This document shows, one piece after another, positions 1-37,629 of a stretch of DNA of 37,629 bases. The stretch is from contig JAIXPH010000053.1 in assembly GCA_027486345.1 (NCBI GenBank), forward strand, positions 1 through 37,629. The letters are read 5' to 3'. Each line of letters opens with the position of its first letter. The first letter of the stretch is position 1. The translations under genes were made by a program, and so were the position numbers. The DNA is from Paracoccaceae bacterium (GTDB taxonomy: Bacteria > Pseudomonadota > Alphaproteobacteria > Rhodobacterales > Rhodobacteraceae). Below the pieces are notes generated by a model that was not told where the DNA came from, searched no databases, and was given only the letters and a program-made list of their open reading frames with translations.

Positions 1-906
1 AAGCAGGCCGCTCATCAGGACAGACCTGATCGCGCAGGTCTTTTCCGCGCCGCCAGCGATGGCGACGATCTTCCTTCCCCGAAGCTCCTCCAGCCCAAGG
101 GAAAGCGTGCGTTGGGTCAGCGATGTCTCGATCGCGCGCCCCTGTTCGTCAAAGAAATGGCCAAGGATTTCACCCTTGCCGCCCATGGCCTTCACCTCGG
201 TGATCTCGGCCATCTCGACCATGCGCGAGGACACGAGTTGGGCATGGGGCTCCGTCGTGCCGATCCCCACCAGCATCAGGTCGGCCGAGGCCGCCAGCCG
301 GAACACATCCGACACGCCGCGCTGCGACAGCAGGACTTCCCGGTCCTCCACCGTGTTGGCGAAGAAGGGCACCGGCATCACATAGGCCTGCGCGCCGGTC
401 TTTTCCGCCAGACGATGCATCACGTCATGCGGGTTGGCGGCATAGTTGCGGGTCAGGCCGCCCAAGAGCGACACGAACCGCACGTTGGCCGCATCGACAT
501 GCGCCATGTCGCGCACCGCCGCCGCCAAGGTCCGACCATGGCCGACGCCGATGACGCCATCGGGCTGGCTTTCGATGATGCGCTGGATATAGGCCGCCCC
601 GGCATGGGCCAACGCGCGCATCGGCAGGCCTTCTTCGGCGAGGTCCGGCACGATCTCGCAATAGCCCAGATTGAACTTGCGCGAGAGCTGGTCCTCAAGC
701 TCCACCAATTCCGCGACATCGCCGTCGATGGTGACTTTCACCGCCCCGGATTCCGCCAGTTTCGTGATCAGGCGATGGGCCTTCACGCTGGTGATGCCCA
801 GACGCTTTGCAACCTCGGCTTGGGTCAGTCCGCCCGCGTAATGCAGCCAGGCCGCACGCACAGCAAGGCTGTCTTCCGCATCCCTAAGGCGGGGTGTCCG
901 TGCCAT
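1..906 (-). CDS. SorC-family sugar-binding transcriptional regulator, 3' end missing
   Basis: The frame is open from the ATG at 906 to the left edge, giving 302 codons with no stop, so the gene continues outside the window. The N-terminus holds a DeoR/SorC-type helix-turn-helix at about residues 20-45 (GGLTQAEVAKRLGITSVKAH). An effector domain follows, with family phrases such as GVIGVGHGRTLAAAV, a LLGGLTRN stretch and VGIGTTEPHA. A near-complete SorC regulator is about 310-320 residues, so only the last few are missing. The ATG is preceded on the minus strand by GGGAGGAG, a strong ribosome site. Family members bind a phosphorylated sugar and repress or activate sugar-use operons. The target genes probably lie to the left of the window. 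The inverted repeat just upstream suggests autoregulation. Confidence 0.9.
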   Translation of the reverse strand, partial: MARTPRLRDAEDSLAVRAAWLHYAGGLTQAEVAKRLGITSVKAHRLITKLAESGAVKVTIDGDVAELVELEDQLSRKFNLGYCEIVPDLAEEGLPMRALAHAGAAYIQRIIESQPDGVIGVGHGRTLAAAVRDMAHVDAANVRFVSLLGGLTRNYAANPHDVMHRLAEKTGAQAYVMPVPFFANTVEDREVLLSQRGVSDVFRLAASADLMLVGIGTTEPHAQLVSSRMVEMAEITEVKAMGGKGEILGHFFDEQGRAIETSLTQRTLSLGLEELRGRKIVAIAGGAEKTCAIRSVLMSGLL

Positions 907-1222
907 CGCTCCTCCCAAAGCTGCGGTCAGGTCGTGGGACCGGTTTGATCCGATCTGTATTTTTTTGCATCTGATGTAACTTCTTACAGATTCGCCGAGT
1001 CTGTCAATGGGGATGTGCACCCGATCACGAACCCGCGGGCACGCAGCGCCGCCTTGGGTGGCGACACGGATTTTGTGCTTTCAGACAATGAGTTAGCCTG
1101 CGCATCCTTTGGGAAAACACCGCGGAATGCGGCGCTTCAGGCGCGTATTTGACATAATTTTGCTTATCCGTCATTCGTCACCGGACGAGCCATCCCATCT
1201 CAACCAGCGCGCCGATCCGCTG
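907..1222. other. Intergenic region between adhesin operon and regulator
   Basis: These 316 bases lie downstream of the secretion operon and upstream of the regulator, both on the minus strand. The left third carries the candidate promoter and operator. The rest (about 1010-1222) shows no convincing gene. Only a weak 5-bp stem (TCGTC/GACGA near 1175-1188) without a T-run was seen, so the end of the operon transcript is not marked by an obvious intrinsic terminator. Confidence 0.6.
953..1007 (-). promoter_or_regulatory. Candidate promoter and operator of the SorC-type regulator
   Basis: Two 7-base arms, ATCTGTA (953-959) and TACAGAT (985-991), form a perfect inverted repeat with a 25-base AT-rich spacer. 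On the minus strand a perfect TTGACA (1007-1002) lies just upstream of the arms. The -10 is weak: TAAGAA at a 15-base spacing or AGAAGT at 17. The repeat would therefore overlap the -10 and start-site region, which suits a repressor acting on its own promoter. Assignment to the SorC protein is inferred from position. Confidence 0.4.
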
Positions 1223-2275
1223 TCACGCCGGCGGCAATGGGTCGGGGCGCAGGGTGACGGCGATGTCGTCGGTGCGAAAGCCCAGCATCATCGGGCGGCG
1301 CACGCCGGGGATGTGGGTGACGTCAAAGATTTCCTGCACCACACCGTCGATGGCCAGTCGGTGCTCGACATCGCCGGTCCGCAGGTTGACGATGCAGACG
1401 GCGCATTGCGGCGTGATGCCTTCGCGCGCCAGCCGTTCATTCAGCACCAACCCGTCAAAGGTGCGGTTCTCGCGCGGACGGGACAGGCCGATGATGGCGT
1501 GACTGCCCGCAAAGGACAGGCCACGCGCGAAGCCGGGCAGGAAACAGACCGGCTCGAACCGTCCTGTCGCCCGGTCGATCCTCCCGAACTCTCCCGTTCC
1601 GGCCTGCACCAACCAAAGCGCGCCGTTGTGCAGACGCGGCGAGTGCGGCATCGACAGGCCCGCAGCGACCACCTCACCGCTGGCCACGTCGAGGACCACG
1701 CCGCCATCGCGGCGATGGTCGCGCCAGCCCTCAAAGACATTGGTCCGCGCAAGGCAGGTGACATAGGCCGCCCGCCCCTGATCCATCGCGAGGCCGTTGA
1801 GGTGGCAGCGATCCTCGGCGGCCAGACGGTCGATGAAACGGGGACGCCACACCTCACGGAAGCTGCCCCGCTCGGACAGGGTGGCCAGACAGTTGAACCG
1901 GATGGCGACAAAGACTGGGCGGCCATTCGCGTCTTCGGCGATGTCATGCGTGTCGATGTCGCCTGTCGTGTGCCCCGTCACCGGCACATAAAGCGCGTCG
2001 AACCCGTCGCGGGTTTCCCCCGGATCAAGGAAGTTCTCACACCGCCAAAGCTGAAAGCGGGAACTCATCCAGAACCGGCCCTGCCCCACCCCCAGACCCA
2101 TCGGCCGCTCGAACGTGCGTTCGAACACCGACAGCCGCCCATCGGCGCGCAGGCCGATCAGGAAAATCTTGCCCGCCTGATAGGTGGTCAGCGCGATGCT
2201 GCCGCCCGAGGCCGCCAGCCATTTGCCGAAAAGGCGAGAGCCGACAAGTTCCAGCTTTGCAGGCGTATCCGTCAT
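1223..2275 (-). CDS. TIGR03032/DUF4915-like protein of unknown function
   Basis: The 350-residue protein matches my recollection of the TIGR03032 (DUF4915) family. It opens with LxxWLAxSGGSIALTTYQAGK (about residues 16-36) and later has a HLNGLAM segment, MPHSPRLHNGALWL (about 210-222) and LSRPRENRTFDGL. The alternating hydrophobic/aromatic short blocks suggest a beta-propeller. No signal peptide or membrane segment is visible, so it is probably cytoplasmic. It is the last gene of the secretion operon, 12 bases after the HlyD stop codon. The biochemical role is unknown. From position it may help make, modify or control the secreted adhesin, but that is inference. The start ATG at 2275 is the only sensible one for the conserved N-terminus. 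Confidence 0.75.
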   Translation of the reverse strand: MTDTPAKLELVGSRLFGKWLAASGGSIALTTYQAGKIFLIGLRADGRLSVFERTFERPMGLGVGQGRFWMSSRFQLWRCENFLDPGETRDGFDALYVPVTGHTTGDIDTHDIAEDANGRPVFVAIRFNCLATLSERGSFREVWRPRFIDRLAAEDRCHLNGLAMDQGRAAYVTCLARTNVFEGWRDHRRDGGVVLDVASGEVVAAGLSMPHSPRLHNGALWLVQAGTGEFGRIDRATGRFEPVCFLPGFARGLSFAGSHAIIGLSRPRENRTFDGLVLNERLAREGITPQCAVCIVNLRTGDVEHRLAIDGVVQEIFDVTHIPGVRRPMMLGFRTDDIAVTLRPDPLPPA

Positions 2276-2287
2276 CCGGTGGTCCGT

Positions 2288-3598
2288 TCAGTCCTGGAAA
2301 GCCCGGGCGCGCACCCGTTCCAAGGGTTGCAAAAGATAGTCGATCACCCGGCGCTTTCCGGCCAGCACATCCACCTCGGCGGTCATGCCGGGCAGGATTT
2401 GCACTTGGGCCCCATCAGCATCGACAATCGCGCCTTCGGTGCGGACGGTGATCACGAAGACCTCGGCCTCGTCACGTTCATCCCGGCGGATGGCATTGGC
2501 CCCGATGCGCAGGATTTCCCCGTCAAGCATGCCGTAGCGGGTGAAATCATAGGCGGTGATCTTGACGCGCACCGGCTGACCCGTGCGCAAAAAGGCGATG
2601 TCTTGCGGGGCGACATAGGCCTCGATCAGCAGGCGGTCATCCAGCGGCACGACTTCGGCCACATCCTCCCCGGCGCGGACCGCCCCGCCCAAGGTGCGGC
2701 GGTGCAGGCGGTTGACCACGCCCTTGACCGGCGCGCGCAAGACAGCACGGGCAGCAAGGCTTTCCAGCGCAGGCAAGGCCGGGCGCAGGGTGGCGAGTTC
2801 TGATGTCGCATCGGCCAATTCGCGCAGCGATTCCGCCCGAAACCGGCTGCGGGTGGCGGCGATGGAATCCTCGACCTCCAGAAGCGCGGAGTCCAGCCGG
2901 GCCAGCGCCGATTGCGCCCCGGCGATGCGTCCGGTCAGGTCTTCCTCGCGCTGGCGCAGCGACAACAGCGTGGTGCGCGGTTCGATCCCACGCTCCACCA
3001 GTGGGGCCAGAAGATCCCGCTCTTCGGCGGTGATGGCCATGGAGCGTTGCGCCGTTTCCAACTCGATCCGCGCGGCATCCTTTTCCTGCAGGCGTTGCTG
3101 GCGCTGGCGGTCCAGCACGGCGATTTGCGCCGCCAAATCCGCCGCCCGCCCCGCATGCAGCGCGCGTTCAGATGCGGTCAGTTCCGGCGCGTCACGGTCC
3201 AGCGCGGGCGGAAAGGCCAAGGGGCGGGCGTCAATCTCGGCGCTCAGGCGTTCGATGCGGGCTTGCAGGGCAAGGGCGCGCTGCACCTCGCGGTCCAGCT
3301 GGCTGGTCTGCACGAGGGCATCGAGTTCCAAGAGCGGCGTCCCCGCCTCGACCACAGCGCCCTCTTCGACGAAGACACGGCGGATGATGCCGTCCTCCGT
3401 CGCCTGAATGCGCTGCACATCGGCGGCGGGAACCACCTTGCCGGGCGCGCGGGTGACATCGTCAATCTCGGTCAACCCGGCCCAGAGCAGAGCCGAGACG
3501 ACCACACCCACGATCACGAACAACAAGAGTGACGCCCGCAGCGGTGTGCGCCCGCGCATCTCGCGCGCCAAGGCGTCAAGGTCGCGGTTGCCCTTCAC
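2288..3598 (-). CDS. HlyD-family type I secretion periplasmic adaptor
   Basis: This 436-residue protein is the membrane-fusion component that links the inner-membrane exporter to the outer-membrane channel. It has a short cytoplasmic N-terminus, one transmembrane helix at about residues 21-41, and a lipoyl/barrel-sandwich half-motif (QATEDGIIRRVFVEEGAVVE, about 66-85). A long alanine/glutamate-rich coiled coil follows (about 105-270), then the second lipoyl half (VLRAPVKGVVNRL) and a beta-barrel domain ending in PGMTAEVDVLAGKR. Length and layout are those of the TIGR01843-type HlyD proteins that serve RTX exporters. Its start overlaps the stop of the ABC exporter by four bases (ATGA), so the two are translationally coupled. 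Confidence 0.92.
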   Translation of the reverse strand: MKGNRDLDALAREMRGRTPLRASLLLFVIVGVVVSALLWAGLTEIDDVTRAPGKVVPAADVQRIQATEDGIIRRVFVEEGAVVEAGTPLLELDALVQTSQLDREVQRALALQARIERLSAEIDARPLAFPPALDRDAPELTASERALHAGRAADLAAQIAVLDRQRQQRLQEKDAARIELETAQRSMAITAEERDLLAPLVERGIEPRTTLLSLRQREEDLTGRIAGAQSALARLDSALLEVEDSIAATRSRFRAESLRELADATSELATLRPALPALESLAARAVLRAPVKGVVNRLHRRTLGGAVRAGEDVAEVVPLDDRLLIEAYVAPQDIAFLRTGQPVRVKITAYDFTRYGMLDGEILRIGANAIRRDERDEAEVFVITVRTEGAIVDADGAQVQILPGMTAEVDVLAGKRRVIDYLLQPLERVRARAFQD

Positions 3599-5715
3599 GA
3601 TGCACCCCCGACGGATGGCGCCCGGCGCAGCATCTGGCTTTTCGGGCCATCGGCCACCACCTTGCCGCCGTCAATCACGATGATGCGGTCCACCAGTTCC
3701 AACAGGCTGACGCGGTGGGTGACCACCAGCAAGGTCCGCCCCAACAGCGCGGGTTTCAGGCGGGCGATCAGCGCGGCTTCGCTTTGCGTGTCCATCGCGG
3801 CAGTGGGTTCGTCCAGCAGCAGGATCGGCGGATCGGTCAGCAGGGCGCGGGCCAAGGCGACGGCTTGGCGCTGACCGCCCGACAGCCCCTCGCCGCGTTC
3901 CCCCAGCCGCATCGCGTAGCCTTCGGGATGGCGGGCGGCGAAGGATTCCACCCCGGCCAGACCGGCGGCGCGCAGGATATCCTCATCCCGCGCCTGCACC
4001 GCGCCAAGGGCGATGTTGTCACGCAAAGACCCCGACAGCAGCCACGGCTCTTGCAGCACCGCCCCGATGTTGCGGCGCAGATCGGCGGGGTCCATCTGGC
4101 GGATATCGACGCCATCGGTCAGCACAGCCCCGGCATCCGGCGCATAAAGCCCCAGCGCAAGCCGCGCCACGGTGCTTTTGCCCGACCCGATGGGGCCAAG
4201 GATGGCGACCCGTTCGCCCGCCTTGATGTCAAAGCTGACGCCATCCAAAGCCACACCTTTTTGGCCGGGATAGGCAAAGCGCACCGCGTCAAAGCGGATG
4301 GCGCCCGACAGCAGGGGGCGTGACAGCGGCGCGCCATTCGATGCGGCCTCGGCCGGGGATGTCATCAGGGCGTCAAGGCTGCGATAGGAACTGCGCGCCT
4401 GATGCAGCCGCGTCAGCGTCTGCGCGATCAGGCCCAGCGGCGCCAGCGCCCGCCCCGTCAGGATCACCGCCGCGATCAACACGCCCGAGGTGATGTCCCC
4501 CGCCACCACCAACAAGGCACCATGCACCACGATCAGGATTTGCGCCGCCTGTTGGATGAATCCCGTGGCGTTGATGGCGAATTGCGTGACCGACCGGCTG
4601 CGCACACCAAGGCTGGATTGCCGCGCCATCGCCTCGGCCCAGCGGGCGCGCAGGCGGCGTTCGGCCCCGGTGGCCTTGACCGTTTCGATGCCGGACAGGG
4701 TTTCGACCAGCACGGATTGCTTGGCCTGCCCCTCGCCCAGCATCTGATCCGACAGGCGCGACAGCGCGGGCTGCACCGCCACCCCCACCAGCAGCACCAC
4801 CGGGACCGCCAGCGCGGGCACGATGACCAAGGGCCCGGCGAGCAGGTAGATCGCCGCCAGAAAGATCACCACGAAGGGCAGGTCCACCAAGGCGACCATG
4901 GTGGCCGAGGTGAAGAAATCGCGCAAAGTCTCAAATTCCCGCATCGTAGCAGAGACCGAGCCGACAGAGCCGCGCCGCGCCTGCATCTGGATTTTCAGCA
5001 GGTGGTCAAAGATGTCCTGCCCCATGTCCAGATCGGCGCGCTGCCCCGCCTGGTCGATGAAGGCCGCGCGCAGGGTGCGGACAAGGAAATCGAACACCAG
5101 CGCCAGCCCGACCCCGACGGTCAGCGCGAACAAGGACTCCGTCGCGGCGGACGGCAGGATGCGGTCATAAACCACCATCGTGAAAAGCGAGGCGATCAGC
5201 GCAAGTATATTGGTCGTGATCGCCGCGATGGCCACTTGGGCATAGGCCCAGCGGTTGGCCGACAAGGCCCCCCAGAACCAATGCGCCCTGCCCCGGCCCG
5301 TGGTGGCATCGGCCTCACGCTCCGCGTCGCGGCGCAGGCCAAGGATGTAGCCGGTCCAGACTGCAGCCACCTCTGCCATCGGGCGCTCGATCAGGCCATC
5401 GCCCTGCGCGGGGTCATACAGGCGCAACACCCCCGCCCGTTGTTCATGCAGCACGACGGCGCTGCCATCGCCCATCGGCAGGATCACGGGCAAGAGGTCC
5501 GCCTCGATCCGGTCCAGCGGGCGCTTGCCGAAGAAGGTGCCAAAGGCGGCCCGATCCGCCGCCGCGATGACGCGGCGCAGGTCGGTACTGGCCCCGTCGC
5601 CCTGCCCCACCGGCATCGCATCTTGCAGCGCCGACTGCGACAAGGGCCGCCCCAGATGAGCAGACAGATGCAGCATGCAAGCATCCAGCGCCGGAATGGC
5701 ACGCCTGTCCGTCAT
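3595..5715 (-). CDS. Type I secretion ABC exporter (permease/ATPase)
   Basis: The 706-residue inner-membrane exporter powers secretion of the adjacent adhesin. An N-terminal domain of about 130 residues resembles the C39 peptidase fold. It lacks the catalytic Cys context, as in RTX exporters, where the domain only docks substrate. Next comes a six-helix ABC transmembrane domain (about 160-440) and a nucleotide-binding domain with Walker A GPIGSGKST, signature LSGGQRQ, Walker B ILLLDEPT and a late THR switch histidine. The layout fits LapB/TIGR03375-type exporters rather than toxin exporters of the HlyB subgroup, though I cannot align them here. It overlaps the TolC-like gene upstream and the HlyD gene downstream by four bases each. 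Confidence 0.93.
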   Translation of the reverse strand: MTDRRAIPALDACMLHLSAHLGRPLSQSALQDAMPVGQGDGASTDLRRVIAAADRAAFGTFFGKRPLDRIEADLLPVILPMGDGSAVVLHEQRAGVLRLYDPAQGDGLIERPMAEVAAVWTGYILGLRRDAEREADATTGRGRAHWFWGALSANRWAYAQVAIAAITTNILALIASLFTMVVYDRILPSAATESLFALTVGVGLALVFDFLVRTLRAAFIDQAGQRADLDMGQDIFDHLLKIQMQARRGSVGSVSATMREFETLRDFFTSATMVALVDLPFVVIFLAAIYLLAGPLVIVPALAVPVVLLVGVAVQPALSRLSDQMLGEGQAKQSVLVETLSGIETVKATGAERRLRARWAEAMARQSSLGVRSRSVTQFAINATGFIQQAAQILIVVHGALLVVAGDITSGVLIAAVILTGRALAPLGLIAQTLTRLHQARSSYRSLDALMTSPAEAASNGAPLSRPLLSGAIRFDAVRFAYPGQKGVALDGVSFDIKAGERVAILGPIGSGKSTVARLALGLYAPDAGAVLTDGVDIRQMDPADLRRNIGAVLQEPWLLSGSLRDNIALGAVQARDEDILRAAGLAGVESFAARHPEGYAMRLGERGEGLSGGQRQAVALARALLTDPPILLLDEPTAAMDTQSEAALIARLKPALLGRTLLVVTHRVSLLELVDRIIVIDGGKVVADGPKSQMLRRAPSVGGAS

Positions 5716-7007
5716 TTGCCGCTGTCACCGCCAGCTTGGCCCGGAGGCGGCAGGGCGATGCCGAAGACGTCAAGGATATCGCCCGTCACCGCCAGCGCGG
5801 CGTAACCCACCATCGCGCGGTCATGTTCCGCCCCGATGCGCTGTTGTTCGGAGGCCAAGGCCTCTCGTTCGGCATCCAGAAGCTCGATCAGGCTGCGGCG
5901 GCCAACGTCGAATTGGTCGCGCGCGGTGGACAGGTTGGCGCGGTTGGCCTCAGCCGCCGCCTGAGTTGCGGCCAGACGGTCGCGCGCGGCGGCAGTTTCG
6001 GCGGCAAGGATGCGCAGGCGGCTTTCCAACTCGCGCCGGGTCGCGTCCAGATCAACCCTGCGGGCATCCACCCGCGCCTCTGCCGCTGCGACCCGTGCCG
6101 CGCGACCGCGTGAGGGGGACAGGTCCTGCTCCACCCCCGGCCCGATGCGGGTGCCCGCCTCGGTGACGGATGTTTGCACCGACAGGGCCGGAAACAGCGC
6201 GGATTTCACGGCGGCAAGGTCGGCTTCGGCGGCGACACGCTCAGCCTCGGCCTGTTGCAGGGCCGGGCTGCCCGCGACCCCGGCGGCGGGCAAGGCAGGC
6301 GCTGTGGGCGGCAACGACAGGCCGGCAGGAGCGGCATGGCCGAAGAGTTCGGCAAACACCGCCTCGGCCTTTGCCGCCTCGGCCCGCGCGCCAACCACGC
6401 GGGCGCGTTCATTGGCCAGCCGGCTTTGCGCGGTCAAAAGCTCGGAACTCGTGCCCACCCCGGCGTCAGAGCGTTCAGCGATCCGCGAAACGGTTTCCTC
6501 CAGCGCATCCAGCGATGCATCCGACACCGCCACCAGACGCCGCGCCGTCACCACATCGGCCCAAGCCGACACCGCCGCCAGCGCCGCCTGTGATCCTGCC
6601 TCCACCCGGCCCGCGACATGGCCCAGCATCCGCGCCTCGGCGGCGCTGCGGCGGGCGACGCCGACCCCGCCGTCAAACACCAGTTGCGACACGGCGGCAA
6701 AGCTGGACACGCCAAAGCCGATGCCCGACCCCGGCTGCACCCCGATGGAGATCTGCGGCAGATAGGCCCCGCTTTCGGCCAGCAGGTTCGCCTCGCTTTC
6801 GCGCAAGGCGGCTTCGCTGCGGCCCAGCGTCGTGCTGCGCTGGACGGCGGTGGCCACGGACTGCCCAAAGGCCCCCTTGGCAAGGCTTGCGCCCAACCGG
6901 GGGTGCCGATCCGCGACCGCTTGGCGCAAGGGCGTGATGTCCGGCGGCGTGGCGCAGGCCGCAAGCGTGCACATGGCCCCCAACAGGGCAACCCGGAGCA
7001 AGGTCAT
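5712..7007 (-). CDS. TolC-family outer-membrane channel, predicted lipoprotein
   Basis: The 431-residue protein carries two related TolC/OEP halves rich in Ala and heptad-like coiled-coil segments (about 45-230 and 240-410). It should form the outer-membrane duct of the type I system. The N-terminus is a lipoprotein signal: hydrophobic residues 3-17, then the lipobox Leu15-Ala-Ala-Cys18. Lipidation is common in RND-pump partners of the NodT type and less expected in an RTX secretion duct. It sits between the adhesin (28-base gap) and the exporter gene (4-base overlap), which supports the secretion role. The ribosome site before the ATG at 7007 is weak. Confidence 0.88.
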   Translation of the reverse strand: MTLLRVALLGAMCTLAACATPPDITPLRQAVADRHPRLGASLAKGAFGQSVATAVQRSTTLGRSEAALRESEANLLAESGAYLPQISIGVQPGSGIGFGVSSFAAVSQLVFDGGVGVARRSAAEARMLGHVAGRVEAGSQAALAAVSAWADVVTARRLVAVSDASLDALEETVSRIAERSDAGVGTSSELLTAQSRLANERARVVGARAEAAKAEAVFAELFGHAAPAGLSLPPTAPALPAAGVAGSPALQQAEAERVAAEADLAAVKSALFPALSVQTSVTEAGTRIGPGVEQDLSPSRGRAARVAAAEARVDARRVDLDATRRELESRLRILAAETAAARDRLAATQAAAEANRANLSTARDQFDVGRRSLIELLDAEREALASEQQRIGAEHDRAMVGYAALAVTGDILDVFGIALPPPGQAGGDSGK

Positions 7008-7035
7008 TTTCGCGCGCCCAACCGACAGCCGCCCC

Positions 7036-10000
7036 TCACAGGATCACATGCGAGGCCTGAAGCACATCCGGATCCAGCCCGCTGAAGATCACCGTGCTGT
7101 CACTGTCCAGAGCCAGCCGCAGATTGCCGGTCTGCTCTGACAGCATCGTCTGGACCGTCGCGAAATCCGTTATGCCGAAATCGGACAGGTCCAGCAGGTC
7201 ACCCGCGTCGCCGTCGAAATCCACCAAAGTCGCGGTGCCCGCCAGATTGGTGATGACAAAGCGGTCTGCCCCGCCCCCGCCGGACAGCCGATCCGTCCCG
7301 CCGCCGCCTTCCAGCGTGTCATCGCCACGCGCGCCATAAAGCACGTCGTTCAGCGCGGTCCCGGTCAAGGCGTCATCGCCCGCCTCTCCGACCTGCGTGA
7401 CCGCGCCGGTGAAATTGCCGCCATAAACGACAACCACCGCGCCCGAGTCTTCGCCGTTGGGGTCGTTCTGCGGCACGCCGACGACAATATCATCAAAGCC
7501 GTCACCGTTCACATCGCCGCCGCCGTGGACCGAAAAGCCCGCCTTGTCAGTTGTGGCCTCACCCAGCACGACGAAGCCGCCGACCCCGGCGCGCACATCA
7601 GACAGGTGGATCACGTCCCAGTCCTCGCGGCCAAAGACGACATAGGCCGCCCCCGCGACCGGCTCGCTGCCGGTGGAGGTCGGCGCGCCGATGATCAGAT
7701 CCAGCAGACCGTCGCCGTTGACGTCCCCCGCGCCTGAGACGGTAAAGCCGGTGCGGGCATCGTCCGCATCCCCGATGATGGCGACCGCCGCGCCGTCGCT
7801 GGAGTCGGAGGCCAGATCGATCATGCCGCCGTCTTCCTTGCCGAAGACGATGAAGGAGAGGCCACCTTCCCTATGGTCCACCGACGCGAAGGGCGCGCCG
7901 ACGAGCACATCGTCCAACCCGTCGCCGTTCACGTCCCCGATGCCGGACACGCCCCAGCCGAGCCAATCGGTCTTGCCGCCCACGCTGACCTCTTCCACGC
8001 CGACGGCACCCTTGATCATGAAGCCGCCGTTCCCGCGCGCCACCTCATCAAGATGCACCATATCGGTGGAGTCCTTGCCGAAGACCACATAAGCGGCCCC
8101 GTAATCCAGAGAGAGCGCGCCGCTCCCGCCGATGATCACATCGTCAAAACCGTCGCCGTTGACATCCCCCGCGGCACGGACCGTGGCGCCCGCAAATTCA
8201 CCCGGCGTCACGCCGTGGATGGCAAAGCCGCCTACGGGATCATCGGCTTCCAAGTCAGAAAGGCTGACGAAGGCATCATCATCGTTGGGGTTGCCGGACA
8301 CGATATAGGCCGCCCCGGCGTCTTTGCCATGTGCGGTGGAATACTGCGCACCGATGATCAGATCGCCGATTCCGTCGCCGTTCACATCCCCCGCGCCGTC
8401 AACAGAAAGGCCCGTCAAACGATCCTCGAAAATGCCGTCGATCACAGAGCCACCAATGCCCTTGCCGACCGCCGTCAGATCGACGTAGGAACCTTCAGCC
8501 TTGCCATAGACGATGTAAACCGAGCCGACATCTTCAATCAGGTCGCCGTCATCATCCATGTCATAGAGCGGGGCGGATACGACGAGGTCATCAAACCCGT
8601 CCCCGTTGATGTCGCCCAGACCGCTGACCGACCATCCGGCACCGTCATAGGACCTTTCACCCACGATCAAGAAGCCGCCGTCACCTTTGAAGGTGCTCTG
8701 CAATTCAAAGGTGCCGCCAGAGGGTTTGCCAAAGACCACATAAGCCGCGCCCGACGCCAGTCGTCCAAGGCCGTCCGGGGCACCGACAAGGATGTCTGCC
8801 AGTCCGTCATTGTTCACATCGCCGACGATCTTGACGGAATACCCTGCCTGGCTGAGGTCGATCGGCCCGTTGATGACATAGCCGCCAAAGCCGTTCACCA
8901 CATCCCCGACAAAGGTGATGGGCTTGACCGGGCCACCCGCCAGACCGACGCCGTCCTGAATTTCGACCCGCGCCGTGCCGCTTTCGTAGACGGAATAGGT
9001 GATGCCGTCCTCGATCACGCCATCGACCTGCCGCCACTCCATCCCGACAAGCTGGACCTGATCGCCCGACCCGCCCAGCACGCGCAGGGTGTTGGTGCTC
9101 TCGCTCAGGCGCAGCACTTCGGCCGCGTCGATGCGCAGGGTGTTTTCGTCCCCGCCAAGGTCGATGACCTCGATCGACTGGAGACGCGGCGTGCCGATGC
9201 GCGTCAGGTCCAGATGAAGGCCTTCGCCGTCAAGGGTCAGGCTATCCCGCCCGGTGCCGCCATCGACACGGCTGAAAAGGGCCGAAGAGACGGACAGAAC
9301 ATCATCCCCGGACCCGCCGATCAGCACGCCCTCCTCACCCGCGCCGGTCAGGCTGTCATCGCCCGCGCCGCCAATCAGGGACTCGTCGGGAGTCTGCATG
9401 GTCAGGCTGTCATCGCCGGTGCCGCCAAGGCCCTCTTCCGGCGTGGTCTTGATGTAGCTGCGGCCAAAGACGACGTAGGACGCGCCCGAGTTGTCGCCAT
9501 TGGGTGCGGCGTTGGCTGCCCCGATGATGACATCGTCAAACCCGTCGCCGTTGACGTCACCCGCGCTACTGGCCGACCGGCCCATCCCGTCGCGGAAGCT
9601 GCCCTGATAGATCAGCGTCGCGTTCACCTTGCCACTGAGTTGGTCATCCAGTGTGATCGCGCTGCCATCGGCGTTGTCATTCGCCAGATAGCTGGCCCCC
9701 GAGACGACATAGGTGACCTGCGTCATCGGTGTTGCGACCGTTTCGCCATAGGGCTGGTCGCGGTAGATGCTGACGATCAGGTCATCGATCCCGTCGCCGT
9801 CAAAGTCCCCCGCCCCGCTGACGACCCAGCTTTGGCTGCCGACAGGGGCGCTGATCGCAAGCACCCTGTCGCCATACTCCATATCGCCGCCCGGATCCGC
9901 GCCGGGGACCGTCGCCGTGTCGCCCGCGATGTCGGGGTCATCCTCCGGGTTCGGGGTCGTGGATTGGACGTCGATCACCGATTTCGTCACGGTGTTGCCC

Positions 10001-12564
10001 AGCACGACATAGGCCATCTTGACGGTCGCGGCACCCGGGTCCGGTTCGGTATCCGCGACCAATGGGAACGGATCACCGGGGTCATCCAGCCCGAAGCTCT
10101 GGCCCGATCCGATCAGGATGTCCGCCAGACCGTCGCCGTTCACATCGCCCGCCGCCGCGACCGAGGTGCCCAGCTTTTCCCCGCTGGCCCCGCCGATGAT
10201 CTGAAAGCCGCCGCCGTTTTCGACCGCCGCACCGGCATTCACGGTTTCCCCATCGGTCTTGCCATAGATGACCGTGACGCTGCCGGTGTGGTCATAGCCG
10301 TCGCCGGTCTTGGGCGCGCCGATGGCGATGTCATCCAGACCATCGCCGTTCACATCGCCGACGATGGCGACGCTCAGCGCGAAATTGTCCCCCACGGTGT
10401 CGGTGGTGATCACGAAGCCACCGCCCTTGCCACGCCCGAGCGCAGCCAGATTGGTCAGCTGTTCGTCGCCCCCGCCGCCAAAGATCACAAAGGCCGCGCC
10501 CGGACGCAGCGCGGGTTCGACCGGGCCATCCGGCTGGTCGGCCACCAGGCCCAGACCGTCGCCCGTCCCGCCCCCCGGCGGGATGTCCGGCGTGCTGCTT
10601 TGTGCCACGCCCAGCACGAAGTCATTGTAGCCGTCGCCGTTGATGTCCCCGCCGCCCGCAAGGGTCAGGCCCAGCTCGCTGCCCGGAATGTTGATGATCT
10701 CAAAGCCGCCGTTGCCCTTTGCCACGTCCTCAAGGTCGATGGCTGCCGTATCGGTCTTGCCGAAGACGACATAGGCGCTGTTTGTGAAGGTGCCATAGTC
10801 CGTTGTCCGGGGCGTGCTGATCAGAAGATCGGCCAAGCCGTCGCCGTTCACATCGCCCAGCGTGCTGATGGTCGTCCCCCGCGCGCCGGACCCGCCCAGC
10901 CCGCTGATCACGAAGCCGCCATCGCCCGCCGCCACGTCCGACAGTTCGACCGCCGCGCCCCCCGCCTTGCCAAAGACGACAAAGCTGTCCTCTGAGCGTT
11001 CGCCCGACAGGCCGTCCATGTTTTGCGTGACGAAGACATCCTCCAGCCCGTCGCCGTTCACATCCCCCGCACCCGTGACGATGAAGCCGCTTTCATCCCC
11101 TTCGGCGATGCCATGGATGGCAAAGCCCCTGTCCGGCGCCGTCTCGGACACATCCGCGCGCACCGCCACGTCCGGGGCGGCTGCGTCGAAGCTGGCCAGG
11201 TCCACCTCGTTGAAATTGGTGGTGCCGGTGATGGTGATCACCACCTCATGCGTCGTGCCATCCACCGTTGTCACGGTGAAGCGATCCTCGACCGTCTGGC
11301 CCGGGAGCAAGCCCGGCACACCCGACCCCGGGTCGTTCAGCTCATAGGTCCAGTTGCCCGTCGCATCGATGCTGGCTGTGCCATAGCTGCCCGAAATCGC
11401 CGAGTCCGGGATGAAGCTGTCCTGGCCCTGATCAGGGTCGATGACCGAAAGTGTGCCCGAGGCGCTGTTGGCCGCGCCATGTTCCTCCATCGTGCCGAAG
11501 TCCTGCCCGACCACCGTGGCCGCGTCATTGGTGCCGGTGATCGTCACGCTGATGGTCTGGGTGGTGCCGTCGCGTGTCGCGGCGACAAAGCTGTCGGTGA
11601 GCGTATCGCCTTCACCAAGCGACTGGACGGCCACGTTGTCGTTCGAGACCTGATAGGTCCAGCGCCCATCCGCTGTCAGGTTGAACGTGCCCAAGGTGCC
11701 GCCGTTCGTGACCGGACGGAATCCGGACTCCCCCAGATCGACGTCCGAAACGACCAGCCGTCCCGCAGCAGTCAGCACGGTGCTTGCGTCCTCGGTCACG
11801 GCCCCAAGGGCCAGTCCGCCGATCCGCGCGGGATCGTTCACGCCGTTGATGGTGATGGTCAGCACCTGCTGCGTGCCGTCCGCCGTGAACACGATCACCT
11901 GGTCCGTCAGCGTCTTGCCCGCGCCAAGTTGCTGGATCACCTGTGCGCCGGTACTGCCGCTGTAGCTCCAGGCCCCATCGGCGGTAATGCTGAAATCCCC
12001 GTAGGTCCCGCGCACTGAGGCCGGACGGAACACCGCCTCGCCCGGGTCGGGGTCCGTGATGGTGAGTTGGCCACCCGACAAGAGGGCCGAGCCATTGTCT
12101 TCGGTCACGCTGCCGCTGCGGGTGCCGCCGACCGTGGCCGGGGTGTTGGCGATGGTTGCGCTCTCGTTTCCGCCGCCGCCCGCGATGGCCAGACCGACGC
12201 CGCCTGCCCCGGCCAAGGGTGCCAGCGCCACGCCAAGGTTCGTCGCCTCAATCCCCAGCATCGCGGCGATCTGTTCCAGCGCGGCATCGGCCAGCACCAC
12301 CGTGCCATCCGCCGCGAGGGTGAATTGATCCGCCGCAAGGAGCAGGGTCTGCCCATCGGCCAGCGTCACTTCCAGCGCGCCGTCGGCCACCAGACGGGCG
12401 GCGGTGACCCCGGCGTTGCTGACGGTCGGAACAACGGCGGCCTGCGCATCGGCCTCGGCCGCAAGGGCCAGCACCATGCCCGCCGCCATCACCCCCGTTT
12501 CGCGACCCCGACGCCCTGCGACAGCGCTGAAACGGCCTTTTCCGACATTACGATCGTGACTCAT
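7036..12564 (-). CDS. Giant RTX adhesin with VCBS domains and two seven-repeat FG-GAP blocks
   Basis: This 1842-residue, strongly acidic protein is the probable cargo of the downstream type I system. Residues 1-140 hold a basic N-terminus, a hydrophobic Ala-rich segment (about 24-40) and a LADGQTLLLAADQF-type module like the start of other large surface adhesins. Three VCBS domains follow (about 145-450), each ending near a TITGTND-like motif. FG-GAP repeats then occur seven times (480-1035) and, after an RTX-like stretch (1047-1205), seven times more (1227-1715). Each has a GDVNGDGxxD calcium loop and a YVVFGK-type strand. The C-terminus has RTX nonapeptides (GEAGDDALTG, ARGDDTLEG, about 1726-1775) and an uncleaved secretion-signal-like end. 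A calcium-dependent surface or biofilm adhesin is likely. No LapG-type cleavage motif was recognised with confidence. Confidence 0.92.
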   Translation of the reverse strand: MSHDRNVGKGRFSAVAGRRGRETGVMAAGMVLALAAEADAQAAVVPTVSNAGVTAARLVADGALEVTLADGQTLLLAADQFTLAADGTVVLADAALEQIAAMLGIEATNLGVALAPLAGAGGVGLAIAGGGGNESATIANTPATVGGTRSGSVTEDNGSALLSGGQLTITDPDPGEAVFRPASVRGTYGDFSITADGAWSYSGSTGAQVIQQLGAGKTLTDQVIVFTADGTQQVLTITINGVNDPARIGGLALGAVTEDASTVLTAAGRLVVSDVDLGESGFRPVTNGGTLGTFNLTADGRWTYQVSNDNVAVQSLGEGDTLTDSFVAATRDGTTQTISVTITGTNDAATVVGQDFGTMEEHGAANSASGTLSVIDPDQGQDSFIPDSAISGSYGTASIDATGNWTYELNDPGSGVPGLLPGQTVEDRFTVTTVDGTTHEVVITITGTTNFNEVDLASFDAAAPDVAVRADVSETAPDRGFAIHGIAEGDESGFIVTGAGDVNGDGLEDVFVTQNMDGLSGERSEDSFVVFGKAGGAAVELSDVAAGDGGFVISGLGGSGARGTTISTLGDVNGDGLADLLISTPRTTDYGTFTNSAYVVFGKTDTAAIDLEDVAKGNGGFEIINIPGSELGLTLAGGGDINGDGYNDFVLGVAQSSTPDIPPGGGTGDGLGLVADQPDGPVEPALRPGAAFVIFGGGGDEQLTNLAALGRGKGGGFVITTDTVGDNFALSVAIVGDVNGDGLDDIAIGAPKTGDGYDHTGSVTVIYGKTDGETVNAGAAVENGGGFQIIGGASGEKLGTSVAAAGDVNGDGLADILIGSGQSFGLDDPGDPFPLVADTEPDPGAATVKMAYVVLGNTVTKSVIDVQSTTPNPEDDPDIAGDTATVPGADPGGDMEYGDRVLAISAPVGSQSWVVSGAGDFDGDGIDDLIVSIYRDQPYGETVATPMTQVTYVVSGASYLANDNADGSAITLDDQLSGKVNATLIYQGSFRDGMGRSASSAGDVNGDGFDDVIIGAANAAPNGDNSGASYVVFGRSYIKTTPEEGLGGTGDDSLTMQTPDESLIGGAGDDSLTGAGEEGVLIGGSGDDVLSVSSALFSRVDGGTGRDSLTLDGEGLHLDLTRIGTPRLQSIEVIDLGGDENTLRIDAAEVLRLSESTNTLRVLGGSGDQVQLVGMEWRQVDGVIEDGITYSVYESGTARVEIQDGVGLAGGPVKPITFVGDVVNGFGGYVINGPIDLSQAGYSVKIVGDVNNDGLADILVGAPDGLGRLASGAAYVVFGKPSGGTFELQSTFKGDGGFLIVGERSYDGAGWSVSGLGDINGDGFDDLVVSAPLYDMDDDGDLIEDVGSVYIVYGKAEGSYVDLTAVGKGIGGSVIDGIFEDRLTGLSVDGAGDVNGDGIGDLIIGAQYSTAHGKDAGAAYIVSGNPNDDDAFVSLSDLEADDPVGGFAIHGVTPGEFAGATVRAAGDVNGDGFDDVIIGGSGALSLDYGAAYVVFGKDSTDMVHLDEVARGNGGFMIKGAVGVEEVSVGGKTDWLGWGVSGIGDVNGDGLDDVLVGAPFASVDHREGGLSFIVFGKEDGGMIDLASDSSDGAAVAIIGDADDARTGFTVSGAGDVNGDGLLDLIIGAPTSTGSEPVAGAAYVVFGREDWDVIHLSDVRAGVGGFVVLGEATTDKAGFSVHGGGDVNGDGFDDIVVGVPQNDPNGEDSGAVVVVYGGNFTGAVTQVGEAGDDALTGTALNDVLYGARGDDTLEGGGGTDRLSGGGGADRFVITNLAGTATLVDFDGDAGDLLDLSDFGITDFATVQTMLSEQTGNLRLALDSDSTVIFSGLDPDVLQASHVIL
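7420..8886 (-). repeat. FG-GAP repeat block 2 (seven repeats)
   Basis: Residues 1227-1715 contain a second set of seven units. The first calcium loop reads GDVNNDG, one reads GDINGDG and five read GDVNGDG. Units are more regular than in block 1, at about 60-80 residues each. The DNA echoes this, with near-identical GTCGCCGTT-type stretches recurring through the block. It is followed directly by the C-terminal RTX repeats. Confidence 0.85.
9460..11127 (-). repeat. FG-GAP repeat block 1 (seven repeats)
   Basis: Residues 480-1035 contain seven calcium-loop motifs: five GDVNGDG, one GDINGDG and one GDFDGDG. Most units begin with a GFxIxG-like strand and end with a VVFGK-like strand. Spacing is irregular because repeats 3, 5 and 6 carry insertions rich in Pro and Asp. 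Seven is the blade number of the integrin-alpha-type beta-propeller, so this block could be one complete propeller. Confidence 0.85.
11215..12132 (-). repeat. Three tandem VCBS domains in the adhesin
   Basis: Residues 145-450 contain three units of about 100 residues. Each opens with a GxVTED- or GTMEEH-like strand, continues with a DPDxGxxxF motif, a GxxGTxxxxxxGxWxY core and a TLTDxFxxxxxDGTxQ strand, and ends in ITGTND or similar. The units are diverged, not identical. They probably form a stalk between the cell surface and the propeller-like regions. Confidence 0.85.
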
Positions 12565-12885
12565 GACTCACCCAGAAACACACTTTCGGATAGTATTAGA
12601 CAGAAGGAAAGTTTTAATCAACAAAGCACGGAAAGGTTGGAATGTTAGGTTAAATCACTGTTTTAATTCATGATTGCCTAGATTATCCCAAACCGTGAAT
12701 CTGTGAGGCAACCGGACGGGGCGTGGTTTGCGGAGCCCGTTCTTTTAACCGGCGCAGGGCGGGGCAATCACGGGGGTCCTTGACGGCCACCGCGGCAGAA
12801 ATCCGACAGGCGCGCCTGTTCGAAAAGGATGGCGGCTCTTTCGTTTCGGGATGTAAGCTTTGCGCAACGACAGGAGAGAGAGACG
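12565..12885. other. Divergent intergenic region between adhesin operon and aldo/keto reductase
   Basis: These 321 bases separate two outward-facing units. The left part (12580-12690) is AT-rich and holds the candidate adhesin promoter plus a weak AATCA/TGATT inverted repeat (12653-12675). No clear promoter was found for the rightward reductase gene. No small gene with a credible ribosome site was seen. Confidence 0.55.
12593..12621 (-). promoter_or_regulatory. Candidate promoter of the adhesin/type I secretion operon
   Basis: On the minus strand TTGATT (12621-12616) and TAATAC (12598-12593) are separated by 17 bases, about 30 bases before the adhesin ATG at 12564. The surrounding DNA (about 12580-12680) is clearly more AT-rich than its neighbours. 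The match to sigma-70 consensus is partial, and the short distance leaves a leader of only about 20-25 bases. Confidence 0.35.
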
Positions 12886-13848
12886 ATGAAACTGCATCCG
12901 ATCGGCACCACGGGCCTTGCGGTCACCGACCTTGGCTTTGGGGCGGCCCCCTTGGGCGACATGCCCGACACCTATGGCTATGGCGTGGACGAGGCAACCG
13001 CGCGGGTGGCCATCGACGCGATCTTCGACGGGCAGGTGAACCTGCTCGACACCTCGCGCGTCTATGGCTTTGGCCGCAGCGAGGCGCGGATCGGCGATGC
13101 CATCCGGGCGCGGGGCGGGTTGCCTGCGGGCTTCGTGCTGTCCACCAAACTGGACCGCGACCTTGAGACCGGGCGCTTTGACGGGGATCGCGCCCGGCAA
13201 TCGGCTGAGCAGAGCCTGACCGCGCTGGGGCTGGACCGGATTCCGATGCTGCACCTGCATGACCCCGAACATGCCCGCGACCTGTCCGAGATCACCCGCA
13301 GCGGCGGGGCCTTGGATGTGCTGTTCCGCCTGAAGGAAGAGGGCGTCGCCACCTGCGTCGGTCTGGCCATGGGGCGGGTCGATCTGATGCTGGCGCTGCT
13401 GCGGGACTGGCCGTTCGACGTCATCCTCAGCCACAACCGCTATACGCTGCTGAACCGCTCTGCCGATGCGCTGTTCGATCTGGCGCAGGCCAAGGGCGTG
13501 ACGATCCTTAACGCGGCCCCCTATGCGGGCGGGGTGCTGGCCAAGGGCAGCGCGACGGTGAAGAAGATCACCTATCAGGACAGCACAGAGGCCGGGCTGG
13601 CCCCCGTGCGCGCGGTCGAAGAGATCTGCGCCCGTCATGGCGTGGCCCCCGGCGCGGCGGCGCTGCAATTCTCGCAGCGCGATCCGCGTGTGGCCTGCAC
13701 CATCGTCGGCGTGTCCAAGGCCGAACGCGTGGCCCAGACGCTGGATTGGGCGGCGGCCGGAATTGCCGATGCGGCATGGCGCGATCTGGCGGCCCTGTCC
13801 TTCTCCACCGTCGATCCCGAGGCCGAGCGCGTCTATCGCCCCGGCTGA
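12886..13848 (+). CDS. Aldo/keto reductase, sugar-dehydrogenase-like
   Basis: The 320-residue AKR-fold enzyme has the full catalytic tetrad: Asp55 and Tyr60 (LLDTSRVYG), Lys88 (STKL) and His125 (LHDPE). The N-terminal beta-hairpin region (IGTTGLAVTDLGFGAAPLG) and the C-terminal IVGVSKAERVAQTL cofactor segment are intact. The overall pattern is like L-fucose or D-threo-aldose dehydrogenases, which oxidise aldoses to lactones with NAD(P). The exact substrate is not readable. The ATG at 12886 was chosen because AGGAG (12872-12876) lies nine bases before it. An in-frame ATG at 12829 would add 19 residues not typical of the family. It is followed 38 bases later by the sensor kinase and may share its transcript. 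Confidence 0.88.
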   Translation: MKLHPIGTTGLAVTDLGFGAAPLGDMPDTYGYGVDEATARVAIDAIFDGQVNLLDTSRVYGFGRSEARIGDAIRARGGLPAGFVLSTKLDRDLETGRFDGDRARQSAEQSLTALGLDRIPMLHLHDPEHARDLSEITRSGGALDVLFRLKEEGVATCVGLAMGRVDLMLALLRDWPFDVILSHNRYTLLNRSADALFDLAQAKGVTILNAAPYAGGVLAKGSATVKKITYQDSTEAGLAPVRAVEEICARHGVAPGAAALQFSQRDPRVACTIVGVSKAERVAQTLDWAAAGIADAAWRDLAALSFSTVDPEAERVYRPG

Positions 13849-13886
13849 CCGGCGGGCATCACATCCGGATAGGCGGCGGGGGCGGC

Positions 13887-15662
13887 ATGGGCGCACGGGC
13901 GGCAACACGGCGGTTGGTGACGGCGGCAGTCCTTGCCACGCTGTGCCTTGCGCTGGTCTTTGCCGTGGAACGGCTGGTCCGCGCCGCGACCTTCGCCAAC
14001 GGGATGGAGGCCGCCGAGTCCACCCTGCGCCAGACGGTCAATGCCCTCGACGGGCATCTGCGCCGGTTCGAAACCCTGCCCGCCCTGCTGGCCCGTCAGG
14101 TAGAGGTGCGCGAGTTCCTGACCGCTCCGCCCGGCCCTGACGGGGTGCAGCGGATGAACCTCTGGCTGAAATACACCAACCGGGTGATCGAATCCTCGGA
14201 TCTCTACCTGATCGCGCCGGATGGCACGACGCTGGCCGCCTCGAACTTTGACCGCGCGGAAAGTTTTATCGGGCAGAATTTCACCTATCGCCCCTATTTC
14301 ACCGAGGCGATGGCGGGCGGCGCGGGCCGGTTCTTCGCGCTGGGGACAACCTCGGGCATCCGGGGGTATTACTTCGCCTCACCGGTGCGGGATTGGGCGG
14401 GGCGGATCGTCGGGGTGGTGGCGCTGAAGATCGGCGTGGACGCGGTCGAGGCCGCATGGACCGCCCCGTCGCACCAGACGCTGGTCACCGATCCCGAAGG
14501 CATCGTCTTCATGGCGACTGACCCGGTCTGGCTGTATCGCGGGATGCTTGAACTGACACCGGACCGGATCGAACGGACCAAAGCCTCGCGCCGCTATGCC
14601 GACCAGCCGTTGCACCCCTTGGGCCAGACCGTGGCGCAGGATGACGACCGGCACCTGATCACGCTGGCCGGGTCCGATGGCGTGCCGCGCGAATATCTCA
14701 GCGTCAGCCGCGAGATGCCGCAGGCCGGGTGGTCGGTGCAGGTGCTGCTGGACACCGCGCCCCTGCATGCGCAATTGCGGCTGTCGGTGGCGACCTTCGT
14801 GATGTTTTTGGGTGTGGCGCTGTCGCTGGCATGGGCGCTGTGGCAGCGCCGGGCGCGTCTGGCGGAACGCATCGCGTTGCAGGCCGCAGCGCAGGCCGCG
14901 CTGGAGGGGCAGGTGGCCGCACGCACGGCCGATCTGCAACAGGCCAATGACGAATTGCACCGGATGCAGGCCGATCTGGTGCAGGCGGGCAAACTCGCCG
15001 CCCTTGGCCGCATGTCGGCGGCGCTGAGCCATGAGATCAACCAACCGCTGGCCGCCGCGCGCAACTATGCCGAAAGCGCGGCGCTCTTGATCGACCGCGA
15101 TGATCTGCCCCGCGCACGGGACAATATCAGCCAAATCCTGTCGCTGATCGACCGCATGGCCGCGATTGCCCGCCACCTGCGCCACGTCGCCCGCAAACCG
15201 GATGAGCCGCTAAAGACCCTGGCGCTTGCCCCGGCGGTGGCAGAGGCGGTGGCGACGGCGGGCGCGCGCTTGGCGGCGTCGGGCGTGACGGTGCGCGTCG
15301 ATCTGCCGCCCGATCTGCCTGCGGTCAAGGGCGGGCCGGTGCGGCTGCAACAGGTGATCGTGAACCTGCTGTGCAATGCCGCCGATGCGATGGACGGCAG
15401 CGGTGGCGTGATCGAGGTGGCGGCCTTTGGTGCTGGCCCCAGTGTCACCCTGACCATCCGCGACCATGGCCCCGGCGTGGCCCCGGCGATCAGGGACCGT
15501 ATCTTTGATCCGTTCTTCACGACCAAGACCGTGGGCAGCGGCTTGGGGCTGGGGCTGTCCATCAGCTATAACATCCTGCAGGATTTCGGCGGCGACCTGC
15601 GGGTGGACAATCACCCCGACGGGGGCGCGGTGTTTTCCGTGGTGATGCAGGCGGCGGGGTAG
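13887..15662 (+). CDS. DctB-like membrane sensor histidine kinase
   Basis: The 591-residue protein has transmembrane helices at about 11-27 and 299-318 enclosing a periplasmic double-Cache sensor domain. The RPYFTEAMAGG, GIRGYYFASPV and VVALKIGV phrases are typical of DctB-type C4-dicarboxylate sensors. A coiled coil (about 325-365) leads to the HisKA domain, with phospho-accepting His382 in LSHEINQPLAAARNY. The ATPase domain has N-box NLLCNAADAM, DHGPGV and GLGLGLS. The ATG at 13887 was chosen because the hydrophobic helix then starts right after a short basic tail. An upstream extension would overlap the reductase gene. One base separates its stop from the response regulator start. It probably senses the carboxylate taken up by the downstream transporter. 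Confidence 0.9.
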   Translation: MGARAATRRLVTAAVLATLCLALVFAVERLVRAATFANGMEAAESTLRQTVNALDGHLRRFETLPALLARQVEVREFLTAPPGPDGVQRMNLWLKYTNRVIESSDLYLIAPDGTTLAASNFDRAESFIGQNFTYRPYFTEAMAGGAGRFFALGTTSGIRGYYFASPVRDWAGRIVGVVALKIGVDAVEAAWTAPSHQTLVTDPEGIVFMATDPVWLYRGMLELTPDRIERTKASRRYADQPLHPLGQTVAQDDDRHLITLAGSDGVPREYLSVSREMPQAGWSVQVLLDTAPLHAQLRLSVATFVMFLGVALSLAWALWQRRARLAERIALQAAAQAALEGQVAARTADLQQANDELHRMQADLVQAGKLAALGRMSAALSHEINQPLAAARNYAESAALLIDRDDLPRARDNISQILSLIDRMAAIARHLRHVARKPDEPLKTLALAPAVAEAVATAGARLAASGVTVRVDLPPDLPAVKGGPVRLQQVIVNLLCNAADAMDGSGGVIEVAAFGAGPSVTLTIRDHGPGVAPAIRDRIFDPFFTTKTVGSGLGLGLSISYNILQDFGGDLRVDNHPDGGAVFSVVMQAAG

Positions 15663-15663
15663 C

Positions 15664-17019
15664 ATGGCGCAGACGGTTCTTCTGGTCGATGACGACATCG
15701 CCATGCGCCAGTCCACCGAACAGGCGCTGGAGCTTGCCGGTCACACCGTGCGCACCTTTGCCAGCGCCGAAGAGGCCCTGAGCGTCGCCGGGCCGGGGCT
15801 GGATGGCGTTGTCATCACTGACATCCGCATGCCCGGCATGGATGGCATGACGCTTTTGCAGCGGTTGGGGGAGTTGGACCCCGACCTGCCCGTGATCCTG
15901 ATCACCGGCCATGCCGACGTGGCCCTGGCTGTCGAGGCGATGCGGCGCGGGGCCTATGACTTCATTGAAAAGCCGTTTTCGATGCAGGCGCTGGGGGCGG
16001 TGCTGAAGCGGGCCTTGGACCATCGCGCCTTGGTCATGGAAAACCGCCGTCTGCGCGCCGTCGCAGGCCAGCGCGATGATGTCGAGGCGCGGTTGCCCGG
16101 ACGCTCTGCCGCGATGGTGGAGTTGCGCCGCCAGATCCGCAGCCTTGGCCCGTCCGAGGCGGATGTGCTGATCACCGGCCCCACGGGATCGGGCAAAGAG
16201 GTGGTCGCCCGCCTGCTGCATGATCTGTCGCCGCGTGCGGGAAAACCCTTTGTCGCCATCAACTGCGCCGCCCTGCCCGCCGCCTTGATTGAAAGCGAAC
16301 TCTTCGGGCATGAGGCGGGCGCGTTCCCCGGTGCGATGCGGGCGCGGTTCGGGCGGTTTGAACATGCGCGGGGCGGGACGATCCTGCTGGATGAAATCGG
16401 CTCTATGCCGCTGGATTTGCAGGCGAAGCTGCTGCGCGTGCTGCAAGACCGCGTGATCCTGCGGCTGGGGTCGAATGATCCCGTTCCGCTGAACGTGCGC
16501 TTTCTGGCGACCTCCAAGGCCGATCTGGCGCAGGCCATGGCGCAGGGCGCGTTCCGCGAGGATCTGTTCTGGCGGCTGAACGTGGCCAGCCTGCGGGTGC
16601 CGCCCTTGTCGGCGCGGCGGGATGATGTGCCGGTGCTTTACCTGCACCTGTTGCGCGAATCCGCCGCGCGCCACGGGGTTGAGGATCGCTTGCCCGATCC
16701 CGCCACGCTTTCGGACCTGTCCGCGCGGGACTGGCCGGGGAATGTGCGGGAATTGCGTAACCTTGCCGAACGGCATGTGCTGGGGCTGGATTGGCAGGAC
16801 AGCACCGACAGCACCGCCGCGCATCTGGCCGCCCATCTGGCCGACCGCGTGGCGGCGTTTGAGCGCGGCGTGATCGCCGCCGCCATCGCGGCCCATGGCG
16901 GGCGGCTGCGTCCGGTCTATGAATCGCTGGGGATCAGCCGCAAGACGCTTTACGAAAAGATGCAGAAACACGGGCTGGACCGCCGCCTGTTCGCGGATGG
17001 GGACGGCGTTGACAGTTAA
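15664..17019 (+). CDS. DctD/NtrC-type response regulator with altered GAFTGA loop
   Basis: The 451-residue protein has a receiver domain (about 1-120) with phospho-acceptor Asp53 (ITDIRMPG) and Lys103 (EKPF). An AAA+ domain (about 145-375) follows, with Walker A GPTGSGKE and Walker B GTILLDEIG. A Fis-type helix-turn-helix ends the protein (SLGISRKTLYEKMQKHGL). In sigma-54 activators loop L1 reads GAFTGA and its Thr contacts sigma-54. Here residues 219-224 read GAFPGA, with the Thr replaced by Pro222 (codon CCC at 16327-16329). That may weaken or abolish sigma-54 activation, so the protein may act in another way. It is cotranscribed with the kinase and lies just upstream of the tct genes, its likely targets. 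Confidence 0.9.
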   Translation: MAQTVLLVDDDIAMRQSTEQALELAGHTVRTFASAEEALSVAGPGLDGVVITDIRMPGMDGMTLLQRLGELDPDLPVILITGHADVALAVEAMRRGAYDFIEKPFSMQALGAVLKRALDHRALVMENRRLRAVAGQRDDVEARLPGRSAAMVELRRQIRSLGPSEADVLITGPTGSGKEVVARLLHDLSPRAGKPFVAINCAALPAALIESELFGHEAGAFPGAMRARFGRFEHARGGTILLDEIGSMPLDLQAKLLRVLQDRVILRLGSNDPVPLNVRFLATSKADLAQAMAQGAFREDLFWRLNVASLRVPPLSARRDDVPVLYLHLLRESAARHGVEDRLPDPATLSDLSARDWPGNVRELRNLAERHVLGLDWQDSTDSTAAHLAAHLADRVAAFERGVIAAAIAAHGGRLRPVYESLGISRKTLYEKMQKHGLDRRLFADGDGVDS

Positions 17020-17030
17020 AGCGAGGGGTT

Positions 17031-17080
17031 TGGGTGGAAATCCACCCATCCATTCCCGGCTTTGTCCCCGTTTCCACCCA
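17031..17080. promoter_or_regulatory. Candidate regulator binding sites upstream of tctC (TCCACCCA repeats)
   Basis: The 8-mer TCCACCCA occurs three times: inverted at 17031-17038, direct at 17041-17048 and direct at 17073-17080. The first two form an 18-base inverted repeat with an AA centre. The first and third extend to a 10-base inverted match (TGGGTGGAAA / TTTCCACCCA). The direct copies are 32 bases apart, about three helical turns. They sit 144-193 bases before the tctC ATG, a usual place for activator sites of NtrC-type regulators. No convincing -24/-12 promoter was found between them and tctC. They could also fold as a hairpin after the regulator gene, but no T-run follows. Confidence 0.5.
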
Positions 17081-17223
17081 GAACACCCGGACCCGCCTGC
17101 AAATCCCCCGGCCCAAGGGCAGTTCGCCCTATCCCCCCGACGGGCGGGCGCGGCTTTCTGATGCCAACCGCGCGACCGAGGAGGGTTTGCGCGGGGCAAC
17201 AAACACTCGTCTGGGAGGACACC

Positions 17224-18201
17224 ATGACCAAGACCAAAACGCTCTCCGGCCTGTTGGCCGGGGTCACGCTGACCGCATCCGCCGCGCTGGCCCAAGGCTA
17301 TCCGGACCGCCAGATCACCATGATCGTGCCGTTTTCGGCGGGCGGACCGACCGATACCGTGGGCCGTCTGATCGCGGAGCGCATGTCCGCCGATCTTGGC
17401 CAGCAGATCATCGTGGAAAACGTCGGCGGCGCGGGGGGCACGCTGGGGGCCGGTCAGGCCGCCGGGGCCGAGGCGGATGGCTACACCATCCTGCTGCACC
17501 ACATTGGTATGGCGACCAGCGCCACGCTTTATCGCAGCCTCGCCTATAACCCGACCGAGGCGTTTGATTACGTCGGTCTGGTGACCGAAGTGCCGATGAC
17601 CATCGTGGCGCGCAAGGACCTTGAACCCACCGATTTCGCCGGATTGGTGAGTTATGTGAAGGAAAACGCCGATACGATCACCATGGCCAATGCCGGGATC
17701 GGGGCGGCGTCGCAGCTTTGCGGGATGCTGTTCATGCAGGCGCTTGAGGCCCCGATCGTGACCGTTCCCTACAAGGGCACAGGCCCGGCGATGACGGAAC
17801 TTCTGGGCGGGCAGATCGACATCATGTGCGACCAGACCACCAACACCGCCGAACAGATCAAGGGCGGCGCGATCAAGGCCTATGCCGTGACTTCCCCGGC
17901 GCGGCTGGACATCTTCCCCGACCTGCCGACCGTGGCCGAGGCGGGCTTGCCCAATCTGCAAGTGTCGGTCTGGCACGGGCTTTACACCCCCAAGGGCACC
18001 CCGCCCGAAGCGGTGGCCCGCCTGACGCAATCGCTGCAATCGGCGCTGGCCGATCCTGAGCTTGCCGCCAAACTGGCCGAACTGGGCACCGCGCCCTCCC
18101 CCGCCGCCGATGCCACGCCCGAGGCGCTGAAGGCCAAGCTCGAGTCGGAAATCGCGCGCTGGAAACCGGTGATCGAAGCCGCTGGCGTTTACGCCGACTG
18201 A
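17224..18201 (+). CDS. tctC: TctC-like tripartite tricarboxylate transporter binding protein
   Basis: The 325-residue periplasmic protein has a signal peptide (about 1-23, ending ASAALA before QGYPDRQ). Family motifs include YPDRQITMIVPFSAGGPTDT, VENVGGAGGTLGA and VPYKGTGPAMTELLGGQID. It is a Bug/TctC-type receptor for carboxylates such as tricarboxylic or aromatic acids; the ligand is not readable. The ATG at 17224 follows GGGAGG (17213-17218) at a good distance. An open frame continues further upstream but lacks a ribosome site and would spoil the signal peptide. It is first in tctCBA. A hairpin after its stop could favour more receptor than membrane protein. Confidence 0.93.
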   Translation: MTKTKTLSGLLAGVTLTASAALAQGYPDRQITMIVPFSAGGPTDTVGRLIAERMSADLGQQIIVENVGGAGGTLGAGQAAGAEADGYTILLHHIGMATSATLYRSLAYNPTEAFDYVGLVTEVPMTIVARKDLEPTDFAGLVSYVKENADTITMANAGIGAASQLCGMLFMQALEAPIVTVPYKGTGPAMTELLGGQIDIMCDQTTNTAEQIKGGAIKAYAVTSPARLDIFPDLPTVAEAGLPNLQVSVWHGLYTPKGTPPEAVARLTQSLQSALADPELAAKLAELGTAPSPAADATPEALKAKLESEIARWKPVIEAAGVYAD

Positions 18202-18208
18202 CTGCATA

Positions 18209-18233
18209 GGGGGCTGCGCGCGGCGTGGCCCCC
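18209..18233 (+). terminator. Intercistronic hairpin after tctC
   Basis: GGGGGC (18209-18214) pairs with GCCCCC (18228-18233) around a 13-base GC-rich loop, eight bases after the tctC stop, followed by GCCCTTT. It is short and without a long T-run. It may be a partial terminator or an mRNA-stabilising end that raises receptor expression relative to tctBA. Confidence 0.4.
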
Positions 18234-18260
18234 GCCCTTTCACCGCGTCAGGACCAGATC

Positions 18261-18719
18261 ATGACATCCATTGACCGCACCGATGCCGCCGCAGGCATCC
18301 TGTTCATTTTGTTCGGGCTGTTCTTCGGCCTGCAATCGCTGGGCCTTGAGTTGGGCACCGCCTTTCGCATGGGGCCGGGGTATTTCCCCTTGGTCCTGTC
18401 CGCCGTTCTGCTGGGCTTTGGCCTGCTGATCCTGTTCAACGCGCTGAAAACCACGGGCAATGCCACGGGCGGCGTGCTGGCGTGGCGGGGGCTTTTGTTC
18501 ATCCTGCCCGCGCCGATCTTTTTTGGCCTGACGGTGCGGGGCCTTGGCTTTGTGCCCGCCATTTTCCTGACCACGCTGATCGCGGGCTGTGCGTCGTTGA
18601 AGATGAAACCGCAAGGCGCGCTGCTCTTGGCGCTGGTCGTCACCCTGTTTTCGACGCTGGTGTTTTCCTATGCCCTTGGCCTGCCGTTCCGGCGCTTTGG
18701 CCCTTGGCTGACGCTGTAA
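18261..18719 (+). CDS. tctB: TctB-like small membrane subunit of the tricarboxylate transporter
   Basis: The 152-residue protein has four hydrophobic helices (about 9-29, 35-57, 72-95 and 110-140) and the family features RMGPGYFPLVLSAVLLGFG and GLGFVPAIFL. TctB is the small integral-membrane partner of TctA. The ATG at 18261 was chosen because AGGA lies 7-8 bases upstream and the protein then starts MTSIDRTDAAAG. An in-frame ATG at 18225 falls just before the intercistronic hairpin arm and lacks a ribosome site. The gap to tctA is ten bases. Confidence 0.88.
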   Translation: MTSIDRTDAAAGILFILFGLFFGLQSLGLELGTAFRMGPGYFPLVLSAVLLGFGLLILFNALKTTGNATGGVLAWRGLLFILPAPIFFGLTVRGLGFVPAIFLTTLIAGCASLKMKPQGALLLALVVTLFSTLVFSYALGLPFRRFGPWLTL

Positions 18720-18729
18720 GGGGGCGCGC

Positions 18730-20235
18730 ATGGACCTGCTTTCCAACCTTGGGCTTGGCTTTGCCACGGCGGCCAGCCCGGAAAACCTGCTGTTCTGCCT
18801 GATCGGGGTGATCCTTGGCACGCTGATCGGCGTTCTGCCCGGTATCGGGGCCACGGCCACGATTGCCATGCTGCTGCCGATCACCTTCCAGCTTGAACCC
18901 GTCTCATCGCTGATCATGCTGTCGGGCATCTATTACGGCGCGCAATATGGCGGATCGACGACGGCGATCCTGATCAACATGCCGGGCGAAAGCTCGTCCG
19001 CCGTGACCGCGATTGACGGCTATCAGATGGCGCGCAAGGGCAAGGCGGGCACGGCGCTTGCCGTGGCGGCGCTGGGGTCGTTCTTTGCGGGCACGGTGGC
19101 GACGCTCTTGGTGGCGCTGTTTGCCCCGCCCCTGACCGCCATCGCGCTGAAATTCGGCGCGGCGGAGTATTTCAGCCTGATGGTGCTTGGCCTTGTCTCG
19201 GCCATCGCGCTGGCGCACGGGTCGATCCTGAAGGCGCTGGCGATGGTGGTGCTGGGGCTTTTGCTGGGCATGGTGGGGACGGACATCTATTCCGGCACGC
19301 TGCGCTTTACCCTTGGGATCACCGAATACGCCGATGGGCTGAGCTTTGTCGCGCTGGCGGTGGGGGTGTTCGGCATCGCCGAAATCCTGCGCAACCTTGA
19401 GGGCGAAGAGGATCGCAGCGTGCTGGGCGCGAAACTGGGCGCGCTGTTCCCGTCAAAGGCGGATCTGAAGGCGATGGTCGCCCCCATGATGCGCGGCACG
19501 GTGGTGGGGTCGATCCTTGGCATCCTGCCGGGGGGTGGGGCGGTGCTGGCCTCTTTCGCCTCATACTCCATCGAAAAGCGGATGTCGGACCACCCCGAGG
19601 ACTTCGGCAAAGGCGCCATCGCCGGGGTGGCGGGGCCGGAGTCGGCCAATAACGCGGGCGCGCAGACCAGCTTTATCCCGCTGCTGACGTTGGGGATTCC
19701 GGCCAATCCGGTGATGGCACTGATGGTGGGGGCGATGATCATCCAAGGCATCGTGCCGGGGCCCAATGTGGCGACCGAACAGCCCGCGCTGTTCTGGGGC
19801 ATTATCGCCAGTATGTGGATCGGCAACCTGATGCTGGTGGTGCTGAACCTGCCGCTGATCGGGCTGTGGGTGCGGCTGCTGAAGGTGCCTTACCATGTGC
19901 TCTTCCCCATCATCATGGCCTTCTGTTCCATCGGGGTCTATTCGGTGAACGCCAATGTCTATGACCTGTTCGCCGTCGCGTTCTTTGGCCTGCTCGGCTA
20001 TGCGCTGATCAAGCTGCGGTGCGAGCCTGCGCCTTTGCTTCTGGGCTTTGTCCTTGGCCCGCTGCTGGAAGAAAACCTGCGCCGCGCGATGATCCTGGGT
20101 CGGGGCGATCCGACGGTCTTTGTCACCCGTCCCATCAGTGCGGTGCTGCTGGCGCTGACGGTGGCGGTGCTGGTCGTCGTGCTGCTGCCCACCATCCGCG
20201 CCAAGCGTGATGAGGTGTTCGTCGAAGGCGACTGA
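18730..20235 (+). CDS. tctA: TctA-like large membrane subunit of the tricarboxylate transporter
   Basis: The 501-residue permease has about 12 transmembrane helices and the TctA hallmarks: GVLPGIGATATIAMLLPITF near residue 40, GAQYGGSTTAILINMPGE followed by SSAVTAIDGYQMARKGKA, and a second internal half with ILPGGGAVLASF and GPESANNAGAQTSFIPLLTL. It couples carboxylate uptake to an ion gradient. Length matches the family. It ends the unit and is followed by a strong hairpin. Confidence 0.94.
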   Translation: MDLLSNLGLGFATAASPENLLFCLIGVILGTLIGVLPGIGATATIAMLLPITFQLEPVSSLIMLSGIYYGAQYGGSTTAILINMPGESSSAVTAIDGYQMARKGKAGTALAVAALGSFFAGTVATLLVALFAPPLTAIALKFGAAEYFSLMVLGLVSAIALAHGSILKALAMVVLGLLLGMVGTDIYSGTLRFTLGITEYADGLSFVALAVGVFGIAEILRNLEGEEDRSVLGAKLGALFPSKADLKAMVAPMMRGTVVGSILGILPGGGAVLASFASYSIEKRMSDHPEDFGKGAIAGVAGPESANNAGAQTSFIPLLTLGIPANPVMALMVGAMIIQGIVPGPNVATEQPALFWGIIASMWIGNLMLVVLNLPLIGLWVRLLKVPYHVLFPIIMAFCSIGVYSVNANVYDLFAVAFFGLLGYALIKLRCEPAPLLLGFVLGPLLEENLRRAMILGRGDPTVFVTRPISAVLLALTVAVLVVVLLPTIRAKRDEVFVEGD

Positions 20236-20249
20236 CGCCGATCCCGACC

Positions 20250-20280
20250 GTGCTGCCCCGGCCAGACACCGGGGCAGCAC
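20250..20280. terminator. Hairpin between convergent tctA and VOC genes
   Basis: GTGCTGCCCCGG (20250-20261) and CCGGGGCAGCAC (20269-20280) form a perfect 12-bp stem with a 7-base loop, 14 bases after the tctA stop. No T-run follows on either strand. It sits between converging transcripts and probably limits read-through in both directions. Confidence 0.7.
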
Positions 20281-20325
20281 GACAACGCTTGATGCGGCAT
20301 CAATTCGCAGCGCGGGCGGCGGGGA

Positions 20326-20856
20326 TCATGCGCCGGGTGGGGTGTCGGGCTTGGCGCGCCAGATCCGCTCTGGGGTGTCCTTTTCGTAGCCCAGCTCCCC
20401 GAAGCTGGCGATCTCCAGCGACTGTCCCCATGGCGCGTTGAAGTAGATCCAGTTGAACCCGGCCAGCGGCCCGTCGGTCACGGTGTTCGGACCGTCCAGA
20501 AACTCGATCCCCTCGGCGCGCAGCCGTTCGACCGAGGCGAAGACATCCTCCACCTCAAAGCACAGGTGCGTGCCGCCGATTTCCGAGTTGCGGCGCGGGC
20601 GGGCGCTGCTGTCTTCGCCGCTATATTCGAAAAGCTCGACATTGGTCCCGGCCCCGCAACGCAGAAAGACCAGATCGCGGATGCGGGTATGGGCGGGCGT
20701 GCCGAGACGGCGTTCCATGAAGGACGGGTCCACGTCGAAGGCCCCGGTCCGGAACACCTCCACCGCGCCGAAGACCGCCTTGAAGAAGCGGATGCCCTCT
20801 TCGATATCGGGGACGGTGATGCCGATGTGGTGCATTCCGTAAACGCGTTCAGGCAT
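20326..20856 (-). CDS. VOC-family (glyoxalase/dioxygenase-fold) protein
   Basis: The 176-residue protein has the paired beta-alpha-beta-beta-beta modules of the vicinal-oxygen-chelate fold. Likely metal ligands are His10 (in MHHIGITVPD), His97 (GGTHLCFEVED) and Glu148 (QSLEIAS), with Glu75 (NVELFEY) as a further candidate. Family members include glyoxalases, extradiol dioxygenases, epimerases and lyases, and the sequence does not settle which. It is the last gene of the twelve-gene operon. In that setting it may act on a ring-cleavage or isomerisation intermediate of the pathway. Confidence 0.85.
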   Translation of the reverse strand: MPERVYGMHHIGITVPDIEEGIRFFKAVFGAVEVFRTGAFDVDPSFMERRLGTPAHTRIRDLVFLRCGAGTNVELFEYSGEDSSARPRRNSEIGGTHLCFEVEDVFASVERLRAEGIEFLDGPNTVTDGPLAGFNWIYFNAPWGQSLEIASFGELGYEKDTPERIWRAKPDTPPGA

Positions 20857-20889
20857 GGGTTCCTCCTTGGGTTGGCCCGCTTTGGGCGG

Positions 20890-21222
20890 TCATTTCCGGG
20901 TGACGTAGCTTTCGGGGTCCATCAGCGTGCAGCGGATCGCGGTGGCCATGCCGAACAACCGCCCCGCCAGCAGTTGCAACTCGGCACAAACGGCATCGAC
21001 GCGTGCGCGCGGACGGTCGGGGCGGTGCAGCGCGACCAGTTCGATGTTGACGGGCGTCTGACCGGCCAGCGCGCGGACGGGGATGACGACCAGATGGCAG
21101 GCGGGTTCGGTCACACCGAAGGCCCCGCAGAGGAAGGCGCGGATGTCGGTCAGGATGGCGTCGATCCGTCCCTCCACCTCCGGCAAGCTGCGGTCGTCGA
21201 TGAAGACCTTGACGTTAGGCAT
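20890..21222 (-). CDS. Tautomerase-superfamily-like small protein
   Basis: The 110-residue protein starts Met-Pro (MPNVKVFIDD). The predicted order is beta-alpha-beta-beta-alpha-beta, with strands at about 3-8, 44-51, 59-66 and 95-101 and helices at about 16-38 and 73-92. That matches the two-module fold of MIF and 5-carboxymethyl-2-hydroxymuconate isomerase, whose catalytic base is the N-terminal Pro exposed after Met removal. The start at 21222 overlaps the preceding gene's stop by eight bases. A longer in-frame start at 21306 would hide the Pro and lie inside that gene. A role in isomerising a ring-cleavage or enol intermediate is inferred from the operon. Similarity is structural in style, so confidence is moderate. 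Confidence 0.6.
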   Translation of the reverse strand: MPNVKVFIDDRSLPEVEGRIDAILTDIRAFLCGAFGVTEPACHLVVIPVRALAGQTPVNIELVALHRPDRPRARVDAVCAELQLLAGRLFGMATAIRCTLMDPESYVTRK

Positions 21223-22276
21223 GGGCGGCCCCGTCCAGGGCGATGGCGCGTTGCAGCACGGCCAGATTGCCGAGGTCCGGCCTTGCGCGCCCGGCCTCGA
21301 TGTCAAAGGCCATATCGGTGATCAGCCGGTTCACCGGCGCGTCGCGGCCATGGGCGCGCAGGATGTCCACAACCCAGCCGTTCACCTCGGCCACTTCGGC
21401 GCGGCGGCCCTTGCGCCAGTCTTGCAACGAAGTGGTCAGCGTATCCTCACGCGAGAAGGTCTTGAGGACTTCGGCAAAGATCTCATCGACATAGCGTTCG
21501 GGATGGTTGCTCATGACCGGGGCCATGCCGATGATCGGCATGATCGTCGCCCCATCGGCCAGCGCGGCCTGCATCGCCTCATATCCCGCGGCGCGCATGA
21601 TTTCGAGCATCGCGGGGATGCGGGCGGCATCATTCAGTGCCGTGTCGATGATGGCGGACGGGATCAGTTCGGCCGCGTTCACCACCAGCTTCATCCATTT
21701 GGCAGAGCGGATGTCGTCGACCACCTCCACCCGCCCGGTGCAGCGCAGGATGTCGGCCACCGCTTCCACGCGATGCTGCTGGGCAGGGTCCAGCGCGCCA
21801 AGGGCGAACCAGCTTTCGTCATGGTCGTTCTGGCGGTTGACGGTGCCCGGCACCCACATGTTCGAGGCGATCTCGATCACCGCGCCGAGGGTGCGGTGAC
21901 GGCCCACGACGGCGGCGATGTCCTCATGCGTCATGCCGTTCTGCAACCCGATGAGGAAGCCATCGGGCGCAAGGATCGGTTTGACCAGATGGCTGGCCCA
22001 TGTGGTGTCATAGGCCTTCACCACCATGAAGATCAGATCAAAGGGCTGTTTGACCTCGGCCACTTCGCACAGGTGCAGGGCGGGGACTTTCACGGTGACG
22101 CTGCGGGTGGGGAAATTCACCGTGATGCCCTTGGCGCGGATCGCCTCGATATGGGCGGGCCATTGGTCGATGAAGGTGACGTCATGCCCTGCCAGCGCGA
22201 AATCGGCGGCAATGGAGGAGCCTTGGGCACCAGTGCCGATGAAGGCGATGCGGGGGCGGGGGGATGCGGTGGTCAT
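21215..22276 (-). CDS. 2-dehydropantoate-2-reductase-family (ApbA/PanE-like) oxidoreductase
   Basis: The 353-residue protein has a Rossmann NAD(P) site (IAFIGTGAQGSSIAADFALAG, about 10-30). A VVKAYDT segment, LQNGMTHED and SAKWMKLVVNAAELIPSAI follow, where the Lys is the expected catalytic residue of the ketopantoate reductase family. It is longer than typical PanE (about 300), and its setting in a catabolic operon argues against pantothenate synthesis. It more likely reduces or oxidises a 2-oxo acid or hydroxyacid in the pathway. It overlaps the dioxygenase stop by four bases (ATGA). Confidence 0.85.
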   Translation of the reverse strand: MTTASPRPRIAFIGTGAQGSSIAADFALAGHDVTFIDQWPAHIEAIRAKGITVNFPTRSVTVKVPALHLCEVAEVKQPFDLIFMVVKAYDTTWASHLVKPILAPDGFLIGLQNGMTHEDIAAVVGRHRTLGAVIEIASNMWVPGTVNRQNDHDESWFALGALDPAQQHRVEAVADILRCTGRVEVVDDIRSAKWMKLVVNAAELIPSAIIDTALNDAARIPAMLEIMRAAGYEAMQAALADGATIMPIIGMAPVMSNHPERYVDEIFAEVLKTFSREDTLTTSLQDWRKGRRAEVAEVNGWVVDILRAHGRDAPVNRLITDMAFDIEAGRARPDLGNLAVLQRAIALDGAAHA

Positions 22277-23136
22277 GCGGGCACCTCTGACGCGACGGGG
22301 TTCATGACGAAGTCAAAGCGCGACCGCCATTTGACCGCGCCACCGGTCACGGGGTCGAACCCCGCCACCAGCGATTGCTTGACCCCGAACACCGCGTCCG
22401 AGGTCAGGTAGTCATCCCCCGCCACGAAGGTGTGGGTGATGATGGCGTCATATCCATCGCGGCGGATCATGAAATGCATATGGGCGGGGCGGTAGGGATG
22501 GCGGCCCAGACGGCCCAGCAACTGCCCCACCGGGCCATCGTCGGGGATGGGATAGGAAACGGGCTTGATCCCCTGAAACCAGTAGCGCCCATCCGGGCCG
22601 GTGACGAAGACGCCCCGGTTGTTGTGTTCGGGTTGCAGGCCGGGTTGCTGGACGTCGTAAAAGCCTTCTTCGTTGTCGGACCAGACGTCGATGCGCACGC
22701 CGTCCAGCGGGGTGCCCTGCAAGTCGGTGACGGTCCCTTCGAACAGGCAGGGTTCCGCCGCGCCATCCTTGCAAATGTTGCTGCCCATCGGCATCTCGGC
22801 CACGCCGTCCACGTGGAACGGGCCAAGGACGGTGTTTTCCGTGGCGGGCGCGGGGCGGCGGTTGTTGATCGCATCGACCAGCATCGACACGCCCAGCACA
22901 TCCGACAGCAGGATGTATTCCTGACGGTTGGCGTCGCACATCTGGCCGGTGCAGGTCAGGAAATCGATGGCCAGACCCCATTCGTCCTGCGTCAGGCCCA
23001 CATCCTTGACGAAGGCATGCAGGTGATGGACCAGCCGCGCCATCACCAGCGCCAGACGCGGATCACAGCCCGCCCCGATGCGGGCGTTGACGGCATTGAC
23101 AGAGGCGTCCTCGGTGAAGAAGGGAAATGCGGTCAT
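22273..23136 (-). CDS. Intradiol dioxygenase, probable hydroxyquinol 1,2-dioxygenase
   Basis: The 287-residue non-haem Fe(III) enzyme has an N-terminal helical dimerisation/linker domain (about 10-95) and the intradiol beta-sandwich. Iron ligands are Tyr160 (EGFYDVQQ), Tyr195 (PVSYPIP), His219 and His221 (RPAHMHF). Their spacing closely follows the Tyr164/Tyr197/His221/His223 set I recall for hydroxyquinol 1,2-dioxygenase. HVDGVAEMPMGSNI and the length also favour that subgroup over catechol dioxygenase. It opens 1,2,4-trihydroxybenzene to 3-hydroxymuconate/maleylacetate. The ATG at 23136 was chosen because the 42 residues added by an upstream in-frame ATG are Pro-rich and unlike the family. 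No maleylacetate reductase gene is seen in the window. Confidence 0.88.
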   Translation of the reverse strand: MTAFPFFTEDASVNAVNARIGAGCDPRLALVMARLVHHLHAFVKDVGLTQDEWGLAIDFLTCTGQMCDANRQEYILLSDVLGVSMLVDAINNRRPAPATENTVLGPFHVDGVAEMPMGSNICKDGAAEPCLFEGTVTDLQGTPLDGVRIDVWSDNEEGFYDVQQPGLQPEHNNRGVFVTGPDGRYWFQGIKPVSYPIPDDGPVGQLLGRLGRHPYRPAHMHFMIRRDGYDAIITHTFVAGDDYLTSDAVFGVKQSLVAGFDPVTGGAVKWRSRFDFVMNPVASEVPA

Positions 23137-23212
23137 GGCGGTCTCTTTCGGCAATGGCAGGGGGCACGGTGCGGGGGGCACCGGGTCTTTCGGGATCTCA
23201 ACGAAGGTCCGC

Positions 23213-25741
23213 TCAGGCCTGGGCGCGGCTTCGGGCGGTGGAATAGGCCAGCGCCGCGGCAAGGATCAGCGCCCCCTGGAACAGGTATTGATACATCTGC
23301 GACAGGCCGAGGAAGGAGACCGCGTTCAGCACCTCGGTCAACAGGACCGCGCCCATCAGCGTACCGATGAATGTGCCGCGCCCGCCGCGCAGGCTGGTCC
23401 CGCCCAGAACCACGGCGGTGATGGAGGCGAGGGTGTAGCTGACCCCTTGCTGCGGGTCGCCCACGCCGATTTGCGCCATCAGCATGACCGCCCCCAGCGC
23501 AGTGAACAGCGAGACGGCGACATAGGCCAGCACCACGCTGCGATCCACGCGGATGCCCATGCGGCGGGCCGAATTCTCATCCGAGCCGATGGCGCGCAAC
23601 TGCCAGCCCGCGCGATTGCGGCGCAGGATACGCTCGGCCACCAGCGCGATCACGACCAGCACGACAAAGGCCAGCGGGATCGGCCCCAGTTTCCAGCCGA
23701 TGAAATCCATCACAGCAAAGTTGAAATAGCCGTCCGGGCCGTCGCGCAGAACGAAGCTCATGCCTTGCAGGCCGATATACATGGCCAGCGTGGCGGCGAT
23801 GGGGGTGAAATTGGCAAAGCGGATGAGACAGCCGTTGATGGTGCCCACCACCGCCGCAATCCCGAACATCAGCACGAACCCCAGCGCGATGGTCTGCGGC
23901 GCCTGCCCGTCATTGATGAAGAAGGACGCCACGACGACCAGAAAGCCCGACAGAGGACCCACCGACAGGTCAATCCCCCCCATCAGCAGCGCGACGGTCT
24001 GACCCAGCGCGATGAACCCCAGCGCGGTGGCCAGAAGCAGGATGTTCGAGATGTTGAAGGCCGACAGGTAATTGCCGTTCTGCGAAAAGACATAAAGCGC
24101 CAGCGCCACGATCACCGCCGTCAGCGGGATCACAGTGGCGTTGTCGCTCTGGATCAGATGGCGTAGCCGGGCCTTGCCGTCGCGCGGTTTGGCCTGCGCC
24201 GCGCTTGCGCTTGCCACATGGGTATGCGCCTTCACGGCGGCGGCGACGATGCGGTCTTCGGTGACCTCTGCCCCATGCAGGGTTTCGGCGATCCGTCCGC
24301 GCGAAAAGACGACGACGACATCGCACAGCCCCTCCAGCTCTGCCGCGTCGGAAGAGTTGACGATCACCGGCACGCCCGAAGCCGAGACTTCGCGCAGGAT
24401 GCGGTAAATCTCGAACCGCGCGCCGACATCGACGCCTTGGGTCGGCTCATCCGCCAGAATGAAGCCCGGTTGCGACAGCAGGGCGCGGGCCATCACCACC
24501 TTTTGCTGGTTGCCACCCGAGAGCGACAGGATGCCCGCCTCAAGCCCCGGTGTCTTGACGGCCAGCGATCCAAAGATCTGCCGCACCTCTGCCAATTCGC
24601 GGCGGCGGCTGACGATGCCGGCTTGGGCAAAACGGTCCACGGCGGAAAAGGTGGCGTTCTCGCGCACGGTCAATTCGGCGGCGATGCCTTCGGAGTGGCG
24701 GTCCGAGGGCATGTAGGCCGCCTGCGCCGTCACCTCGGCGGGCGTCAGGGCGGTGCCGTTCAGGCGCACGTCGCCCTGCCAGCCTTCCAGCCCAGCAAGG
24801 GCGCGCATCAGGTCGGATTGGCCGTTCCCCTCGACCCCCGCGATGCCGATGATCTGGCCGCGCCCGACCGAAAAGGCCACGTCGCGGACCTTGCGCGTGG
24901 ACAGGCCCGTGACGGTGAAGTTGACGGGCGGCGCAACCTCGGCGCATTTCGGCGGAAAGGCGGAGGCAAGGCTGCGCCCGACGATCATGCCCAGAAGGGC
25001 GTCGTCCGACACCTCGGCCACCATGCCGCGCCCCTCGACCCGGCCATCCCGCAGGACGGTGACGCGGTGGGCAATCTGGCGCAGTTCGGCCAGACGGTGG
25101 GTGATGTAGATCACCGCCGTCCCGCCCGCCACGACCCGGCGGATGCGGGTGAACAGCATGTCCGTCGCGTCCTGGTCCAAGGCGGCGGTGGGTTCGTCGA
25201 GGATCAGGATGCGCGGGTGCAGCGCCAGCGCCTTGGCGATTTCCAGCAGGTGCTTTTGCGCCACGGTCAGGCTGTCGGCCCGGGCGGTCAGCGGCACAGA
25301 AAGGCCCACGTCCTCCAGCATCGCGGCCGCGATGGCGCGCGGGTCACCCCCGGCAAAGACGCGGTCGGGCAACGCGACGCGCAGGTTTTCCAACACCGAC
25401 AGGTCGTCCAGCACCGCCGGGTGCTGGTAGGAAATGGCGACGCCAAACGCTGCGGCCTTTTCCGGCGTCATGGCGGTGATCACGTCCTCGCCGAAGGAGA
25501 GGGTGCCGCGCGTGGGCCCGAAAACGCCCGAGATGATGTTCATCATGGTCGATTTGCCGGCACCATTTTCACCGAGGATGGCATGCACCTCTCCGGGGAA
25601 GATATCGACCGAGACGTCCGACAGAGCGGTCACACCGGAGAATTCCTTGGTGATGTCGGACAGGCGCAGGATCGGCTGCACCGCCTTGGCATCGGTCAGG
25701 GGCACTCTGCTGATTTGCGTCATCGGCTCTATCCCGGACAT
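23213..25741 (-). CDS. Sugar ABC importer: tandem ATPase fused to permease
   Basis: This 842-residue protein joins an RbsA-like double ATPase to an RbsC-like permease, normally two proteins of about 500 and 330 residues. ATPase half 1 (about 25-250) has Walker A GENGAGKST and Walker B ILILDEPT. Half 2 (about 270-495) has LSGGNQQ and ILADEPTQG but a degenerate Walker A (GVEGNGQSD), as is usual in RbsA. The permease (about 520-835) has LGQTVALLMGGIDLSVG, GSDENSARRMGI and GGTSLRGGRGT. The start at 25741 follows AAAAAGG. Possible starts at 25789 and 25801 fall within or against a hairpin and lack ribosome sites. The preceding genes give the binding protein and a second permease. Confidence 0.9.
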   Translation of the reverse strand: MSGIEPMTQISRVPLTDAKAVQPILRLSDITKEFSGVTALSDVSVDIFPGEVHAILGENGAGKSTMMNIISGVFGPTRGTLSFGEDVITAMTPEKAAAFGVAISYQHPAVLDDLSVLENLRVALPDRVFAGGDPRAIAAAMLEDVGLSVPLTARADSLTVAQKHLLEIAKALALHPRILILDEPTAALDQDATDMLFTRIRRVVAGGTAVIYITHRLAELRQIAHRVTVLRDGRVEGRGMVAEVSDDALLGMIVGRSLASAFPPKCAEVAPPVNFTVTGLSTRKVRDVAFSVGRGQIIGIAGVEGNGQSDLMRALAGLEGWQGDVRLNGTALTPAEVTAQAAYMPSDRHSEGIAAELTVRENATFSAVDRFAQAGIVSRRRELAEVRQIFGSLAVKTPGLEAGILSLSGGNQQKVVMARALLSQPGFILADEPTQGVDVGARFEIYRILREVSASGVPVIVNSSDAAELEGLCDVVVVFSRGRIAETLHGAEVTEDRIVAAAVKAHTHVASASAAQAKPRDGKARLRHLIQSDNATVIPLTAVIVALALYVFSQNGNYLSAFNISNILLLATALGFIALGQTVALLMGGIDLSVGPLSGFLVVVASFFINDGQAPQTIALGFVLMFGIAAVVGTINGCLIRFANFTPIAATLAMYIGLQGMSFVLRDGPDGYFNFAVMDFIGWKLGPIPLAFVVLVVIALVAERILRRNRAGWQLRAIGSDENSARRMGIRVDRSVVLAYVAVSLFTALGAVMLMAQIGVGDPQQGVSYTLASITAVVLGGTSLRGGRGTFIGTLMGAVLLTEVLNAVSFLGLSQMYQYLFQGALILAAALAYSTARSRAQA

Positions 25742-25755
25742 GGCTTGACCTTTTT

Positions 25756-25769
25756 CCCTGACGTCAGGG
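25756..25769. promoter_or_regulatory. Perfect 14-base palindrome before the ATPase-permease gene
   Basis: CCCTGACGTCAGGG is a perfect palindrome ending 15 bases before the chosen ATG at 25741, next to the AAAAAGG ribosome site. It could be an internal operator or a small RNA hairpin controlling initiation. If translation begins at 25789 or 25801, it is merely coding sequence. Confidence 0.35.
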
Positions 25770-25789
25770 GCTTGCAGAACGACAGACAT

Positions 25790-25818
25790 CGGGGCGCGCA
25801 CGGCCTGCGCGCGCCCCG
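25790..25818 (-). terminator. Intercistronic hairpin between binding protein and ATPase-permease
   Basis: CGGGGCGCGC (25790-25799) pairs with GCGCGCCCCG (25809-25818) around a 9-base loop, 12 bases after the binding-protein stop. No T-run follows. Such hairpins between a binding-protein gene and its membrane genes often protect the upstream mRNA or attenuate read-through, so the receptor is made in excess. Confidence 0.55.
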
Positions 25819-25830
25819 ACGGTTTGCGTG

Positions 25831-26892
25831 TTATTGGCCGACGGCCTTGGCCTGCGCGTCATCGGCCAGTTCGGCCGACAGGTAGATCGCGCCCGGCAGG
25901 TCCTTGCGGCAGGTCACCGGGTTCGGGGTGCCGGTGACCGAGTTCTCATAGACCGGAGCCTTGAAGATCTCATCCGCCGGAGGCGTGCCGCCGGTGGCCA
26001 GCGCCACGGCCCATTGCACGGCCAGACGGACGTTGTCGTTGCCGGTCGCCACGGTGAACAGCTTGAAGTCCGGGTTGGCGTCCTTGTTCTCTTCCCAGAA
26101 GCAGGCCAGCGAGTTGCCGTCCGAGGTGGCCAGCGCCGGGATGGAGCGGCCATATTCCTTGAACACCGGCAGCGCCCCCACCAGCGACGGGCCGAAGTCC
26201 GACACGATCACGTCGATCTTGTCGTTCTTGGCGATTTCCGCCGACAGAACTTGCTGCGTCAGCGCCGGGTCCCAATTGGTGACGGCAAAGGGTTCGGGGT
26301 TCACGAAGACGTATTTGTCGTCCAGAACCTCTTTCATCCCCTTCAGCTCGTCCAGACCCTGGCTGTTGCCTGCAGGGCCGGACAGGAACAGGATGTTGCC
26401 GCCTTCGGGCAGGGTTTCCTTGATCCAGTTGCCCCAGCTCTTGCCATCCTCGACGAAGGACGAGCCGATGAACTTGGCGTAGTTTTCGCCTTCCTTGCCG
26501 CCCACGTCCACGCGGTAGGGCACCACGATCGCGCCCGAACGGTGGGCGTTGGTCAGGGCGGGCAGCACGGCGGGACCGGCATCGCCGAACACCACCAACG
26601 CCTTGATGCCGCGCGCGGCCATGGAGTTGATGTCCGAGATCGCCTTTTGCGTGTTGCCCTGGCCATCGGCATATTCATACTGGGTGATGGACGGGCATTT
26701 GGCCGCCTCTTCCGCGCCAGACGCGGTGGTGACCAGACGCCAGCTGTTGCCGCCGAACCCGTCAAGCAGGGCCAGCGATGCCTCATTCGGGCCGCACCAC
26801 GACGGGGTTTCCGCCAAGGCTCCGGTCGCAGAAAGGGCGGTGGTCAGGGTGAAAGCGGCCAGGGCCACCTTCATGGGGGTTGCCTTCGACAT
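25831..26892 (-). CDS. Ribose-type (type I fold) ABC substrate-binding protein
   Basis: The 353-residue periplasmic protein has a signal peptide (about 1-27, cut after ATGALA). The body follows the RbsB/type I pattern: ISDINSMAARGIKALVVFGD, a PVAIVVPYRVD-like hinge strand (here SGAIVVPYRVDVGG), GNILFLSGPAGNSQGLDELKG and a SDFGPSLVGALPVFKEYG segment near the second sugar-binding loop. It should deliver a sugar, polyol or related ligand to the two-permease importer encoded around it. Two Cys pairs near each end (Cys33/Cys66 and a late pair) could form disulphides. The ligand is unknown. Confidence 0.9.
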   Translation of the reverse strand: MSKATPMKVALAAFTLTTALSATGALAETPSWCGPNEASLALLDGFGGNSWRLVTTASGAEEAAKCPSITQYEYADGQGNTQKAISDINSMAARGIKALVVFGDAGPAVLPALTNAHRSGAIVVPYRVDVGGKEGENYAKFIGSSFVEDGKSWGNWIKETLPEGGNILFLSGPAGNSQGLDELKGMKEVLDDKYVFVNPEPFAVTNWDPALTQQVLSAEIAKNDKIDVIVSDFGPSLVGALPVFKEYGRSIPALATSDGNSLACFWEENKDANPDFKLFTVATGNDNVRLAVQWAVALATGGTPPADEIFKAPVYENSVTGTPNPVTCRKDLPGAIYLSAELADDAQAKAVGQ

Positions 26893-26916
26893 TGTCCTTT
26901 TCCTCCGAGTTGGACT

Positions 26917-27918
26917 TTAGTTTGAACGAGTTCTTGCGGACCGCCTCCAGCGGACCGAGTAGACGCCGATCCCGAAAACCAAGGCGAGCGCCTGGATGAT
27001 GGTTTGGGCAGAGAACGGCACTCCAACGGCGAGCGCGAACTGGCTGAGCTGGTTCAGGAAGAACGCGGCGATCACCGTTGAAATCGGATAGCCCCGACCG
27101 CCAAGCAGCGAGGTCCCCGCCAGCACCACGACGGCAACCGACGGAAGCAGCAGGCTGTCGCCCTGAAAGGCCGTGGGTTCCCGCGTGATGCCCGAGATCA
27201 GGATCCCGGCCACGCAGTAGAGCAGTTGGGCATAGACATAGGCCATGGTCTGGTGCAGCCGCACCCGCAGCCCGGCCGCATGGGCGGCGGCGGGGTTGGC
27301 GCCAATCGCCTCGAACCGGCGACCGACCACAGTTTTCTTCAGCACGAAGCTGACAAGCAGCATCAGGGCCACGGCAAAGAGGATGGAGTTCGGGATGCCC
27401 GCCACCTTGCCGCCCGCAATCGCCGACATCAGCGGCGTGGTGATGCGCGGCACGCCGCCCGACACCGCAAAGACCGCGCCGTACAGCAAGGCGTTCATCC
27501 CGATGGTCGCGATGATGGCGTTCAGCCGCATCACCCCCACCAGAAACCCGTTGGCGATCCCCGCCACGATGGCACAGACGACCGCGAGGCCGATGGCGGG
27601 CAAAAGCTGCGCGTCATTGCCAGAGGGCAGGTGCGTGGCAATCACCACGGCCAGCGACACGCTGCCCGGAAGCGACAGGTCAAATCCGCCCTGCTGCACC
27701 ACCAGCATCTGCCCCAGGCCCACGATGGCGATGATTGCGGCAAAGGGCAGGCTGCCCGACAGCGCCCCGGCAGAGACCGAGGACGGCGCGACCATCAGGC
27801 ACACCAGCAAGAGCACCAGCGTGGACATAAGGACCGTGACAAAGCCCCGGGCAAAGCGCACCTGCCGCAGATCGGGGAACGGGCTGGGATCGTTGGCAAG
27901 CGGGCTGTTGTCGATCAT
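26917..27918 (-). CDS. Ribose-type ABC transporter permease, second membrane subunit
   Basis: The 333-residue RbsC-like permease has about nine hydrophobic helices and the family segments VGLGQMLVVQQGGFDLSLPG, GANPAAAHAAGL (cytoplasmic coupling loop) and VVVLAGTSLLGGRGYPISTV. Most CUT2 importers use a permease homodimer. Here this free permease probably pairs with the one fused to the ATPase. It precedes the binding-protein gene by 24 bases in the same operon. Confidence 0.9.
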   Translation of the reverse strand: MIDNSPLANDPSPFPDLRQVRFARGFVTVLMSTLVLLLVCLMVAPSSVSAGALSGSLPFAAIIAIVGLGQMLVVQQGGFDLSLPGSVSLAVVIATHLPSGNDAQLLPAIGLAVVCAIVAGIANGFLVGVMRLNAIIATIGMNALLYGAVFAVSGGVPRITTPLMSAIAGGKVAGIPNSILFAVALMLLVSFVLKKTVVGRRFEAIGANPAAAHAAGLRVRLHQTMAYVYAQLLYCVAGILISGITREPTAFQGDSLLLPSVAVVVLAGTSLLGGRGYPISTVIAAFFLNQLSQFALAVGVPFSAQTIIQALALVFGIGVYSVRWRRSARTRSN

Positions 27919-27949
27919 GGTTTTCCCCTTCTGGCGGCCTGGATGCGTC

Positions 27950-28930
27950 TCAGGCGATGTCCAGCGTGATCTTCACGGCCTTGGTCGGGTCTTTGCCCAG
28001 CTCATAGGCCGTCAGCGCATCGTCCAGCGCAAAGCTGTGGGTCTGGATCGGCGACAGGTCGATCCCCGTGCGCTCCAGAAAGCGGATGGCCGAGGGCCAC
28101 ACGCCCGGAGACCCGATACAGCCGCGCACCGTCAGGTCCTTGATCTGGATCTTGCCCAGATCGACCGGGATCTTCTGACCGATGCTGATGCCCACCATCG
28201 ACACAAAGCCTTCGGGGCGGGCGTAATCGAACACATTCGCCAGCGAGGACGGATGCCCCGCCGCCTCGACCACCAGATCGGCGCCGCCCTTGGTCATTTC
28301 GGTGACCGCTTCCACCGGGTTGCCGCTGGACGGGTCGACCGTGCCCACACAGCCCAGTTTCATCGCGATCTCGCGCCGCAGCGGCACCGGATCGACCACG
28401 ATCACCTCTGCCCCCATGCCGATGGCGGCGGCGGCGGTGACAAGACCGATGGTGCCGCCACCCGAGACGACCACGCGATGCGACGGGTTCACCCCGCCGT
28501 GGCGCAAGACGGCATAGTAACCACAGGTGAACGGCTCGATCAGCGCGCCTTTGGCGTCATCGACGGCATCAGGCAGCTTGTGCAGCCATTCGGGACGCGC
28601 GGCGAAGTATTCGCGGTTCGCGCCATCCATGGAAAAGCCGAAATGGTGGATGCGTTCGGGCGTGCGGATCACGCATTCGCCCACCACACGGTCGCCCACT
28701 TGCAAACCCTTGACGTTGCGGCCGACCTCGACCACCTCCCCCACCCATTCGTGGCCGGGGGTGACGGGATAGCTGATAGGGATGATGTATTTGCCCGCCA
28801 GAAGCTCGTAATCCGAATGGCAGATGCCCACACGGCGCGACCGGATCAGGACTTCGTTGTCGGTGATGCCGGGGGTCTGAAGCTCCGTCACGACGGGCTT
28901 GTTCGGTTGATCGAAGATGAGCGCTTTCAT
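27950..28930 (-). CDS. Zinc-type alcohol dehydrogenase (MDR) without structural zinc site
   Basis: The 326-residue medium-chain dehydrogenase has catalytic-zinc ligands Cys37 (VGICHSDY), His60 and Glu61 (PGHEWVGEV) and a Rossmann site (GGGTIGLVTAAAAIGMGAEV). The four-Cys structural zinc lobe normally placed after GDRV is absent: the sequence runs GDRVVGECVIRTPERIHHFG. Sugar-alcohol or cyclitol oxidation is a reasonable guess from the importer. The substrate cannot be read. It lies 31 bases upstream of the free permease gene and 21 bases after the Gfo/Idh gene. Confidence 0.87.
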   Translation of the reverse strand: MKALIFDQPNKPVVTELQTPGITDNEVLIRSRRVGICHSDYELLAGKYIIPISYPVTPGHEWVGEVVEVGRNVKGLQVGDRVVGECVIRTPERIHHFGFSMDGANREYFAARPEWLHKLPDAVDDAKGALIEPFTCGYYAVLRHGGVNPSHRVVVSGGGTIGLVTAAAAIGMGAEVIVVDPVPLRREIAMKLGCVGTVDPSSGNPVEAVTEMTKGGADLVVEAAGHPSSLANVFDYARPEGFVSMVGISIGQKIPVDLGKIQIKDLTVRGCIGSPGVWPSAIRFLERTGIDLSPIQTHSFALDDALTAYELGKDPTKAVKITLDIA

Positions 28931-28951
28931 GTCGGTCTCCGGGGTTCGGCG

Positions 28952-29959
28952 TCAGGCCACGGTTTCGATGCGGCCCGACAGGGCCGAGCGGAACACCGCC
29001 TCAAGCAAGGCAATGTTGTTCACGAGGTGATCTGCGGTGATCGGATAGGCCGCCCCACCCCGCACGGCGCGGGCGAACGCCACAAGGTTGTCCTTTACCG
29101 GCTCTGCCTTGCCGATTTCGGTGGTGATGATCGGCCCACCTTTCATGGCGGAGGTGACGATCCAGCCATCGGGCGCTTCGACATGGGCCTTGTCGCGGAT
29201 GTCGATCCAGCCATGCGAGCCATAGACCGTGAAGCGCGACATGAACGGGTTGGCCAGCGAGGCCGAAACGTAAGAAGTGCCGCCGCCCTTGAACTTGATA
29301 TAGGCCGCAACCGTATCGCCCTGCGGCAGGTCGGACGACAGCTGTTCGCAGATGCAGAGCACGCTTTCAGCAGCGCCCAAGAGCCGCACCGACAGGTCCA
29401 GCAGGTGGATGCCCGTTGCCGTCATGCCGCCTGCCGGGGCCTGATCGGCCTTCAGCCGCCAGTTGTCGCGCGCCAGCGACAGGAACTTGTCATGGCTGAA
29501 ATTCGCCTCGATCTGGTGGATGCGGCCCAGCGTTCCGGCATCGGCCATCGCCAGCATTTCGGCCACCGGGGGTTCAAACCGGCGCTCATGGCCCATGCCC
29601 AGCACCAGACCAGCATCGCGGCAGAGCGCCACCGACCGCTCCGCTTCTGCCTTCGTCAATGCCAGCGGTTTTTCGCAGAAGATGTGCTTGCCCGCCGCCA
29701 CCGCCGCCGCGATCTGCGCGGTGTGCAGCGAATGCGGCGTGGCCAGAACCACGGCCTCGACCTCCGGGTCGTTCAGGGCGTCGGCGTAATCGGCGGACAG
29801 CGGAATGCCCTTGCCTTCGCACAGCGCGCGGACGGTTTCCACGTTGGGTTCCACGGCACGGACCACGCGGATGTCATCGGGCGCGGCTTGCAGGACTGCC
29901 AGCATCTTCTGGCCCCACCAACCCATGCCGATCAGGGCGATTTTCACAGGACCGGACAT
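28952..29959 (-). CDS. Gfo/Idh/MocA-family oxidoreductase
   Basis: The 335-residue protein has an N-terminal NAD(P) Rossmann domain (ALIGMGWWGQKML, about 8-20) with the family EKP motif (HIFCEKPLALTKAEAE, near 93-108). The C-terminal alpha/beta domain includes a HLLDLSVRLLG helix with the usual active-site His. Family members oxidise or reduce ring hydroxyls of sugars and cyclitols such as inositol, or make 3-keto-glycosides. In this operon it probably handles the imported ligand or its first product. Its start shares one base with the stop of the YciI gene. Confidence 0.88.
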   Translation of the reverse strand: MSGPVKIALIGMGWWGQKMLAVLQAAPDDIRVVRAVEPNVETVRALCEGKGIPLSADYADALNDPEVEAVVLATPHSLHTAQIAAAVAAGKHIFCEKPLALTKAEAERSVALCRDAGLVLGMGHERRFEPPVAEMLAMADAGTLGRIHQIEANFSHDKFLSLARDNWRLKADQAPAGGMTATGIHLLDLSVRLLGAAESVLCICEQLSSDLPQGDTVAAYIKFKGGGTSYVSASLANPFMSRFTVYGSHGWIDIRDKAHVEAPDGWIVTSAMKGGPIITTEIGKAEPVKDNLVAFARAVRGGAAYPITADHLVNNIALLEAVFRSALSGRIETVA

Positions 29960-30243
29960 CAGCGGTTATCCACGCGTTTGAGGAAAGGACGGATCGAGAC
30001 GGTCTTCCACAGACCGACCTTGTTGAACGGGTCGTTGCGGTTGAAATCCTCGACGGCGGAGAGGCTGTCGGCCTCCAGCACGAAGCAGGAGCCGATCATG
30101 GTTTCATTGTCATCGGCCAGCAGCGGGCCGGAGATCACGGTCTTGACCGTCGCGGCGGCAAGATAGGCCTTGTGCGCGTCATAATTCGCAAGACGGGTCG
30201 CAACCGCTCCGTCATGGTCAAGGCAATGGACGACGTAGTGCAT
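29959..30243 (-). CDS. YciI-family small protein
   Basis: The 94-residue single-domain protein has the ferredoxin-like YciI pattern: MHYVVHCLDHDGAVATR, a YDAHKAYLAAA helix, SGPLL, GSCFVLEADS and a closing FNRNDPFNKVGLWKTVSIRPF. The conserved His in YDAHKAYL and the Asp before the last strand match the putative active site of the family. Relatives include muconolactone isomerase-like and dehalogenase-like proteins, and few have proven functions. Its place among ring-processing enzymes suggests isomerase or lyase chemistry, but that is inference. Confidence 0.85.
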   Translation of the reverse strand: MHYVVHCLDHDGAVATRLANYDAHKAYLAAATVKTVISGPLLADDNETMIGSCFVLEADSLSAVEDFNRNDPFNKVGLWKTVSIRPFLKRVDNR

Positions 30244-30259
30244 GGGGTGCCTCGCGGGG

Positions 30260-31330
30260 TCAGGCGGGGATGATCTTGCGCGCCTTCAGCTCGTCGAAGA
30301 CGTCGGTGAAGCTGGTGCGCGTGGACTGATAGGCGGTGAAGCCCAGCGTCCGGCTGTTGGTCATGTCGGTGAAACATTCCAGCGTGCGGCCAAGGTCGGC
30401 GTCGCTGTGCCACCACGAGGCCAGACGATCCACGGGGATGTCCTGCAACCCGTGCTTGGCCACGATCTCGGCCCAGATCGCGGGCGCATCGGCCATCTGG
30501 TCCACCAAGGGCGTCGGGTGGCCGGGATGTTCGGCGACCGGCAGCCCGAAGTAATCGGCGATCTGCTTCCAGAGCCACGTCCAGCGGAAGACATCGCCAT
30601 TGGCGGTGTTGAAGGGCGTATCCGCCGCCGCCGGGGTTTCGACCGTCCACAAAAGTTGCTGGGCCAGAAGCCGCGCATCGGTGACATCGGTCACGGCATT
30701 GTATTGCTCGGTCGAGCCGGGATAGACGAAGGGCCGCCCGGTGTGCTTGCAGATCGTGGCATAGCAGGCCAGCGTCACGGCCATGTTCATCGCATTGCCG
30801 ATGACAAAGCCGATCATGGTGTGCGGGCGGTGGACCGACCATGTGAAACCGCGCTTGGCGGCGTATTCGAAGACCACATCCTCTTGCGCGTAGTAGAAGT
30901 TCAGGCCCGGCAGACGGGGGCTGGATTCAAGGAAGGGCGTGTAGGGTTTGACCTTGGCGTAATCGTCGAAAGAGCCGAGGTAGTGCTTCAGCCCGGTCAC
31001 CAGCGCCGCATGTTTCAAGGGCGCGTCGGGCAGACCGTCAAACAGATGCCGGATCATCGCGCTGTTGACGCGGACGTTTTCCGCCTCATTCGCCTGACGC
31101 GACCAGGTGCAGAAAAACACATGCGTCACATCCTGTGCGACAGCGAGCGCAGCCTTGGCCGCTGCCGCATCCGTCAGGTCCGCGGCAATGTGGCGGTCCG
31201 AAAACTCCAGATCAGCGGCCCCCCGCGACAGGGTGACCACGGTCCAGCCGTTCTCTTTCAGCAACCGGCCCGTGTAGCTGCCGGACAATCCGGTGGCCCC
31301 CACGATCAGGGCGACATTCTTCGTGCTCAT
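30260..31330 (-). CDS. PRISE-like SDR reductase (progesterone 5-beta-reductase/iridoid synthase type)
   Basis: The 356-residue extended SDR has the cofactor site GATGLSG (about 10-16), VTHVFFCTW, VTGLKHYLG with the Lys that replaces the classical SDR Lys, NFYYAQEDVVFE with the catalytic Tyr, and WSVHRPHTMIGF. These are hallmarks I recall from the plant PRISE family, which reduces activated C=C bonds of enones with NADPH. Bacterial relatives have been annotated as epimerases, but the Lys-His-Tyr pattern favours ene-reductase chemistry. The ATG at 31330 follows GAGAGAGA; an upstream in-frame ATG at 31468 lies inside the previous gene. The likely role is reduction of an enone or enal formed from the imported compound. 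Confidence 0.8.
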   Translation of the reverse strand: MSTKNVALIVGATGLSGSYTGRLLKENGWTVVTLSRGAADLEFSDRHIAADLTDAAAAKAALAVAQDVTHVFFCTWSRQANEAENVRVNSAMIRHLFDGLPDAPLKHAALVTGLKHYLGSFDDYAKVKPYTPFLESSPRLPGLNFYYAQEDVVFEYAAKRGFTWSVHRPHTMIGFVIGNAMNMAVTLACYATICKHTGRPFVYPGSTEQYNAVTDVTDARLLAQQLLWTVETPAAADTPFNTANGDVFRWTWLWKQIADYFGLPVAEHPGHPTPLVDQMADAPAIWAEIVAKHGLQDIPVDRLASWWHSDADLGRTLECFTDMTNSRTLGFTAYQSTRTSFTDVFDELKARKIIPA

Positions 31331-31358
31331 TCTGAGTCTCTCTCTGCTGGGGCCGGGT

Positions 31359-32426
31359 TCAGGTGCGGACGAGGATCTTGAGATGCTCGCCCGACGGATC
31401 GAGCAGCGCCTCAAAGCCCTTGGCGACGACATCTTTGGCGTCGATGCGGGCGGTGATGACCTTTTCAACCGGGAAGGTGCCCGCCGCGATCATGCGGGCG
31501 ATGCGCGGCCAGATCTGGGTGGGGTAGCACCAGGTCGCCTCGACCGTGATGTCCTTCAGCGCCCAGAGCATGGCGTCGATGCTGGCGGGCTTCATATGCA
31601 GTCCAACCTGCACCACGCGCCCTTGACGACGGACGGCTTTGACACAGGTATTCAGCGAAGCCTCAAGCCCCACACATTCCAGTGCCACATCCACGCCGAC
31701 CCCTTCTTCGGTCAGATCGGCGACCATTTGCAGAATATCTCCGCTTCGGGGATCTACAACATGGGCGTAGGGCGCGATTTCAGCGATGATGCGGCGGCGG
31801 TTCGGGTTGGGTTCCGACACGATGATGGTGGCCGCCCCGGCGGCCTTGGCGGCCAGCACGGTCAGCGCGCCGATGGGACCGGCCCCTGACACCAGAACGG
31901 TCGATCCTGCCTCCACCCGGCCGCGATCCACACCATAAAGCGCCACGGCGGCGGGTTCGATCATCGCGGCCTGTTCGTCGGTGATGCCATCGGGCACGGG
32001 CTGGGCGTTGTAATCCTTGATCACCGCCTTCTCACCCATGCCGCCCCATGCCCAGCTCAGGCCCACGCAGCCCATGCTGGGCGACAGATGGAACAGCCCA
32101 CGCTTGCCATAATAGTCGTTGCGCGGCGACAGAAGCGGCTGGATCGAGATGCGATCACCGGCCTGCACATGGCTGACGGCATCGCCAACCCTCAGAACTT
32201 TCGCGGAAAATTCGTGGCCGAGGATCTGCGGATTGGTGGCACCCGTATAGGCATGCGGCTCTTTCGGCGTGACGATGGGACCAGCGATGTATTCGTGCAG
32301 ATCGGTGCCGCAGATGCCGGTAACAAAGGGCGCGATCAGCACATCATCGGGTGCCAGATTGCCCGAGGGTTCGGCGACATCCTCGACCCGGATATCCTTG
32401 GCCCCATGAAACCGTACTGCACGCAT
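31359..32426 (-). CDS. Butanediol/polyol dehydrogenase-like zinc MDR enzyme
   Basis: The 355-residue protein is most like 2,3-butanediol and L-iditol-type dehydrogenases. It has catalytic Cys39 (TGICGTDLHEY), His71/Glu72 (ILGHEFSAKV), a Glu in the MIEPAAVAL segment and Rossmann VSGAGPIGALTVLAAKAAGA. The Cys-rich structural zinc lobe is replaced by a Cys-free stretch (QPLLSPRNDYYGKRGLFHLS). The ATG at 32426 follows GGAGGGACAGCG on the minus strand and gives the family's usual N-terminus. An upstream in-frame ATG at 32585 adds 53 unlikely residues. It is the first gene of the twelve-gene operon and probably oxidises a vicinal diol or polyol. Confidence 0.88.
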   Translation of the reverse strand: MRAVRFHGAKDIRVEDVAEPSGNLAPDDVLIAPFVTGICGTDLHEYIAGPIVTPKEPHAYTGATNPQILGHEFSAKVLRVGDAVSHVQAGDRISIQPLLSPRNDYYGKRGLFHLSPSMGCVGLSWAWGGMGEKAVIKDYNAQPVPDGITDEQAAMIEPAAVALYGVDRGRVEAGSTVLVSGAGPIGALTVLAAKAAGAATIIVSEPNPNRRRIIAEIAPYAHVVDPRSGDILQMVADLTEEGVGVDVALECVGLEASLNTCVKAVRRQGRVVQVGLHMKPASIDAMLWALKDITVEATWCYPTQIWPRIARMIAAGTFPVEKVITARIDAKDVVAKGFEALLDPSGEHLKILVRT

Positions 32427-32642
32427 CGCTGTCCCTCCGCCCGTTCCGCACCCGCCACCCCGCCCTTTGGTCCGCCACATCGCCATGGGCCCGAAACCGG
32501 GTCTGCGGCGGCCTGTGCGTGTCATTCCAAAGGTCTGCGGCCTGTCGTCCTGCCTCTGCGTCCCGCTGCCCAGTCCCGGCAGCACGACTCATGTCCCTGA
32601 CGCCATCGATAGCAAAGCCGCTGCGGATCGACTTGCAGGAAT

Positions 32643-32668
32643 TTAGCCGTTTCGGATAAATCGGCTGA
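32643..32668. promoter_or_regulatory. Candidate operator, imperfect inverted repeat
   Basis: TTAGCCG (32643-32649) and CGGCTGA (32662-32668) match as an inverted repeat at six of seven positions, with AGCCG/CGGCT perfect, and a 12-base AT-rich centre. It is placed midway between the divergent genes. The helix-turn-helix/solute-binding protein encoded nearby is the natural candidate to bind it. Confidence 0.35.
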
Positions 32669-32699
32669 GGAAGCGCCAAAGTGATCTGCCTATGCTGAA

Positions 32700-32712
32700 C
32701 CTGTCGGACAGG
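32700..32712. promoter_or_regulatory. Candidate operator, short palindrome
   Basis: CCTGTC-G-GACAGG is a 13-base palindrome with 6-base arms, ending 11 bases before the dehydrogenase ATG at 32724 and next to its ribosome site (GGGGTGG). Binding there, or RNA folding, could limit expression of the dehydrogenase/regulator transcript and so give autoregulation. Confidence 0.3.
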
Positions 32713-32723
32713 CGGGGTGGAAT

Positions 32724-33647
32724 ATGGAGTCGGAACTGGCGCAATCGAACCGGGCAAAGGCCGCTGCACCCGCAGTGGGCTGGATCGGGGCGGGAAAAAT
32801 GGGCGCGCCCATGGCCCGGCATCTTTTGGCCGCCGGGGCCGATCTGGTGGTGACAGACCCGAATGCCGAGTCGCGCAACGCGATGGCCGCGGCGGGGGCT
32901 CAGGTCGCGGCCAGCCTTGCCGCGCAGCAAGGCCGCGACGTGGTCTTTGCGACCCTGCCCCACGACGCCGCCCTGCGCGCCGTCATCCTTGGCAGCGCGG
33001 ATCAGCCCGGTCTGGCCGCGCTGATGGCGCCCGGCACGGTCTTCGTTGAGATGAGCACGGTATCGCCCGAATGCTCGGCCGAAGTGGCGCGTGTGCTGGA
33101 ACAGGCGGGCGTCCTGTACGTGCGCGCGCCCGTATCGGGCAGCACCGTCACGGCCGAACAGGGGGCGTTGACCGTCCTTGCCTCGGGGGATGCGGCGGGA
33201 TGGGAGTTGGCCTTGCCCCTGATCCGGGCCTTTTCGACCAAGCAGTTCTTCCTTGGCCCCAAGGAAGAAGCGCGTTTCATGAAACTGGTCATCAATACCT
33301 TGGTCGGCGCCAATGCCGCCCTTCTGGCCGAGGCCCTGTCGCTGGGGGCCAGCGGCGGGCTCAGCCGCGCCGCGATGATGGAGGTGATCTGCGAAAGCGC
33401 CGTGTCATCGCCGCTGTTTCGCTATAAGACCGGACTGATCGCCTCGGGGGATTACACCCCGGCCTTCACCGTCCAGCAGATGATGAAGGACTTCACCCTG
33501 ATCAGCGATGCGGGGCGGGCCAATGGCGTGCCGTTGATGGCCTCGGGTCTGGTGCTTGAGCTCTACCGGGCGGCGGCGAATGCCGGGCTTGACGAAGACG
33601 ACTTCTTTGCCTTGATCAAATGGCATTCGGGGATTTCCGCACAATAG
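32724..33647 (+). CDS. 3-hydroxyisobutyrate-dehydrogenase-family oxidoreductase
   Basis: The 307-residue beta-hydroxyacid dehydrogenase has Rossmann GWIGAGKMGAPMARHLLAAG (about 19-38), substrate loop PVSGS (136-140), catalytic Lys187 (FMKLVINTLVG) and a C-terminal KDFTLISDAGRANGVPLM segment. Relatives oxidise 3-hydroxyisobutyrate or reduce tartronate semialdehyde and succinic semialdehyde. Which applies here is not readable. It is divergent from the twelve-gene operon and nine bases upstream of the regulator-like fusion gene, so it belongs to the same island. Confidence 0.88.
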   Translation: MESELAQSNRAKAAAPAVGWIGAGKMGAPMARHLLAAGADLVVTDPNAESRNAMAAAGAQVAASLAAQQGRDVVFATLPHDAALRAVILGSADQPGLAALMAPGTVFVEMSTVSPECSAEVARVLEQAGVLYVRAPVSGSTVTAEQGALTVLASGDAAGWELALPLIRAFSTKQFFLGPKEEARFMKLVINTLVGANAALLAEALSLGASGGLSRAAMMEVICESAVSSPLFRYKTGLIASGDYTPAFTVQQMMKDFTLISDAGRANGVPLMASGLVLELYRAAANAGLDEDDFFALIKWHSGISAQ

Positions 33648-33656
33648 GACGCCACA

Positions 33657-35387
33657 GTGCAGCAACAGAACCGCCATATGATGTCCGCGCCGGAATTGAC
33701 GGCGCATGAGCTGTCACGGATCGTCGATTTCCTGCGCAAACTGCGCGCGCCCTTCGACACGGGGGTGCCGGGGGCATCGAAGGATGTGTTCTGGAATGTG
33801 GTTCTGGAATTGGTGGACGCGCATCTGCGGCGGCGTCCGATCGACAAATCCGGACTGATCACGCTGGCGGCGGTGCCCTACAGCACTGGCAACCGCATGG
33901 TCACAAAGATGATCGAGGACGGGCTGATCCGGCAGGTGCCGCGCGGGGGCGGTCTGAAGACCCATTTCCTCGAACCGACCGACACGCTGCTGACCAGTTT
34001 CATGGCCTATGCCACCCATGTGAAGGGGCATCTGGCCCGCACCTTCGGGCTGCGCAAGGGGGCGGAGACCAACGAGTATTACTTCGGCGGCAGCTATTTC
34101 GCGGCGCAGATCATTTCGCCGATCCGGGGCGACGACATCGACGGCAAGGTGCCCGGCGACATCCGCTTCTTGCTGAACGACGACAACTATTTCTCGTCCA
34201 TGCGCAACATGTGGTCGGATTTCCGCAACGAGTTGGGCCGCAAGAGCAGTTTCACCCTGCAACGCCTGCCGGAGCTCTATTCCAGCTCGCAGGTGACGTT
34301 CCAGAAGCCCACCGCCGAATTCGACGTCATCTCGATCAATATGCCTTGGTTGGGGGAGTTTGCCGAAAAAGGCTATCTCGCGCCGCTGGATGATCTGTTG
34401 CAGGACGCGGCGATCAACCCCTTGGACTTCCACCCCTCGGTCTGGGGCACGGGCAACTGGAAGGGCGTGCAATACGGCATCCCGATCTATTGCACGATCG
34501 AGATTCTGGCCGCCCGGCGCGACCTCTTCGATGACCGGGGCCTGACCTATCCGCGCACCTTCGACGAAACCATCGCCGCCGCGCGCAGCCTGCACCGCCC
34601 GGCGCAGGAATTCTACGGCATTGCGTGGAACGGCCATCGCGGCATGCCCATCGCACATTCCTTCATGTTTTTTCTGGCCGCCTGCCAAAAGACCATCATC
34701 GACGTTCCGATGCACAATCCCGAAGGCTGGGATTTCCCGCGCTTTGAAAAGCTGAAGCTGCAAATCGACACCACCGACGCGCTGGAGGTGATCGATTACA
34801 TGAAGCAACTGGCCGAAGTCTCGCCCCCCGACATCGCCACGATGGATTGGGAAAAGCACACGCAGTGCTTCATGTCGGGTCGGGCCGGGATGGTCTATTG
34901 CTGGACGATGCGCGCCGCGCGGTTCGAACATGAACTCAGCTCGCAGGTGGCGCGGCGGGTGGCCTACCTGCCGCCGCCGTCGCGGCGGATGCGCCAGATC
35001 GCGGCCCCGATCGGCGGTTTTCTGATGACGATCCCGGCCACGGTCAAACGCGCGCGGCAAAAACAGATCATCGACGCCATCGCCTGGATGGTCTCGCCCG
35101 AGGCGATGAAGGCCCATGTGAAGAACGGCTTCCCCGTCGCCCCGCGGTTTTCCGTCTGCGCCGACCCCGAGGCGCTGGCCTCCTCTCCCATCGTCAGCAT
35201 GGTGGACCAATTGGCGCGGCGGAATGAACTGGTGACCTGGGCCCGCCCGCCGATCAAGGAATTCAGCCTGATCGAACAGATCCTGGGCACGGAAATCCAT
35301 GATGCGGTGTTCCATGGCAAGAACCCGAAGCAGGCGCTCCGGGATGCGGAAAACAGCATTCTGCGGGCAGTGAACGCCGCACAGTGA
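33657..35387 (+). CDS. Winged-helix DNA-binding domain fused to a family-1 ABC solute-binding domain
   Basis: The 576-residue protein has two parts. Residues 45-125 look like a MarR-type winged helix: ELVDAHLRRRP, a recognition-helix-like VPYSTGNRMVTKMIEDGLI, then RQVPRGGGLKTHFLEPTD as the wing. Residues 168-545 match a family-1 extracellular solute-binding protein, with a FDVISINMPWLGEFAEKGYL hinge segment, PLDDLL, YGIPIYCTIEILAARRDLFD, an FMSGRAGMVYCW strand and a terminal ALRDAENSIL helix. There is no signal peptide or membrane segment, so the sensor domain should be cytoplasmic. SgrR is the known precedent for this layout but uses a family-5 domain. The GTG at 33657 was chosen because AGGAC lies seven bases before it; ATGs at 33678 and 33681 lack ribosome sites. 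A ligand-responsive regulator of the divergent operon is inferred. Confidence 0.82.
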   Translation: MQQQNRHMMSAPELTAHELSRIVDFLRKLRAPFDTGVPGASKDVFWNVVLELVDAHLRRRPIDKSGLITLAAVPYSTGNRMVTKMIEDGLIRQVPRGGGLKTHFLEPTDTLLTSFMAYATHVKGHLARTFGLRKGAETNEYYFGGSYFAAQIISPIRGDDIDGKVPGDIRFLLNDDNYFSSMRNMWSDFRNELGRKSSFTLQRLPELYSSSQVTFQKPTAEFDVISINMPWLGEFAEKGYLAPLDDLLQDAAINPLDFHPSVWGTGNWKGVQYGIPIYCTIEILAARRDLFDDRGLTYPRTFDETIAAARSLHRPAQEFYGIAWNGHRGMPIAHSFMFFLAACQKTIIDVPMHNPEGWDFPRFEKLKLQIDTTDALEVIDYMKQLAEVSPPDIATMDWEKHTQCFMSGRAGMVYCWTMRAARFEHELSSQVARRVAYLPPPSRRMRQIAAPIGGFLMTIPATVKRARQKQIIDAIAWMVSPEAMKAHVKNGFPVAPRFSVCADPEALASSPIVSMVDQLARRNELVTWARPPIKEFSLIEQILGTEIHDAVFHGKNPKQALRDAENSILRAVNAAQ

Positions 35388-35416
35388 CACGGTCGCGGCC
35401 CCCGCGCGGCAAAGCC

Positions 35417-37129
35417 TCAAAGGACCTGTCGCCCCGCCTCGAACATCGGGCCACCGCGCCAGCGCGGATAGCCGTGGCCATGCACGGCGACAAGGTCGAT
35501 GTCCGATGACCGGAGCGCGATCCCCTCGGCCAGCAGCGCCCGCCCTTCCTCCGCCATCGCCGCTGTCAGACGCGCGGCGATGTCAGCATCAGACAGGTCG
35601 GCACGTCCCGGCGTGCCCTGCCCCGGCATCGCGCCAACGTGGACGGGATCGCTCCCGTCCCATGCCTCGAACGGGCCAAGGGCGAAGCCATAGGCGCGCA
35701 TGGCGGCATCCACGGTCGCGGGGGCAAGACCCTGCCGGATCAGATCTTCCGCCGCCGCCCGGGTGCGCCGCCGCAGTCGGTGACCGATGGACCCCCCGCC
35801 GAGGCCAGTCTGAACCGGAGTCCTTCCCAAGGCCCGCGCAAGGGCAAAGCCGGTGGCCAGCGTGTCAGGCCCGGTGGCAGGAGTCGGCACGATCTCCAAG
35901 AGCGCCACCCCGGCGGTCGGGCCAAAGAGATTGAGACCGAGGACTCGCGCCGGAATCGGCACAGGCTCCGCAGTCCGGTGCGGGTCACCTGCGCCGGACG
36001 GCACCGCCAGAATGGCATCCGCCCGGCACATCCCACCCAAGCGGTCAAGGACGGCAGGCGTGGCCACGGGGGCCTCCGCCGCCACGATCACCAGATCGGC
36101 GTCCCCGATCAGCTCCGCCATCGCCCCGGCCGATGGCCCCCCGGTCTGCGGGCCGCGCAGCACCGCCGCATCGTCATCCGCGACAAGCACCACCGACAGA
36201 CCCGCAGACCGCAGCGCAGACGCAAGGCCCGCGCCCCGCACCCCCCCGCCGACAACCACCGCTGACCGCAGCGGACGCGGGGCCGCCGTCACATGCGCGG
36301 GACGCGGCGCCGCGCGTTCAGCAAAGAAGATATGGCGCAGCGCCGCCGCCTGATCCGACCCGCGCAAGGCCAGAAAGGTCGCGCGTTCATGGGCGAGCGC
36401 CTCGGCAAAAGGCCGCTCCGCCGCCACCCGCAGACAGTCCAGCGCGCGCAGGGGGGCCAGCTCTCCCTTGGCACGTGCCGCAATCGCCACGCGCTGATCC
36501 TCCCACCAGACCGCATCGGGCGCGGTGACGGGACGGGCCGAAACCGGGAGGGGCAAGGGTGCCTCCCGCGCGGTGCGGGCAAAGGCCACCGCCGCCGAGC
36601 GCAGGTCACCCGTCACGACGGCATCCACCAGGCCCATCGCCCGCGCCCGCTCCGCCTTCACCGGGCGGCCAGTGGTGACCAGGTCCACCGCCGCCGCCAC
36701 CCCCACGAGCCGGGGCGTGCGGACCGTGCCCGAAGCCCCCGGAACGATGCCCAATCCCACCTCCGGCAAGCCGAGCGCGGCCGACTCCAGCGCCACCCGG
36801 AACCGGCAGCCCATCGCCACCTCAAGCCCGCCGCCGAGGGCAGAACCATGGATCGCGGCGACCCAGGGCTTGGCCGCGCCTTCGATCCGGTCCACCAGAT
36901 CGGGAAGATGCGGCGGCACCGGCGGCTTGCCAAACTCCGTCACATCCGCCCCGGCGATGAAGGTGCGCCCGGCACAGATCAGCACCACCGCCCGGACGTC
37001 CGCCGCGGCATCCAATGTGGCGACCGCATCCCACAGCCCCTGCCGCAGCGCCTGCCCCAAGGCGTTCACCGGCGGATTGTCCACGGTGACCACGGCGATA
37101 TCCCCATCCCGGGTGATGTTGACGACCAT
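35417..37129 (-). CDS. Enoyl-CoA hydratase/3-hydroxyacyl-CoA dehydrogenase fusion with decayed dehydrogenase half
   Basis: From the ATG at 37129 the protein has 570 residues, against about 700 for typical FadB/FadJ-like fusions. The crotonase half (about 1-190) looks intact: oxyanion-hole IAGADVTEF and SALGGG, catalytic Glu103 (GGGLEVAMG) and Glu123 (GLPEVGLGI). The dehydrogenase half (about 288-570) is degenerate. The NAD loop reads VGGGVRGAG, the catalytic His of the usual HFFSPA motif is Asn400 (GLNLFGP), the NTS motif is lost, and the helical part of the NAD domain is shortened. The protein stops right after YPRWRGGPMF, where relatives run on by tens of residues. Hydratase activity is plausible; dehydrogenase activity is doubtful. 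A further in-frame start at 37183 adds 18 unlike residues. Confidence 0.85.
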   Translation of the reverse strand: MVVNITRDGDIAVVTVDNPPVNALGQALRQGLWDAVATLDAAADVRAVVLICAGRTFIAGADVTEFGKPPVPPHLPDLVDRIEGAAKPWVAAIHGSALGGGLEVAMGCRFRVALESAALGLPEVGLGIVPGASGTVRTPRLVGVAAAVDLVTTGRPVKAERARAMGLVDAVVTGDLRSAAVAFARTAREAPLPLPVSARPVTAPDAVWWEDQRVAIAARAKGELAPLRALDCLRVAAERPFAEALAHERATFLALRGSDQAAALRHIFFAERAAPRPAHVTAAPRPLRSAVVVGGGVRGAGLASALRSAGLSVVLVADDDAAVLRGPQTGGPSAGAMAELIGDADLVIVAAEAPVATPAVLDRLGGMCRADAILAVPSGAGDPHRTAEPVPIPARVLGLNLFGPTAGVALLEIVPTPATGPDTLATGFALARALGRTPVQTGLGGGSIGHRLRRRTRAAAEDLIRQGLAPATVDAAMRAYGFALGPFEAWDGSDPVHVGAMPGQGTPGRADLSDADIAARLTAAMAEEGRALLAEGIALRSSDIDLVAVHGHGYPRWRGGPMFEAGRQVL

Positions 37130-37444
37130 CTTGATGTTCCCAAATCCGCGGCGCGTGCCTCTGCCCTGCGATGCGCCCGCCAACCATCACACAGCCCCCC
37201 AGCGCAAAGCGCAACCCGCAAACCGGCACCGGACGGCGATGCCCCGTCGGCCTGTGAATGACCACAGCAGGGTCCGCCGGAGGGACAAGGCGACCCGGAA
37301 TGTCAGCGAAGACATCCCCCTTTCGCCAAACGAGGGCGTCTCACCCCCAACCGCACCCGCGACGCTAGGCAAGATCGCTTGACCTCCGGTCTGGCTGTGC
37401 GAAGGCTCACCAATCCAACCGACCACAACCGCCGTCCTGCCCGC
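37130..37444. other. Intergenic region before the IS remnant
   Basis: About 315 bases with no gene I can support. A 79-codon open frame on the minus strand (37426-37187) has no recognisable family and an Arg-rich composition typical of chance frames. No clear promoter or hairpin was found. The region probably includes insertion-sequence scar. Confidence 0.5.
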
Positions 37445-37629
37445 TCAGCCGCCCCCCAACCATGGCCTTTTGGCGCTGACTCCCAGCTTCGCCCAAGCCG
37501 CGGTGCAGGAGACCTTCAGCATCAGGTCGAGGTTCATCGCACTCTCGCCCTTCGGCGCAAAATAGAAGGACGACCTCGAAATCGACAACAGGCGGCACTG
37601 CGCCCCGACCGACAGCCTGGGATGGGTCC
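37445..37629 (-). pseudogene. Truncated IS3-family transposase (OrfB N-terminal part)
   Basis: Reading leftward from the window edge, frame 37627-37445 encodes a segment like the start of IS3-family OrfB: HPRLSVGAQCRLLSISRSS followed by FYFAPKGESAMNLDLMLK. IS3 transposases carry LSxxxQCxLLxISRSxxYYxP and then a MxxIDExFxxxPFYG block. Here similarity ends after about residue 38 (near 37514). The frame continues with unrelated residues to a TGA at 37445-37447, so the transposase is broken. The upstream part lies outside the window. It marks a past insertion beside the catabolic island. Confidence 0.7.

Follow-up and report, generated by a model that had tools for sequence, protein, structure and literature searches.

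What is a family-1 solute-binding domain doing behind a winged helix, in a protein that lacks a signal peptide and is encoded beside an importer whose own receptor belongs to another family? The question is raised by a stretch of DNA of 37,629 nucleotides from a Paracoccaceae bacterium, referred to here as the window, in which a first-pass annotation had described the gene product as an SgrR-like one-component regulator. The answer favored here, to which we assign a probability of roughly 80%, is that the protein is a cytosolic one-component transcription regulator of import and catabolism operons, with a MarR-type head that would act on a palindrome and a family-1 domain that would serve as ligand sensor. 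Its domain architecture, the lack of a signal peptide, the conserved palindrome, and the genomic linkage were computed in this work. The protein apparently represents an uncharacterized kind of one-component DNA-binding switch. None of the NCBIfam models describes it, and a search of the literature, covering open-access papers, found neither a characterized family member nor a characterized family-1 counterpart.

Table 1. Features of the regulator gene and its surroundings (positions count from the first nucleotide of the window)
Feature	Position	Strand	Remarks
Ketopantoate-reductase-like (PanE/ApbA) protein	21215..22276	-	
Intradiol ring-cleavage dioxygenase	22273..23142	-	inner start
CUT2 ATPase fused to second permease	23213..25735	-	one ORF, 840 aa from inner start
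Periplasmic receptor of CUT2 importer	25831..26892	-	Peripla_BP_4 PF13407
CUT2 (ribose-type) permease	26917..27918	-	
Zinc-binding dehydrogenase	27950..28930	-	best NCBIfam match IolM, below cut-off
Gfo/Idh/MocA dehydrogenase	28952..29959	-	best NCBIfam match IolG, below cut-off
94-aa ORF	29959..30243	-	named by position, where annotated relatives have YciI-family gene
SDR-type oxidoreductase, PRISE kind	30260..31336	-	start at inner ATG
Zinc-binding dehydrogenase, first gene of divergent operon	31359..32426	-	start set at the ATG ending at 32426; longer ORF also listed
Probable operator AATTTAGCCGTTTCGGATAAATC	32640..32662	.	between divergent operons; group consensus AATTTATCCG-N3-CGGATAAATT; family core TATCC-N5-GGATA
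3-Hydroxyisobutyrate-dehydrogenase-like reductase, first gene of regulator operon	32724..33647	+	
Regulator gene	33657..35387	+	MarR-type winged helix, linker, and SBP_bac_1 domain, without signal peptide
Winged-helix DNA-binding domain, residues 16-130	33702..34046	+	recognition helix 75-87, wing 91-107; fold, profiles
Linker, residues 131-165	34047..34151	+	low model confidence; conserved motif YYFGGSY or near variant
Family-1 (SBP_bac_1, CUT1-type) solute-binding domain, residues 166-576	34152..35384	+	Pfam, Foldseek

Architecture of the regulator and its operon

The regulator is encoded by an ORF of 576 aa with a GTG start, and this ORF is conserved in the alignments of relatives. It is the second gene of its operon, 9 bases after the reductase. 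Divergently from this operon, the minus strand carries a series of genes for dehydrogenases, a CUT2 importer, and an intradiol dioxygenase. The divergence that had been ascribed to the regulator gene thus belongs to the operon, within which the regulator follows the reductase. As had been proposed, the adjoining importer was found to use a ribose-type receptor. The catabolic cluster (21215-32426) contains two zinc dehydrogenases, the oxidoreductase with IolG as best match below the cut-off, a YciI-like ORF, and the intradiol dioxygenase, to which an annotated maleylacetate reductase is added in some relatives; it is speculation that the cluster could convert a cyclitol-like compound into a trihydroxybenzene whose ring is then cleaved. 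The ATPase-permease fusion matched ABC_tran in two stretches as well as BPD_transp_2. Elsewhere in the window (2288-12564), genes that by eye resemble a type I secretion system lie beside a gene for a 1842-aa protein with repeated calcium-binding-like motifs.

The reading frame of the regulator opens three codons before the GTG, and an in-frame stop is located four codons upstream, so that neither a longer N-terminus nor a hidden signal peptide, as considered in the first-pass annotation, is encoded. The most hydrophobic 13-residue stretch within the first 60 residues scores 1.11 in a screen that is blunt, as 78 regulators had a median of 1.11 and a maximum of 1.92 (L083), and 11 importer binding proteins ranged from 0.84 to 2.45; the argument against a signal peptide therefore rests on the upstream stop and the folded winged helix. 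The interrupted locus L080 was omitted from this screen, from the 51-sequence alignment, and from the tree described below, and was kept in the neighborhood and palindrome counts with an approximate start. Judged by the lack of a signal peptide, the regulator is probably cytosolic. Relatives are mostly annotated in public as "extracellular solute-binding protein", as would be fitting for a conventional CUT1 binding protein of the periplasm whose N-terminus is miscalled or unusual. This alternative is extremely unlikely in view of the missing signal peptide, the conserved winged helix, and the absence of a CUT1 permease from the window cluster, in which the importer is of the CUT2 type; a periplasmic receptor with a miscalled start was rejected because of the stop codon directly upstream.

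The C-terminal part of the protein matched the Pfam family SBP_bac_1 (PF01547) over residues 217-485 with 73.4 bits, compared to a cut-off of 26, and the other matches of the full-length protein at E-values up to 1 were SBP_bac_8 and, weakly, SBP_bac_6. A full-length AlphaFold2 model, based on 51 aligned sequences (the window regulator and 50 of the 79 loci kept in the survey described below), had a mean pLDDT of 81.5. The nearest solved relative of the sensor is the Agrobacterium solute-binding protein Arad_9887 (5iai), which was matched over residues 175-565 by phmmer (E 1.9e-30), by a profile (E 1.8e-53), and by the sensor model in Foldseek (E 4.8e-28, TM-score of 0.89 by target length). 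The residues W231, R287, D289, W398, G453-G454, and R530-P531 are common to 5iai and invariant or nearly so in the 51 regulators. From its fold and these shared residues, the sensor is an intact domain that has probably retained closure on a ligand. An otherwise identical regulator whose sensor has lost ligand binding and responds instead to contact with the transporter or an enzyme would account for the conserved linker motif, which a plain tether does not need, but the complete fold and the near invariance of the residues in common with 5iai make this reading unlikely.

The N-terminal domain was modeled with helices at residues 16-36, 44-57, 64-70, and 75-87, strands at 91-95 and 103-107, and a final helix at 109-129/130, and the same elements were obtained (pLDDT of 81.7) when it was modeled alone from 22 of the 51 sequences. 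The models thus predict a MarR-type winged-helix fold with helices before and after the wing. In a Foldseek search of the PDB, the four matches with E < 1e-3 were all structures of one MarR-family regulator, and later matches were mostly other MarR/SlyA-type regulators, among them an HpaR-DNA complex; structural similarity is moderate for the five best matches, with TM-scores of 0.41-0.44 by query and 0.46-0.52 by target. Scanned at full length, the regulator matched no Pfam family in residues 1-165 at E-values up to 1, and it scores below the curated cut-offs of MarR and MarR_2. The best winged-helix profile matches are weak across the 22 N-domains scanned singly, of which 17 matched MarR_2 at E-values up to 1 (best 9.9e-6), 11 HTH_IclR, and 11 TrmB, and the best match of the window N-domain had an E-value of 0.044 (14.4 bits, cut-off of 27).

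A class-wide search with the N-domain profile found matches at E-values up to 1e-8 in 31 of 387 genomes. Beyond the full-length members, weaker places were matched at E-values of 2.9e-15 to 6.6e-9, and all five that were scanned (L117, L121, L123, L124, and L128; E 5.3e-15 to 6.6e-11) have a receiver domain (Response_reg) followed by weak MarR-like matches; the window regulator itself has no Response_reg match in Pfam. Given the MarR-like folds and these receiver-MarR relatives, the head of the regulator looks like a known DNA-binding module. The SBP_bac_1 score, the AlphaFold2 and Foldseek results, and the upstream stop support the initial description of a winged helix joined to a complete solute-binding domain without signal peptide, and the fold and the weak profile matches place a DNA-binding fold within residues 1-165. 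Both domains initially delimited were confirmed, and their limits shift from 45-125 to about 16-130 and from 168-545 to about 166-576.

The palindrome between the divergent operons

The intergenic region 32427-32723, named in the first-pass annotation as the DNA for a binding assay, contains a conserved palindrome. Alignment of the divergent regions of 24 loci of the window's group, the window included, revealed one strongly conserved palindrome, AATTTATCCG-N3-CGGATAAATT, to which the window copy has two mismatches. No match to the group palindrome was obtained in 100 dinucleotide shuffles of the window, and the genome of the window contains a single copy at up to 3 mismatches to a slightly shorter pattern. 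Other groups of loci have the same core with different flanks.

An enumeration, made after the palindrome had been noticed in the alignment but covering all patterns with 5-base arms and spacers of 0-12 (1024 x 13 = 13,312), was run for 80 loci, namely, the window and the 79 kept loci (best 80 of 486 stretches), on the sequence that precedes the operon, to a maximum of 450 bases. TATCC-N5-GGATA ranked first: an exact copy was present in 20 of the 80 upstream regions, where 0.055 would be expected judging by the remainder of the loci, a copy within one mismatch in 51 (0.55 sites expected), and a copy within two in 67 (6.1 expected by chance). Since the loci are related, these counts, like those of the neighborhoods below, are not independent; following dereplication at 70% identity to 15 representatives, ATCCA-N3-TGGAT (8/15), which is the same palindrome shifted by one base, and TATCC-N5-GGATA (7/15) were the top two of the 13,312 patterns (mean 0.23). 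A site with up to two mismatches is absent upstream in 13 of the 80 loci (L028, L052, L055, L057, L061, L067, L068, L069, L075, L081, L084, L088, and L095), in some of which the regulator is not the first gene, so that the searched region may be wrong there. For L053, L054, L083, and L087, the sole site within two mismatches looks like chance.

Thirteen loci had played no part in the discovery, and their regions were picked by hand (in the case of L142, before the importer operon); two of them, L019 and L020, are kin of loci that were used. A site with at most two mismatches was found in 10 of the 13 and with at most one in 7, and none was found in L021, L104, and L106. A longer pattern was searched for in 19 related genomes, G016 with its weak relative only being omitted. 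All nine carriers of the gene have the site about 1 kb upstream of it, seven with at most two mismatches and two with three. Elsewhere in the nine carriers, and in the 10 genomes without the gene, there is no site with at most two mismatches; sites with three mismatches occur elsewhere eight times, and the reversed control pattern gave none. This conservation makes the palindrome at 32640-32662 a probable operator, which is predicted here for the first time. A scan of positions 32380-32790 for sigma-70 promoters found no sigma-70-like site.

In L142 (G080), tandem sites at 2952 and 2972 precede the importer operon, and an exact site at 14493 precedes a separate Xaa-Pro peptidase gene, which suggests that the regulon extends beyond a single operon. 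A pair of sites at a distance of 21 bases was found in 7 of the 11 Roseibium-type loci (L090 and L092-L101), namely, in L090, L092, L094, L097, L099, L100, and L101. Both arrangements bear on whether the regulator controls its own reductase operon only, the importer being regulated by something else. Such a restriction would agree with the position of the predicted operator, 61 bp from the reductase start and 213 bp from the start of the divergent gene, and with nine Rhizobium-type loci that have no CUT2 receptor in reach, and yet it is improbable, as the Roseibium-type palindromes are flanked by the regulator gene on one side and the divergent CUT2 receptor gene on the other and as the L142 sites precede both the importer operon and the peptidase gene.

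Upstream of the reductase-regulator operon, L081 and L084 have TAATACCGTATTA, and L083 has a near copy of it, replacing TATCC-N5-GGATA. This may reflect a change of DNA specificity within the family, possibly together with a changed recognition helix.

Spread of the family and origin of its sensor

As judged from the sequence matches, the regulator family is proteobacterial and mainly alphaproteobacterial. A tblastn scan of contigs with peptides of the binding domain yielded 486 candidate stretches encoding relatives, the best 80 of which were kept as 79 loci in which the query was matched from residue 40 or earlier; the remaining 407 stretches may include plain binding proteins. The N-terminal part was matched in 13 of 61 near genomes, the window's own included (weakest G016, E 7.9e-5). 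Within the order, the N-domain was found at E-values up to 1e-20 in 54 of 292 genomes, and across the phylum in 7 of 397, one of these outside the class, and the named loci also include a Paraburkholderia (L088). Among the order matches listed, the open frame spans 579 codons or more in 68 of 69 cases and 320 in the other, which would fit a head that almost always occurs as part of a fusion. Three matches to the family head within a single genome were found in G658, G826, G965, G974, and G1006.

According to BLAST classes, a CUT2 receptor gene is present in the fetched stretch in 64 of the 79 kept loci (best 80 of 486 stretches), even though the sensor is of the CUT1 type. The chance of a CUT2 receptor within 16 kb is about 7%, based on 217 PF13407 matches in some 51 Mb of 12 related genomes, which is a rough yardstick obtained by another search method from Rhodobacterales-type genomes only, without Rhizobium genomes. 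A CUT1 receptor gene was found in three of these 79 best loci, as well as in L021 and L104. In 51 of the 79 loci, the nearest classified upstream gene encodes the reductase, has the same orientation, and is no more than 400 bases away; in 11 it is a divergent CUT2 receptor. Complete CUT2 importers also adjoin all five remote members (28-34% identity), of which two come from 1.4-Mb genomes, and importers and enzymes vary widely between loci. Fifteen of the 79 kept loci are without a CUT2 receptor in reach: the nine Rhizobium-type loci, which keep divergent dehydrogenase genes (L046, L048, L049, L058, L064, L065, L066, L082, and L086), the short stretches L068, L069, L073, and L075, and L052 and L071. 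An Aminobacter locus has a CUT1 importer instead, and an Agrobacterium locus has genes of both types.

A maximum-likelihood tree of sensor domains was built from 34 of the 51 regulators and 10 of 11 importer solute-binding proteins (L002 omitted), five of the 10 being encoded near regulators. The 34 regulators form one clade (support 97/96) separate from the 10 family-1 importer proteins. Few importer branches are present in the tree, they are long, and the program cautions that long branches may group together; a single origin of the regulators is therefore supported, not proven. A copy of the sensor from the neighboring importer, already doubted in the first-pass annotation, was rejected, as the receptor of that importer belongs to another family (Peripla_BP_4) and the regulator clade stands apart. 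The simplest reading of the tree would be that the fusion arose once and was then recruited to many CUT2 operons. More tentatively, and at somewhat less than even odds, these proteins may form a separate transcription factor family, in which a response-regulator-like MarR head was joined once to a CUT1 binding protein and recruited in many Alphaproteobacteria as cytosolic sensor for CUT2 operons, reading oxidized or otherwise processed cargo inside the cell by binding-protein closure. An intracellular intermediate had been put forward as a possible ligand in the first-pass annotation. If so, importer receptor and regulator sensor come from different superfamilies and can read different chemical forms.

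Proposed mode of action and comparison with known systems

DNA binding itself, dimerization, ligand binding, and the direction of control are what we infer for the cytosolic regulator. The MarR-type winged helix, presumably as a dimer, would bind the palindrome with the TATCC-N5-GGATA core between the reductase-regulator operon and the CUT2 import and catabolism operon, and in the absence of ligand it would keep both operons low. The fused family-1 domain would close in the cytosol on a small ligand, which would be the imported substrate or a compound formed early in its breakdown, and closure would alter DNA binding, so that the head lets go and the arrival of the substrate turns on its import and breakdown. 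The divergent layout and the kinship to MarR favor repression, and a repressor is thus more likely than an activator, activation being possible.

The matching DNA site beside the transporter genes that are probably under its control suggests that this switch signals when a nutrient should be taken up and degraded. The 79 kept loci (best 80 of 486), and probably more, encode proteins that are mostly annotated as extracellular but look like cytosolic regulators. The predicted operator makes regulon and ligand directly testable, and each sensor offers a starting point for finding what an orphan CUT2 importer transports and which catabolic pathway follows. New small-molecule biosensors could also be derived from binding-protein sensors on a MarR-type head.

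Likenesses exist to several known systems. The regulator resembles MarR-family repressors in helix order and wing and, according to the prediction, in a palindromic site between divergent operons, whereas MarR proteins have no binding-protein domain and the window sequence scores below the MarR cut-offs. The alphaproteobacterial receiver-MarR response regulators have a related output head but carry a receiver domain and no binding protein. CUT1 solute-binding proteins, the nearest being 5iai, are the periplasmic receptors of CUT1 importers; the regulator has their whole fold and family motifs but lacks an export signal and is encoded beside a CUT2 importer. Sensors derived from periplasmic-binding-protein folds are also present in the LacI family, the LysR family, and Btr, which employ other binding-protein families and other DNA-binding domains, and GntR-type heads fused to family-1 or family-8 domains may exist in Firmicutes.

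The remaining comparison is that with SgrR. SBP_bac_5 (PF00496) is absent from the regulator in Pfam at E-values up to 1, and the SgrR N-terminal winged-helix model (PF12793) matched neither the regulator nor was it among the 22 families matched by the 22 N-domains. An SgrR-family member that has drifted in sequence would show the same order of winged helix and solute-binding domain, but this possibility is very unlikely, because neither model was matched at E-values up to 1 and because the closest folds are family-1 proteins for the sensor and MarR for the N-domain; SgrR membership was rejected on the same absence of both models. SgrR of E. coli and DsvR of V. cholerae have an N-terminal DNA-binding and a C-terminal solute-binding domain and are tied to sugar metabolism (PMC13060122). 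They share with the regulator a DNA-binding head and a solute-binding domain in one protein, and the SgrR-type combination of a winged helix with a cytosolic solute-binding domain is present in the regulator, cytosolic location being judged by the lack of a signal peptide. SgrR and DsvR carry SBP_bac_5, whereas the regulator has a MarR-type head and SBP_bac_1; the action of SgrR is mediated by a small RNA, whereas the regulator gene adjoins an import operon with its own palindrome. The term "SgrR-like" therefore suits the possible mode of action and not the family, and the best reading is that the regulator works like SgrR but stands outside the SgrR family.
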